Shown here piece by piece: positions 1 through 51,596 of a DNA stretch of 51,596 nt. Where the stretch lies: contig CALXWC010000012.1 of NCBI GenBank assembly GCA_944392265.1, forward strand, positions 1 to 51,596, written 5' to 3'. The stretch comes from an uncultured Alphaproteobacteria bacterium (GTDB lineage Bacteria; Pseudomonadota; Alphaproteobacteria; RF32; CAG-239). A program made the translations under genes and the position numbers. Numbering within the stretch: the stretch's first letter is position 1; the number at the start of each line of letters is the position of its first letter. The notes under the pieces are model-generated. The model ran no database searches. It was not told the origin of the DNA and worked only from the letters and a program-made list of their open reading frames with translations.

Positions 1-1
1 C

Positions 2-637
2 AGCCAAACTCAAAGTGCCGATGGTCAAGACTGGGAATGGGAATATGAAGAAGTTCCTGAAGATGATGATGCTTCTGGTATGCAAGCTCAAGCCAGCCAA
101 ACTCAAAGTGCCGATGGTCAAGACTGGGAATGGGAATATGAAGAAGTTCCTGAAGATGATGATGCTTCTGATATGCAAGTTCAGCCCAAACAAACTCAAA
201 GTGCCGATGATCAAGATTGGGAATGGGAATATGAAGAAGTTCCTGAAGAAGAGACTTCCGACATTCAAGCTCAAGCAAACGAACCTCAAAACGCTGATGG
301 CCAAGATTGGGAGTGGGAATATGAAGAAGTTCCTGAAGATGATGATGCTTCTGGTATGCACGCTCAACCCGACCAAACTCAAAGTGCCGATGATCAAGAT
401 TGGGAATGGGAATATGAAGAAGTTCCTGAAGATGATGGCGCTACTGATATGCAAGCTCAGGCTGGCACTTCTTCTCCATCATTTGGAGATATTCCTCAGC
501 TTAAAGATGAAGATTTGGATAATATTTTGGACGACTTTGCTTCTGATGTTTCTGAAGAAACATTTATGGGAAATAATTTTAATCAGGATACCGCTGATAA
601 GGATATATATCATACACATACTGAGCCCAAAGCTTAA
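2..637 (+). CDS. Acidic Trp-rich tandem-repeat protein (5'-truncated)
   Basis: The reading frame is already open at the first full codon, so the N terminus lies outside the window. What is visible is one partial and four complete units of about 31 residues (93 bp; one unit is 30 residues), beginning near 80, 173, 263 and 356 and degenerating after 449. Each unit carries an invariant core, QDWEWEYEEVPE, followed by an Asp/Glu run, and a Gln-rich spacer. The non-repeated tail of about 60 residues is acidic. No signal peptide or membrane segment is visible in this part. It is followed 55 bases later by the 693 gene on the same strand, so it may share an operon with the secretin-like cluster. I do not recognise a family. 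The repeated DNA is a candidate for copy-number variation between strains. An overlapping +1-frame reading is also open but is low-complexity and is taken as a shadow. Confidence 0.75.
   Translation, partial: SQTQSADGQDWEWEYEEVPEDDDASGMQAQASQTQSADGQDWEWEYEEVPEDDDASDMQVQPKQTQSADDQDWEWEYEEVPEEETSDIQAQANEPQNADGQDWEWEYEEVPEDDDASGMHAQPDQTQSADDQDWEWEYEEVPEDDGATDMQAQAGTSSPSFGDIPQLKDEDLDNILDDFASDVSEETFMGNNFNQDTADKDIYHTHTEPKA
80..448 (+). repeat. 93-bp tandem coding repeats
   Basis: Four near-identical in-frame units begin at 80, 173, 263 (the 173 unit is 90 bp) and 356. A fifth partial copy lies upstream at 2-79. The units preserve frame and encode the DWEWEYEEVPE core. The nucleotide sequence is nearly identical between units, which points to recent duplication or ongoing recombination. 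Confidence 0.85.
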
Positions 638-692
638 AATAATATTTACAAACTCTTTTACCTAAAGTAAATTAAGTTTGAAAGGAAAAGAT

Positions 693-1334
693 ATGGATCA
701 ACCGCAAACAAATCAGTCAAATCTGCCAGAAGTATCTAAAGAAACTTTATGGGTTTTGGATAATTATATCCTATTAAAAGATTACCTTGATAGAACTGTT
801 TCCAGAATTGCTGCTCGCTGCATTCGCCAAGGAAATATTGCTATTGAGGAATATCCTTTTTACAATTATATTTTGGATGTTTTGGAAGAAATTTCAGAAA
901 GCGGTGATTTCATATTAGAACATAAAGAACTTTATCCTTATGTTGAGAAAAAAATTGCCGGAGGGCTTAACGCTTTCAAAAAAAATCTTGAGGATTATAA
1001 AACCGAACTTAGAAATAATTCTACACCTACCATGATAAAACAAGATACCGCTCAAGAATTGGAAAAAATGAAAGATGCCCTCGGTGCTGTCGACAAATCT
1101 CAAGATCCGACGGCAGGTGCAGGAATGAGCATGGATGAAGTTATTGAAAAATTAATGGAAAAACAAAATCTTGAGGCAGAAGAAGGAAGCTCTTTAGCCC
1201 TTTCTAAAAAACAGGCTACAGAACAAACTCAACCTCAACACCCTCAAGAACAGAAAGTTATTAAAAAAGTGGTTAAAATTGTCCGACCTGTTGCCACCAC
1301 TTCACAAGTTATTCCAAATAAGGTTGAAGAATAA
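693..1334 (+). CDS. Hypothetical soluble helical protein
   Basis: The product has 213 residues and no signal peptide or membrane span. I chose ATG 693 because a purine-rich site (AAAGGAAAAG, 681-690) precedes it; a TTG five codons upstream lies before that site. The N-terminal half is predominantly helical with conserved-looking aromatic and charged positions. The C-terminal third is Gln/Glu-rich and ends in a basic, Val-rich stretch (KKVVKIVRPV). The first residues, MDQPQ, are nearly the same as those of the 2605 gene. The stop overlaps the start of the next gene (TAATG), so it is translationally coupled to the secretin-like lipoprotein and probably belongs to the same envelope machine. I do not recognise the family. 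Confidence 0.7.
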   Translation: MDQPQTNQSNLPEVSKETLWVLDNYILLKDYLDRTVSRIAARCIRQGNIAIEEYPFYNYILDVLEEISESGDFILEHKELYPYVEKKIAGGLNAFKKNLEDYKTELRNNSTPTMIKQDTAQELEKMKDALGAVDKSQDPTAGAGMSMDEVIEKLMEKQNLEAEEGSSLALSKKQATEQTQPQHPQEQKVIKKVVKIVRPVATTSQVIPNKVEE

Positions 1335-2590
1335 TGAATTTCTTAAAAAATACATATTTTCTATTGTTTGTATTCATTTTATGCTCTTGTCACTCTCAAA
1401 CAGAGCTTCCTCAAATTATTGATTTTAAAAAATCGGGAATCGAGGCAAAAATCTCACTTCCGCAAAATCCCAATATCATAAAAACGCCTAAAGGTGCTCA
1501 GTCTTTTGACTTAGAAACTCCATTGCGTTGTACGGTAAACTGGCAAACACAACAAATGATTACCAGTATTCCCTATAATGTAAAAGCTTTTAACTTGGTA
1601 CAAAACGGAAGTAACGACCCTCTGCCAAGGTTTGAAGTTACCGGCTTTTCTTTTGAAACAATGCCTGCAGAAAAAGCTTTGTTGAAATTGACTAAAGAAG
1701 CTGGAATAAAATTAATTGCAAAAGATGCTCCTTATGCCAGTATCTCTGCCGAAAACTTACGCGGAGAGCTTTCTGAAGTTATTAAAATGATTTGTGATGC
1801 GGCTGAAATTTACTATTCATATGATGCTCATAACAAAGTTTTGCGCATTAGCCGAAAAGCCAACTTCAGCTTATATGTTCCAAAATCCAGACCTATTCTT
1901 CTGGCATTATTAGACGTACTTAGAGGTTCTGGCATTACGGATATTACATCTGACTGGGATGATTATTCTATCAGCTTTGATGCTGATTTTGAATTAAAGA
2001 ATAAAATACTCAGCCTTATCGGATATTTTGAAGAGAACCCAACTTTGATTGCTTTCGATGTCTTTGTGCTTAAGGTTCATCCATTTACTCAAAGCAAAGA
2101 TATTCAGTGGCAAAACTTATTAACCACTTTTGATTATGGTACAATTAAATCTGCAAAAAGCGGTGTTATAGGACGTGTTTTAACATCTTCTAACGAACTC
2201 AATATTTCTGCATTATATCAATTTTTAAGCATGCAGGCTAAAGTTGAGGCTGTCGCTCAAGGTAAGTTTATCGTTCCTAACTTGTGGTATGCTCGTTTTG
2301 ATGTGGGTAAATGCGGATCAAATATTGATTTTGATGAGAAGCTTTCTATCTTGGCAAAAGCATCTATTGAACAAAATAATAAAATATTTTCTGAAATAAC
2401 CTTGGATTCAACCAAAGGCGAAGTTACAAAATTTTCTGTTAGAAGCCAAGTGGGTGAGAATTTCCTGATTATCGGTATTCCAAATGAATTGTTTGGAAAT
2501 AAAGATAAAAATTCTCAAACCATTGTTTTCATGGTCCCAAGAGTTATCAGAACAATGAAAACGAATCAGCATTTGCAAAATAAAATTTAA
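1334..2590 (+). CDS. Secretin-like lipoprotein, PilN-related, no clear full secretin barrel
   Basis: The product has 418 residues. A short hydrophobic leader ends in a plausible lipobox (ILCSC, Cys at about residue 19). Residues ~100-170 look like a secretin N-terminal (STN/N0-type) domain, with the pattern of a helix rich in AEKALLKL followed by beta strands. The later part resembles the region following the N domains in the bona fide PilN of this window (32223): a strand reading FDVFVLKV parallels PilN's AISVKILQV, and the protein ends in strands FLIIGIP and IVFMVPRVI, as secretins end in a hydrophobic strand. The usual glycine-rich gate segment and the TxRT-like transmembrane motifs are not obvious. 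It may be a divergent secretin or a plug or pilotin-like partner of one. Start coupling with the gene before it, and only 14 bases to the gene after, place it in an operon with both. Confidence 0.6.
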   Translation: MNFLKNTYFLLFVFILCSCHSQTELPQIIDFKKSGIEAKISLPQNPNIIKTPKGAQSFDLETPLRCTVNWQTQQMITSIPYNVKAFNLVQNGSNDPLPRFEVTGFSFETMPAEKALLKLTKEAGIKLIAKDAPYASISAENLRGELSEVIKMICDAAEIYYSYDAHNKVLRISRKANFSLYVPKSRPILLALLDVLRGSGITDITSDWDDYSISFDADFELKNKILSLIGYFEENPTLIAFDVFVLKVHPFTQSKDIQWQNLLTTFDYGTIKSAKSGVIGRVLTSSNELNISALYQFLSMQAKVEAVAQGKFIVPNLWYARFDVGKCGSNIDFDEKLSILAKASIEQNNKIFSEITLDSTKGEVTKFSVRSQVGENFLIIGIPNELFGNKDKNSQTIVFMVPRVIRTMKTNQHLQNKI

Positions 2591-2604
2591 ATGGAGTTAC
2601 AATA

Positions 2605-3276
2605 ATGGATCAACCGCAAAATCAAATGTATCCGACTTCTCCTGACGGAAGACGTTTAAAAAAAGTAAAACGTCCTGTCAAACGCATTGTTCCGCAACAA
2701 CCTAATATTCCTCCTGTTTCGCCGGCTTCCGATGATGATTTTTTTAATATCGATAACATATTAGATAATTCTAATCTTCCGGCATTACAAAACCGTGAGA
2801 ACGATACTTATGTTCAAAATCAATATCAAGAGAGCACGTCTGCGCCGAGATTTATCAGCGAAGAAGATGTTTTGCGTGAGCAAGCTGCGCTTAAAGGCAA
2901 AGGCTTTTTAACTCAAATGACAACAAACAAAAATGCCCTTATTATTGCCGGAATTGCATTTGTTGTCGGAATTTTATTTGCTAAAATATTTTTATCCTCA
3001 GCCAAAGTCGTTAGAGACGGTCTGCAAGGTGTGGTCGTAAATACAGAAGTACCCAGAGGTAGAGCTCGTTGTGGTGTTGCTGAAAGAACTCAAGGTTGCG
3101 TTTTATATATTATGAACCCGCAAAGACAAGAACTTAATGCCAGCGATTTTTATGATTTAGCGGCTCAATTAACAGGACGTCAACGCTTTATCATTGAAAC
3201 CGGAAACATGAGATATTCAAACAGAAAAATTAAACCCGGTGAAATAGCGCAATTTAATATTCCTCCTTTGCAATAA
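2605..3276 (+). CDS. Single-span inner-membrane protein of secretin-like cluster
   Basis: The product has 223 residues and begins with MDQPQ, like the 693 gene. The N-terminal ~110 residues are Pro/Asn/Asp-rich, carry a basic patch (RRLKKVKRPVKR) and are probably cytoplasmic. One clear membrane segment lies at about residues 113-133 (LIIAGIAFVVGILFAKIFL). The C-terminal ~85 residues would be periplasmic and contain two cysteines about 11 residues apart that could form a disulfide. A good Shine-Dalgarno (GGAG) lies just upstream of ATG 2605. This topology is common in pilus and secretion assembly platforms, but no family is recognised. The gene ends at a strong bidirectional terminator. Confidence 0.65.
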   Translation: MDQPQNQMYPTSPDGRRLKKVKRPVKRIVPQQPNIPPVSPASDDDFFNIDNILDNSNLPALQNRENDTYVQNQYQESTSAPRFISEEDVLREQAALKGKGFLTQMTTNKNALIIAGIAFVVGILFAKIFLSSAKVVRDGLQGVVVNTEVPRGRARCGVAERTQGCVLYIMNPQRQELNASDFYDLAAQLTGRQRFIIETGNMRYSNRKIKPGEIAQFNIPPLQ

Positions 3277-3290
3277 TGTGAACTAAGCAT

Positions 3291-3318
3291 AAAAAAAAGA
3301 CCGAAAGGTCTTTTTTTT
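3291..3318. terminator. Bidirectional Rho-independent terminator
   Basis: A perfect hairpin, A8-GACC-GAAA-GGTC-T8, sits between the convergent 2605 gene and virB11. The T tract runs into the virB11 stop codon. It works as a terminator in both directions. Confidence 0.9.
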
Positions 3319-4285
3319 ATGTTACTTCCGTTACGGCTCTTAAGTTGCCGTCACGATTAATTTGAACCACGCGCAGTTTCTTTTTCATTTCTTGAATTGT
3401 TTTATTTCTATCTATTGTCGGAGAAGCGTGCATAATTCTGTCTACAAAAGCATTATAGGCTGCTTCAGAACTTTCTGCGTGGATTGTTGCTAAACAGTTA
3501 TCATGTCCTGAGCCCATAAGCTCCCAAATTGCAGCTGCATTACTGGTTGAAATCTCACCTCCGATAATGGCATCTGGAGTGAAACGAACCACTAAGTCAA
3601 TAACTTTAGCATAAGTTAAGTCGTTGGTTTGTTCTGTACGAGATAAGGTTATATGAACCCGATTTGGGTGCGGAACAATTAATTCTCTTGTATCTTCAAT
3701 TGTTAAAATTCTTTTATGAATATCAAGTATTTTAAGAAGGTTATTCAAAAATGTTGTTTTACCGGTAGCGGTAGCACCTGAAACCAAAATATGGTCACCC
3801 CTTTTAATACTTAATAAGAGTTTTTCATATGGATCATCAGGATCTTTTATTTGTTTTAAAACGTTTATTTGGTGCAACTTGTTGCCTTGCGACAAGCCAT
3901 AATCGCCTAAACCAAATGCCACATCATCACTATGAATACGAATAGTTAAGGCAACACCACCAGTTAAGTCATCTTGGTCATACATAACATTTTTTCCTGC
4001 TATGGCAGAAAAACGATGCTCTCCCGGAATTGTTGCATAAACAACCGGACTTCCTGATACCGGATCAAAAGGAAGCTCATAGGTATTTGCTATGATATAT
4101 AACAAATCAACCAAATAATCTTTGGTTAATTTTTCATCTTTATACATTACCCAAGGATAAGCTCTTTTTCCACGCAACCGTAGCCAAATTTGCCCAGAGC
4201 GATTTATGGCCACCTCTTCTATGTTATCTTGTGTATACCATTGTGATAATGGGCGTAAAACTGACTCTAAAACAGCAAATGTCAT
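3317..4285 (-). CDS. virB11: VirB11-family T4SS ATPase
   Basis: The product has 322 residues, the usual size for VirB11. It is the hexameric traffic ATPase at the cytoplasmic base of a type IV secretion system. The N-terminal domain (residues 1-150) is followed by Walker A GATATGKT (~170-177), an Asp box (TIEDTREL, ~196-202), Walker B DAIIGGEI (~238-245) and the His box GHDNCLATIHA (~260-270). It is the last gene of the minus-strand locus; its Shine-Dalgarno AAGGAG overlaps the stop codon of the VirB10-like gene. The GGEI in Walker B and the IHA ending are typical of VirB11 rather than PilT, and the operon position (after VirB9/VirB10) settles the call. Confidence 0.93.
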   Translation of the reverse strand: MTFAVLESVLRPLSQWYTQDNIEEVAINRSGQIWLRLRGKRAYPWVMYKDEKLTKDYLVDLLYIIANTYELPFDPVSGSPVVYATIPGEHRFSAIAGKNVMYDQDDLTGGVALTIRIHSDDVAFGLGDYGLSQGNKLHQINVLKQIKDPDDPYEKLLLSIKRGDHILVSGATATGKTTFLNNLLKILDIHKRILTIEDTRELIVPHPNRVHITLSRTEQTNDLTYAKVIDLVVRFTPDAIIGGEISTSNAAAIWELMGSGHDNCLATIHAESSEAAYNAFVDRIMHASPTIDRNKTIQEMKKKLRVVQINRDGNLRAVTEVT

Positions 4286-4294
4286 CTTTCCTCC

Positions 4295-7200
4295 TTAAAA
4301 TAATTGCGGAACCGAATTATCTTTTGAGCTATTTGAAGAATTACCTCCACTTGATCCTCCGGCATTTGATCCTCCAGAACCTCCTGTTTCGGAATTATAG
4401 CTTGATGAAGGCGGCGGAGGGGGTAATGCTACCACAGGCTTGGTTGTTTGAGGCTGTGTCTTCTTATTTTTATCTGAAGCAATTAATGGTTTTGATGCAG
4501 GTTTTTCTTCTTCATAACTTACTTGACCATTATTTGAAGTATCTAATCCAGATGATTGTTGACGACTTCTGTTGTTATCCAATTCTTTCTCTCTTCTTCT
4601 TGTCTCGCCATCAATCAAGACATCTTTTCTTGTATTGAGCTCTATTGCTTCTTGATCATTTTCCAATGTCCTTAACCATAAATCAACATTGGGGAACACG
4701 ATAATTCTGGTTCCTGCTGGGACATATGACATCGCTTGGATACTTGATTTATCCTGCAAAATTTGCTCAAACATCTGATTCATTTGATCTAAGAAGTTTT
4801 GACGTGCATCATTTGCAGCTTCTTGCTTTGAAGATTCTGTTTCCCCGTTATTTTCTTCATCCGTTGCCATCATATATGCCATGGAACTTGTTAAAACAGT
4901 TGTCATAACAGGCATGGTATAACGCTTGAAGAGTTGTTTATCCATGTAACCTAATGCACCGCCGCGACCTTGTGCATCTGCTGTGATACCTGTAAACTTA
5001 AACATAGAACCATCTGGACGAATTAATCTGTTCCAGTTAATTTGAACCTTTGCTGATTCTGATGATGTTTCAGATGTTTGGGTTAAGCTTCCGAATACGC
5101 CTATCAATCGACTTCCTGCCGGTATCAAAATATTTCTACCTTCTTCAGCATACACATTTCTTTCAACAAATGCCGTTACCGGCGTTGGATATCTGGAATC
5201 TATAGAACGTGCTAATACTGCTGGAATCGGCTTATCAGCTAAAATCATTGAGCTCATATCAACACGCCATGAAGAAATAACCTGATCTTCATCGTCCCAT
5301 TTTTTCTGCATGCCATCAAAAGCCTCTTTTCTGATGTTGGTGCTGATTTTTCCAACCTGCATGTTTTGTCTTCTTTGGCTTTGAGCAACACCTAAAGCCA
5401 TTCTACGTTGTTGGCTATATCTTTCTCCAGGACCATATCCGCCTCCAGGACCTAAATTTGATCCAGAACCCTCTCCAACTCCATAAGCGGCTCCCGTGCC
5501 AAATGTTCCTGCCGGTACAAATATATCTCCGTCTTTGGGTTTTGTTATTTCTTCTATACCAATTAATGTTCCATTTTTATCAATGATTAAGCCATCAGGC
5601 ATTTTTTGACCAATTACTTTTCCGGTTTTATCAACGACATCTCCATTTTCAAGAATATCTCCCAAATATTCTCCATCAGGAGTTAAGGCTATACTTAACG
5701 CCTTTCGATAACTTCCATCAATCTTTGTATCTTGTCTTTTTCCTTTATCTTTAATAACTCCAACTTGAGGAATTTCATCATCATCGGAACTTTTAGATAT
5801 TTCTTTTGGAGCTTTTTCATACCAATCTAATCCGGCTCCACCAATTAAATTGTTATTAGCATTGCTTACCGTTCCATCTGAGTTAATTTTTCCGATGATT
5901 TTTCCTGATAAGTCTTTAACAGTTCCATCAGCTTGAACTTCTCCAACCAAATTACCTTTTTCATCATAAACTTTTCCATCAGAAAAAAGCTTGCCAATTA
6001 TATTTCCTAAGTTATCGACAATCTTTCCAGCAGCATCTTTTATGCCTATTGTTTTTCCGTTAAAGTCAACAACTTTGTTATCTGGCTGAACACGGCCAAT
6101 AATTTTTCCGTCAGAATCCCTAACAGCATTTCTGTCATCGACAATACCTATAATCTTACCGTTTTTATCTACAATGTTGTTATTTTTATCTTTGCTAGCA
6201 ATTGTTTTTCCATCAAGACCGATAACATTTCCATCTTCTTGCAAACGTCCGATAATATTACCATTTTCATCGACAACATTATTACTATCGCCTCTAAAAC
6301 CGATAATCTCCCCTTTATCATTTCGAACGAAGCCATATTCATCGACATAACCTATCTTATTGCCATTTTTGTCATAAACGTTTCCGTCAGCATCAATAGT
6401 TCCAATCAGATTGCCATTTTTGTCATAAACATAATTCGGATTTATTGTTCGTCCAATAATTTCACCGGCTTGATTACGAATAAAACCTTTTTCATCTTGA
6501 GAGCCGATTTTATTATTATTTTCATCTAGTAAATTGCCGTTTTCATCAAGTCTGCCTAAAATAGTACCATCTGCACTTAAAGCAATGCCGTTATGTGTTT
6601 CTGAAATAGCGCTAACCTTGCTATAATATTGCAAAGACGTTGCTTGCGCTATTTTTGTTCCTTGAGAATCTAAAACTTCTCCCTGAGCCGTTAGCGTTCC
6701 AACTTTTTGCATATTTTCATCTAGAACCTGACCATCTAATTGTAATTCACCAACAACTTCATTTTGATTATTGCGAATTAAATAATCTCTGTTTCCTCTG
6801 GCTATGACTTCATCTGCAGCATTAACGACAAATCCTCTTTGCAGTTGTCCCAAAACTTTATTATTAAAGCTTTTTACCACACCGTTTTTATCAATATAGC
6901 CGATGGCATTAAAGTCATTGTCGTAAATATAAAAATCATAAAGAGCAAAGCCTAATTCTTTTTTATCTTTTACAACTCTTCCGTCAAATTGAACATTGGC
7001 TATGTTTTCTGCTTTAGAATTAAATACTTTTCCCTCAGGAGAAATTATTCCCATAAAAGTTCCATCTTGATTAAAGGCAAATCTATATTGCAATACTTGC
7101 CCTATTGATTTTCCTTCATTTGATTTTGCATTTCCGTTGGGTTGAACATAACCAATCTCTCGACTGGAAGTATCTATAATTTTTCCGCTATAATCTGTTC

Positions 7201-9352
7201 TGCCTAAAATATTTCCCTTAAAATCTATTGCAGGAAGATACTTTATTGAACCTCCTAAATATTGTTTATCTGAATTTATCAAATATCCTTTTTGGTTCAT
7301 ACATCCTAAAAGCTTATTATCTAAATCAGAAACAGAACCTAAATTATCACTATTACCGATAACATTGCCCATATTATCAAAAACAAGCTTAGCATCTGAA
7401 TAAAAACCGACAACTCGTCCCGTTTCTCCTAACATTTGCCCGTTGGCCAGGATTTTTCCTAAATAAATTCCCTTACTGTTTCTAACATCACCTTGTGAAG
7501 ATAAAATACCAAGCTGATTGCATTGGTTGTCTGAAACAAGCCCTGGTGCGGCAACAAAACCTATAATATTGCCACTATTATCTAACAAATTGTCATTATA
7601 TATAACTTTTCCGATATTTCTTCCTGAAAAATCTGATACTGTAGCATTATCATTAACATATCCTTGCAAATTTCCTTGGAAATCAAATGCCATAAACTTA
7701 TGACTAACCACACCTGACTGAGGCATAATGGCAGGCGTAATTTTACCATCTGCTTTAATTGCGGCAAGCTCCGGCAATACTTTAGCTACAATATCTTTAT
7801 TTTTATTAATGATTAAATTATTGTTAGCTAAATATCCAATAAAATCTGTTGCAAATCCAGTAGCGTATAATCCTGAAATAACTTTTCCCAACAAATCTTT
7901 TTTATCATTGAAAGCAAAGCCTGAAGAGCTTATTTTTCCTATTTTTTGACCATCCAGAGCATTAATTTGCCCATTCAAATTCAATGATGCTATATTTGCT
8001 CCTATCTTATTATACAATGCTTGCGGTAAAAATGTTTTTCCGGCATATTCGCCATCTAAATTAAATAAGAATCCGAACGGAGAAACCTTTAAGCTTTGGC
8101 TTTCTTGGCTAATTGCCATATCTGCCGTTGCCATTCCGACAAATTCATTACTCTTATCAAAACCCAAATAAGCTTCAGCGACTGCACCTATGACTTTTCC
8201 TTGCTTATTCAATGCAAAACGACCATATGTTCTACCGATGCTATTTCCTGATAAAGAAATAACCGTACCATCTTTTAAGGCATGTGCAACTAAATCGCCC
8301 TTATAATCGTATATCGGGCCACTTTTAGACAGTTTTCCTTGATAGCTTCCATCCTTTGCTAAGGCATCACCTTTGCCAATTAACTCAAGATCTGTTTCTG
8401 TAGCTTGAACTATTTTTCCGTTAGGAAGCAATCTTCCTAAGACAACACCTTTATTATTTCTGATAACGGAAGCCATATCCAAAACAGTACCTATAACTTC
8501 ATCTTTATCATTAATAATCTTTCCATCAGCTCTTTGACGTCCGTTGAGTTGACCATCTTTGTATACGTTTCCATCATAAGAAACGTATCCCAAATAACGG
8601 CCTAAATTGTCATAAGCGTATGAAGATGAAACTATTCCACCAATTATTTGATTGTTTTTATCATAAACAAAACCATTGGCATGAACATTACCCAAATCTT
8701 CTCCGTTTAACCCCGTAACAACGCCACCCGGAGTAACACTTCCTAAAAAATTTCCAGATAAAGAAACGACTATTCTTGAAGAAATTAATCTGCCGGCCAA
8801 AACTGCCTCATCTGCTACTTGTTTATACGCATAACCATCTGCCGTCATAAAGCCGATTTTTTTACCCATCAAGTCTGTGTATTGTCCGTCTCCGGTCAGT
8901 CTTCCAACTGTTTCTCCTTTATCATCATAGACCAACCCCGGAAATAAAACTGCACCTAATATCTTATAATTTTCATCTACGACAAAACCACTTGGAAGCA
9001 CCTTACCGACAACTTTTCCAGAAGCTGAACGAACTGTTCCGTCAACACTAACAATACCTAATACTTTAGTATCATTAGCGATTGCAACACCTTGTGGGAT
9101 AATCGCCCCAATAAGTTTACCATCAAAATCCGTAACATAGCTGTCTGCATTTACTTTTCCGATAAGTTGATTATCAAAGCCAACAACATTTCCGTCAGGA
9201 ATAATTTTTCCTAATAAATTTCCGTTAAAATCTATTGCAGATATTTCTTGTGCATCAACATTTTTTACGAACGCAAATAAACAGCAAAAAGCAAAAGTAA
9301 TAACTTTTGCTGTTCTTTTTATCTTCTTATTTATCAATTTTGCGCTTTGCAT
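4295..9352 (-). CDS. virB10: Giant repeat protein with C-terminal VirB10/TrbI domain
   Basis: The product has 1685 residues against about 400 for ordinary VirB10. Residues 1-35 form a basic, hydrophobic export signal or membrane anchor ending near VDA-QE. From about residue 37 to 1265 the protein consists of roughly 70 copies of a 17-residue repeat with consensus D.NGNIIG.V.PDG.V, interrupted near 1180-1225 by a non-repeated charged stretch. A glycine-rich linker follows. Residues ~1365-1560 are a recognisable VirB10/TrbI domain, with landmarks KPIPAVLARSI, LIPAGSRLIGVFG, NRLIRPDG and YVPAGTRIIVFPNVDLWL; the helical stretch between them is the antenna that forms the outer-membrane pore in known VirB10 structures. 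The tail is Pro/Ser/Gly-rich. It lies six bases after the second repeat protein and ten before virB11. The repeats may let it span or brace the periplasm. This is inferred. Confidence 0.85.
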   Translation of the reverse strand: MQSAKLINKKIKRTAKVITFAFCCLFAFVKNVDAQEISAIDFNGNLLGKIIPDGNVVGFDNQLIGKVNADSYVTDFDGKLIGAIIPQGVAIANDTKVLGIVSVDGTVRSASGKVVGKVLPSGFVVDENYKILGAVLFPGLVYDDKGETVGRLTGDGQYTDLMGKKIGFMTADGYAYKQVADEAVLAGRLISSRIVVSLSGNFLGSVTPGGVVTGLNGEDLGNVHANGFVYDKNNQIIGGIVSSSYAYDNLGRYLGYVSYDGNVYKDGQLNGRQRADGKIINDKDEVIGTVLDMASVIRNNKGVVLGRLLPNGKIVQATETDLELIGKGDALAKDGSYQGKLSKSGPIYDYKGDLVAHALKDGTVISLSGNSIGRTYGRFALNKQGKVIGAVAEAYLGFDKSNEFVGMATADMAISQESQSLKVSPFGFLFNLDGEYAGKTFLPQALYNKIGANIASLNLNGQINALDGQKIGKISSSGFAFNDKKDLLGKVISGLYATGFATDFIGYLANNNLIINKNKDIVAKVLPELAAIKADGKITPAIMPQSGVVSHKFMAFDFQGNLQGYVNDNATVSDFSGRNIGKVIYNDNLLDNSGNIIGFVAAPGLVSDNQCNQLGILSSQGDVRNSKGIYLGKILANGQMLGETGRVVGFYSDAKLVFDNMGNVIGNSDNLGSVSDLDNKLLGCMNQKGYLINSDKQYLGGSIKYLPAIDFKGNILGRTDYSGKIIDTSSREIGYVQPNGNAKSNEGKSIGQVLQYRFAFNQDGTFMGIISPEGKVFNSKAENIANVQFDGRVVKDKKELGFALYDFYIYDNDFNAIGYIDKNGVVKSFNNKVLGQLQRGFVVNAADEVIARGNRDYLIRNNQNEVVGELQLDGQVLDENMQKVGTLTAQGEVLDSQGTKIAQATSLQYYSKVSAISETHNGIALSADGTILGRLDENGNLLDENNNKIGSQDEKGFIRNQAGEIIGRTINPNYVYDKNGNLIGTIDADGNVYDKNGNKIGYVDEYGFVRNDKGEIIGFRGDSNNVVDENGNIIGRLQEDGNVIGLDGKTIASKDKNNNIVDKNGKIIGIVDDRNAVRDSDGKIIGRVQPDNKVVDFNGKTIGIKDAAGKIVDNLGNIIGKLFSDGKVYDEKGNLVGEVQADGTVKDLSGKIIGKINSDGTVSNANNNLIGGAGLDWYEKAPKEISKSSDDDEIPQVGVIKDKGKRQDTKIDGSYRKALSIALTPDGEYLGDILENGDVVDKTGKVIGQKMPDGLIIDKNGTLIGIEEITKPKDGDIFVPAGTFGTGAAYGVGEGSGSNLGPGGGYGPGERYSQQRRMALGVAQSQRRQNMQVGKISTNIRKEAFDGMQKKWDDEDQVISSWRVDMSSMILADKPIPAVLARSIDSRYPTPVTAFVERNVYAEEGRNILIPAGSRLIGVFGSLTQTSETSSESAKVQINWNRLIRPDGSMFKFTGITADAQGRGGALGYMDKQLFKRYTMPVMTTVLTSSMAYMMATDEENNGETESSKQEAANDARQNFLDQMNQMFEQILQDKSSIQAMSYVPAGTRIIVFPNVDLWLRTLENDQEAIELNTRKDVLIDGETRRREKELDNNRSRQQSSGLDTSNNGQVSYEEEKPASKPLIASDKNKKTQPQTTKPVVALPPPPPSSSYNSETGGSGGSNAGGSSGGNSSNSSKDNSVPQLF
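5550..9250 (-). repeat. ~70 degenerate 51-bp coding repeats (17-aa units)
   Basis: This is the repeat array of the VirB10-like protein. The period is 17 residues with a near-invariant Gly at the IG/LG position and a second Gly in PDG or similar. Amino-acid conservation is higher than nucleotide identity, so the array is old or maintained by selection. Edges are approximate. The pattern resembles the repeats Pfam groups as DUF3659, although I could not search. Confidence 0.85.
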
Positions 9353-9358
9353 TAAAAA

Positions 9359-12300
9359 CTAATTCCTCCGATTTTTTGCAACCTCTTGCAATACATATCC
9401 TGCAATTTTTTTATCCAGATTGATATAAGAACCATTATTTTTTATATAGCCAATATTTTGCCCTTTAGTATCAATCACATGGCCTTGCGCATCTATTCGA
9501 CCAATATATTTTCCGCTGTTTTCTAAAACACCGGAGCCAATTTTAAATATTCTTCCTAAGATTTCTCCATTATTTTTGATTGCCAAATCTTCCGATATAG
9601 CTCGACCAATAACGGCACCGTCTTTTGCTCTAATTGTAGCATCAATATTTACATAACCTACTACTTTATCATCATTACTCACAACAATTTCACCACGGAG
9701 TAATTCTGCATATACTTTTCCCGTCTCCGTTACGATACTTCCATCAGGCACCAAACGTCCAACTATATTTTTTTGTGAATTTATAACCTTTCCGTCAGGA
9801 CGCATTACACTTTCTACTCTGCCTTCAAAATTTAATACTATACCCTGAGGTTTTAAGCTTAAGCCATTATCACTTCCACCACCAGGCAAAACAAGACCAT
9901 CGGTTTCATTCTTCAAATCTAAGACATCACCCAAACCGTTAATATATCCTCTATACTCGCCCCAAGAATTCAGCATGATATCTTCTTCCAAAACCTCACC
10001 GATAACTTCCCCTTGCGATGTTATAATTTTTTTATCTGATGTTGCATTGCCATTATTTTTTCCTGAGAAATCTATAATCTGGCCATTACCCATCACTTTA
10101 CCGAGATAAGAACCATCATATCCTAAAGCAATACCATCTCTTAAATAGCTACCAATATAGTTACCTTTAGAATCATAAGCATTTCCTCTAGAATCAATTG
10201 CCCCAAGTTTTTCTCCGTAAAGGCTTACCACGCTTCCATCTGGCAAGGCTTTTCCTAATAATTTTCCTTGAAAGTCAATAATTGTTCCTTGCGGCATCAG
10301 ATATGATAAATTTTTTCCGACAAAATTGTATTTTGTTCCTAAAAAGTCTGCGATGTTTCTGCCTTTTACATCATAAAACTGTCCATCATAGAATAATTTT
10401 CCCAGAACCTGATTTTTTCCGTTAATTAAAAATGACTTATCTTCAATTGCCAAGCCAACAATATTATTCTTTTCATCTAACAAAAGATTATTTGCCGCAA
10501 GATGAGCCTTTTTATCATCTTCATATTCAACTGTTCCGGTATCATCGACAATATCTATAAACTTCCCTGATAAATCAAAGGCATATTTTGTTTCTTGGAC
10601 ATGTCCAACATACTGTCCTTTTACATCGAAAACATCTCCATTTATATTGGTACATCCCAATACTTTTTTCTGAGCATTTTCCAGTAACCCTGTATGATTT
10701 ATTTCACCCAAATAGCGATAGTTACTATCTAACACATAACCTTTCTGTAAAACCCTTCCGATAACGCTTCCTTTTTCATCCAAGACTCTTCCATCCGGAT
10801 TAACACACCCGATATATTTTCCATAAGCATCTCGTGCCAAACCGTCTGACTGAACACTTCCTAATAACAAACATTTATCATTAAAAATATTTCCGGTTTT
10901 TATAACTTCCCCTAAATATTTTCCGGCATTATCCGTTACCGTTCCGTCAAAATTTATTTTAGCATTAACAATCTGATTATCCTTTTTTATTATGCCATCT
11001 TTATCTAAATATCCTACTGATTTGCAACCATATCCAACGACCAAGCCGCCATTCAATGTTCTTGCTAAAACTTGAGAACCTGATATATCTTTTACCAAGC
11101 CGTTCGATAATACTCGTCCGACAATTTGCTTCTGTGCATCAACAACATTGCCTTCGTTTGTTATTGTTCCTAAAACTTTTCCATCTACCGTAATCGGCAA
11201 TTTTTCAGGCTCAACTAATTTTCCTAATATCTCGGGGGTTATTGAGATAATTTTACCATTTTCATTAACAATGCCAATTTGGTTTCCATTGGCATCCCAG
11301 ACGGTTTTATCTTCGCGAACCGTACCTATAATATTTCCATCCTGATCTAAAGCGTTCTTTCCGTCATTGGCAACCATACCAACAATCTTATCTCTTACTA
11401 CCTCTCCCTTTTCATTAATATGTCCAACGACCCTTCCTGATGCATTTACAACGCTTCCATTAGGCATTACAACGCCTAATTTATTGCCATCTTTATCTAC
11501 GGCAACTCTTCCTTGTTTTGAAACAGAACCGAGTATATTCCCTTGCAAATCAACAATTTGACCATCGCCTCTCACACGACCTATTACATTGTTATTTTTA
11601 TCGACAACACTTCCATCCGGCAATACTTTTCCAATTATGTTGCCGTTTTCATCATAAATATATCCTGTTTCTATTGCTCTTCCGATTGTATTGCCATTTT
11701 CATCAACAATACTTCCATCCGGCAAAACTCTACCAATAACGTTGCCGTTCTTGTCTATAACCTTACCCTCGGCATTAATATAACCTATAACATTACCATT
11801 TTCATCAATAGCTATTCTTTGATTATCAGCAATACCAATAATATTACCTTTATCATCAACAATTAAACCGTTACTATTTACTCGACCGATAATATTTCCT
11901 CTGGCATCACGAACCAAACCATCTTCGCCAATTGTTCCGATAATTTGTCCTTCTGTTCCAATTGCTAAACGAAGACCTTTACTTTTATCAGGAGCTGCAT
12001 TTGTTACACTGCCCGGAACATTTTCGCATATGTTACAATCTTCTTTACTAACAGCACTTCCAATAACCGGAATTTTTTCTGATTTTGCGCTGCTTGCCCC
12101 CACATTACTTTCATGCCAACTTACTATAAAGTTATTTTGAACATTACCGCCGACTACAGGAATCCATTTCATGTCTATATGGCATGTATCTTTGCCAGAT
12201 AAGATTTTTCCGCTACATCCATCAGTAAAACTGAACCCTTCTGCCGGAGGATCTGCCAATAAAACAGACACTATTTTGATAGAGGCTTTTCCATTGGTTC

Positions 12301-12637
12301 CAATAGTTAGAACATTTTTAGCATCTGTTCCTAAAATAACTTCTCCCATCGGAATCGGATTTGGAGTTGCTGTTATTGGGATTTCTTGTTCTTCAACAGT
12401 TTGAAATTCTAAATTATTACTTAAAAGAGGATCATCTTTTTCGTTTGATAATACATCAGCATTATCTGTAAAATTTGGCTCTTCATAATCGTAGTTGCCA
12501 TCATCTTCAGAAACAAGTAGCATTACACCAAATAAAAATATAACAAGAGAAACCAAGCCGACTATTAAAATTATTCGGTTGGTTTTCTTAACATAAGCTT
12601 CTGAAGCAGTTATATTTTTTTGGTTCTTTTCGCTCAT
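9359..12637 (-). CDS. Inner-membrane-anchored repeat protein with Ig/ASH-like domain
   Basis: The product has 1092 residues. A short cytoplasmic N terminus precedes one membrane span at residues 21-43 (IILIVGLVSLVIFLFGVMLL), the same topology as the N-terminal part of VirB10. An acidic linker follows. Residues ~85-195 look like an Ig-like domain of the ASH/Hydin type, with PNPIPMGEV at its start and a paired Cys segment CSGKILSGKDTCHIDMKWIP. From residue ~221 to the end the protein is about 50 copies of the 17-residue repeat also found in the next gene. It has no VirB10 C-terminal domain. The start overlaps the virB9 stop (ATGA), and the end is six bases before the start of the VirB10-domain gene. 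The two genes plausibly divide the work of one VirB10: this one anchors in the inner membrane and the other forms the outer-membrane part. Confidence 0.8.
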   Translation of the reverse strand: MSEKNQKNITASEAYVKKTNRIILIVGLVSLVIFLFGVMLLVSEDDGNYDYEEPNFTDNADVLSNEKDDPLLSNNLEFQTVEEQEIPITATPNPIPMGEVILGTDAKNVLTIGTNGKASIKIVSVLLADPPAEGFSFTDGCSGKILSGKDTCHIDMKWIPVVGGNVQNNFIVSWHESNVGASSAKSEKIPVIGSAVSKEDCNICENVPGSVTNAAPDKSKGLRLAIGTEGQIIGTIGEDGLVRDARGNIIGRVNSNGLIVDDKGNIIGIADNQRIAIDENGNVIGYINAEGKVIDKNGNVIGRVLPDGSIVDENGNTIGRAIETGYIYDENGNIIGKVLPDGSVVDKNNNVIGRVRGDGQIVDLQGNILGSVSKQGRVAVDKDGNKLGVVMPNGSVVNASGRVVGHINEKGEVVRDKIVGMVANDGKNALDQDGNIIGTVREDKTVWDANGNQIGIVNENGKIISITPEILGKLVEPEKLPITVDGKVLGTITNEGNVVDAQKQIVGRVLSNGLVKDISGSQVLARTLNGGLVVGYGCKSVGYLDKDGIIKKDNQIVNAKINFDGTVTDNAGKYLGEVIKTGNIFNDKCLLLGSVQSDGLARDAYGKYIGCVNPDGRVLDEKGSVIGRVLQKGYVLDSNYRYLGEINHTGLLENAQKKVLGCTNINGDVFDVKGQYVGHVQETKYAFDLSGKFIDIVDDTGTVEYEDDKKAHLAANNLLLDEKNNIVGLAIEDKSFLINGKNQVLGKLFYDGQFYDVKGRNIADFLGTKYNFVGKNLSYLMPQGTIIDFQGKLLGKALPDGSVVSLYGEKLGAIDSRGNAYDSKGNYIGSYLRDGIALGYDGSYLGKVMGNGQIIDFSGKNNGNATSDKKIITSQGEVIGEVLEEDIMLNSWGEYRGYINGLGDVLDLKNETDGLVLPGGGSDNGLSLKPQGIVLNFEGRVESVMRPDGKVINSQKNIVGRLVPDGSIVTETGKVYAELLRGEIVVSNDDKVVGYVNIDATIRAKDGAVIGRAISEDLAIKNNGEILGRIFKIGSGVLENSGKYIGRIDAQGHVIDTKGQNIGYIKNNGSYINLDKKIAGYVLQEVAKNRRN
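9371..11977 (-). repeat. ~50 degenerate 51-bp coding repeats (17-aa units)
   Basis: The second array has the same 17-residue consensus as the array at 5550-9250. The most regular copies lie at the N-terminal side of the array (about 11550-11950), with units such as DENGNIIGKVLPDGSVV. Later copies are increasingly divergent, and one insertion lies near 9840-9900. Confidence 0.85.
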
Positions 12638-14334
12638 TGTGTTCTTACTACGCTACAAAATACGCCATTTCTTCCAAGTTTAGAGCATACGGCATCACCT
12701 TCTTCTAAACTTTTAACAGGTCCCACTCTTAAATGGAACAACTCTTTTCCCTGACCGTCAGCCGGTGTATCTACTGAATAATAAGGTTCATATCCGGCTA
12801 AATCAGACTTATACCTTCCGCTTAAAGAACCCCATAGACTTTCTAATTTACTTACGTCAGAATCTGTGCCCAATTCTATTGAGATATTTGTATTCATATC
12901 TGTAAAGCCACTACCATATCCGTATTGTTGTAAATATTTTGCATTACCATTTTGAGCGTTAGCTAAAGATTGGTTCGGCAATTTTTGCATCTTTGAATAA
13001 TCATACAAACCCGTTACCGATCCTTGATGTATTTGCTGCGCATTTGCTTGGTTTCCATACATATTTTGAGCCGCACTCATTCCTTGCATTCCGGACATAC
13101 CTCCAGCCATTCCCATTGGCATATTATTACCGCCGTTCATATTATTGTTCATGTATCCACCGGATGAACTCATTGACATGCCAGATGAAGACTGCCCTGC
13201 TAAAGCATACTCCGAATTAAAGGTCTGAGGCTGTCCTTCACTAAAAGCGGCACTAAAATCACCGTTTTTAAGCGGAGGAGGAACATCCCAGCCCGGTTTA
13301 GCATCATCTGCATAAACACCATATTCCAAGCCAGCAGAATCTGCTCTACGTAACTTCAGACAAATCAATCTTTTTCCATTACGCAAAACCATATCTCCGA
13401 CAGCTTCCACAACGATTAAGCGATTGTTTGGCCCTTTGGTTCTAAAACCAACCGGTGTTTCTACCTTTTCATTAATTAAGGTTACAATCGGGCGCTGTGT
13501 CATATTTAACGCTTTATTTCCCAAATCAATATAAGTAAAGATATCATCGCGCCATACTCTTTCCGGAGCAATAATAACATCTTCCGGATTGGGAACATAA
13601 ACTTCTATATCAAAGCGGAATTTTTCCGGATCAACCGGAATTGATTTTAGCCAATCATCTTTTTGATTTCTTCTTGTGTAGGTTGATGCTACAGATTTAG
13701 AATTACCTCCTGAAAATGACGCTCCTTTTCCACCGTTAGATACAGAAGCTCCCATACCGCCACCAGAACCGTTTGAATCTTCACCAATAACATCAATATC
13801 AATAATAGAGTTAGTCAACTTTTCGGTATTAACACCCTCACTTCTTACATAAAAAACATATCTGTTTCCGGAACGTCCAAAAATGATAACGTTTGTATCT
13901 ACACCGACATTGGCTCCTTTTTTAGGATACAAGAGCACGGTATTAGGACCGGAAATTTGACCATCAAATGTAGAGTTATCTCCCAAATAAACATCTTCCA
14001 CCATTTCCCATTCAGGAAAGTTCAACATAGTAATCATACCTTCGCGAACACGAATCGGCAACACCAAGTCCGGAGACCAATAATATTTGGAATAAGCAGG
14101 TTTTGTTTGACCCTCGCCCAAATTTTGCAAAGGATCCAACCATGCATTTTGCATCATACCGATAGAACCAAAGCCAGCATAAGACATATCCATCTGTCTA
14201 TATTGTCCCATGTCTTGGTCAGCACTTTGATCAAGAGCATTTGCCTGAGCTTGCGCGTCTTTTACGCCACACAGTACACTAACTAAAAATAAAAACAACA
14301 ACTCTACTTTTTTTGAAACCATCTTTTGCACCAT
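12634..14334 (-). CDS. virB9: VirB9-family T4SS core protein with C-terminal SPOR domain
   Basis: The product has 566 residues, about twice ordinary VirB9. It has a signal peptide ending near AQAQA. Residues ~85-180 match the VirB9 N-terminal domain (LVLPIRVREGMITMLNFPEWE, NVIIFGRSGNRYVFYVRSEG). Residues ~245-345 are the VirB9 C-terminal domain, with the FTYIDLG and PVGFRTKGPNNRLIVVEAVG landmarks that pair with VirB10 in the outer-membrane core. A Met/Asn/Gly-rich linker follows. Residues 484-566 form a SPOR domain (start ISIELG, centre FHLRVGPVKSLEEG, end GVFCSVVRTQ). SPOR domains bind denuded peptidoglycan glycan strands, so this VirB9 may fix the core complex to cell wall undergoing remodelling. 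The stop overlaps the next start by ATGA. No frame disruption separates the parts. Confidence 0.9.
   Translation of the reverse strand: MVQKMVSKKVELLFLFLVSVLCGVKDAQAQANALDQSADQDMGQYRQMDMSYAGFGSIGMMQNAWLDPLQNLGEGQTKPAYSKYYWSPDLVLPIRVREGMITMLNFPEWEMVEDVYLGDNSTFDGQISGPNTVLLYPKKGANVGVDTNVIIFGRSGNRYVFYVRSEGVNTEKLTNSIIDIDVIGEDSNGSGGGMGASVSNGGKGASFSGGNSKSVASTYTRRNQKDDWLKSIPVDPEKFRFDIEVYVPNPEDVIIAPERVWRDDIFTYIDLGNKALNMTQRPIVTLINEKVETPVGFRTKGPNNRLIVVEAVGDMVLRNGKRLICLKLRRADSAGLEYGVYADDAKPGWDVPPPLKNGDFSAAFSEGQPQTFNSEYALAGQSSSGMSMSSSGGYMNNNMNGGNNMPMGMAGGMSGMQGMSAAQNMYGNQANAQQIHQGSVTGLYDYSKMQKLPNQSLANAQNGNAKYLQQYGYGSGFTDMNTNISIELGTDSDVSKLESLWGSLSGRYKSDLAGYEPYYSVDTPADGQGKELFHLRVGPVKSLEEGDAVCSKLGRNGVFCSVVRTQ
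12637..12885 (-). other. SPOR domain coding segment of VirB9
   Basis: This encodes the last 83 residues of the VirB9 protein. The order of an LG strand, a W..L helix, the LRVGPV strand, a Cys-containing helix and the final CSVVR strand is that of the SPOR fold common in Alphaproteobacteria. Confidence 0.85.
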
Positions 14335-14335
14335 G

Positions 14336-15067
14336 TTACTGAACCTTATTAAAGGTTAATGAATATCTTTCTACCGTAAAACCGACCGGATTTTTCAAAC
14401 GCTCAGCATATTTTACCGTTTTTCCTCTGTATCTGATTTTCAATGCCGCCGTCCAATAGTTAATTTCAGGCTGGTTTGAATTCGGATACATATCTGTTGT
14501 TTCATACTCGACCTGCCACAAACCTGAAGTCAATTCGTTTGCTGAAATAATTTTAACACTTCTGGTTAAGCCTTTATTTTTTATAATATCCAACGCTCTA
14601 ATAGCCGTTTTCTTTCTAAAATCTTCATATACAGCAGGAGACGACATTTCCTGAACCGGACCTCCAGGCATCCATCTCGCTTCCATTTCTCCGATGTTTG
14701 AAGTAAAAGAACTACGCAACAAAACATATTGGCGAACAAACACTTCAGTTACACCTCGTTCGCTTTCCATATTTTTCAATGGACGTATATTGTATACTTG
14801 ATCATTTTTGTTTTGGAAGGTTACCAAAAACGGCTCAACACGAAACAGCGGAATCGTCTGGAAAATTGCCAACAACAATATTATGTTGCAGCATATACTA
14901 ACAGCCGTAATTACTGCAAAGGCACGAGCTGTCCAAAGATATCTTTTTTCAGCAATATTTGCGACAAAGACGTCTTCTGTTTGCGGTATCGAATCCTGAG
15001 GCATTCCTGTTGTTCTGCCACCAATCAGTTTCGGTGCGGCCTTATTTCCTTCCAAACTATCTACCAT
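14336..15067 (-). CDS. virB8: VirB8-family T4SS inner-membrane protein
   Basis: The product has 243 residues. A cytoplasmic N terminus of ~45 residues is followed by one span (AFAVITAVSICCNIILLLAIF) and a periplasmic NTF2-like VirB8/TrbF domain. The family landmarks are LFRVEPFLV just after the span and NPVGFTVERYSL at the C terminus. VirB8 joins the inner-membrane platform to the core complex. The gene is one base away from virB9 and 18 bases after the small lipoprotein. A second VirB8-family protein is encoded at 15404-16150; the two share domain plan but clearly differ in sequence. Confidence 0.92.
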   Translation of the reverse strand: MVDSLEGNKAAPKLIGGRTTGMPQDSIPQTEDVFVANIAEKRYLWTARAFAVITAVSICCNIILLLAIFQTIPLFRVEPFLVTFQNKNDQVYNIRPLKNMESERGVTEVFVRQYVLLRSSFTSNIGEMEARWMPGGPVQEMSSPAVYEDFRKKTAIRALDIIKNKGLTRSVKIISANELTSGLWQVEYETTDMYPNSNQPEINYWTAALKIRYRGKTVKYAERLKNPVGFTVERYSLTFNKVQ

Positions 15068-15085
15068 TGGCTTTCTCTAAATTAA

Positions 15086-15277
15086 CTAAATTGTTTCAAT
15101 ATACCAATCAGGTAAATTTTTTGGCAATTCTATATGCATGCAAGCACATGGCGATAATTTTAATTCATTAACACCTTTACCAATACCAACCGGTTCTGGC
15201 TCATAATAAGAACCAAAACAGCCTGACAACATAAACAATGATGCTAAAAGCGCTATTGCGATATATTTTTTATGCAT
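15086..15277 (-). CDS. Small lipoprotein in VirB7 position
   Basis: The product has 63 residues. The signal peptide carries a lipobox (MLSGC, Cys ~20), followed by a short mature part with a Cys-Ala-Cys motif and the ending LPKNLPDWYIE. VirB7 is a short lipoprotein that binds VirB9 in the outer-membrane core. Size, export signal and a position directly before virB8-virB9 fit that role, although VirB7 sequences are too short and variable for a sequence-only call. It could be disulfide-linked to VirB9 or another cysteine-containing neighbour. Confidence 0.75.
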   Translation of the reverse strand: MHKKYIAIALLASLFMLSGCFGSYYEPEPVGIGKGVNELKLSPCACMHIELPKNLPDWYIETI

Positions 15278-15403
15278 ATTTTATAATTCCTGATAATTGA
15301 TAAACGTTTATTACTTTAGATTTAAACTTTTTTATTTTAAATGTCTAATCTCAAGCACATAAAATCCCCAACTTATCAACAATTATCTTAAAACATAAAT
15401 CTG
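15278..15403 (-). promoter_or_regulatory. Intergenic gap with 12-bp palindrome
   Basis: This is the longest untranslated gap inside the tight virB operon (126 bases). It is AT-rich and contains one perfect palindrome, ATAAACGTTTAT, at 15300-15311. No hairpin terminator is visible. A promoter or operator for the lipoprotein-virB8-virB11 half of the locus is possible but not established. Confidence 0.3.
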
Positions 15404-16150
15404 CTAAAAAACTTCTACTTCTGTTTGCGAATATCTGGTTACGGTAAAACCTAGCGGATTGATTAATCGTCGCCCCATAAACATTCTTTCTTTATAAAAG
15501 TTTGCCGTTATTGATGCCGTCCAATAATGTTCTTCTAATTTTAATCCTGCTTCCGCTCTGCCATATTTTCTTACGACATATGTCTTAAAATCCACTTTCC
15601 AAACCTTACTCTTTTTTCCACCTTGACGCGCTAAAGAAATAATTTCAACTTCTTGTACATTTTCTTCTTGGACTTTATTTTTTTCTTTTTCTTCTCTAAA
15701 GTTTCTAAATACCATTGGTGATGACAAAAAGTGTATCATACCTCCAGGCAACCATCGGCTATCCATCTCTCTTTGATCATTTATTATTGTATTTCTTAAA
15801 ATAACATATTGTTTAATAAATGTTTCGAGCAACAAATCCTTTGAAGCCATGTCCAATTCAATAGGCTCAGTTCTTACCAAATCTTCTGAACTGCTTTGAT
15901 TGATGATTAAAAACGGCTCGACTTCCACAAGAGGTGCTAAACGAAACAAAGCCAAACTTGCACTCAGAAAGAAAATAAGAGAGACGGAAGATAAGAAAAT
16001 AAACAATCTTGATATCCACAAATAATAAACCATTTTAAAACTTGTGTTTATCTGCTCATTGGTCGTTATAAATTGTGGAATATTCTGCTTTCTTCCGTCT
16101 GTAATTGACAGATTTTCATTCCCTCTACCCAATATATTTTGATTGTTCAT
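15404..16150 (-). CDS. Second VirB8-family protein
   Basis: The product has 248 residues. The N-terminal tail is polar, then one membrane span (FIFLSSVSLIFFLSASLALF), then a VirB8 periplasmic domain with RLAPLVEVEPFLI after the span and NPLGFTVTRYSQ at the end, which matches the family even better than the 14336 copy. It is separated from that copy by the small lipoprotein and a 126-base gap. Two VirB8 paralogues also occur in the Rickettsiales vir homologue system, where one is thought to have a specialised role; whether that applies here is inference. The gene lies 11 bases after the 1201-residue exported protein. Confidence 0.9.
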   Translation of the reverse strand: MNNQNILGRGNENLSITDGRKQNIPQFITTNEQINTSFKMVYYLWISRLFIFLSSVSLIFFLSASLALFRLAPLVEVEPFLIINQSSSEDLVRTEPIELDMASKDLLLETFIKQYVILRNTIINDQREMDSRWLPGGMIHFLSSPMVFRNFREEKEKNKVQEENVQEVEIISLARQGGKKSKVWKVDFKTYVVRKYGRAEAGLKLEEHYWTASITANFYKERMFMGRRLINPLGFTVTRYSQTEVEVF

Positions 16151-16161
16151 TCAAAATCACC

Positions 16162-19100
16162 TTAATATGTTGGACAATAAGCCGGATTTAATGATTTTAG
16201 ATTTTGTTCAAAATCTTCATCTCCGGTTTTTTCATACGCTTCATCAACACTTTCATTTGCTTTGGCTGTTTTTAAATCTTCTCTAAATTCTGACAAATCA
16301 GATATTTCCATAGACAAATTCATAACCGCTGCATCATCAAGTACTAAGGCTGTATGCACTTTATTAAAGTTATTTTTATGATCTTTTAACATATCAGATT
16401 TTCCTGGATTTAAGTCATCCAACTTCTTTTTAGCTTTTGACATATAACTTTGTTTAATTGAATTTACTTTATCAAAGGCATATTCATAATCTTCTTGATT
16501 TGAAATATCAAAATCTTCAGACATGGTTATTCCGAAAGATGCAAAACTTTCTTTCAAATCTTCTTGGCTTTCTTTAATACTTTCTGCCAATTCATCTAAA
16601 GCCTTTTGATAATCTTGTTCAACCTCAAAGTGATCCAAGAAATCTCCAACCTGATTGGTTTTATATTGAGCTCTTACATAAACATTATCATTTATGTTTT
16701 CTTCTTTTGACAATTCTTCACTATCTTTATCTTCTGCTCTTTTTTCCATTCTGGTTCCATAATTTGCAATGGACTGCATAGGAATACTTAGACCTAAAAC
16801 ATTTTCTACCATTGTGCCATCAGATACCATTTTGCCTGAGTAAATATTTAAAATTGTACCTAATTCGCTATATGGTGTAAATTCAAAAGCGGCTTTGTGA
16901 CTAATATTTATCGGACCATTTTCTTTTTCTTTCGGGAAAGACAAATAAGCCTTACCTTTGCCCAACAAGCCTGATTCACATCCTACATTTACTTCTTGGC
17001 AAGTTGGCAAATCCATTTGCGCCAGTTTTTGACTCTCTTCATTGTTGGCAAAATCAAGAACCATTCTGTATTCTTCGTTTTTCAAATCTCTTTCAAAAAC
17101 ATCTATGTATGCGGTACCATTGTTAACCTTATCTGGAATATTACATACACCTTTTAGATTGTTTTTAATATTCTTTAACACACAAGGATATACACCGCCT
17201 CTGAAAATAGATGCTTTTTCTCCACCCATGCTTAAAGGATTAATCTGATTACCCAATATTGTGGCTAATTGGTCAACAATTCCTGAAGATGGTTTCATTT
17301 TTTCACTTAAATAGAAATCACTTTCCACAAAAGCTTTGTCTTTTAACATCAATTTCCAAATTTCAGGAATCCTTCCGCCATAATTTAAGAATTTTTCCTT
17401 ATCGATAATAGTCAATGCAATTGGCGATGTTTGTTGCCATAGCTTTTGCGGAACCGGAATTCCATTGTTACCTAAAATTGGAACTTCCATATACTCTCCG
17501 GCATAAAATTTAGCGCCATCTTTTCCAATATTTTGCAAATCTATATAATCTAAACGAACATATTCTCTTAACGGAGGCAAATCAAAAGTCGGGAATGCTT
17601 TTGGAGCTCTAAAATCTCTTTCTTTAGGCTCAAAACCTACAAAATAGTCATCATCAATCGATGAATCTACGGATTTTATCAAATCATCAAATACACTTAC
17701 CGTCAGCAAGACATCCGTATTCTTTACTTTATCTCTATAATCTGATAAATAAAGTTCTTTCATGCTTTCATCCATTGTTGCACTAATCACAATATCAATG
17801 TTAAAATTACTTAAAGCATGAACCTTGCCTGCTGCAGTCTCTAATTTAATATCTCCGACAACAGCTTCCTCTCCTTTCAATGAAGACATGTATGCCTGAT
17901 GATAAGAATCCACCACAGATTGAGCTGAACTTATATATAATTTATCTCCCAACGCTTTGTATGCAGAAATTAATTTTTCAATATTATCCAAAGCCTTTTC
18001 TCTGGCATCCTCAACAACCAAATTTGATTGTGCTATAATTTGCTGAGCTGTTATCATAGATTGGCTTCCTATTGCTGCTTTAGCTGCTAATTCAGCCTTA
18101 TCTATATTATCATTTTTTGTTTTTAATTCTTCTTCATATTCTGCTATTTTTTTCTTTTCATCATCTTTAACTCTTTGGGCTTCATCTGATACTTGATTGT
18201 TTATTATGCCTAAATCTTTTTGCAATTTGTCTTCAATTGCTTTGATGTCTTCTTCTAATTTATTATATTCTTCGGTTTTTTGAGTATATAAGTCATTTAA
18301 CTCTACTCTTCTTTTTTCACCTTCTTCCATAGACTTGCGAGCTATACTTATCTCATTATTAACTTCTTGGATTTGTTTTTCCAATGCAGTTTTATCTTCC
18401 TGACTTAATTCAGGAACATTAATTTGTTGAGTTAAGCTAGATAGTGTTGCATTTAAATTTGAAATTTCTTGATGTAAGATATTGTTTTCTTCTACTATTT
18501 CATTCTTTTCTTTTGAAATTTCATCTCTTTCTTTTTGCAACGCATCTTTGTTTCTTTCTAACGGTTCTATTTCTTTTTGAGATGCAACTTTCAAGTCTTC
18601 TTTTTCTTTTTCTTTCAGATTTTTATACGCCTCAATTTGGTTTTCTACATCTTTATTTAATTTTTCTACTTTTTCATTATGAAGTCTTTGAGCCGTTAAT
18701 TTAGCATCAACAGAGGCCTGTGTTAATTGTTTTTCTGCCTCATTCATATATTGTTTTTGATTATCAAAAACAGCCTTTGCTATTTTTTCATTTATTTCAT
18801 CTGAAATTTGATAATTCTTAATATATTCGTATATGTTCGCATATTTTCGAACCAAATATTGATTAAAGAATATCTTTTGGTCATTCCAAATCGGGAATGG
18901 CTGTTTTACGCCGCCTAAGTTTTCAGAATTCCATTCCGGTCCGCTACCCATTTCTTCATTGGCTAAATATTTTGCCATCCATTCTGCAACATTTGAGCCA
19001 ATATCAACACTCATTAACTCACTCTCTCTGGCAGATTTTTCCAATTCTGCCTGTTTGCTTGGTTCTTTGAAATAGTTTCCTTGGCTATCTTCTTCTAATT

Positions 19101-19767
19101 TATCTGCCTGCTCACTACCGCTCTTATGGACATCTTCCAAATTAAAACTATTTCCTTCGGCATCAACATTTATACCTATGGTTTCTGTTGTTGAGCTAAT
19201 TTCACTGTTTACTGTAATAAGATTTCCATCCTCATCATAAACATTACTTTCAGAAACATTTACGCTTACAACATCATCCGTGCTGATTGGTGATACTTCT
19301 GCTGCTTTTGCCGTTTCAAACAAATTAATTGCCCATGCAGACAGACCTTGTCTTTCATCGTGATTTTCCGGATGCTCACTCATATCTTTTCCGGACCAAA
19401 CTTTCAGAGGATCGTTAAAATAGCGTCCCATGTATTGCAATGTACATTGCTCTGAATTTCTTAAAAGCTCTATAGATTTATCATGCAATATCTTCATGTT
19501 ATTATATTGCTTTTGAATATTTTTATACCCTTTTAAGCTATTCATCAAGTTGTGCGCATCTACCGCAACCTGCAAATCTTCTGTAATCGGCTCTAATTTA
19601 TCCAGCTCATCCATTTCTGTTTCTGAACCTGAAAAAATACTTTTTACATTCGATGGTGCGGCCGCACACTGACCTAAACCGCAGAGCAGACTTTTTGCAC
19701 TAACCGTATTGTATGCAAGAGAACTCAAACTAACCAGAGCTAAAGCCATTAATAATTTCTTTTTCAT
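16162..19767 (-). CDS. Large exported coiled-coil protein of T4SS locus
   Basis: The product has 1201 residues. I chose ATG 19767 because a good ribosome site (AGGAG) lies just upstream and the N terminus then forms a classical signal peptide (KKKLLMALALVSLSSLAYNTVSA). An earlier in-frame ATG at 19818 would bury the signal. Residues ~330-640 are a long charged coiled coil; the flanks are globular and contain several cysteine pairs, including one at the mature N terminus, one in CVLKNIKNNLKGVC and one near the C terminus. There is no second membrane segment, so this is not a VirB6 despite its place before virB8. It is probably a periplasmic or surface component specific to this system. I recognise no family. 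Confidence 0.75.
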   Translation of the reverse strand: MKKKLLMALALVSLSSLAYNTVSAKSLLCGLGQCAAAPSNVKSIFSGSETEMDELDKLEPITEDLQVAVDAHNLMNSLKGYKNIQKQYNNMKILHDKSIELLRNSEQCTLQYMGRYFNDPLKVWSGKDMSEHPENHDERQGLSAWAINLFETAKAAEVSPISTDDVVSVNVSESNVYDEDGNLITVNSEISSTTETIGINVDAEGNSFNLEDVHKSGSEQADKLEEDSQGNYFKEPSKQAELEKSARESELMSVDIGSNVAEWMAKYLANEEMGSGPEWNSENLGGVKQPFPIWNDQKIFFNQYLVRKYANIYEYIKNYQISDEINEKIAKAVFDNQKQYMNEAEKQLTQASVDAKLTAQRLHNEKVEKLNKDVENQIEAYKNLKEKEKEDLKVASQKEIEPLERNKDALQKERDEISKEKNEIVEENNILHQEISNLNATLSSLTQQINVPELSQEDKTALEKQIQEVNNEISIARKSMEEGEKRRVELNDLYTQKTEEYNKLEEDIKAIEDKLQKDLGIINNQVSDEAQRVKDDEKKKIAEYEEELKTKNDNIDKAELAAKAAIGSQSMITAQQIIAQSNLVVEDAREKALDNIEKLISAYKALGDKLYISSAQSVVDSYHQAYMSSLKGEEAVVGDIKLETAAGKVHALSNFNIDIVISATMDESMKELYLSDYRDKVKNTDVLLTVSVFDDLIKSVDSSIDDDYFVGFEPKERDFRAPKAFPTFDLPPLREYVRLDYIDLQNIGKDGAKFYAGEYMEVPILGNNGIPVPQKLWQQTSPIALTIIDKEKFLNYGGRIPEIWKLMLKDKAFVESDFYLSEKMKPSSGIVDQLATILGNQINPLSMGGEKASIFRGGVYPCVLKNIKNNLKGVCNIPDKVNNGTAYIDVFERDLKNEEYRMVLDFANNEESQKLAQMDLPTCQEVNVGCESGLLGKGKAYLSFPKEKENGPINISHKAAFEFTPYSELGTILNIYSGKMVSDGTMVENVLGLSIPMQSIANYGTRMEKRAEDKDSEELSKEENINDNVYVRAQYKTNQVGDFLDHFEVEQDYQKALDELAESIKESQEDLKESFASFGITMSEDFDISNQEDYEYAFDKVNSIKQSYMSKAKKKLDDLNPGKSDMLKDHKNNFNKVHTALVLDDAAVMNLSMEISDLSEFREDLKTAKANESVDEAYEKTGDEDFEQNLKSLNPAYCPTY

Positions 19768-19777
19768 CTCTTTTCTC

Positions 19778-20452
19778 CTAGTCCTCTTTTGTCGGGTTGT
19801 ATGTCGGTTCAATTTCAAATCTGGTATAATATGCTGACTGCATTTGTGCTTTCAGTGCCACTAACTCTTGCAACATTGCCAAATATTGATCTGTCGTTTG
19901 ATCTATCATATATCTATTATATAATCCCTGATTCAAATCTTCTGCTTTAGTATAATCTTCTTCCAAGCGCACAATTTCCATATCCATTTCCAAGAGTTTT
20001 TTCTCCATTTGTCTGGCTGCCGTAAAGGCTTCTATTATTGTATCTTCATAAAACTCTTGTCTTTCTTCTTTATATGCATTTCGCACATTAATATCTTTTG
20101 ATGGATAGCGGAAAAAGAGTTCCGGGTATATATTTCTGATTTCTTCTTCACTCGTAATATCAACAACTTTACTTTCTTCTATTTTCTTGGTTCCAGGCAA
20201 TTGTGTGTTTTTTCTTGAAAACAACCCTTTGAAAAAGTCTTTCGCTGACTTGTAAAGTTGTAAAGTCTTTTTGACAATATTATTTGTAAAGCTTGTTACC
20301 TTGTTGGTTACAGAATTAACCGTATTAGGTATTTGCGTTGTCAAACTACCTGGGTCAAATATAGCCATAGCATCGTTATTAAGCGGAATTATGACTAAAT
20401 TCAGCGTTACAATTACTAAGATAAACAATTTTGCCAGAGAATTCTTCATCAT
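19778..20452 (-). CDS. Exported helical protein, VirB5-position
   Basis: The product has 224 residues with a signal peptide ending near AMA. The mature chain begins with an amphipathic T/N/V-rich helix region, then a globular middle, then a coiled coil in the C-terminal ~80 residues (ARQMEKKLLEMDMEIVRLEE). The start overlaps the stop of the preceding gene (TAATG) and follows a strong Shine-Dalgarno. VirB5 proteins are exported helical minor pilins of about this size, so this is one of several VirB5 candidates in the block. No direct motif proves it. Confidence 0.65.
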   Translation of the reverse strand: MMKNSLAKLFILVIVTLNLVIIPLNNDAMAIFDPGSLTTQIPNTVNSVTNKVTSFTNNIVKKTLQLYKSAKDFFKGLFSRKNTQLPGTKKIEESKVVDITSEEEIRNIYPELFFRYPSKDINVRNAYKEERQEFYEDTIIEAFTAARQMEKKLLEMDMEIVRLEEDYTKAEDLNQGLYNRYMIDQTTDQYLAMLQELVALKAQMQSAYYTRFEIEPTYNPTKED

Positions 20453-21618
20453 TATTTATCTCCTTGATTAAATATATAATCATCCAATGTGAAATTGGCG
20501 ATATTCTTTTGGTCTTTCTTTAGCTTATAAAATGTTAAGTTAGCCATTTCTTTTGCTGTTTCTTTCTTTAAATCACTAACCATTAAATGAGCTAAATTAC
20601 TTAACGATTTTATTTTTTGAATTTGAAGATTTGCAGAAGCTCCCCATGCACCTGCTGTTGTATCAAATGTGGCTGCATTATAGCTTAAATCTTCGGTTTC
20701 ATTATTATTTCCATTCATGTCCGGAATATATTTTATGGCTTCTACATACGCATCAATTATAGAACGTCTTCTTTCCAACAATCTATTTTTTCGGATATCT
20801 TCTTGTCTCTGAGCAGTTTCCACTTCATCAAACTGCAAGAAATAAACCTCCGCTGTTTGAGTTAAAGTTTCCTCTGCTGTCTGATCTTCCTCTGTTAATC
20901 CGGCAATTAACATTAAATCAGATTTAATTTTAGACATTTTTGATGTCAAACTGGTTAACTGCGAATTATATTGTGAAATCTGACCATTCAGCTCATTTTG
21001 GCTGGAACTGAGCAGGTTTTTGTAGCTGTTTTCTTCTTCTTTGATTTGATTTTCCAATGACGTAATTTGTTGAAAATACTCATCTTTCATCTCAGGCTTT
21101 GTCTGTGCCAACTGCTTGATATTTTCAATATTACTCTTAATACCGTCAATTCGGCCATTATATAAACTTTTTTGTGCTTCCAGCTGATCTTCAAAATCTT
21201 GTCTTACCTGACTGATACTTGCCATAATTTCTTGTCTTTGGTCATCCAAATCTTTCAAATCATTATACAAGGTTTTATAATTTCCTATATTATTTTGATA
21301 AACCTCTTTGGTCTTTTCAATCATTTCTTTTTGTTGGTCTATTTGTTTTTGAACTCTGTTAGAAAAATCTTTTACCTTTTTTAAATTTCCTTCAACCCAT
21401 GCTTTACTTTCCTTAAAGCCTTTACCTATCTTTTTTATCACTGTTAATGAAGCCGCTTGATCCAGCTTTTTTTGTGCATTTTTAGTAACTTTGGTTATTG
21501 TTGTACTTACATCTTCTGCCATGTTGGATAATTTTGCAACAACCCATGCGTTTGCAGGACGACTGTTTACAAAAGCAATCGTCATTACAAGAAGAAATAT
21601 TGTCAGCTTATTTTTCAT
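20452..21618 (-). CDS. Exported coiled-coil protein, VirB5-position
   Basis: The product has 388 residues with a signal peptide ending ANA. Almost the whole of residues 60-260 is predicted coiled coil rich in Gln, Lys and Glu. The C-terminal third is helical with a short Asn-rich break. The start overlaps the stop of the 21615 gene by ATGA, showing translational coupling. Some VirB5 and TrbJ proteins have a helical hairpin of similar composition, so a divergent VirB5/TrbJ-like role is possible. Confidence 0.65.
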   Translation of the reverse strand: MKNKLTIFLLVMTIAFVNSRPANAWVVAKLSNMAEDVSTTITKVTKNAQKKLDQAASLTVIKKIGKGFKESKAWVEGNLKKVKDFSNRVQKQIDQQKEMIEKTKEVYQNNIGNYKTLYNDLKDLDDQRQEIMASISQVRQDFEDQLEAQKSLYNGRIDGIKSNIENIKQLAQTKPEMKDEYFQQITSLENQIKEEENSYKNLLSSSQNELNGQISQYNSQLTSLTSKMSKIKSDLMLIAGLTEEDQTAEETLTQTAEVYFLQFDEVETAQRQEDIRKNRLLERRRSIIDAYVEAIKYIPDMNGNNNETEDLSYNAATFDTTAGAWGASANLQIQKIKSLSNLAHLMVSDLKKETAKEMANLTFYKLKKDQKNIANFTLDDYIFNQGDK

Positions 21619-22421
21619 TTCTTTTCTCCTTGCTCTTTTGCTTCATCATTTTTGTTTTCCGGCGTTGGAGCAGAGTTATTTTGTGCTTCTTCTTCATCAC
21701 TTTTAACATCTTCTCCGGGCTTAACTCCAAAATCTTCCGTCTTTTCGGGCTCTAAAGTGATTGATGTTAGCTCTTTGGCTGTTTTAAATTGATCCATCTG
21801 AGCTACCATAAACAGCATATCATTCCAACGTTTAAGCATCTTGTCCGATAGCGCTCTATTGCTTTGTATTATTTCACGCGTATTTTCACTTTTTAACTCT
21901 GTCTCCGGCATTTCTCTTTCTTTTGCCAAATTTACTCTGGTCGCTAATGCATGTGCATACAAAGAACTGATATTTTCTTGCATTAATTCTGTTCTCTTCA
22001 AATCATTAATTGCTGCATCCTGCATTTGGTCGCCATCTTCGGAAATAGTTCCAATGTAATTATTTTTAACACTCTGGCTTAACTTATCCGGATTATTTAC
22101 ATTTTTGCCAACTCCACATGGAAGTTGAAGCTCAGGGACCATTCGATTTAAATTTATTGAGCTCAATGTGTTGGTATAATTTTTTATTGCATCAAATCCA
22201 AATTTTCCTGATTTTGCTTCTTCAATTGTCTTTTGAACAACTTGCTTGCCTTCTTCGACCTTTTCCGCAACGGCATTAACGTTTTCAACCATATCTGCCG
22301 AATTGTTAGCAATATCTGCTCCTATCAAAGGCACCGGTATGGGAAAGAAAGCATAAGCCTTTGCGCACAATATAAAAGATATTGTACTTACGCTAAGGAC
22401 TATTTTAGTTTTCTTACACAT
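21615..22421 (-). CDS. Exported protein of T4SS locus, VirB5-like candidate
   Basis: The product has 268 residues with a signal peptide ending AYA. The middle is helical, with a segment around SSLYAHALATRVNLAKER and then NRALSDKMLKRWNDML, the kind of helix pair seen in VirB5/TrbJ family proteins. The acidic, Asn/Glu-rich C-terminal tail is probably disordered. It is two bases from the preceding gene. Of the exported block, this and the 22424 product look most like VirB5-type factors, but the assignment is weak. Confidence 0.6.
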   Translation of the reverse strand: MCKKTKIVLSVSTISFILCAKAYAFFPIPVPLIGADIANNSADMVENVNAVAEKVEEGKQVVQKTIEEAKSGKFGFDAIKNYTNTLSSINLNRMVPELQLPCGVGKNVNNPDKLSQSVKNNYIGTISEDGDQMQDAAINDLKRTELMQENISSLYAHALATRVNLAKEREMPETELKSENTREIIQSNRALSDKMLKRWNDMLFMVAQMDQFKTAKELTSITLEPEKTEDFGVKPGEDVKSDEEEAQNNSAPTPENKNDEAKEQGEKK

Positions 22422-22423
22422 AG

Positions 22424-23437
22424 CTAACCTCTGTTTTCTTGTTCATATTCAGCTTCAATTTTGGTTATACTTGAGCTCATCAATTCGCTTGAACCAATAT
22501 CTTTAAATGACTCTCTTGCCAATATTCCGGCATAGACTTGAACCAATTTATTTATGAGCTTAATCTCTTCCATTTGAGAATATGTTAAGACCTCAATATC
22601 GCCTCTTTCATCTGTGGCTTTTGAAGACTTTTCTTGCAACGGAATTAATACATTTTTTTCAAATCCAGCTGATTCATTTGTAATGCTCATCGAATTAACA
22701 GATGCGTTTACGGCATAATCAACAGCACCTTCATTATGCAAATTTCTCATTGATTCTTTCTCAGCTTGGTTTCCTCCCGTGCTAGACTTAATCATTTTAT
22801 TAATACATTCCTGCATTTTATCTATGTTTTTAGTATCCATCTGACAGAAATTTGCTAAGCTATCTGGAAAGACGAAGACATTTTCTTCTGTGGTTCCGGA
22901 ATATACATTTGATGCCGTATTATTCGGGGTTTCCTGAGTTGCTTCAGCCGCAAATGATAATATTTCACTACCCATAACCGTAGCATAGTAAACATCATTC
23001 TCTAAATTTGAACTTTTTCTAAAAGGACGTCTTCCCGCCGGTTTACTTTTCTTTTGCGGAGCAACTTTAGTTTTAGAAGTTTCTGTTTTACTTTCTTTTT
23101 TCAAAACTTTTTTATCTGCTTTAATTTCTTTTGAAGTTACTTCTTTTTCAACCGGCGTTGTTTTTTGTTTTTTTTCAGCAATTTCTTGACGCTTCAAATC
23201 ATATTTATTTTTGGGATCTGATTTTCTAGCTTCTGAGAGTTGTTGTTTATAGTCTGCCTCTATTTTATTAAGATATTTTTCTGTTTTTTCCTGACTTTGC
23301 GTTGTTTTTTCAATATTTTGTTCTGCTCGAGAAATCATTTCCTCCAAGCTTTCTGCTTTACTTGTATTAACCAAAGTAAAAGCACTTAACACAGTACAAC
23401 TCAAAACATATCTTAATATTTTTGCTCTGTTTTTCAT
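22424..23437 (-). CDS. Exported protein with Lys-rich linker
   Basis: The product has 337 residues. A signal peptide ending SKA is followed by a short coiled coil, a long Lys/Glu/Thr-rich low-complexity linker (residues ~80-150), and a C-terminal ~180-residue helical domain with two cysteines (ANFCQ and MQECINK) likely to form a disulfide. The last part, KLINKLVQVYAGILARESF-like, parallels the helix composition of the 21615 product, so the two may be related. It lies in the coiled-coil cassette between virB4 and the virB8 genes. Confidence 0.6.
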   Translation of the reverse strand: MKNRAKILRYVLSCTVLSAFTLVNTSKAESLEEMISRAEQNIEKTTQSQEKTEKYLNKIEADYKQQLSEARKSDPKNKYDLKRQEIAEKKQKTTPVEKEVTSKEIKADKKVLKKESKTETSKTKVAPQKKSKPAGRRPFRKSSNLENDVYYATVMGSEILSFAAEATQETPNNTASNVYSGTTEENVFVFPDSLANFCQMDTKNIDKMQECINKMIKSSTGGNQAEKESMRNLHNEGAVDYAVNASVNSMSITNESAGFEKNVLIPLQEKSSKATDERGDIEVLTYSQMEEIKLINKLVQVYAGILARESFKDIGSSELMSSSITKIEAEYEQENRG

Positions 23438-23460
23438 AGTCTTATCCTCTTTTACCTTAG

Positions 23461-24807
23461 TTAATCCAGAAAACTGTCAGCTCTTTGAAGCAGAGCTTCA
23501 GCATCTTTACCTAATTGTTCTGCCTCTTTCAGAAGATTATCTGCCTGCTTAGCGCAATCTTCTGATTCTTTAACAAGTTGTTTTGCTTTATTTTGTAATT
23601 GCGGAATCTGATTTTGAAAATCTTCAGCTTCTCTTTTTACATTTTCAGCATCTGCAATATATTTCTCACCTTCATCAATCAAACTTTTAGCTTGATCTCT
23701 TAATTCTCTTGCTTGAGCTCTGGCTTCCTTAAACTTGTTATCATCCAACTCTTTATCCAAGGCTGCTTTTTGCTCTGCTGCAGTTGCCTCTTTTTCCTTA
23801 GCTTCAGCTTCTTTTTCTTCCTTTTTCTTTTTTGCGTTTTCAGCTTTGTCTTTTAGCTCTTGAAGTTCAGTTTGAAATTGTTTTTCATACTCTTGCAATG
23901 AGCTAATTTCTTCATTCAATGCTTCTATTTTCTCTTTATCATCAGAAGTATCTGCTCCTACGCTTTCTTTTTCTTTAATTCTGTTTTGTCCTGCGGCAAT
24001 TTGATCTTGTCTTTGCTTTATTTCTTGCTTATTATTTTGAATCTGTTTTTCCTTACTCGATGCTTCTGCCGAAGCTTCGCTTATTTCTTTCTCCAATTTT
24101 TCAAGCTCTTTTTCTATTTCATCTATTTCGTCTAAGGTCTTCTCATATTCATCATACATCTCTGCTGAAGTGTTAGTTGCATTGGCCTTTGCTTCTAATG
24201 AATTTGCTTGTTCTAATTTTGCTTTACCATCCTTAACCAATTGAGGTCCTTTTTCGGCATATTCTTTTGCTGTCAAGAAAAGATCTTTTGCTTTATCATC
24301 CAAACTCAACGCTTCATCAGATAAAGCTTTTGCTTCATCCATTTTTGATAAAGCCTCGTCCTTCAATCTTTCTGCCTTTTCTTTTAATTCGTTAGCTCTA
24401 TCTATCAGGTTATTTGCCTCATCATAAATAGCTTTTGCCTCTTTACCTTTTTCAACAACTTTTTTTCCAGCCTGAACCCATTTATTATTTTCCAGTGCTT
24501 TTAACTTCTTTTCATATTTTTCTTTGGCTGCTTTTAAAGCATCAAGTCTAGATTTAATATGTTCATTAATAAAGCTATTCATAGCTTCATTAACTTTTCC
24601 TAATGTGGCTTGAACTTTTTTAGTAGTATTAACAATAAACAAGACTTGTTTTGAATTTTGAATATCTGTTTTTGCTCTTTTGACGGCTTGAACTAAACCT
24701 TGAGTATCAATGGCAGGAATTCCGAATGCCAATGCTTTATGTGAGGTTGCCATAATCAATAAGGCACTCAGACATATCGTTCCTATTTTTTTACAATAAT
24801 TTTTCAT
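23461..24807 (-). CDS. Exported long coiled-coil protein
   Basis: The product has 448 residues. I chose ATG 24807 because GGAGG lies five bases upstream; an in-frame ATG at 24819 precedes that site. A signal peptide ending ALA is followed by a short globular N-terminal part, and from about residue 70 to the end by Ala/Glu/Lys/Gln-rich heptad sequence, such as repeated DEAKALSDEALSLDDKAK blocks. The composition suggests a rod-like periplasmic protein. It is the first gene downstream of a predicted internal promoter and starts the exported coiled-coil cassette. Confidence 0.7.
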   Translation of the reverse strand: MKNYCKKIGTICLSALLIMATSHKALAFGIPAIDTQGLVQAVKRAKTDIQNSKQVLFIVNTTKKVQATLGKVNEAMNSFINEHIKSRLDALKAAKEKYEKKLKALENNKWVQAGKKVVEKGKEAKAIYDEANNLIDRANELKEKAERLKDEALSKMDEAKALSDEALSLDDKAKDLFLTAKEYAEKGPQLVKDGKAKLEQANSLEAKANATNTSAEMYDEYEKTLDEIDEIEKELEKLEKEISEASAEASSKEKQIQNNKQEIKQRQDQIAAGQNRIKEKESVGADTSDDKEKIEALNEEISSLQEYEKQFQTELQELKDKAENAKKKKEEKEAEAKEKEATAAEQKAALDKELDDNKFKEARAQARELRDQAKSLIDEGEKYIADAENVKREAEDFQNQIPQLQNKAKQLVKESEDCAKQADNLLKEAEQLGKDAEALLQRADSFLD

Positions 24808-24836
24808 TGCAACCTCCATTTTTTTTACTTTCTTTC

Positions 24837-24865
24837 ATTATATCAAAGAAAATGTAAACGATAAA
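24837..24865 (-). promoter_or_regulatory. Predicted internal sigma70 promoter (extended -10)
   Basis: On the minus strand, a perfect TATAAT (24837-24842) is preceded by TGA (an extended -10, TGnTATAAT) and, 17 bases further up, a weak -35 TTTATC (24860-24865). It lies in the 73-base gap after virB4, about 25 bases before ATG 24807. It could drive the coiled-coil cassette separately from virB3-virB4. Confidence 0.5.
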
Positions 24866-24880
24866 TAAATATTTTCTTAT

Positions 24881-27313
24881 TTAGCCAATATTTAAATATT
24901 TTGTAACAAAGTTATCTTCTCCATATTCTTTTATGAGCTCTTCCACCAGCAAAACATTCTTTCTTCCTGAATTATAGAGTTTCAAATAAACACCTAATCC
25001 ACTCAAATTAACGTCCAAAATAACAGACTCTCCGGTTGCCGGACGAGAAAGCAAAATTGCATAAGGAAAATCTCGATAACTGCGGCCAAAAATAAAGTCC
25101 ATTTCACTTTGCGTTAAATTCCAGTTTGCATAATCCTCTGCCTGAGCTTGCGGATTTCGGAAAAATAGTACTGTTTGACATTGACCACGAATAACTTCTC
25201 CGACACCTAAAGTATCAATAATATTTGGTTGTTGAAACGCGCAAAGATATGCCTGACGTTTTTTACGACCTTCTTGCAAACCAATCATAAAGTAATCTCT
25301 AAACATTGGGTGCTTTAACATCGGCGCTGTTTCATCTATCATAATCAATGCCGGAATACCTGCATCACCGGTTTCAGACATAATTCTATGCATAATATAG
25401 CTGATTACGGCAGGAGCCAAGGTTTCATCCTCAAAAATATGGGTAAAGTCAAAAGACATAAACCTTTTGCTTTTTAAATCCAAACTATCATCTGTTGCAT
25501 TAAAAATATTGCCATATTGTTCGGGATTAACCCACTTAAATAACTCTCTTCTCATTGTTCCTGTCGGAGAAAAACAGCTTTTATACAAGTTTTGTAAAAT
25601 TCTTTCTTCCGGACGCAAATAATCAAATGCAGTGGTTACGGCTCGGGATATTTCTTTTTCAGACAATGCATCATTTGCCATTGTAATAGCTTTAAGCCAT
25701 CTTCTTAAAAAAGCTCTGTTTGTTCCGTTATCTTCACAGTCAAACGGGTTAAGAGATACGTTCTTTTCATCTCCGTCAAAACCAATATAAGCACCACCTA
25801 TTGAGCGTGTAAAAATTTCTGCACCTCGGTGTCTATCAAAGAAGAACACCTTCAAATCTCTATGACGCATAGCTTGACCGGCCAAAAATGTTAGCAAAGT
25901 TGTTTTACCTTGTCCGGTCGGACCAATAATACAACAGTGTGCAACCGCCGCTTCTTCTGATGAGACATGGAATTGGAAACGATATGGAGAACCAGATGTT
26001 GTTCTGAAGATACTGATAGCTCCTTTTCCCCAGTCTGATTTACTAAAACCTTCAGACGGCTTATCAAAACATATTGCCGCAGCTACAACTCTTGATAAAT
26101 ACATATATGTTCTGGGATATGTATCGTATGTCGGAAACTGATTAAAGAAAGTTGCCTCAGAGACCCAACCTTCTCTTACCGGCGTTACGCTGAATAAACG
26201 GCAAATTCTCTGTACTTCACTTTCACCGAATTCAACCTCATCCATACTTTCTCCACGGATAATTATTGCCATTGCATATTCTGTCAAGGCTTGATAGTTA
26301 GCATCACTATCATCGATTGAAGCTAATGCTTCACTATACTGTTCAACCACTTCATCCGAAAAACTTGTAATTGTAGCCATTCTTCTTTGCTGCATCAACA
26401 ATGCTCGCGCATGGGATCTAAATATGGGTTTGATATTATGTAAAACAATTAATTCACAATCCACAGCCAACAATGATGCAACCATAGCCTCATCCATATA
26501 ATCACCGGATGTACGAATGCCCATTGTAATTTCATATTTTTCTTTATCTCCAGAGAAAAACTTGATGACACCGTTTTCTCCAGTAAAATGTATATGATCT
26601 GCCGTTAACAGTTGGTTTAACATTCCCCCTTTGGCATTTCTTACTTTGGGTTCCGGCTTAGATATTGGGCTACATATTCTTGAGTATACATATAAAGGGC
26701 TATCCGTAGCAGGACTTTCAGGTGTTTCATACAAAGTTTTAACACCATAATCATTTAACGTTGCCAATAGTGATTGCGATGCATAATTCAAATCTTTCAA
26801 AGCATCTTGCCTATCAGCAACAGACAATACAATATAGTGTGTATTGGAAAAAACACGGTCAATATTATGTGCCCAAACTTGAGAAACTTGTTCAAGAATT
26901 TGGTTACCAAAATCACCCTCATCCTCTTCCAGAGGAATTTTTTCTCTTAAAGTTATAACTCGGCAAGTAACTTGTAAATCGGCCATACTATCTATCCAAG
27001 ATTTTCTGGCTTCCAGCATTGACATAACCTTTTCGCCCGGAGCAAAAGCTAAGTCGACACCTTCAACACGGAAAACTCTAACCATAGAGCCGTTATAGCA
27101 TTTTATGGTAATACCATCAGACATCATTGTATTAAAGGGCAAAAAATCCGCAACGCGAGATTCATTTGGCTGAGGTAAAACATAGCGACCGAATTTTGTG
27201 GCCCAAAATCCGGCAAAAGCCATTGCAGAAACGAATCCTATAAAAGCGACTAAAACTTCTGCACTTGATAACCCTTGAACAAAAACATCAAAAAACTCAG
27301 AATTAAGGTGCAA
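24881..27313 (-). CDS. virB4: VirB4-family T4SS ATPase
   Basis: The product has 810 residues, a normal VirB4 length. One membrane segment lies near the N terminus (residues ~19-42). Walker A is GPTGQGKTTLL (about residue 465). Walker B lies in ALIMIDETAPML, and the downstream arginine/glutamine motif reads LCAFQQPNIIDTL. VirB4 powers substrate transfer and pilus assembly at the inner-membrane complex. I accept the TTG start because AAAGGGG precedes it at good spacing; the gene overlaps the end of virB3 by 11 bases. Confidence 0.95.
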   Translation of the reverse strand: MHLNSEFFDVFVQGLSSAEVLVAFIGFVSAMAFAGFWATKFGRYVLPQPNESRVADFLPFNTMMSDGITIKCYNGSMVRVFRVEGVDLAFAPGEKVMSMLEARKSWIDSMADLQVTCRVITLREKIPLEEDEGDFGNQILEQVSQVWAHNIDRVFSNTHYIVLSVADRQDALKDLNYASQSLLATLNDYGVKTLYETPESPATDSPLYVYSRICSPISKPEPKVRNAKGGMLNQLLTADHIHFTGENGVIKFFSGDKEKYEITMGIRTSGDYMDEAMVASLLAVDCELIVLHNIKPIFRSHARALLMQQRRMATITSFSDEVVEQYSEALASIDDSDANYQALTEYAMAIIIRGESMDEVEFGESEVQRICRLFSVTPVREGWVSEATFFNQFPTYDTYPRTYMYLSRVVAAAICFDKPSEGFSKSDWGKGAISIFRTTSGSPYRFQFHVSSEEAAVAHCCIIGPTGQGKTTLLTFLAGQAMRHRDLKVFFFDRHRGAEIFTRSIGGAYIGFDGDEKNVSLNPFDCEDNGTNRAFLRRWLKAITMANDALSEKEISRAVTTAFDYLRPEERILQNLYKSCFSPTGTMRRELFKWVNPEQYGNIFNATDDSLDLKSKRFMSFDFTHIFEDETLAPAVISYIMHRIMSETGDAGIPALIMIDETAPMLKHPMFRDYFMIGLQEGRKKRQAYLCAFQQPNIIDTLGVGEVIRGQCQTVLFFRNPQAQAEDYANWNLTQSEMDFIFGRSYRDFPYAILLSRPATGESVILDVNLSGLGVYLKLYNSGRKNVLLVEELIKEYGEDNFVTKYLNIG

Positions 27314-27593
27314 ATTTCATCCCCTTTACTTTATACAAATTCTTGGTTGGCTTATAGTTCTGACCGAAAGCTTGTAACATATTAGACAGATGAGGCTCTT
27401 TAGCTCCCAAACCAACAATTATAATATGCACAATCAATATTGACAGCAAAAAGAGTATGGGATTGATATTTCCCACACCAATTGCCATGAACATTAGCGG
27501 AAACTGAAGACCCAGATTCAAAAGCACAGGCAAAAAGGGCCCCCACAAAATTTTGGGAGGATTGGCCACCGCTTTTAATATCATTTCCCGCAT
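27303..27593 (-). CDS. virB3: VirB3-family T4SS membrane protein
   Basis: The product has 96 residues with two hydrophobic segments (ILWGPFLPVLLNLGLQFPLMFMA and ILFLLSILIVHIIIVGLG) followed by the family-typical AKEPHLSNML motif. VirB3 partners with VirB4 in the inner membrane. AGGAG lies just before ATG 27593. It is the first gene of the main virB transcription unit, because a strong terminator separates it from the pilin genes. Confidence 0.9.
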   Translation of the reverse strand: MREMILKAVANPPKILWGPFLPVLLNLGLQFPLMFMAIGVGNINPILFLLSILIVHIIIVGLGAKEPHLSNMLQAFGQNYKPTKNLYKVKGMKFAP

Positions 27594-27676
27594 TTCTTTC
27601 TCCTCTATATTTTATGATGCCTAATTCTGATATATTTTGCAACCAAAACATATATTTTCCACCGAATCAGCCTCAT

Positions 27677-27716
27677 AAAAAAAAGACACCTTCAAATCAG
27701 AAGGTATCTTTTTTTT
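27677..27716. terminator. Terminator between VirB2-like genes and virB3
   Basis: A hairpin with a GA(C/A)ACCTTC-type stem (one mismatch) and loop AAATCA is flanked by A8 and T8 tracts. It would stop transcription after the three pilin genes, so pilin and the rest of the locus can be expressed at different levels. Confidence 0.85.
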
Positions 27717-27746
27717 ATGAACAAATATTTAATTTTATAAAATTTA

Positions 27747-28559
27747 TTATTTTATTCCATCAATATTATTTATAATATCACCTACGTTTAAGGATGGTGC
27801 TGTTGATGGAATTGACGTATCCGCTTTCGAAATACCAACGCCTTCCATTTTTTCCGTACCATCTAAGCCCGGATCAACATATACCGGACCTGTTTTTTTA
27901 GAGGGTGTAGTTGTAGGATTATCTTTTGCAGGCTCTTTTTTACTCTTGCTAGGATCTGTTGGGGGTGTCTTACCTTGTTCAGAAGGATTTCCTTGGTTTT
28001 GAGTGTCACCTCCAGAACCATTTCCTGTGTCTTTTCCAGAACCTTCACAACCTACACCTGTTCCCGGCTGACAATTATCTCCATTAATTTGATCACTACT
28101 ATTACCCCCACTATTTCCTCCATCTCCGCCAGGGTTTTGAGGAGACGGAGCCTCATCTGAGCCCGGGGTTGGTGCATAATTACCACCACCTCCACCACCA
28201 TTATTAGGCGTTGAATCATTTATATAATTTCCATAACCTAAAGAAGCATACTGTCCTTTCCTTCCGCTTTTAGTAGCAAAGTAATCAATAAAAAGACCAA
28301 CGTTAGCAACCAAGAACAAACCTATTGCAATGTTTGCAAACCATTTCCAACTTATTTTCCCAAAAATTGCACCAAAAGCAAAACCAATCAAACCAAACGC
28401 GGCGATTAGCATTGCAATTCTTCTGACACCGCTGACAACATTCCAAGTTTTATTTTTTATAGCTCCAAAGACATCACCCGCATATGCATCTCCACACGCA
28501 AATGTAAAAAGAATGGCTAAAAGGCAGATGAGATAAAAATTTCGATTATTTGTTTTCAT
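27747..28559 (-). CDS. VirB2-like pilin with long Gly/Pro/Asn-rich tail
   Basis: The product has 270 residues. A signal peptide ending AYA is followed by a VirB2-like core with two membrane segments joined by FGKISWKWF, the same signature loop as in the other two VirB2-like products. Unlike them it continues for ~160 residues of Gly/Asn/Pro/Ser-rich, probably disordered sequence with one cysteine pair in the stretch NCQPGTGVGCEG. It may be a modified or cap pilin subunit or an inner-membrane variant. It is third in the tandem array, with a strong AGGAGG before ATG 28559. Confidence 0.8.
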   Translation of the reverse strand: MKTNNRNFYLICLLAILFTFACGDAYAGDVFGAIKNKTWNVVSGVRRIAMLIAAFGLIGFAFGAIFGKISWKWFANIAIGLFLVANVGLFIDYFATKSGRKGQYASLGYGNYINDSTPNNGGGGGGNYAPTPGSDEAPSPQNPGGDGGNSGGNSSDQINGDNCQPGTGVGCEGSGKDTGNGSGGDTQNQGNPSEQGKTPPTDPSKSKKEPAKDNPTTTPSKKTGPVYVDPGLDGTEKMEGVGISKADTSIPSTAPSLNVGDIINNIDGIK

Positions 28560-28568
28560 TTTTACCTC

Positions 28569-28982
28569 CTATTTCAACGTGTCAGATATTCCGGTAGGAT
28601 TTTCTCCGGAAATATAACTAATTATACCTCCAGTTAACCCAATTACCATCAAACCAATAATAATTGCACTCAACCATTTCCAGTTCAGATTACCAAAGAA
28701 TCCACCTATTGCCACCGCAATAATGCCTAAACCAGAAACAACATAAATAATATCACGCATTCCATTAAATATTTGGGCGCCTTTATCGATAAGCTCTCCG
28801 AACAAAGGCCCTGTTCCACCGCCAGTGGGTTTTGTGGTTGTTTCTACCGCATAAGCAAAATCTGAACTCAATGCCAACACAACCATAACGATAGCAATTT
28901 GGAACACCAATTTATTTTGAGCAATATATTTAGATAAAAACAAAAGGAGGTCGCCCAAATATTTTTTGAAAACATTTAACAT
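28569..28982 (-). CDS. virB2: VirB2-like pilin
   Basis: The product has 137 residues. An extended signal region ending AYA is followed by two hydrophobic segments (IIYVVSGLGIIAVAIGGFFG and WLSAIIIGLMVIGLTGGIISYI) joined by the NLNWKW loop, as in VirB2/TrbC propilins that assemble the T4SS pilus. A strong ribosome site, AGGAGGTTGTT, precedes ATG 28982. It is the middle gene of a three-copy array. Confidence 0.85.
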   Translation of the reverse strand: MLNVFKKYLGDLLLFLSKYIAQNKLVFQIAIVMVVLALSSDFAYAVETTTKPTGGGTGPLFGELIDKGAQIFNGMRDIIYVVSGLGIIAVAIGGFFGNLNWKWLSAIIIGLMVIGLTGGIISYISGENPTGISDTLK

Positions 28983-29028
28983 AACAACCTCCTTTTTTTA
29001 TATTAACTAAATATGATATTTTGATGAA

Positions 29029-29382
29029 CTATTTCTGACCAAACGTATCACCAAAACCTGTTGATGAATCTGTTAAACCTGATTCTCCAGTAGCATATTC
29101 AATAACAGCACCGGCCGCAGCCAAAATAGCCAAACCGACTGCCAACATTGTGAATTTTTTCCAATCCAATTTTCCAAAAATAGCTGCGAATGCTAAAACA
29201 ACCAAACCAAAACCACCAACAATAAAGATAATGCTTTTAACGGATTGGAACACTTCCACTGCTTTTTGTTCTGCTGTATCCATAATATCTTGAGATTCAG
29301 CAAATGCACAATCAGCAAAACCTAATGTCACAAGTAATGCAACAGTCAAAATTGTGCATATATTTCTCTTAATTAAATTCAT
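29029..29382 (-). CDS. virB2: VirB2-like pilin
   Basis: The product has 117 residues. I chose ATG 29382 because AAGGAGAGAAG precedes it and it gives a clean signal peptide ending AFA; an in-frame ATG 65 codons earlier would extend the protein with an unlikely polar stretch. Two hydrophobic segments are joined by FGKLDWKKF, matching the other two VirB2-like proteins. It is the first gene of the pilin unit and, by size, the most typical propilin. Confidence 0.85.
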   Translation of the reverse strand: MNLIKRNICTILTVALLVTLGFADCAFAESQDIMDTAEQKAVEVFQSVKSIIFIVGGFGLVVLAFAAIFGKLDWKKFTMLAVGLAILAAAGAVIEYATGESGLTDSSTGFGDTFGQK

Positions 29383-29684
29383 TTCTTCTCTCCTTGAAAG
29401 ATTAACCACAAATTTATCACTGTTTTTATCATAGCGAATTTTTTCACTTTTTTCCAGTGTTTTCACTCTTAGCAAAAAAGTATTAACATATTGTTTACAA
29501 AGAATATTTTTCCCTGTAACAAAAAATTCATATTCTAATCCTTTGAATTTTTGTATATTTTCATCTGAAAATTGCACATATCTGATTTAATCTTGTAAAA
29601 AAAAATCCACAGAAAAACGTATTTTTTTTTTAGATTCTTGCCAAGAGTCGCATTTTGATTTATCTAGTTTTTTGAGGGGTAAAT
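29383..29684. promoter_or_regulatory. Divergent promoter region between T4SS pilin and pilus operons
   Basis: This is a 302-base AT-rich gap. Leftward, a -10 TATGAT (29428-29433, minus strand) with a weak -35 about 17 bases up would transcribe the VirB2-like genes. Rightward, TTGCCA (29638-29643) and a weak TATCTA (29661-29666) are spaced 17 bases and would start just before ATG 29685. A run of ten T (29622-29631) lies immediately upstream of that -35. No other gene is seen here. Confidence 0.4.
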
Positions 29685-31508
29685 ATGCAAAAAACAACAT
29701 TTAAAACTTTTCTATGCAGTTTTGTTGTTTCTCTATCAGCAATATTAATTGTTGACAGAGTGTTTTTTTATACCCCTGACTTGCCCCTTCAAAAAACAAA
29801 AATATCAAGCAAAAACATAACTTTATTTCTAAAGACAGATGTTTACAACGGATTATCTCAAGAGACTCTTCCCGTAAAGAAGATCGCATTAACACTTCCT
29901 GTCATAAAAAAGGAAAGCCAAAATGACATTAAAGATATTCCCGATGCAGTTATTGATTACGATGTTGAAAACGAGGATAACTCTTTAGAAGCACAGGACT
30001 CAAAGGCACAAGATGAAATATTATTTGTTGCCACGAATATTCCTCTTGAACAAAACTCTAAAGCTCAGGATAAATCTTTTAGTGAATCTCTTTTCTCTAC
30101 AGATAGTACATCTGAGAAAGAAGAAGCTCCCATGCCGGAAGCGCCCAAAGAAATACCACTTTTAAGTCCTAAAGAAATTTCTCAACCAGAAAAAGAAATC
30201 ATTGTTGCTCAAACAGATAATATTCAAAATTCAGAATCTTTAAACGTTTCTGATAGCACAGAAGAAAGCATTCCTTCAGAAAAAAATTCTGACGATCTCT
30301 TTACTGAAAGGAAGCAGACTCTTTCTATTACCCCGACATCTTTAATTGTTGAGAAGAGAGAAAAAGGCAAAACGCATATTTTACAAAAAGAAATTGCGCA
30401 AAACGATAGTGTAAAACATCCTAACAACAAAGTTAAAGAAGATAACTTAGAAAAAGCGATTATTCCTCTTGAAAAGAATAATTTTACTCAAAAAATTGCG
30501 CAAAATTTTGTAAAAACTTCAGAAGATGCCAGCAAAAATTCTGTTGCACTTGCATCACAAAATACATCCATCAAAAGTATGGACGCTAAAAACATTGCTT
30601 TTGAAAAAGAGAAGACAAAAAATGTAAAGAAAGAATGGACCTCCATGGCTGAAAAAGAACAAAGCATAAAAGATAATCCATGGAAAGTTGCTCACGGCAA
30701 CCAACAAGCCAATAATTCTTTCATAAATGAAGCAAAAAATGCTGAAAAAAATAATTTCTCAATGCCAGCAACAGATGCAAACGGAATCCAAATAGCAGCA
30801 GAGACCGTACAAAATCTACTTATACCAATTCCCGAAGAGATCATGAAAGAAGAGAACATTGTTCCTCAGCTTATATCTTCACCTAAGAACAAAGAATTAG
30901 AGCAAGAATTGGAAGCCAAGGGGCTTATTGTAAAAAAAAGCGAGAAAGAAGAAAAAAAAGAAGAGACAGTGAGCAAAGCTCAATCTTCTCCTTATAAAGA
31001 GACAAAAGAAGTTTCGAACAAAGAAGAAAGCGGCGGACTTTTGAAAAGTTTAGGTGCTATCTTTTCTGATGCAAAAGACAAAATTGAAATTGGTGAAAAC
31101 CCAAATGAAGAAGAAAATAAAAATAGTCTATTTTCTGCTTTTACAAAAAAACAAAAGAAATTCATAAGCAAAATTTTGCCAACTGAAATCAGATTATCTT
31201 TTCAACCGAACAGAGCCGAAATCTCCGGACAGACATTAAAATGGATTAAAGCTTTTGCTCAAAAAACCGCTGAAGAAGATAATGTTGGACTAGAAATTAG
31301 AATTGACGGAACCAGCTCTCCCGTTTTGCAAAGAAGAAGACTCAATTTATTGCAAAATATTCTTCTTTCTGAAGGAGCTAACCCTCAAAAAATAAATACA
31401 GTTTTCACGGCAAGAGAACCAAATTCTTTTATATTAAGAACGGTGCTCATTAGTAATGAAGGAATAAATTCAAAAGTAAGAAATACAAATAATTATATGC
31501 AATGGTAA
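29685..31508 (+). CDS. Membrane-anchored protein with C-terminal OmpA-like domain
   Basis: The product has 607 residues. One N-terminal span (FLCSFVVSLSAILIVDRVFF) is followed by about 460 residues of Glu/Lys/Ser/Asn-rich low-complexity, probably disordered sequence. The last ~110 residues resemble an OmpA/MotB peptidoglycan-binding domain (IRLSFQPNRAEISGQ, then an RRRLNLL helix, then PNSFILRTVLI), although the usual NxxLSxxRA motif is modified. It heads the pilus operon and may anchor the assembly to the cell wall. GAGGGG precedes ATG 29685. R64 pil operons have no obvious counterpart. Confidence 0.65.
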   Translation: MQKTTFKTFLCSFVVSLSAILIVDRVFFYTPDLPLQKTKISSKNITLFLKTDVYNGLSQETLPVKKIALTLPVIKKESQNDIKDIPDAVIDYDVENEDNSLEAQDSKAQDEILFVATNIPLEQNSKAQDKSFSESLFSTDSTSEKEEAPMPEAPKEIPLLSPKEISQPEKEIIVAQTDNIQNSESLNVSDSTEESIPSEKNSDDLFTERKQTLSITPTSLIVEKREKGKTHILQKEIAQNDSVKHPNNKVKEDNLEKAIIPLEKNNFTQKIAQNFVKTSEDASKNSVALASQNTSIKSMDAKNIAFEKEKTKNVKKEWTSMAEKEQSIKDNPWKVAHGNQQANNSFINEAKNAEKNNFSMPATDANGIQIAAETVQNLLIPIPEEIMKEENIVPQLISSPKNKELEQELEAKGLIVKKSEKEEKKEETVSKAQSSPYKETKEVSNKEESGGLLKSLGAIFSDAKDKIEIGENPNEEENKNSLFSAFTKKQKKFISKILPTEIRLSFQPNRAEISGQTLKWIKAFAQKTAEEDNVGLEIRIDGTSSPVLQRRRLNLLQNILLSEGANPQKINTVFTAREPNSFILRTVLISNEGINSKVRNTNNYMQW

Positions 31509-31564
31509 TAAGTTGTTGCTTGCGCTTGATTATTTATTTTTCAATATATATGATAGGTTAAAAC

Positions 31565-32236
31565 ATGAAAAAAAACATAGGATCCGATGTTATGATAAAA
31601 AATTTTAGAACTGTTTTGCTTTTATGCCTTTTAGGGTATTTGCCGGCTTGCGCAACTCATACAAATAATGTTGCTTCCGCAACGTCTGCGCAAATGACAC
31701 AAGACAATATCCAAAAACAAACTCAAAGTATTCCTACTGGTAATGATGGTTTTGTGGAAGATTCAAATGTTCCTGCTTCTTATAAAGAATATGGAGAAAG
31801 AACACCTAGAGACCAGATGATTGTTCAGGGAGGTGCAGGCAGCAATGTTTCTTCCTCTATTCCGCCCACAATAGAAGAAGAAGTTGTTGAATATGAGGCA
31901 AATGTCGAGATGGTTGAAGAAGAAAACAATCAAAACACAAAAAATGATGAAAATTTAACGGAAGATCCTGTTGAAGATTGGTTGGCAGAAGAAGGAAAAA
32001 CTTTAAAAACCTTGTTAACAGAGTGGAGCGACAGAGCCGGATGGCGCTTAGTCTGGAATTCCAATCGCAACTACACTTTAACCGCTGGAGCTATGTTCAG
32101 AGGTCGTTTTGCAGATGTAAGTTCTGCTCTTATCCGAGCTTTTGCCAGAGCAAAACCTGCTCCGATTGCAACCTTTTATAAAGGAAATCGCGTTTTAGTC
32201 GTTGAGACATTGGAGGATGAAAATGCATATGAATAA
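31565..32236 (+). CDS. pilL: PilL/TcpQ-family pilus lipoprotein
   Basis: The product is about 223 residues (214 from an alternative ATG at 31592). The leader ends in a lipobox (LPAC). After an acidic linker, the C-terminal ~85 residues match the TcpQ/PilL domain: DWLAEEGKTLKTLLTEWSDR, then GWRLVW, then AGAMFRGRFADVSSALIRAF. In toxin-coregulated and R64 thin pili this lipoprotein stabilises or targets the outer-membrane secretin. It overlaps the next gene, the secretin, by 14 bases. Confidence 0.85.
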   Translation: MKKNIGSDVMIKNFRTVLLLCLLGYLPACATHTNNVASATSAQMTQDNIQKQTQSIPTGNDGFVEDSNVPASYKEYGERTPRDQMIVQGGAGSNVSSSIPPTIEEEVVEYEANVEMVEEENNQNTKNDENLTEDPVEDWLAEEGKTLKTLLTEWSDRAGWRLVWNSNRNYTLTAGAMFRGRFADVSSALIRAFARAKPAPIATFYKGNRVLVVETLEDENAYE

Positions 32237-33839
32237 TTATTTTAAGGCCACTTTAGGTATATCTTTATCTGCCTTGATTACGGCTTGTTCAATGTCTACA
32301 CAGCTTGATGCCGAAATCGAACGCGATATTAAAGCATCTGTTGAATTAAAAGAAAAAGCAAAGGCACCTACGCCTGTTGCTCCTGAAGATATTGTTCGTG
32401 TTAAAAATGATATTTGGCTCGGTGATAAATCCAGTGTCGAATACAATGGAGAGCCTTTACCGGCCAATTTGGAAACGCCTGATGGCATTACATTGGTCAG
32501 CAACAGACCTGTAACATTATTTGAAGCTGCAGATATGATTGGTAAGATTACATCTTTAAAGACACGTTTTGCCAGTCATTTGGAACAAGAAATTAAAGCA
32601 TCTGCAACGGCAAACAAACCAAGTCCAGAGACAATAAATGCCGACTGGACAGAACCAGATAAAATCCTTTTATCCTACAAAGGACCTTTAAGCGGATTGT
32701 TAAACGAGATTTCTTCTCGCTTTGGAATTTGGTGGAAATATGAAAAAGGAGAGCTCTTTTTCTATAAATATGAAACAAGAACTTTTGTCGTTTACAGCTT
32801 GCCAACAAACCCGTCATTAAAAGTTAACATGGGCGGCGAAGCAAGTGGTTCAAGCGGTAGTTCTTCCGCTACTTTAACATCTGGTGCCGATGTTGAATTG
32901 TGGGGAAATATCGAAAAAGCCATTCAATCCATGCTTGGAGACGGATCTAAACTCAGTGTAGATTCAGCAAACGGTACAATTACCTTAACAGGAACGCCTC
33001 TTGAGATTAAAAAAGTTGCAAAATATATTAATGAACAAAACGCTCGTTTATCTCGTCAAGTTGCAATCAGTGTAAAAATTTTGCAAGTCAGCGTTTCTGA
33101 TAGCGATCAATATGGCTTAAACCTTTCTGCCGGATTTGATGATGGAAAATCTAAATTAAGCATTGCTTCTCCTGCAGGATTGTCTGATGAAATTACAAAG
33201 AACTTGTCAATGACGATTGCTCCTGGGAACTGGAATGTCAATACCTTTATGCAAGCTTTGTCAACCAAGAATAATACAACTTTAGTTACAAGTGGTACGG
33301 TTACGACATTAAACAACAAACCGGCTCCAATTCAGGTAACCAGAACTGAAAACTATATTTCTGAAATTACAAAAACAAATTCTGGTAGCTCTGATACCGG
33401 CTCTGATTATGATATTTCTACAGAAACAGAAGAAATTGAAACCGGTTTTACGTTGGACGTTTTGCCTAGAATTTTGGAACATGGTCGTCTTTTGATGATG
33501 TTTAACCTTACATTGTCAGACTTGATTTCTTTGGAGAAAGTATATTTAAGAAGTTCTGGTGCGGGCGAAGAAGATTCAGGTGAATATATTCAAAACCCGA
33601 TTATTGAGACCAGAGGTTTCACTCAAGAAGTTGCTTTGAAATCCGGCGAATCCTTAATTTTAAGTGGTTACGAACGTGTTGAAACCGAAGCTAAAAAAAC
33701 CGGTGTAGGCTCAGCTGACAACTCTTTGCTTGGAGGAACCGCAGTTGCTCAAAAAGATAGAAGTTTATTGGTTATTATTTTAACACCTGTTGTGTTGGAA
33801 TCTCCATTAAACCCAGAATCTAGAATGAAAACTTATTAA
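32223..33839 (+). CDS. pilN: PilN-family type IVb pilus secretin (lipoprotein)
   Basis: The product has 538 residues. I preferred ATG 32223 because GGAGG (32212-32216) sits six bases before it. The lipobox is LITAC. N-terminal domains (~80-210) are followed by a secretin core: an N-domain strand/helix unit, the AISVKILQVSVSD strand, a gate region around VTTLNNKPAPIQVTRTENYI, and final strands EVALKSGESLILSGYERV and SLLVIILTPVVL. The protein forms the outer-membrane ring through which the pilus passes. Confidence 0.92.
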   Translation: MHMNNYFKATLGISLSALITACSMSTQLDAEIERDIKASVELKEKAKAPTPVAPEDIVRVKNDIWLGDKSSVEYNGEPLPANLETPDGITLVSNRPVTLFEAADMIGKITSLKTRFASHLEQEIKASATANKPSPETINADWTEPDKILLSYKGPLSGLLNEISSRFGIWWKYEKGELFFYKYETRTFVVYSLPTNPSLKVNMGGEASGSSGSSSATLTSGADVELWGNIEKAIQSMLGDGSKLSVDSANGTITLTGTPLEIKKVAKYINEQNARLSRQVAISVKILQVSVSDSDQYGLNLSAGFDDGKSKLSIASPAGLSDEITKNLSMTIAPGNWNVNTFMQALSTKNNTTLVTSGTVTTLNNKPAPIQVTRTENYISEITKTNSGSSDTGSDYDISTETEEIETGFTLDVLPRILEHGRLLMMFNLTLSDLISLEKVYLRSSGAGEEDSGEYIQNPIIETRGFTQEVALKSGESLILSGYERVETEAKKTGVGSADNSLLGGTAVAQKDRSLLVIILTPVVLESPLNPESRMKTY

Positions 33840-33856
33840 TAATAAAGGGAAAAACG

Positions 33857-35155
33857 GTGCTTGATAACGCTCAATTTGCAGATAAAGATGCTGAAAACGA
33901 GGGCAGAAGAACCTGGGGAACAGAAATTGTTGTCGGTGGCAAAAGCTATGCAACAAGCTTGTTCTGGCAGCCTTTACAAAATCAAGAAGAACCTCTTAAT
34001 GAAATTATAGAGGCTTCTGAAGGTATTTTGGAAGGGGCTGACCTTTATTGTATAAAACCAGGTAAAGCTTCTCAATTTGGTATCTGCGTTTCTCATGAAG
34101 GATATAAATCCGGAACGACAGTCGGTGCCGTAGCCGTTGCAACTTCTTTAGCTGACCGCTCTTCATTTATTGCGGTATTCAAAGTTCCGAACGGTTGGTG
34201 GTATATCTGTGTCAGAAATGATATTATTCTTTCTGATGGCGATATGCTTTTCTTAAATGAAGAAGATGCAAAAAACCAATTAATGTCTATGCTTGCCGTT
34301 CCTGATTGGGGACGAAAAATTGCACCAAGTTCTTGGGGAGTTGAAGACTCTGAAGAGATTTCTCTCGAAGACTTACTGCAACGCGGCATGCAAACAAAAT
34401 TACAAAAAATTAAAGGGCTGCGCGGTGCAAAACTTTTAATGGTTTTGGGCGGTGGCGCAATTGTTGGTTTGTGGCTGCTTTCTAATTTAATTGATGCCTT
34501 ATTTTTCACACCGGTTAAAAGGCCTACGGTTATTCCGGTTCGACCTAAGGTTGTCAAACCCGTTGTCGAAGCTCCAATCATTAAACCTTGGGAAAAACTA
34601 AAAGATCCCATTCAGATTATGGTACAATGCACCAATGGAATTAGAGATATAAAGAAAATTTATACCCCAGGATGGACTATGGGAGCCTTTAAGTGTTCTC
34701 AAACTGGCGTTTCAACTTCTTGGGCTAGAGAATTTGGCCGTTTGGCTTGGATGGAAAAAGCTTTAAATATGTCTAAAGTCAAATTATCTTTTCATGCTTT
34801 TGCTGAAAATGGAACATCCATGAGCGGAGGTATTAATTATAGCGATATTAAGACTATTTCGTCCCCTCCGTTAAAGACATTAACAGGTTTAAGACAAACT
34901 TTAATTAACTTTTTCCAAAGTATCGGTCAGGATGTAAGTTTGTCTAACGGAAGCTTTACAGAAACGTATCCGAGTGCTGCAAATCCGAAAAGACCGAGAA
35001 AAGTAACATACAAATATGTCGGATTTCACTTTAGTTCACCATATAATCCTTTGATATGGAGTAAAAAATTAATAAATTTTTCAGGACTAGAGATTAAAAT
35101 GATTAACTATGATGGACAGAATTGGGTTTATGAGGGAATAATCTATGCGTTATAA
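33857..35155 (+). CDS. pilO: PilO-family type IVb pilus assembly protein
   Basis: The product has 432 residues and a GTG start with GGGA upstream. A cytoplasmic N-terminal half (~190 residues, bacterial actin-like-partner fold likely) is followed by one span near residues 196-218 (LLMVLGGGAIVGLWLLSNLI) and a periplasmic C-terminal domain. Its place between PilN and PilP and the single-span plan match the PilO2 family of R64-type pilus operons. It should connect the cytoplasmic motor to the secretin. Confidence 0.8.
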   Translation: MLDNAQFADKDAENEGRRTWGTEIVVGGKSYATSLFWQPLQNQEEPLNEIIEASEGILEGADLYCIKPGKASQFGICVSHEGYKSGTTVGAVAVATSLADRSSFIAVFKVPNGWWYICVRNDIILSDGDMLFLNEEDAKNQLMSMLAVPDWGRKIAPSSWGVEDSEEISLEDLLQRGMQTKLQKIKGLRGAKLLMVLGGGAIVGLWLLSNLIDALFFTPVKRPTVIPVRPKVVKPVVEAPIIKPWEKLKDPIQIMVQCTNGIRDIKKIYTPGWTMGAFKCSQTGVSTSWAREFGRLAWMEKALNMSKVKLSFHAFAENGTSMSGGINYSDIKTISSPPLKTLTGLRQTLINFFQSIGQDVSLSNGSFTETYPSAANPKRPRKVTYKYVGFHFSSPYNPLIWSKKLINFSGLEIKMINYDGQNWVYEGIIYAL

Positions 35156-36614
35156 TATGAAAAAGTTTTTATCTACATCAGCTCTTGCTTTAATATTAAA
35201 CTTAGGTGCAATTGACATGTGCCAAGCGCAAGGTGTTGTTTCTTTAGCTGAATCTGCAAAATCTACAAATCAGGAAAACAAAAAAATTCCTGACGAGATT
35301 TCTCTTTTCGGAGATGATTCAGCTGACGTATTAACCCCTTCAAAACCAGCAAGACCTAGAAGAAATGTTGCTATCCAAAATGCCAAAACGGTTAACAAAA
35401 CGGAAACTAAAACAGAAACCGTTAAAACAATAAAAACGAATAGCGTCGCAAAAAATATTCCAGCTGCGGTTCAACCCAAACAGGCTGCATCTCAACCAAT
35501 AAAGCAAGGCATTTCTTTAGAAGCTCCGAGCGAAAACAACAAGCCGGCTCCTCTTAATGCTGCTAAACCATTGGCTTCTACAGCTGAGGTTGCTTCTAAT
35601 ACCCCTCAAACAAAAGAACCTAACAGCGAAGTTAAACCATTGTCTGCTTCAGCTTCAAAAATTGATACATCATTAATTGCAGATATTGATGACTCTGTCT
35701 TTGATGAAATGTCAAATATTGAAAAAGAAACAGCTATTTTGAATTTGGAATTGAAAAAAGAACAAGTAAAAAATAGCATTGAAGCTCTTAAGGCTGTTCA
35801 AAATAAAGCTAGACAAGCAGAGTTAGACAAGCTTGAAGAAAAGCGTAAAAAAGACATTGAATGGCGTAATGAACAAAAGAAAAAACTTCTGCAAGAAGAA
35901 CAAAAGTTAAAGAATTTGGAAATTTTGTATGAACAAAAAAGACAAGAACAAATTTTAAAAGCTTATAAAAATAAAATGCTTGAAGAAATGCAAAAGAATA
36001 TTGCAGACAAAGCATCTGTTTATGCAGAAATTAATAAAATGCAAGATGAACGTAAAAAACTTATCAGCAACTTTAAGGGACGTTTCATTCAGTTAAAAAA
36101 CTTGGCTAATGAAGCAAATGCCGAAGTTATCCGTGTTCGTGATGCATATTCAAAAACAATTTCAGATTTGCAAACTGAGATTTCTATTCTTAAAGCACGC
36201 CTAGAAGCTGCTGAAAAGCAAGAAAACCCATTTGCCGATGCTGAAGAAGCTGCAAAAGAGCAACTTAAATTAAGTGATATGTACGCAATTATGGAAATTC
36301 GCGGAAAAGGTGAGAATATTTCTGCAAAGTTGATAAATAAAAACGGCACTCCGTTCTTTGTAAGAGTTGGAACGACATTGCAAACAGGTCAAGTAATTGA
36401 TGCCATTACTACAACATACGTTAGCGCTACAAAAGATGGTGTGAAAGACTTTTTGTACTTCTCTTCTGGTGGTATATTAGATCAGGAACCGGTTGCTAAT
36501 GATGTTTTGGCAGGAAGTTCTGCTCAACAAATGCCTCAGGAACAACCTCAACAACAAGGACCTGTTGTGTCTAGTGGAATTCCGGGCTTGGCAACAGAAA
36601 TGATGGTTCGCTAA
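35145..36614 (+). CDS. pilP: PilP-family type IVb pilus protein
   Basis: The product has 489 residues with a signal peptide ending CQAQ. A long low-complexity Pro/Lys/Ala region is followed by a coiled coil (~190-370) containing the PilP-typical start (EKETAILNLELKKEQVK), and then a small beta domain near the C terminus (FFVRVGTTLQTGQVIDAITTTYVSA). It overlaps pilO by 11 bases. The protein is longer than R64 PilP because of the N-terminal low-complexity section. It should act in the periplasm between the platform and the secretin. Confidence 0.8.
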   Translation: MRYNMKKFLSTSALALILNLGAIDMCQAQGVVSLAESAKSTNQENKKIPDEISLFGDDSADVLTPSKPARPRRNVAIQNAKTVNKTETKTETVKTIKTNSVAKNIPAAVQPKQAASQPIKQGISLEAPSENNKPAPLNAAKPLASTAEVASNTPQTKEPNSEVKPLSASASKIDTSLIADIDDSVFDEMSNIEKETAILNLELKKEQVKNSIEALKAVQNKARQAELDKLEEKRKKDIEWRNEQKKKLLQEEQKLKNLEILYEQKRQEQILKAYKNKMLEEMQKNIADKASVYAEINKMQDERKKLISNFKGRFIQLKNLANEANAEVIRVRDAYSKTISDLQTEISILKARLEAAEKQENPFADAEEAAKEQLKLSDMYAIMEIRGKGENISAKLINKNGTPFFVRVGTTLQTGQVIDAITTTYVSATKDGVKDFLYFSSGGILDQEPVANDVLAGSSAQQMPQEQPQQQGPVVSSGIPGLATEMMVR

Positions 36615-36629
36615 CTTGGACAATTAAAA

Positions 36630-38291
36630 ATGGATGAACAGAAGCAGGAAATTATAGATCCAGAGGCTTTAAAAAATCAGAATGCACAGTCTGCGCAACC
36701 TGCTTCTGCCGCTATTACTCAATCTTTTGACCAAATTGATCTCTATTTTCAAAACGGAAGAAAATTATTAACTCTTCCCGGCGGTAGCTTAAATATTAAT
36801 GATGATACCAGAAGATTGCTCGCTCTTTTTTCAGATGGAAGTTTTCTGGTCTCTGAGACCCATAAATTTGACGGACGCGTTTTAAGTTTTGAGGTGTTGG
36901 CTCGTAAAAAGAGGATTATGATTGCCAAACCTGTTTATGTTAGCCAAAATGAACTTAATGCCATTTATAATTACGCGGAAAGAAATACCGTTGACATTGA
37001 CACGAATGATGATGATTTGCAATCTATGCAAGTTTTGCGAGATTATGTCAATGTTATTTCAAGAGCCGCTGAAAAAAAAGTGTCTGATATTCACGTTATT
37101 GTAGCAGACAGTACTCAGATTATGTTCCGTGTTAATGGTATGATGGCCATTGAAATGGAATATAACAAAGATTGGGGTGAAGCATTTGTTCGCGCTGCAT
37201 TTGCTTCTGCAGATATTTCCGATGCAAACTATGCTCAAAATGAATTCCAAGGTGCACAAAAATTAGGTTCCACACCTTTGCGCGGGTCAAAAGGTAAATT
37301 AATGCTTCCGCATAACGTTTTGGCTATTCGTTTGCAATTTAACCCTATTGCCTTTGGTTCACAATATTTGGTTATGCGCCTTTTGTATGCCGATGATAAT
37401 CCTAACGGAAGTGGTGATTTGTCTTCATTAGGTTTAGGTGAATATGAGGAAAAGCTTTTTTATAGATTAAGAGCTGTACCAACAGGTGTAAGTATTGTAT
37501 CCGGACCAACAGGTAGCGGTAAGAGTACAACGCTACAAAGAAATATGATTAAGCTTTTGCAAGAAAAAAATTATGAAATTAACCTGATTACCGTGGAAGA
37601 CCCACCAGAATACCCTATCCCTGGTGCCAGACAAATGCCTGTGACGAATGCGAACACCGAAGAAGAAAAAGATGAAGAATTTACAAAAGCATTGTCTGCG
37701 GCTTTGCGTTCTGACCCTGACGTTATGATGGTGGGAGAAATTCGTTCTTTATCTGCTGCTCAACTTACTTTTAAAGGCGCATTATCCGGTCACGGTATGT
37801 GGACAACCTTGCACGCAAACTCTGCACCGGCTATTATCCCCAGACTTAGAGATATGGGCGTGGAAACTTTTAAGCTTGGCGACCCAGAACTAGTAAAAGG
37901 TTTAATCGGACAACGTTTGTTTAGAAAACTTTGCCCGCACTGTCGCGTTTCTGTTAAAGAACATTTAGATATGCCTTCCGTTCAACGCCTTAAAATTGCG
38001 TTAGGTGATTTTGGAATTGAAAATACATATATTCGAGGTCCCGGATGTAAATATTGTGGTGGTACAGGCGTTAAGGGAAGAACGAGTGTTCCGGAAATTA
38101 TTCTACCTGATGCTATGTTTTTGGAATTAATTATTAAAGGCGAAACCAGAAAAGCCATTGATTATTGGACCAGTGACTTAGGCGGAAGAACAATGAAAGA
38201 TGCTGCCATTGAGCGTATGCTCAAAGGTCATATAGATTTAGATGAAGTTGAGCGTTGGTGCGGATTAATGGATCAACGTCCTGTATATTAA
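36630..38291 (+). CDS. pilQ: PilQ-family type IVb pilus assembly ATPase
   Basis: The product has 553 residues and belongs to the GspE/PilB-type secretion ATPases. Walker A is GPTGSGKST (~residue 291). The Asp box is TVEDPPEYP, Walker B DVMMVGEIRS (~365) and the His box GHGMWTTLHANSAP. A four-Cys metal-binding site (LCPHC ~436 and CKYCGG ~473) is typical of assembly ATPases and absent from PilT. It powers pilin polymerisation. Named after R64 PilQ; it is not the PilQ secretin of type IVa pili. Confidence 0.93.
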   Translation: MDEQKQEIIDPEALKNQNAQSAQPASAAITQSFDQIDLYFQNGRKLLTLPGGSLNINDDTRRLLALFSDGSFLVSETHKFDGRVLSFEVLARKKRIMIAKPVYVSQNELNAIYNYAERNTVDIDTNDDDLQSMQVLRDYVNVISRAAEKKVSDIHVIVADSTQIMFRVNGMMAIEMEYNKDWGEAFVRAAFASADISDANYAQNEFQGAQKLGSTPLRGSKGKLMLPHNVLAIRLQFNPIAFGSQYLVMRLLYADDNPNGSGDLSSLGLGEYEEKLFYRLRAVPTGVSIVSGPTGSGKSTTLQRNMIKLLQEKNYEINLITVEDPPEYPIPGARQMPVTNANTEEEKDEEFTKALSAALRSDPDVMMVGEIRSLSAAQLTFKGALSGHGMWTTLHANSAPAIIPRLRDMGVETFKLGDPELVKGLIGQRLFRKLCPHCRVSVKEHLDMPSVQRLKIALGDFGIENTYIRGPGCKYCGGTGVKGRTSVPEIILPDAMFLELIIKGETRKAIDYWTSDLGGRTMKDAAIERMLKGHIDLDEVERWCGLMDQRPVY

Positions 38292-38306
38292 AATTTGGAG
38301 AGTTTT

Positions 38307-39440
38307 ATGAACGAACAAAGTGATAAAAAGTTTGCCAGTAATTCGATAAACAAAGCGATGCGTAAACTCAATAAGGTTGAAGAGTATTACGCAAAAATGA
38401 TTTGTAATTGCTCAAACGGAGCTCGTTTAAAACTTTATAGAAAAATTGCATCATTAATGAGAAACCGTTTCTCATTAATGAGTGCTTTGGACATGTTGCA
38501 TGATAGTATTTCCGATGGTGGTAAAAAACCCGGAGAACCTATGGCTATTGCGATTGCTTGTTGGGGACGCGCCCTTAATAACGGTTTGACTTTTTCTGAT
38601 GCATTAAAGGGATGGGCTCCGGACCGTGAAAGATTAATGCTTTCCGTGGGTGATGTGTCTGACCTTGAAAGTGCCTTGATGAACCTTATTCGTGTTACTG
38701 AAGGTACAACTCGTATGATTAGACCAATTATCAGCGCAGTTTCTTATCCTTCGTTTTTGTTTATGATGGCCGTTTTGATTATTTACGGTATTGGTGTATA
38801 TATGGTTCCACCTATGTTAGATGCCGCTCCGGGAACCAGATGGACAGGTTTAGCCAGAGATTTGGTTGACTTATCTGACTGGATTAAAGAGAACTGGGTA
38901 TTTGCTTTTAGTGTGCTGCCGATTGCCATGTTGCTCATATATTCTACTATCAGTATTTGGACCGGTCCTATTCGCGCAATTGTTGATAATCTTCCTCCCT
39001 ATTCTCTTTATAAGGTGTTTGTTGGTATCAGTTGGCTTTTGGCACTGTCTGCACTGGTTAAAGGCGGAACACCTGTTTCGGGCGCAATGCGTGCTTTAAG
39101 AAGAGATGCTAGCCGCTACTTGAAAGAAAGAATTGATAAAACACTCGTCTTTATTAATAATGGTGATAACTTAGGTGCAGCATTGAAGAAAACAAAGCTT
39201 AACTTCCCTGACCCCGAAATTATTGCTGACTTAAAAATTTATTCTGAATTGGATAACTTTGAAGAGGCTTTGGAGGCTTTGGCCAATGAATGGTTGGAAG
39301 AATCTGTTTATTTGATTGAACAAAAAGCTTCTTTATTAAACATGGTTGCTATTTTAACCGTTGCCGGTGTTATTGCTTGGGCTGTTATGGGTACTTTTGC
39401 CATGCAAGATCAAATTACCAACCAAATGGGAGCCGGATAA
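38307..39440 (+). CDS. pilR: PilR-family (GspF-like) inner-membrane platform protein
   Basis: The product has 377 residues. I chose ATG 38307, seven bases after GGAG, over an upstream TTG. Two GspF-type four-helix domains alternate with three hydrophobic segments (SFLFMMAVLIIYGIGVYMV, FAFSVLPIAMLLIYS and MVAILTVAGVIAWAVMGTF). It partners with the assembly ATPase. Its TAA shares a base with the next ATG. Confidence 0.9.
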   Translation: MNEQSDKKFASNSINKAMRKLNKVEEYYAKMICNCSNGARLKLYRKIASLMRNRFSLMSALDMLHDSISDGGKKPGEPMAIAIACWGRALNNGLTFSDALKGWAPDRERLMLSVGDVSDLESALMNLIRVTEGTTRMIRPIISAVSYPSFLFMMAVLIIYGIGVYMVPPMLDAAPGTRWTGLARDLVDLSDWIKENWVFAFSVLPIAMLLIYSTISIWTGPIRAIVDNLPPYSLYKVFVGISWLLALSALVKGGTPVSGAMRALRRDASRYLKERIDKTLVFINNGDNLGAALKKTKLNFPDPEIIADLKIYSELDNFEEALEALANEWLEESVYLIEQKASLLNMVAILTVAGVIAWAVMGTFAMQDQITNQMGAG

Positions 39441-40000
39441 TGGAAAATTTAAAAAATTTGCTTCAAAAATATATTCATCCCAAAAGTATAATCATTGCAT
39501 CATGCTGTTTGGTTATATTATTGAGCATATTCTTTGCCTTTAGACCAAACCAAACCTACATCCAAGCAGAAAATCAGCTCAATGCTCTTATGGATAATAT
39601 TCGCCAATTTTATAGAAATAAGCCTAATGCTTGGGGATTAAACTCATATTCGGCCATTCAAAACAAAATTGTGCCTCAAGATATGATTAATGGCAGACAA
39701 ATTCAGAATGCCTTAAAAAAAGAGGTTTTGCTCGGAGCTAATGAGTTTGGTAATACGATTATGCCCGGAAATAATAAAATTGCTATCGTTTATAAAAACT
39801 TAGATAAAAATGAATGTGTGGCATTATCCGGAGCTAAATTTTCTGAAAATATGAAACTTTCCGTAAACATGATTAAAATCATTAATGAGAAACAATATAT
39901 TTATACATGGGGCGGAAATTATAAACTACCAATTTCTAAAAATGATGCTTCAGAATCTTGTTCAACAAATAATGATATTCTCTGGGAGATATATCTCTAA
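39440..40000 (+). CDS. Pilin-like protein without prepilin leader
   Basis: The product has 186 residues from ATG 39440 (TAATG overlap with pilR). An N-terminal hydrophobic segment (IIIASCCLVILLSIFFAF) is followed by a helix and a globular domain with the plan of type IVb pilins (ALMDNIRQFYRNKP, then PQDMINGRQ, and two C-terminal Cys). It parallels the 40132 pilin (MMIMNIRTAYATSPG). The Gly-x4-Glu prepilin peptidase motif is not present. It is possibly a minor pilin or pilin-fold assembly factor. Confidence 0.65.
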   Translation: MENLKNLLQKYIHPKSIIIASCCLVILLSIFFAFRPNQTYIQAENQLNALMDNIRQFYRNKPNAWGLNSYSAIQNKIVPQDMINGRQIQNALKKEVLLGANEFGNTIMPGNNKIAIVYKNLDKNECVALSGAKFSENMKLSVNMIKIINEKQYIYTWGGNYKLPISKNDASESCSTNNDILWEIYL

Positions 40001-40048
40001 AGCATAAGAAATATAACTATTTTGACCCTTATATATCTAAAGTCTGGC

Positions 40049-40077
40049 TTGTTTAATATTTATTAATAATATATAGT
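40049..40077 (+). promoter_or_regulatory. Predicted promoter of the prepilin gene
   Basis: TTGTTT (40049-40054) and TATAGT (40072-40077) are 17 bases apart, in the 131-base gap before ATG 40132. A short hairpin-like GAGT/ACTC pair lies in the leader just before the ribosome site. A separate promoter would fit the need for high pilin levels. Confidence 0.45.
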
Positions 40078-40131
40078 TAAGATTATAGGGAGAAAAAGAG
40101 TGTATAAAAACTCATTTTGGGAGGATTTAAA

Positions 40132-40722
40132 ATGAAAAACGTTATTAAAACAGAGCAAACCGGTCGTTCCATGGTGGAAATGCTTGGTGTGCTTGCCATT
40201 ATCGGCGTATTGTCCGTTGGTGGTATTTCTGGTTATTCAAAAGCTATGGCTAAGTTCAAATTGACCAAAGTTCAAGATCAGCTTTCTATGATGATTATGA
40301 ACATTCGTACCGCTTATGCAACCAGCCCTGGTTATCCAAAGCTTGATACTGCTCTTGTGGCTAAAAATAAGTTAGCATCTCAAGAGATGGTTGTTGGCTC
40401 CGGTTCAACTGCTACTTTGATGCACGCTTTGGGTGGTGGAACGTTGGTTAGCGCCATTACTGCAAATGGAATTCAAGAGGCCGGCTTTTCAATTGTATTG
40501 AGTGGTTTGGGTAGAGATGCTTGTGTAAGCTTGCTTTCATCTGACTGGGGTACTGATGGTATGTTAGGTATTACAGCTGTGAGCACAAACGTAACTACCG
40601 CTCCAACATCTTTACCAACAAGTAATATCGTTAAACCGGCTGATTTACCTGTTTCTTATTCTGATGCGTTGTCAGCTTGTACATCAGACTCTGAGAACTC
40701 AATTACTTGGTACTATAACTAA
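40132..40722 (+). CDS. pilS: Type IVb prepilin (PilS/TcpA-like)
   Basis: The product has 196 residues; ATG 40132 follows GGGAGG. The short leader ends TG, and the predicted mature protein starts RSMVEMLGVLAIIGVL: Gly at -1, Glu at +5, then the hydrophobic alpha-1 helix of a pilin. Arg at mature position 1 is unusual, since Phe, Met or Leu is expected. The globular domain carries a Cys pair (DACVSLL and SACTSD), as do other type IVb pilins. It is probably the major subunit. The matching prepilin peptidase is not in the window. Confidence 0.88.
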   Translation: MKNVIKTEQTGRSMVEMLGVLAIIGVLSVGGISGYSKAMAKFKLTKVQDQLSMMIMNIRTAYATSPGYPKLDTALVAKNKLASQEMVVGSGSTATLMHALGGGTLVSAITANGIQEAGFSIVLSGLGRDACVSLLSSDWGTDGMLGITAVSTNVTTAPTSLPTSNIVKPADLPVSYSDALSACTSDSENSITWYYN

Positions 40723-40743
40723 GAAAAACAAAGGTTCCCAAAA

Positions 40744-40773
40744 AAAAAAGAGAGGTTTTGCCTCTCTTTTTTT
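40744..40773. terminator. Bidirectional terminator after pilS
   Basis: AAGAGAGG-TTTTG-CCTCTCTT hairpin flanked by A and T tracts, between the convergent pilS and the sulfatase-fold gene. Confidence 0.9.
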
Positions 40774-40776
40774 ATT

Positions 40777-42216
40777 TTATAATTGTTCTATTAAAGAATG
40801 AATTAATTTCATCATCTGAATTGAGCTGATTTTTTTAGGCATTGGTGCAATGTTTTGTTGTTTAGAATAAACAATTAAAGGAATGTTCTTTAGTCTTAAA
40901 TCATCAACACCATGGTCTCCAAAAATAATAAAAAGTGAATCAGAGGGTGATTTTTCAATAAAATCTTCTAAACTTCTATCAACATAGTTAATGGCATTAT
41001 AATATTTTTCTTTAACATCTTTTCCCTGAAACAATGGTTTTTTATTATCATACACAATATAGTTGCTATGAGAACTGACCGTAATGAGATAATTAAAGTT
41101 TTTTGCTGATTTTTTTTGATGAGCTAAAACAAATTCAAATAGATATCTATCTGCAATTCCCCATTCTTCTTTAGGTTTATTTCCTTCCATATCTTCTGCA
41201 AAATAAATATCTTGATATCCTTGTGCCGGAATATGCTTATTTCGTGAAAAAAAGCTTCCGTAATAATTATGATAAAAATGAGTTGTATAACCCTTTTCTT
41301 GTGCTTTTTTTGCCAAAAGAGAAAAGTGAGAATAAATTTGTTCTGGTTCAAAAAGATTATAGAGAACAGGTGGATTATTTTCATAGTAAGAAGCTATATT
41401 AACAAACAAATCTGTGTTTGAACTGGCTCCATGTACATTTTGGATAACTTCGGTTAATCCTCCTTCTTTACTGATTTTATTCAAAAAAGGTAATATTTCT
41501 TTATCTTTGTATTTACTATTCATAGGCGCATAAGCTAAGCTTTCGACCTGAATAATATAAATATTATTTGTTGGTTTTAAATTAAGAGAAATGGAATACT
41601 TAGTTTTATATGCCTCTATCATATCATCAATAATGATTTGTCGATTATTTCCAACACTGAGTTCTGATATCCAACAGACATTATACCCTAATATTTTACA
41701 ACTTTCTGCTAAGAATACACGACCTCCATAAAAAGAGTGATTTAACCAAATCGCTACAAATAAAATAACTATCGGAATCATATTTAAAATTTTATATTCA
41801 AATTTTACTTTGCAATTTAAAGCTATTTTTTTCCAAATATACAAATTTAATATAAACAAGATTATTTCAGAAAAGACCTCTAAATTGTAGAAATTATTCA
41901 TATCTTTTGAAATGGCATCAAATCCCTCAAAAAATTGATGGTAGATAACGGATACCGTTAGGGGAGCGCTCAAAAAATTATGATATATAATAAGTGTAAT
42001 CGATGATAAAAATTTTAGCGTTAAACAAATATAAACAATAAACTTTGGCAAACGCATAATACCAAACCAAAATAAAAATGCAAAAAAGAAGCTCATAAAA
42101 CAGCCAAATATATAATCTGCGTCTTCAAAAATTACATAATGTAGTATTGCACTTTGCAAAGATAGAAAAAAAACAAATGTAATATAAATTAAATTTTTTT
42201 TGTTAAAAATAAGCAT
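40777..42216 (-). CDS. Membrane-anchored sulfatase-fold transferase (LtaS/EptA-like)
   Basis: The product has 479 residues. About five N-terminal membrane segments (residues 1-175) are followed by a periplasmic alkaline-phosphatase/sulfatase-fold domain. Landmarks are the first metal-site strand YIIQVESLAYAP, the nucleophile loop VHGASSNTD, and the late metal motif IIFGDHGVDD. Such enzymes transfer phosphoglycerol or phosphoethanolamine to lipids or glycans in the envelope. The nucleophile, normally Thr, would be Ser here by alignment with LtaS-type G-K-T-S. It is on the strand opposite the pilus genes and interrupts them. The precise substrate cannot be read from sequence. Confidence 0.75.
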   Translation of the reverse strand: MLIFNKKNLIYITFVFFLSLQSAILHYVIFEDADYIFGCFMSFFFAFLFWFGIMRLPKFIVYICLTLKFLSSITLIIYHNFLSAPLTVSVIYHQFFEGFDAISKDMNNFYNLEVFSEIILFILNLYIWKKIALNCKVKFEYKILNMIPIVILFVAIWLNHSFYGGRVFLAESCKILGYNVCWISELSVGNNRQIIIDDMIEAYKTKYSISLNLKPTNNIYIIQVESLAYAPMNSKYKDKEILPFLNKISKEGGLTEVIQNVHGASSNTDLFVNIASYYENNPPVLYNLFEPEQIYSHFSLLAKKAQEKGYTTHFYHNYYGSFFSRNKHIPAQGYQDIYFAEDMEGNKPKEEWGIADRYLFEFVLAHQKKSAKNFNYLITVSSHSNYIVYDNKKPLFQGKDVKEKYYNAINYVDRSLEDFIEKSPSDSLFIIFGDHGVDDLRLKNIPLIVYSKQQNIAPMPKKISSIQMMKLIHSLIEQL

Positions 42217-42226
42217 ATCTGGAACC

Positions 42227-42256
42227 TTGTTTACATTTTTTTTACCAGACTATAAG
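42227..42256 (+). promoter_or_regulatory. Predicted promoter of the PilT/DotB-like gene
   Basis: TTGTTT (42227-42232) and TATAAG (42251-42256) are separated by 18 bases, in the divergent gap before ATG 42300. Confidence 0.4.
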
Positions 42257-42299
42257 ACAATGTAGGCAAATTGTAAAGTTACCGCGAAAGTAGGTGTGT

Positions 42300-43265
42300 A
42301 TGGTTAAACTTAATTCTATTCGTTTTTCAGACTTGTATATCACTCCTGATAAAACGTTCTTTGTTCCTGATTGCAAGACGGAAAACGGCTTGGCTATTAT
42401 TAAGCCTGAAGATATGGATGAATTTCATCACCTTATTGAAGAAACTTGGGATGGAGAAAATCCAAGTTATGCTGTTTTATATGAACATGTGTTTTATCGT
42501 ATTGAACGTTCGGTTTGCATATACGGTATTCAATATTGTTGCCGTAAAATGCCTGAAAAAGTTCCCCCTATTGCAGCATTACGTTTTCCAAGAGAGTTGA
42601 ATAGACATTTGCTTTCTTTAAGCAATTCCAGTGGTTTGATTTTATGGTCAGGTCCAACCGGCGCAGGTAAAACAACTGCCATTTCTTCCTTGCTTAAAGA
42701 ATATTTAACTATGGAGGGTGGATTTGCCTACACAATTGAAGACCCATCAGAAATGCCTTTAGATGGGGTATATCGCTCAATTAAAGGTGGATTGGGTCTA
42801 TGTAAACAAACACAGCCCATTAATGATGATTGGGGTGCCTCTTTGAAATCGGCCTTGCGTTCAAAACCTCGCTATATTTTAGTAGGTGAGATTAGAACGC
42901 CTGAAACCGCCAGCCAACTATTGCGTGCCGCAACATCAGGTCACTTAGTACTTTCATCAATCCACGCTAACAACATTACAGATGCTATCAACTCTGTGGT
43001 CAAATACGCTGCATCAACATCCATGAGTGAAGATTTGGCATATGATTTGTTCTCCAGAGGTATGCTTGGAGTATTGCACCAAACATTAATGGGGGTAGAA
43101 AATAAAACACCTAGTGTATCTTATCTGTTTGCTAACCCTGACACTACAAAGGGTGATCAAGTGCGTGGTATTATTAAAACCGGTAATCTTAATTTGGGTA
43201 CTTCTATCGAGATTCAAATGACGCGTATGCAAAAAGGATTGCCCTTATTTCCGGATTTATCATAA
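42300..43265 (+). CDS. PilT/DotB-like secretion ATPase
   Basis: The product has 321 residues. I preferred ATG 42300 (a GTG lies two codons upstream) since AGG sits five bases before it. Walker A is GPTGAGKTTAIS, the Asp box TIEDPSEMP, Walker B YILVGEIRTPE and the His box GHLVLSSIHAN. It lacks the four-Cys site of assembly ATPases, like PilT retraction ATPases and DotB. As the only such ATPase beside the pilus operon it may act in retraction or as a second motor, but DotB-type roles with a T4SS are also known, so the partner is open. Confidence 0.82.
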   Translation: MVKLNSIRFSDLYITPDKTFFVPDCKTENGLAIIKPEDMDEFHHLIEETWDGENPSYAVLYEHVFYRIERSVCIYGIQYCCRKMPEKVPPIAALRFPRELNRHLLSLSNSSGLILWSGPTGAGKTTAISSLLKEYLTMEGGFAYTIEDPSEMPLDGVYRSIKGGLGLCKQTQPINDDWGASLKSALRSKPRYILVGEIRTPETASQLLRAATSGHLVLSSIHANNITDAINSVVKYAASTSMSEDLAYDLFSRGMLGVLHQTLMGVENKTPSVSYLFANPDTTKGDQVRGIIKTGNLNLGTSIEIQMTRMQKGLPLFPDLS

Positions 43266-43278
43266 AAAAGATTTTATA

Positions 43279-43307
43279 AAAAAAGAGCTCAAAAAGAGCT
43301 CTTTTTT
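43279..43307. terminator. Bidirectional terminator
   Basis: AAAAAAGAGCTC-AAAAA-GAGCTCTTTTTT between the convergent PilT/DotB-like gene and the phosphoribosyltransferase gene. The T tract reaches the latter's stop codon. Confidence 0.9.
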
Positions 43308-43743
43308 ATTCTACATCCCAAGGAAAAACCACCCATTTATCAGGCATATCCACAGCATAAATATCCGTGCTTGAAGCTCCTTTTTCTTTTGCATAAACGC
43401 AAGCAAATTTTGCTTTGGGATAGAATTGACGCAAAACACGAAATGTTCTGCCGGAATCTGCCAAATCATCAATAATTAAAGTTTTTTCATTGACTTCTCC
43501 GATATTGGCAGAAACTTCAATATCGGCATCACTCCTTCTGGCCTCTTGACCATCATAACTTGAAAAATTTATAGCTTCATTGTTTCTGACGTCTAGCTCA
43601 TAAGCAATTATACCGGCAGGAATTAATCCTCCTCTGCTTACGGCAATAATTTTATCAAAATGACCACTTTCTTTTATTTTTTGGCATAATTTTTTGACAT
43701 CTTGATGAAAATCAGCCCAAGAAATATATAACTTTTCTACCAT
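43306..43743 (-). CDS. gpt: Xanthine-guanine phosphoribosyltransferase-like
   Basis: The product has 145 residues. I chose ATG 43743 (MVEKLYISW) because it aligns with the start of E. coli Gpt (MSEKYIVTW); an in-frame ATG four codons up overlaps the previous gene and has no ribosome site. The PRPP-binding loop is TLIIDDLADSGRTF, the early beta-turn AVSRGGLIPAG, and the ending DKWVVFPWD matches Gpt. It salvages guanine and xanthine to GMP and XMP in the cytoplasm. It lies four bases after the thioredoxin-like gene, so co-transcription is likely. Confidence 0.87.
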   Translation of the reverse strand: MVEKLYISWADFHQDVKKLCQKIKESGHFDKIIAVSRGGLIPAGIIAYELDVRNNEAINFSSYDGQEARRSDADIEVSANIGEVNEKTLIIDDLADSGRTFRVLRQFYPKAKFACVYAKEKGASSTDIYAVDMPDKWVVFPWDVE

Positions 43744-43747
43744 TGTT

Positions 43748-44275
43748 TTATCCATTTGTTGCTTTTATTTCTTTAATATAATCAATGACTCTTTCATCAT
43801 CCCATTTTGCCGTACCGCGAATACGTCCGATTTCTTCCCCTTTCATATTTACCAAAACAGTATGCGGGGTTGTAAATACACCTAAGTCTTCAGCTAACTT
43901 TCCATCCGTATCCCAATATAAATCCAAATTTTGCCCGTTGAATTTATTAACAAAAGCTCTTTGCTCTTCTTGAGAGTTCCACTCATTGCTCGGAGATAGC
44001 ATCACAAGACGAATTTTATCATTTTGGACTTTTGTAGCAAAATTGCTTAAATTATCAAGCTCTTTTATGCAAGGAACACAGTTTTTTGACCAAAATACAA
44101 CTAAAACAAAATTTCCTTTGAATTTTTTTAATGAAATTTTTTTCCCTTGCTCGTTAATAATTTTTCTTTGCGGTAAATCTCTGGGGTGCGCATAAATATT
44201 AACCGCATCATATTTGGCATGGCAATTCAAACTAAAAAAACAACAAAACAACAAAAATAAAATATTTTTTTTCAT
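43748..44275 (-). CDS. TlpA/ResA-like exported thioredoxin-fold protein
   Basis: The product has 175 residues. The signal peptide ends near CHA. The redox-active motif is WSKNCVPC (about residues 62-69) and the cis-Pro loop is FTTPHTV, both as in TlpA, ResA and CcmG-type periplasmic disulfide reductases. There is no membrane segment besides the signal. Possible targets are cytochrome c maturation or disulfide-bearing envelope proteins such as the Cys-containing pilin and T4SS proteins here; the link is inference. The ribosome site is weak. Confidence 0.85.
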   Translation of the reverse strand: MKKNILFLLFCCFFSLNCHAKYDAVNIYAHPRDLPQRKIINEQGKKISLKKFKGNFVLVVFWSKNCVPCIKELDNLSNFATKVQNDKIRLVMLSPSNEWNSQEEQRAFVNKFNGQNLDLYWDTDGKLAEDLGVFTTPHTVLVNMKGEEIGRIRGTAKWDDERVIDYIKEIKATNG

Positions 44276-44301
44276 TTTCTTAATAACTTCTTTTTTTCAA
44301 T

Positions 44302-44329
44302 TTGATTAAATGATATTTAGTAATATAAC
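44302..44329 (+). promoter_or_regulatory. Predicted promoter for lipoprotein-TerY operon
   Basis: TTGATT (44302-44307) and TATAAC (44324-44329) are 16 bases apart, about 30 bases before the start of transcription that would precede ATG 44366. Confidence 0.45.
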
Positions 44330-44365
44330 AAATGTATAAATAAATAATGAATATGAGGATTTATA

Positions 44366-44500
44366 ATGGAAAAAATTAAGGCTATTATCTTTTTTGTTGT
44401 TTTATTGGCTTTATCCGTTCAGCTAAGTGCTTGTGGCAAAGTTTCTGCGCCTGAGCCATACAAAGGCAGCGGTTATCCTCACTCTTATCCTCGTCGTTAA
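44366..44500 (+). CDS. Small YifL/LptM-like lipoprotein
   Basis: The product has 44 residues. A signal peptide with lipobox (LSAC, Cys ~23) is followed by GKVSAPEPYKGSGYPHSYP, the kind of short Pro/Tyr tail seen in the YifL-like lipoproteins of Proteobacteria. GAGG is seven bases before ATG 44366. It is 11 bases before the VWA gene. In other Alphaproteobacteria similar small lipoproteins often lie upstream of lysA; here that is not the case. Confidence 0.75.
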   Translation: MEKIKAIIFFVVLLALSVQLSACGKVSAPEPYKGSGYPHSYPRR

Positions 44501-44511
44501 TGGAGTAAATC

Positions 44512-45204
44512 ATGGCTGAAAACAATACTCTTTTAGATGAAATGATTCCTTATGTGGAATTTGCCGATAATGCAAATGAACGCACTCCTTGTGTTTTGGT
44601 CTTGGACTGTTCCGGCTCTATGCGTGGTGAACCTATCAAACAGCTTAATGCCGGATTAAAAGCTCTAGAAAAAGAATTAAAAGAAGATATTGATGCCAGC
44701 TCTCGCGTACAGTTGCTCATCATTAAAGCTTTTGGCAAAGATGAAGCCGTTGTTTCTTCTGATTGGACGGATGCCATGAACTTTAGCGCACCGGAAATGG
44801 AAGCCGGTGGATTAACTCCTCTTGGTAAAGCCATGGAACTTGCTTTGCAAAAAATTGAAGAACAAAAATGCTTGTATGACAGTTGTGGCATAACCTCAAA
44901 ACGCCCTTGGATTTTCTTAATCAGCGATGGTGAACCGACTGACTATGATTGGGAAATTGTGGCTGAAAAATGCCGCTATGCTCAACAAAATAAAAAAGTT
45001 GTGGTTCACGCCGTGGGAACAAAAGATGCAAATTTGGAAAAATTAGCTAAGTTTTCCATAATGTCCCCAAAGAGATTGACCGGTCTTAAATTTACTGAAT
45101 TTTTCTTATGGCTCAGTCGTTCGGTTTCCTGCATTTCTAAAGCAGCTCCAAACATCCCTGATTTGCTTGAAGATACCGGAGATTGGGATGAAGAAGAAAA
45201 ATAA
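44512..45204 (+). CDS. terY: TerY-like VWA-domain protein
   Basis: The product has 230 residues. The single von Willebrand A domain has an intact MIDAS: DCSGS (Asp32, Ser34, Ser36), the Thr of GGLTPLG, and the Asp of ISDGEPTD. No signal peptide, so cytoplasmic. It is the first gene of a VWA-PP2C-kinase triad, with a 17-base overlap into the phosphatase gene. This TerY-P triad is known from studies of tellurium-resistance-type stress systems. The other ter genes are not in the window. Confidence 0.87.
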   Translation: MAENNTLLDEMIPYVEFADNANERTPCVLVLDCSGSMRGEPIKQLNAGLKALEKELKEDIDASSRVQLLIIKAFGKDEAVVSSDWTDAMNFSAPEMEAGGLTPLGKAMELALQKIEEQKCLYDSCGITSKRPWIFLISDGEPTDYDWEIVAEKCRYAQQNKKVVVHAVGTKDANLEKLAKFSIMSPKRLTGLKFTEFFLWLSRSVSCISKAAPNIPDLLEDTGDWDEEEK

Positions 45205-45937
45205 ACAAATCAAGGTCATTTCTGCTTCCATACAAGGACCTTTGCATAAAAACAAAAATCTTCCTTGCCAAGATTTTTGTAAATATTCCGTGCAAAGCAA
45301 AAATTTTGTTGCCGTTGTTTCTGATGGTGCCGGTTCTGCAAAATTCGGCAAAATAGGAGCTAAAATTGTATGCGAAACACTTACCGATTTGCTTAAAAAC
45401 TCTCCTTTTTCGCAAATGCAAGAAAGAATTGTGAAGGCAATTGAGATTGCCCGAGCCAAAGTTTTGCGTCATAGGCTTAACAAAACACACTGTACAAAAG
45501 GAATGAACCTTTTTTCTGCGACGCTTGTCGGTGTGGTTTGCTGCCAAAATGAAGGTATTTTCTTTCATATTGGAGATGGGGCGGCTTTGGCATTGTTTGA
45601 TGATGATTATAAAAATTTTGTTGCCTCTCCTCCTTCTAACGGAAATTTTTCTTGCGAGACGTTTTTTTACACCCAAGATAACTGGAAAGAAAACTTACGC
45701 TTTACCTCTTTTCAAAACGCACAAGCTGTTTTTTTGATGAGTGATGGGCTAACAAACTTTTCTTTTTCGCATGATTATAAAATGATTGAGAAAAATTTTA
45801 TTCTTCCGATTCATAATTTTTTAAGAGATGAAAAGAGTAAAATAAAAGCTCAGCGTGCTCTTGCCAATACGTTAAACAATACGCAGGCGCAACGCTTGAA
45901 TTCTGATGACAAAACTCTTTTGTGGGCGAGATTATAA
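45188..45937 (+). CDS. PP2C-type protein phosphatase of TerY-P triad
   Basis: The product has 249 residues. I chose ATG 45188 because GGAG is six bases upstream. PP2C metal-binding motifs are present: CQDFC near the start, VVSDGAGSAKFGK, FHIGDGAALAL and VFLMSDGLTNFS. It is expected to remove phosphates placed by the adjacent kinase, probably on the VWA protein or its partners. The gene overlaps terY and ends two bases before the kinase start. Confidence 0.87.
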   Translation: MKKKNKQIKVISASIQGPLHKNKNLPCQDFCKYSVQSKNFVAVVSDGAGSAKFGKIGAKIVCETLTDLLKNSPFSQMQERIVKAIEIARAKVLRHRLNKTHCTKGMNLFSATLVGVVCCQNEGIFFHIGDGAALALFDDDYKNFVASPPSNGNFSCETFFYTQDNWKENLRFTSFQNAQAVFLMSDGLTNFSFSHDYKMIEKNFILPIHNFLRDEKSKIKAQRALANTLNNTQAQRLNSDDKTLLWARL

Positions 45938-45939
45938 AT

Positions 45940-47415
45940 ATGGAACAAGTTGAAAGCGCTGAAAATCTGGAATTTAATGCAATTTTTGCCGATGGACACT
46001 TTGAAAAAATTAAAATCGGCAAGCAAATAAACAAAGGCGGTGCCGCCGGTAAAATTTATTTGAATGCAGATAATCCAAATCAGGTTGCTAAAATATTCCA
46101 TTCCAAAAATAAAAGTAATACGAATCGTCAGAAACTTGAAGCTATGCTTCTTAATCGTCCTCATTTTCCCGATGCTGTAATTGATGGCATAAATTATGTG
46201 CAAATTGCTTGGCCGGAAGCTTTATTGGAAGATGGAAAAGGCTTTTGCGTAGGTTATTTGATGCCGCTTATTAATATGGAAGACTCTGTTTCTCTTGACC
46301 ATTTGATGCAAAAAGCCATTCGCAAAAAACTCAAACTTCCCGAAAATTATGCTTATCGAATTTTTGCGGCATATAATTTGGCTTGTATGGTTGCCGCTTT
46401 GCACAAATGCGAACACTACATCGTGGACTTAAAACCATCTAACGTCTTTGTTTATAAAAACAATATGATGGTGGCTATGGTGGACTGCGACGGTTTTTCC
46501 ATCAAGGGTGAATTTGGGCGCTACCCTGCCGAGTTTGTCAGCGAAGAATATATTTATCCGGAAGGAATGGAACAAAGCTGCGAAGACATGGGTGAAGAGC
46601 AAGATAAATTTGCTTTGGCCGTTATTATTTTCAAATTACTCAATAGCGGTATTCATCCTTTTTCCGGCGTGCCAAGAAAAAACAATGCCGAAATGTTGAC
46701 CATTCAAAACAGAATCGAAAAATATCATTACGCATATGGTTTGTGGCCAGATGCTTACCAAATGCCTCATCCGTACTCTATTCATGAATATTTTGACAAA
46801 CCAACGTTGGAAATGTTTGAACGCGCATTCACCAAAAGCGGTAATCGTCCAACAGCAAAAGAATGGCAAGAACATCTTTGGAAACTGATGCACAATCTTA
46901 AAGTTTGCAAAAAAAATAAAAATCACGCTTATTTCACGTCTAAAGGCTGTGGTTTATGTATGGTTGAAGAAAAATTTTCCAACAAGCTCTCCAACATCAA
47001 AAAACAAAAAGAAACACCAGAGCTTATTCGCGGCATGCAAAAAGAAGACTTAACCCTTGAACACAATCAAAAAAGCAAAGCAGAGCAGCTTGCTTTGGAT
47101 AAAAAAATGCAAATAATTTCTTCTATTGCTCTGGCCGTATATATGTTGTTTTTTACATTTCTTTACAAACTTATGGACCTTATGTCCGGTCAAATTTTGG
47201 CAATGGGTTTGGGTATTCAAGCCATATTGGTAACACTTATTATGATTTTGATTAATCATGGTATCAAAAAGTATGAAAACCAAATTCCACTATTAAAGAA
47301 TCGCTCTTTAACGCAAATGCTACAAGTATATGCACTGATTTGTATTATAATCGCGCTTGTTTCAATTAATGATATACCAAGAAATTTGCTCGATTTAGCA
47401 ATAATTGAGCAATAA
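45940..47415 (+). CDS. Ser/Thr kinase-like protein with C-terminal membrane segments
   Basis: The product has 491 residues from ATG 45940. The kinase domain has a Gly loop (INKGGAAGKIYL), a Lys in VAKIF, a catalytic loop IVDLKPSNVFV (HRD replaced by IVD) and a metal site VDCDGFSI (DCDG in place of DFG). Such DxDGF/DxDSF forms are usual in kinases of this triad. Around residue 325 a Cys/His cluster (CKKNKNH and CGLC) suggests a zinc ribbon. Three hydrophobic segments follow (residues ~395-485), so it is membrane-bound. It is the third gene of the TerY-P triad. Confidence 0.83.
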   Translation: MEQVESAENLEFNAIFADGHFEKIKIGKQINKGGAAGKIYLNADNPNQVAKIFHSKNKSNTNRQKLEAMLLNRPHFPDAVIDGINYVQIAWPEALLEDGKGFCVGYLMPLINMEDSVSLDHLMQKAIRKKLKLPENYAYRIFAAYNLACMVAALHKCEHYIVDLKPSNVFVYKNNMMVAMVDCDGFSIKGEFGRYPAEFVSEEYIYPEGMEQSCEDMGEEQDKFALAVIIFKLLNSGIHPFSGVPRKNNAEMLTIQNRIEKYHYAYGLWPDAYQMPHPYSIHEYFDKPTLEMFERAFTKSGNRPTAKEWQEHLWKLMHNLKVCKKNKNHAYFTSKGCGLCMVEEKFSNKLSNIKKQKETPELIRGMQKEDLTLEHNQKSKAEQLALDKKMQIISSIALAVYMLFFTFLYKLMDLMSGQILAMGLGIQAILVTLIMILINHGIKKYENQIPLLKNRSLTQMLQVYALICIIIALVSINDIPRNLLDLAIIEQ

Positions 47416-47515
47416 AATGACAAAAACGTTTAAGAAATGCGATTTTTTTCTCAACATTAAAAATTTTTTATGTTATGGTGTCTCAAATTGAATTTTTAAG
47501 ATAAAGGATACGATT

Positions 47516-48904
47516 TTGAAACAATTAAACCCGATTATGATTTCCGGAAAAGAAGTTTATCCTCTTTTTGAAGGGGGTAAAGGTATTAATGCTTCCGATG
47601 GTAGAAGTTGCGGTGCTTGGGCTCATGAAAACTGCGTGGGTACTTTTTCCGGTGTTAGTCCCGATTTTTATGACGAAAACGGCAATGTCGTTATTGAAAA
47701 ATACTTAAAAAAAGATAGAAGAGAGCGCCATATGGAAATGATTGAGCAAGCAATCAAAGGTGGTATTGCTCAAGCTCAGATTGCGCATGAAATTGCCGAT
47801 GGAAACGGACGTATTCATATGAACATGCTCTGGGAACTTGGCGGTTCTGAACAAATCTTAAACGGCGTTTTAGAAAAAGCTAAAGGCTTAATTCATGGAA
47901 TCACTTGCGGTGCCGGTTTGCCTTATCGTCTGGGTGAAATCGCATCTCATTTTGGTGTTTACTATTACCCTATTGTTTCTTCTGCACGCGCATTCCAAGT
48001 TTTGTGGAAAAGAGCTTATGCAAACTTCAAAGAATTTTTAGGCGGTGTTGTTTATGAAGATCCTTGGTTGGCCGGTGGTCACAATGGTCTTTCTAACGCA
48101 GAAGACCCTAACCAACCGCAATCTCCATATCAAAGATTGGTTGATTTGCGCGCCACATTAAACAAACTCGGCTTAAATGAATTGCCAATCATTATGGCCG
48201 GCGGTGTTTGGGCTTTGGATGATTGGGATGATTATATTGATAATCCGGAAATCGGCAAAATTGCATTCCAATTCGGAACACGTCCGATGATCACTCAAGA
48301 AAGCCCTGTTTGCGATGCTTGGAAAAACTTGATGCTCACTTTGAAAAAAGGTGATGTTATCTTGCAAAAATTCAGCCCGACAGGCTTTTTCTCTTCTGCA
48401 ATCAAAAACACATTTCTTGAAAAATTGATTGCGCGTAAAAACGGTGAAATTGCTTTCTCTGAAGTTCAAAATGAAGAATTTTCTCATCCGTTGAAAATCA
48501 GTGCTGCCAAAACTTATTATATTAAAGCAGAAGATGTTGAAAAAGCACAAAAACAACAAAATGCCGGCTTTACCGAAATTAAGGAAACTCCGGATAATAC
48601 CGTGGTATTTTTAACTCCTGAAGAATGGAAACAAATGAAATTAGACAGAGCAAACTGTGTTGGTTGCTTGTCTCAATGTCAATTTTCTACTTGGTCTCAG
48701 GCAAACGGCACAACCGGTCGTATTCCGGATCCGCGTTCTTACTGTATTCATAAAACATTATATGACATCAGTCACGGCGGCAGCATTAAAGATAACCTTT
48801 TATTTGCCGGACATCAGGTATATCGTTTTGCAACAGATCCTTTATACAGAAACGGTATTCCTTCCGTAAAAGAATTGTTGGATAAAATAAAAATCGGTAA
48901 ATAA
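47516..48904 (+). CDS. Nitronate monooxygenase/flavin oxidoreductase-family protein
   Basis: The product has 462 residues and a TTG start with AAAGGA nine bases upstream; the next in-frame ATG is seven codons in. The FMN-dependent TIM-barrel family signature is visible: GITCGAGLPYRLGEIA, PIVSSARAFQVLWKRA, AGGHNGLSN and PIIMAGGVWALDDW. The C terminus adds a Cys cluster (CVGCLSQCQFS, then SYCIHKTLYDISHGGS), which could bind metal. The substrate is not readable from sequence. Confidence 0.85.
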   Translation: MKQLNPIMISGKEVYPLFEGGKGINASDGRSCGAWAHENCVGTFSGVSPDFYDENGNVVIEKYLKKDRRERHMEMIEQAIKGGIAQAQIAHEIADGNGRIHMNMLWELGGSEQILNGVLEKAKGLIHGITCGAGLPYRLGEIASHFGVYYYPIVSSARAFQVLWKRAYANFKEFLGGVVYEDPWLAGGHNGLSNAEDPNQPQSPYQRLVDLRATLNKLGLNELPIIMAGGVWALDDWDDYIDNPEIGKIAFQFGTRPMITQESPVCDAWKNLMLTLKKGDVILQKFSPTGFFSSAIKNTFLEKLIARKNGEIAFSEVQNEEFSHPLKISAAKTYYIKAEDVEKAQKQQNAGFTEIKETPDNTVVFLTPEEWKQMKLDRANCVGCLSQCQFSTWSQANGTTGRIPDPRSYCIHKTLYDISHGGSIKDNLLFAGHQVYRFATDPLYRNGIPSVKELLDKIKIGK

Positions 48905-48910
48905 TCCCAC

Positions 48911-48949
48911 AAAAAAAACTCTGAATTGTTTCAAATTCAGAGTTTTTTT
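48911..48949. terminator. Bidirectional terminator
   Basis: A8-CTCTGAATT-GTTTCA-AATTCAGAG-T7 hairpin between convergent genes. Confidence 0.92.
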
Positions 48950-48953
48950 ATTC

Positions 48954-49562
48954 TTACTTTTCAAAGAGCTTTTTCTCGAACTTATATCCTGTTTCATCTC
49001 GAGATATAAGAACGACGTCACAGTTATCTACACGAGGAGATTCAACACCGACTGCGGCCATTAAAGAAGTGATGACACCGGCATGACTGACTATACCGAT
49101 ATTCCATTCCTCATAGCCTTTTTTACACTGATAATCATAAATCGTGTTCAGCACGGTAAATACTCTTTCCAAAACCTCCCAAACGGTTTCTCCATCCGGG
49201 AAATGGTTATCGAACCTATCCATGCGAGGATTAAACCAATGTTCGGCTACTTCCGGATATTACTTTTGCACCTCTTCCAGTGTTTTACCCTCGTCATCGC
49301 CAAAATTAACCTCTGCAAACTCTTTCTTTATCTTGATTGGAATATCACAATGACAAGAAAGAATTTTGGCTGTTTGCACTGCACGAAGCAAATTGCTGGA
49401 AAACAAAATCTCCAAACATAAAGTATCAACCTGCTTTGCCAGATTTCGAACAGCTGTTTTGCCTTTTTCAGATAAACAACTTACACTTTGGGAGCCTTGC
49501 CATATTTTTTTGGCGTTACCTTCGGTTTCTCCATGACGAATAAAATAAAAATTTGTTTTCAT
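48954..49562 (-). pseudogene. Histidine phosphatase interrupted by an in-frame stop
   Basis: The N-terminal part (49562-49260, 100 codons) has the phosphohistidine motif RHGETEGN and the family's SEKGK and RAVQTAKIL helices. It ends at TAA (49260-49262). The same frame continues as YPEVAEHWFNPR and then a C-terminal part with FPDGETVWEV and the second catalytic His in VSHAGVIT, to a stop at 48954. Both halves together would give about 202 residues, the normal size for a phosphoglycerate-mutase-like phosphatase. A single base change explains the break. It could be a recent nonsense mutation, a sequencing error or a read-through stop. Confidence 0.85.
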
Positions 49563-49632
49563 AATGAGTAATTTTAAGATTAATAATTTGTTTCTTGAGG
49601 TTTAATTTAGCACAAAAAACAACCTATGCAAT

Positions 49633-49662
49633 AAAAAAAGGCTCTAAAAAGAGCCTTTTTTT
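49633..49662. terminator. Terminator downstream of SH3-like gene
   Basis: AAAAAAAGGCTC-TAAAAA-GAGCCTTTTTTT. The tract overlaps the end of the SH3-like gene. Confidence 0.9.
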
Positions 49663-50167
49663 ATTCTATAATTTCGTCAGAAAAGATACCAAAGACATTA
49701 TTTTTAGGAATCCATCCTTCAATACTGCCAAATTTTACCAAACAAAAACGATTATCCTTTGGACATTTGACAACTTCTCCAACAACATCATCTTCAACCT
49801 TAGCAATTATCTTAGACTGATAATCGGGTTTATCATAAATATTGTTTTGCCCCGGAGTAGTCACTTTTACCGTTCTTTTGCCGGAAAGCATAGATTTATG
49901 CATCCAACTTTCAGAACCTTGCCAGTCTTTAATTTTGCGCCAAAGCTCAAATTCGGCAATGATTTGAACCGGAGCGTCTTTTTGCATATATACCCATTCT
50001 ATCGGGTATCTTATTCCCGGACCGGAGCGCGCATTAATATGGTTTGAACGTAATGAAACATAACGCGGTAAAGTTAAACCGGTTTCTCCTTCATCTGGAA
50101 GGGCTTGGGCAAGTGCGCTTGTCATCATTGCTATCAGACTGAGTACTGCAACCAAAAAAGTTTTCAT
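49661..50167 (-). CDS. Exported bacterial SH3-like domain protein
   Basis: The product has 168 residues with a signal peptide ending ALAQA. There are two SH3-type beta domains: residues ~37-95 (LRSNHINARSGPGIRYP, then WRKIKDW) and ~105-165 (NNIYDKPDYQSKIIAKV, then GWIPKNNVFG). The NARSGPG motif is characteristic of bacterial SH3 domains, which often bind cell-wall peptides. It should act in the periplasm. It stands alone, with its own terminator. Confidence 0.85.
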   Translation of the reverse strand: MKTFLVAVLSLIAMMTSALAQALPDEGETGLTLPRYVSLRSNHINARSGPGIRYPIEWVYMQKDAPVQIIAEFELWRKIKDWQGSESWMHKSMLSGKRTVKVTTPGQNNIYDKPDYQSKIIAKVEDDVVGEVVKCPKDNRFCLVKFGSIEGWIPKNNVFGIFSDEIIE

Positions 50168-50263
50168 CTTTACATCCTTTTAATTTTTCTTTTGTTATTT
50201 TACTTTATTATGATTAAATATAATGAATAAAACGTAAAAAACAGATAAAGAAGGGTGAAAAAT

Positions 50264-51376
50264 ATGAATGTATTAGAAGTTGCGCAGAATTTGATGCGCT
50301 TTAGAACTGAAACGGGAAATCTGCCTGAAATTAATAATTGTTTAGAGTACGCTAAATCTCTTTTTAACGGCTTGGATGTTAAAGGTGGCATCTATCATTT
50401 TGAAAACGCATCTCCCGTTTTGTTTTTAACCAATGAAGAAACAGATAGTTATGATGTGGTTTGCTTAGGACACTTGGATGTTGTTCCGGCAACAGATGAT
50501 ATGTTTGAACCCTATATCAAAGATGGCAAACTCTATGGTCGCGGCTCTTTGGATATGAAATCTTTTGCTGCTGTTGCTCTTAATTCTTTGGAACATGTTT
50601 TGAAAAATAAACTCCCGCTCAAGTTTGCTGTTATTCTTTCAACAGATGAAGAAAAAGGTTCAAAAAGCACGCATGCTTTTATGGAAGCACACCCAAATTT
50701 GAAATCTAAAATTGTTTTGGACAACGATGTGGGCGGTGACATTAATAAGATTGTTTCTAAATGTAAGAATCCGGTTTTTGTTAAAATTATGGCAGATGGT
50801 CAAGCTGCTCATGGTTCTACACCATGGGAAGGAATCGATGCCAATGAGATTTTGATGGAAACTTTACACAACATTCGCCAAATTTATCCTTATTATTCTA
50901 AGGGTGGTGTTAACCCTCATGATAAATGGATTGATACCGTGCATGTGGCCATTATGAATGGCGGAGAAGTCAGCAATGTAATTGCACGCCATGCCGAGGC
51001 TGTTCTAGATTTTCGTTTAACCGAAAACTCTACCGTTGAAAACTTAAAACGCAATTTGGATAAATGTATGGTAGAAGGTGCTTCATACAAAATTTCTTCA
51101 GAAAGCACGCCTGTTGTTATGGATGAAAACAACCCCTACATTTTGGATTATAAACATTTTGCGGAACAAGCTCTTGGTCATGAGCTTGAATTTGAACATA
51201 TTGGCGGAGCTACAGACTCAAGAGCTTTTGCCGTTCGCGGTTCTGTTGTTATTATGCATTCCGGCACAGGTGAAGGTATGCATGCTGAAGGCGAATATGT
51301 TGAAGTAAGTAGTGTTGAAAAAATTGCCGATACACAAATTAAATTCTTAGATAAACTTGCTCAAGATTTAAAATAA
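50264..51376 (+). CDS. M20-family metallopeptidase (ArgE/DapE-like)
   Basis: The product has 370 residues; ATG 50264 follows AAGAAGGG at eight bases. The zinc-site sequence is GHLDVVPATDD, then GRGSLDMK (bridging Asp), STDEEKGS (catalytic Glu) and a C-terminal MHAEGEYVEV (ligand His). The lid domain contains the H-G-S-T-P motif (AHGSTPWEG). Family members hydrolyse N-acyl amino acids or dipeptides, such as acetylornithine or succinyl-diaminopimelate; sequence alone does not choose among these. It is cytoplasmic and monocistronic. Confidence 0.85.
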   Translation: MNVLEVAQNLMRFRTETGNLPEINNCLEYAKSLFNGLDVKGGIYHFENASPVLFLTNEETDSYDVVCLGHLDVVPATDDMFEPYIKDGKLYGRGSLDMKSFAAVALNSLEHVLKNKLPLKFAVILSTDEEKGSKSTHAFMEAHPNLKSKIVLDNDVGGDINKIVSKCKNPVFVKIMADGQAAHGSTPWEGIDANEILMETLHNIRQIYPYYSKGGVNPHDKWIDTVHVAIMNGGEVSNVIARHAEAVLDFRLTENSTVENLKRNLDKCMVEGASYKISSESTPVVMDENNPYILDYKHFAEQALGHELEFEHIGGATDSRAFAVRGSVVIMHSGTGEGMHAEGEYVEVSSVEKIADTQIKFLDKLAQDLK

Positions 51377-51391
51377 AATATCTTTAGCAAC

Positions 51392-51429
51392 AAAGAAGCA
51401 CCGAAATTTTATATATCGGTGCTTCTTTT
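51392..51429 (+). terminator. Terminator after M20 peptidase gene
   Basis: A 13-bp stem AAAGAAGCACCGA/TCGGTGCTTCTTT with an 11-base AT-rich loop, followed by a T. Confidence 0.85.
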
Positions 51430-51515
51430 ACCTCATTCCTTTTCTAAGAAAAATAGCTTTTTTCTACTTTATATCTTGAAATCAGGTTAAAATAAAATTA
51501 TAAAAAATACGGCGT

Positions 51516-51592
<77 letters not shown>

Positions 51593-51596
51593 AATT

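Follow-up and report, generated by a model that had tools for sequence, protein, structure and literature searches.

In type IV secretion systems VirB10 is held to be alone among the subunits in connecting the inner-membrane complex to the outer-membrane ring (PMC12857230). Its ordinary type IVA form is one chain of about 400 amino acids (aa) that spans both membranes. Much larger forms exist, and in CagY of Helicobacter pylori, a giant orthologue of 1927 aa, the long middle region is made up of repeats that are cysteine-rich alpha-helical modules (PMC2581425, PMC10706595). The enlarged VirB10 homologue of the Legionella Dot/Icm system, DotG/IcmE, is a single chain, TrbI-like domain included (PMC8486379). 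Beta-flower proteins as so far described are single, small, symmetric 4- to 6-fold beta-hairpin barrels of about 100 aa (PMC10584680). A pair of adjacent genes in an alphaproteobacterial contig bears on all of these, for its products are probably the inner- and outer-membrane halves of one giant VirB10 that arose by gene fission and that bridge the two membranes jointly. The pair itself is real and conserved and, as far as the literature searched shows, undescribed; that search yielded nothing relevant on a split VirB10 or on the secretion systems of the order concerned.

The window, meaning the whole stretch of 51,596 nucleotides that was analysed, is contig 12 of a genome of 1.45 Mb that is 82% complete. 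Close relatives are metagenome bins from gut, rumen and faeces, including 'Azospirillum sp. CAG:239', and the order is one that we take to be RF32 of GTDB, with CAG-239 as the family. The order-wide survey took in 153 genomes, mostly short-read metagenome bins. In the window and in related loci the genes run VirB9, inner half, outer half, VirB11, and so the pair does recur next to virB9 and virB11, where a reading of the DNA from its sequence alone had proposed to look for it. The features of the cluster, all on the minus strand, are as follows.

3317 to 4285, minus strand: VirB11 ATPase, directly downstream of the pair (PF00437, E 3e-23)
4295 to 9352, minus strand: probable VirB10 outer half, 1685 aa (open reading frame, Pfam, unit profile)
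4673 to 5245, minus strand: TrbI/VirB10 domain of the outer half (PF03743)
9359 to 9380, minus strand: end of the inner-half gene with the Shine-Dalgarno site of the outer half (aaaaatCGGAGGaattag, then 6 nt to ATG), the same in most loci of the order
9359 to 12637, minus strand: probable VirB10 inner half, 1092 aa (open reading frame, Pfam, unit profile, structure model)
12634 to 14334, minus strand: VirB9 with a C-terminal SPOR domain, overlapping the inner-half gene by 4 bp (PF03524 CagX, E 2.5e-13)
14336 to 15067, minus strand: VirB8 (PF04335, E 3e-25)
15404 to 16150, minus strand: second VirB8-like protein (PF04335, E 2e-13)
24881 to 27313, minus strand: VirB4 ATPase (PF03135, E 2.4e-12)
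27303 to 27593, minus strand: probable VirB3, by position and size only, with no Pfam match
27747 to 28559, minus strand: VirB2-like pilin (PF04956, E 1.9e-9)
28569 to 28982, minus strand: second VirB2-like protein (PF04956, E 9e-4, below the cut-off)

A VirD4-like coupling protein is encoded on another contig of the genome, in which the relaxase profile PF03432 found no match. The SPOR domain of VirB9 is of the peptidoglycan-binding kind, and a similar C-terminus is present at two loci of other families (L023 and L128). The two adjacent VirB8 paralogues have diverged from each other, and most related loci likewise have two next to one another. Within the cluster, 16162-19818 (minus strand) encodes a secreted coiled-coil protein of 1218 aa that has no Pfam match; relatives have proteins of similar size in the corresponding position. 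Divergent from the cluster is a type IVb-like pilus cluster at 29685-40000 on the plus strand (TcpQ domain, secretin, PilO, PilB-type ATPase and T2SSF), and at the contig end a truncated ORF (1-470, plus strand) encodes tandem acidic-aromatic repeats (DWEWEYEEVPEDDDAS...).

The 1685-residue protein comprises a signal peptide (residues 1-34), repeats (40-1256), a linker with GGYGPGE, a TrbI domain (1370-1560) and a C-terminus ending VPQLF. The sequence-only reading had described it as an exported protein with about 70 repeats and the VirB10 C-terminal domain at its end, and so it is: PF03743 matches with an E value of 6e-37, there are about 71 repeat slots, and by sequence the protein matches the VirB10 chains ComB10 (2bhv, E 7e-22), TrwE, TraF and X. 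citri VirB10 in the PDB. To the claim of export can be added that the signal peptide is cleavable (VDA/QEIS) and that it stands where an ordinary VirB10 has its cytoplasmic tail and inner-membrane helix. All 72 outer halves of the order that were examined start with a signal-peptide-like sequence and then the motif EITAIDFNG, and 69 have a strict A-x-A. A whole-genome search found no second TrbI domain in the genome of the window (82% complete). The 1092-residue protein has a transmembrane anchor (residues 11-43), repeats (226-1071, about 50 slots) and the C-terminus KNRRN, and PF03743 is absent from it, again much as first described, with the exception of an ASH/PapD-like (choice-of-anchor-D) domain at about 88-196 that had been missed. 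The fold of that domain is well matched by HYDIN/CEP192 ASH domains (6fvi and 2e6j; Foldseek probability 1.00, TMt 0.62-0.65), with the sequence match being weak (PF15780, E 0.012). As the anchor sits on the 1092-aa chain, the 1685-aa chain alone is an incomplete VirB10, and only the pair has all the parts.

The two chains are built of the same repeat. Self-identity peaks in both at lags of 17, 34 and 51 residues, and at lag 17 is 0.216 and 0.201 against maxima of 0.125 and 0.103 in 200 shuffles. A profile of the unit, whose consensus D-x-x-G-[NK]-[IV]-[IL]-G-x-V-x-x-D-G-x-V is common to both, finds 41-42 units in the inner half and 60-62 in the outer, and 1-2 (maximum 5) in shuffled sequence. 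PF21785, the 5-fold beta-flower family, matches the two chains with E values of 1e-76 and 7e-61 (254 and 203 bits, where the curated cut-off is 38) in 12 separate stretches in each, and PF21784 and PF12396 (DUF3659) also match the repeats. The suggestion of a beta-strand pattern is borne out by AlphaFold2, whose models of the complete inner half (pLDDT 82.7, pTM 0.72) and of the outer half from residue 35 to 1234 (pLDDT 84.3, pTM 0.74) both predict two short strands per repeat and alternating strands along the entire array. The RHS_repeat profile matches the inner half (E 2e-6), and the best Foldseek matches of the outer-half model are YD/RHS ribbons (E 1e-30), a likeness that is local only. 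VIA-align gave no match for the array with a Z of 5 or more, and no PDB or viral structure match spans the arrays; a missing match of this kind does not show a new fold.

The outer-half gene starts 6 nt after the inner-half gene in the window, and in other loci the gap is mostly 0-4 bp; apparent overlaps at pair junctions come from the ORF caller, which picks the earliest start codon. In most loci the inner-half gene ends in aaa-aay-CGG-AGG-aay-stop, in which CGGAGG is the Shine-Dalgarno site. With the ribosome-binding site of one gene inside the last codons of the other, the two halves would be translated in tandem, and the invariance of the KNRRN C-terminus is at least partly due to the overlap of its codons with that site. 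Both genes are complete in 70 loci of the order, from independent assemblies, where their summed length is 2552-3498 aa. The same junction, conserved ribosome-binding site and signal peptide throughout reduce to a negligible chance the prospect that the split is an assembly error or a frameshift in one long gene, and for the order it is refuted. A case of just that sort is seen in another family (L128:2809-9371, genome G217), where a frameshift lies mid-repeat and there is no signal peptide; it was rejected as a second independent fission.

Across the order TrbI is present in 121 of 153 genomes, in frames of about 1380-2372 aa that are shorter only if truncated or broken, and the anchor is in a separate frame in 117/153. 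Neither a joined frame nor an additional conventional VirB10, the two findings that had been named as contrary to a split, came to light: anchor and TrbI share one frame in none of the 153 genomes, and none has an ordinary or second VirB10, the two TrbI matches of one genome (G526) being partial and at contig ends. TrbI is without a match in about 32 of the 153, so the system is dispensable. These include several complete genomes (G411, G434, G445, G459), in some of which a short stretch of beta-flower sequence survives, interrupted by stops in G411, and this suggests repeated loss of the system.

Outside the order the same parts occur in one chain. Fused proteins with anchor, ASH domain, repeats and TrbI together are found in other alphaproteobacterial families (1273 aa at L023, 2831 at L121, 2521 at L122, 2348 at L123, 2149 at L124, 2216 at L127 and 2193 at L135), which upholds the proposal that the role of VirB10 is here divided between two genes. 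The anchor and ASH profile matches residues 1-213 of the fused chains, and the inner half is thus homologous to the N-terminal part of the single-chain VirB10 relatives. At L127 residues 43-787 of the outer-half profile align nearly gap-free to 855-1600 of the protein (298 bits); L127 apart, the middle repeats are too alike for the position of the break in a single-chain array to be mapped with confidence. A sample of the phylum outside the class gave one weak match only, to the ASH-like part.

Since other families hold the same parts in one chain, the pair can be understood as a VirB10 that was inflated by beta-repeats and then split, most likely by a single event of gene fission. In a first TrbI tree all split forms make one clade (support 100/100); with two more split lineages added, a single origin gets support of 71/87, which is not strong, and the AU test allows it (p-AU 0.28). 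A very long branch leads to the outgroup, and the tree does not by itself root polarity. The converse history, in which two repeat-sharing proteins are ancestral and were fused independently in other families, would suit the two changes that the fused forms need on the trees and the result with VirB11 added, where the split rows are not on one side of a branch. It is nevertheless improbable: anchor and TrbI share a single chain in ordinary VirB10, the TrbI proteins in most other genomes of the class sample being about 360-680 aa, and a repeat-free single chain of 530 aa with an ASH-like domain and TrbI exists (L038). Fission rather than repeated fusion is favoured because single-chain VirB10 is the norm, and the tree does not prove the direction. 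At a locus of another family (L133:5044-10295, genome G067) there is an outer half with signal peptide whose reading frame has another break some 1.2 kb from its start; with the gene further broken and at contig ends, the split there counts for little.

Conservation is uneven along both chains. In the outer half it is 0.79 for the first 170 mature residues, 0.77 for TrbI and 0.55 for the remaining repeats; in the inner half it is 0.76 for the ASH domain, 0.76 for the first repeats and 0.73 for the last 90 or so residues. Judged from this pattern, the most conserved stretches, the ASH domain among them, are the obvious places at which the chains may touch one another or VirB8/VirB9. The two arrays themselves vary from 830 to 1880 and from 1043 to 1754 residues, with about two-fold differences between relatives. 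Changes of length come in units of 17 with a modest excess (17/55 and 15/50 gaps against about 9-10 expected). The conjecture that the repeat count sets a length, as a periplasmic ruler would, is not supported, for the raw anticorrelation between the array lengths (rho -0.56, in a set that includes one mis-measured locus, L024) vanishes under phylogenetic contrasts (r 0.21, sign-flip p 0.75). That the two lengths vary independently once phylogeny is counted, and that the outer half is a separate exported protein in its own right, would fit a different division of labour, in which VirB10 function falls to the outer half alone, a periplasmic or outer-membrane ring protein, and the anchored protein is an accessory scaffold, likened to DotF beside DotG, with no bridge rebuilt. 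This is rather unlikely, as several other families have anchor and ASH domain as part of VirB10 itself, the two genes are neighbours with coupled translation at nearly all loci, and the ends of the inner half are nearly as conserved as TrbI.

For the two halves of a jointly bridging VirB10, the following course can be proposed. The repeat array would have been inserted between the inner-membrane anchor and ASH region and the C-terminal TrbI ring domain, and the gene would later have broken inside the array in an ancestor of the order, perhaps also of a related family, after which the downstream part would have acquired a signal peptide as well as a ribosome-binding site for itself. One half being in the inner membrane and the other exported, they must meet in the periplasm unless another protein bridges them; there the anchored and exported chains may associate via their beta-hairpin arrays and do the job of one VirB10 chain, tying the platform of inner-membrane ATPase and VirB8 to the outer-membrane ring. 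The likeliest docking site would be the stretch of about 170 strongly conserved residues at the start of the exported chain, and beta-strand addition between like hairpins is a plausible, if putative, mode of pairing. With VirB10 encoded as two proteins, one anchored and one exported, the joint between the membranes would be non-covalent. The chances are about even that in this lineage the tie from inner to outer membrane is of two chains joined in this way through long beta-hairpin arrays; if it is, both signals and force have to pass through a periplasmic contact between two proteins.

Set beside the systems with which this account began, the pair is a variant of VirB10 and not a new kind of system. 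With the type IVA VirB10/TrbI proteins (TrwE, TraF of pKM101, X. citri VirB10, ComB10) it shares the C-terminal TrbI domain and the neighbours VirB9, VirB8, VirB11 and VirB4, but there are two chains with about 120 repeat slots between them. CagY is alike in its giant size and long middle repeat region, and there is a match to its TrbI part (8cb2); like other giant relatives with repeats, however, it is a single chain, and the repeats here are predicted to be all-beta. The likeness to DotG/IcmE with DotF, where the VirB10 homologue is again enlarged and accompanied by another protein of the core complex, is drawn from literature descriptions. The YD/RHS shells of Rhs, teneurin and TccC have a similar local strand pattern, but global superposition fails (TM about 0.1, rmsd about 30 Å). 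With the beta-flower proteins (PF21784 and PF21785, in clan CL0395 with Tubby) both chains share a repeat family, though here about 50 and 71 slots follow one another almost unbroken. That fold family was named in 2023 from predicted models, and the pair gives its repeat a setting in a machine whose parts are mostly known. A VirB10 chain cut throughout an order is also a natural experiment on the importance of covalent continuity, with one-chain and two-chain relatives both at hand for comparison.
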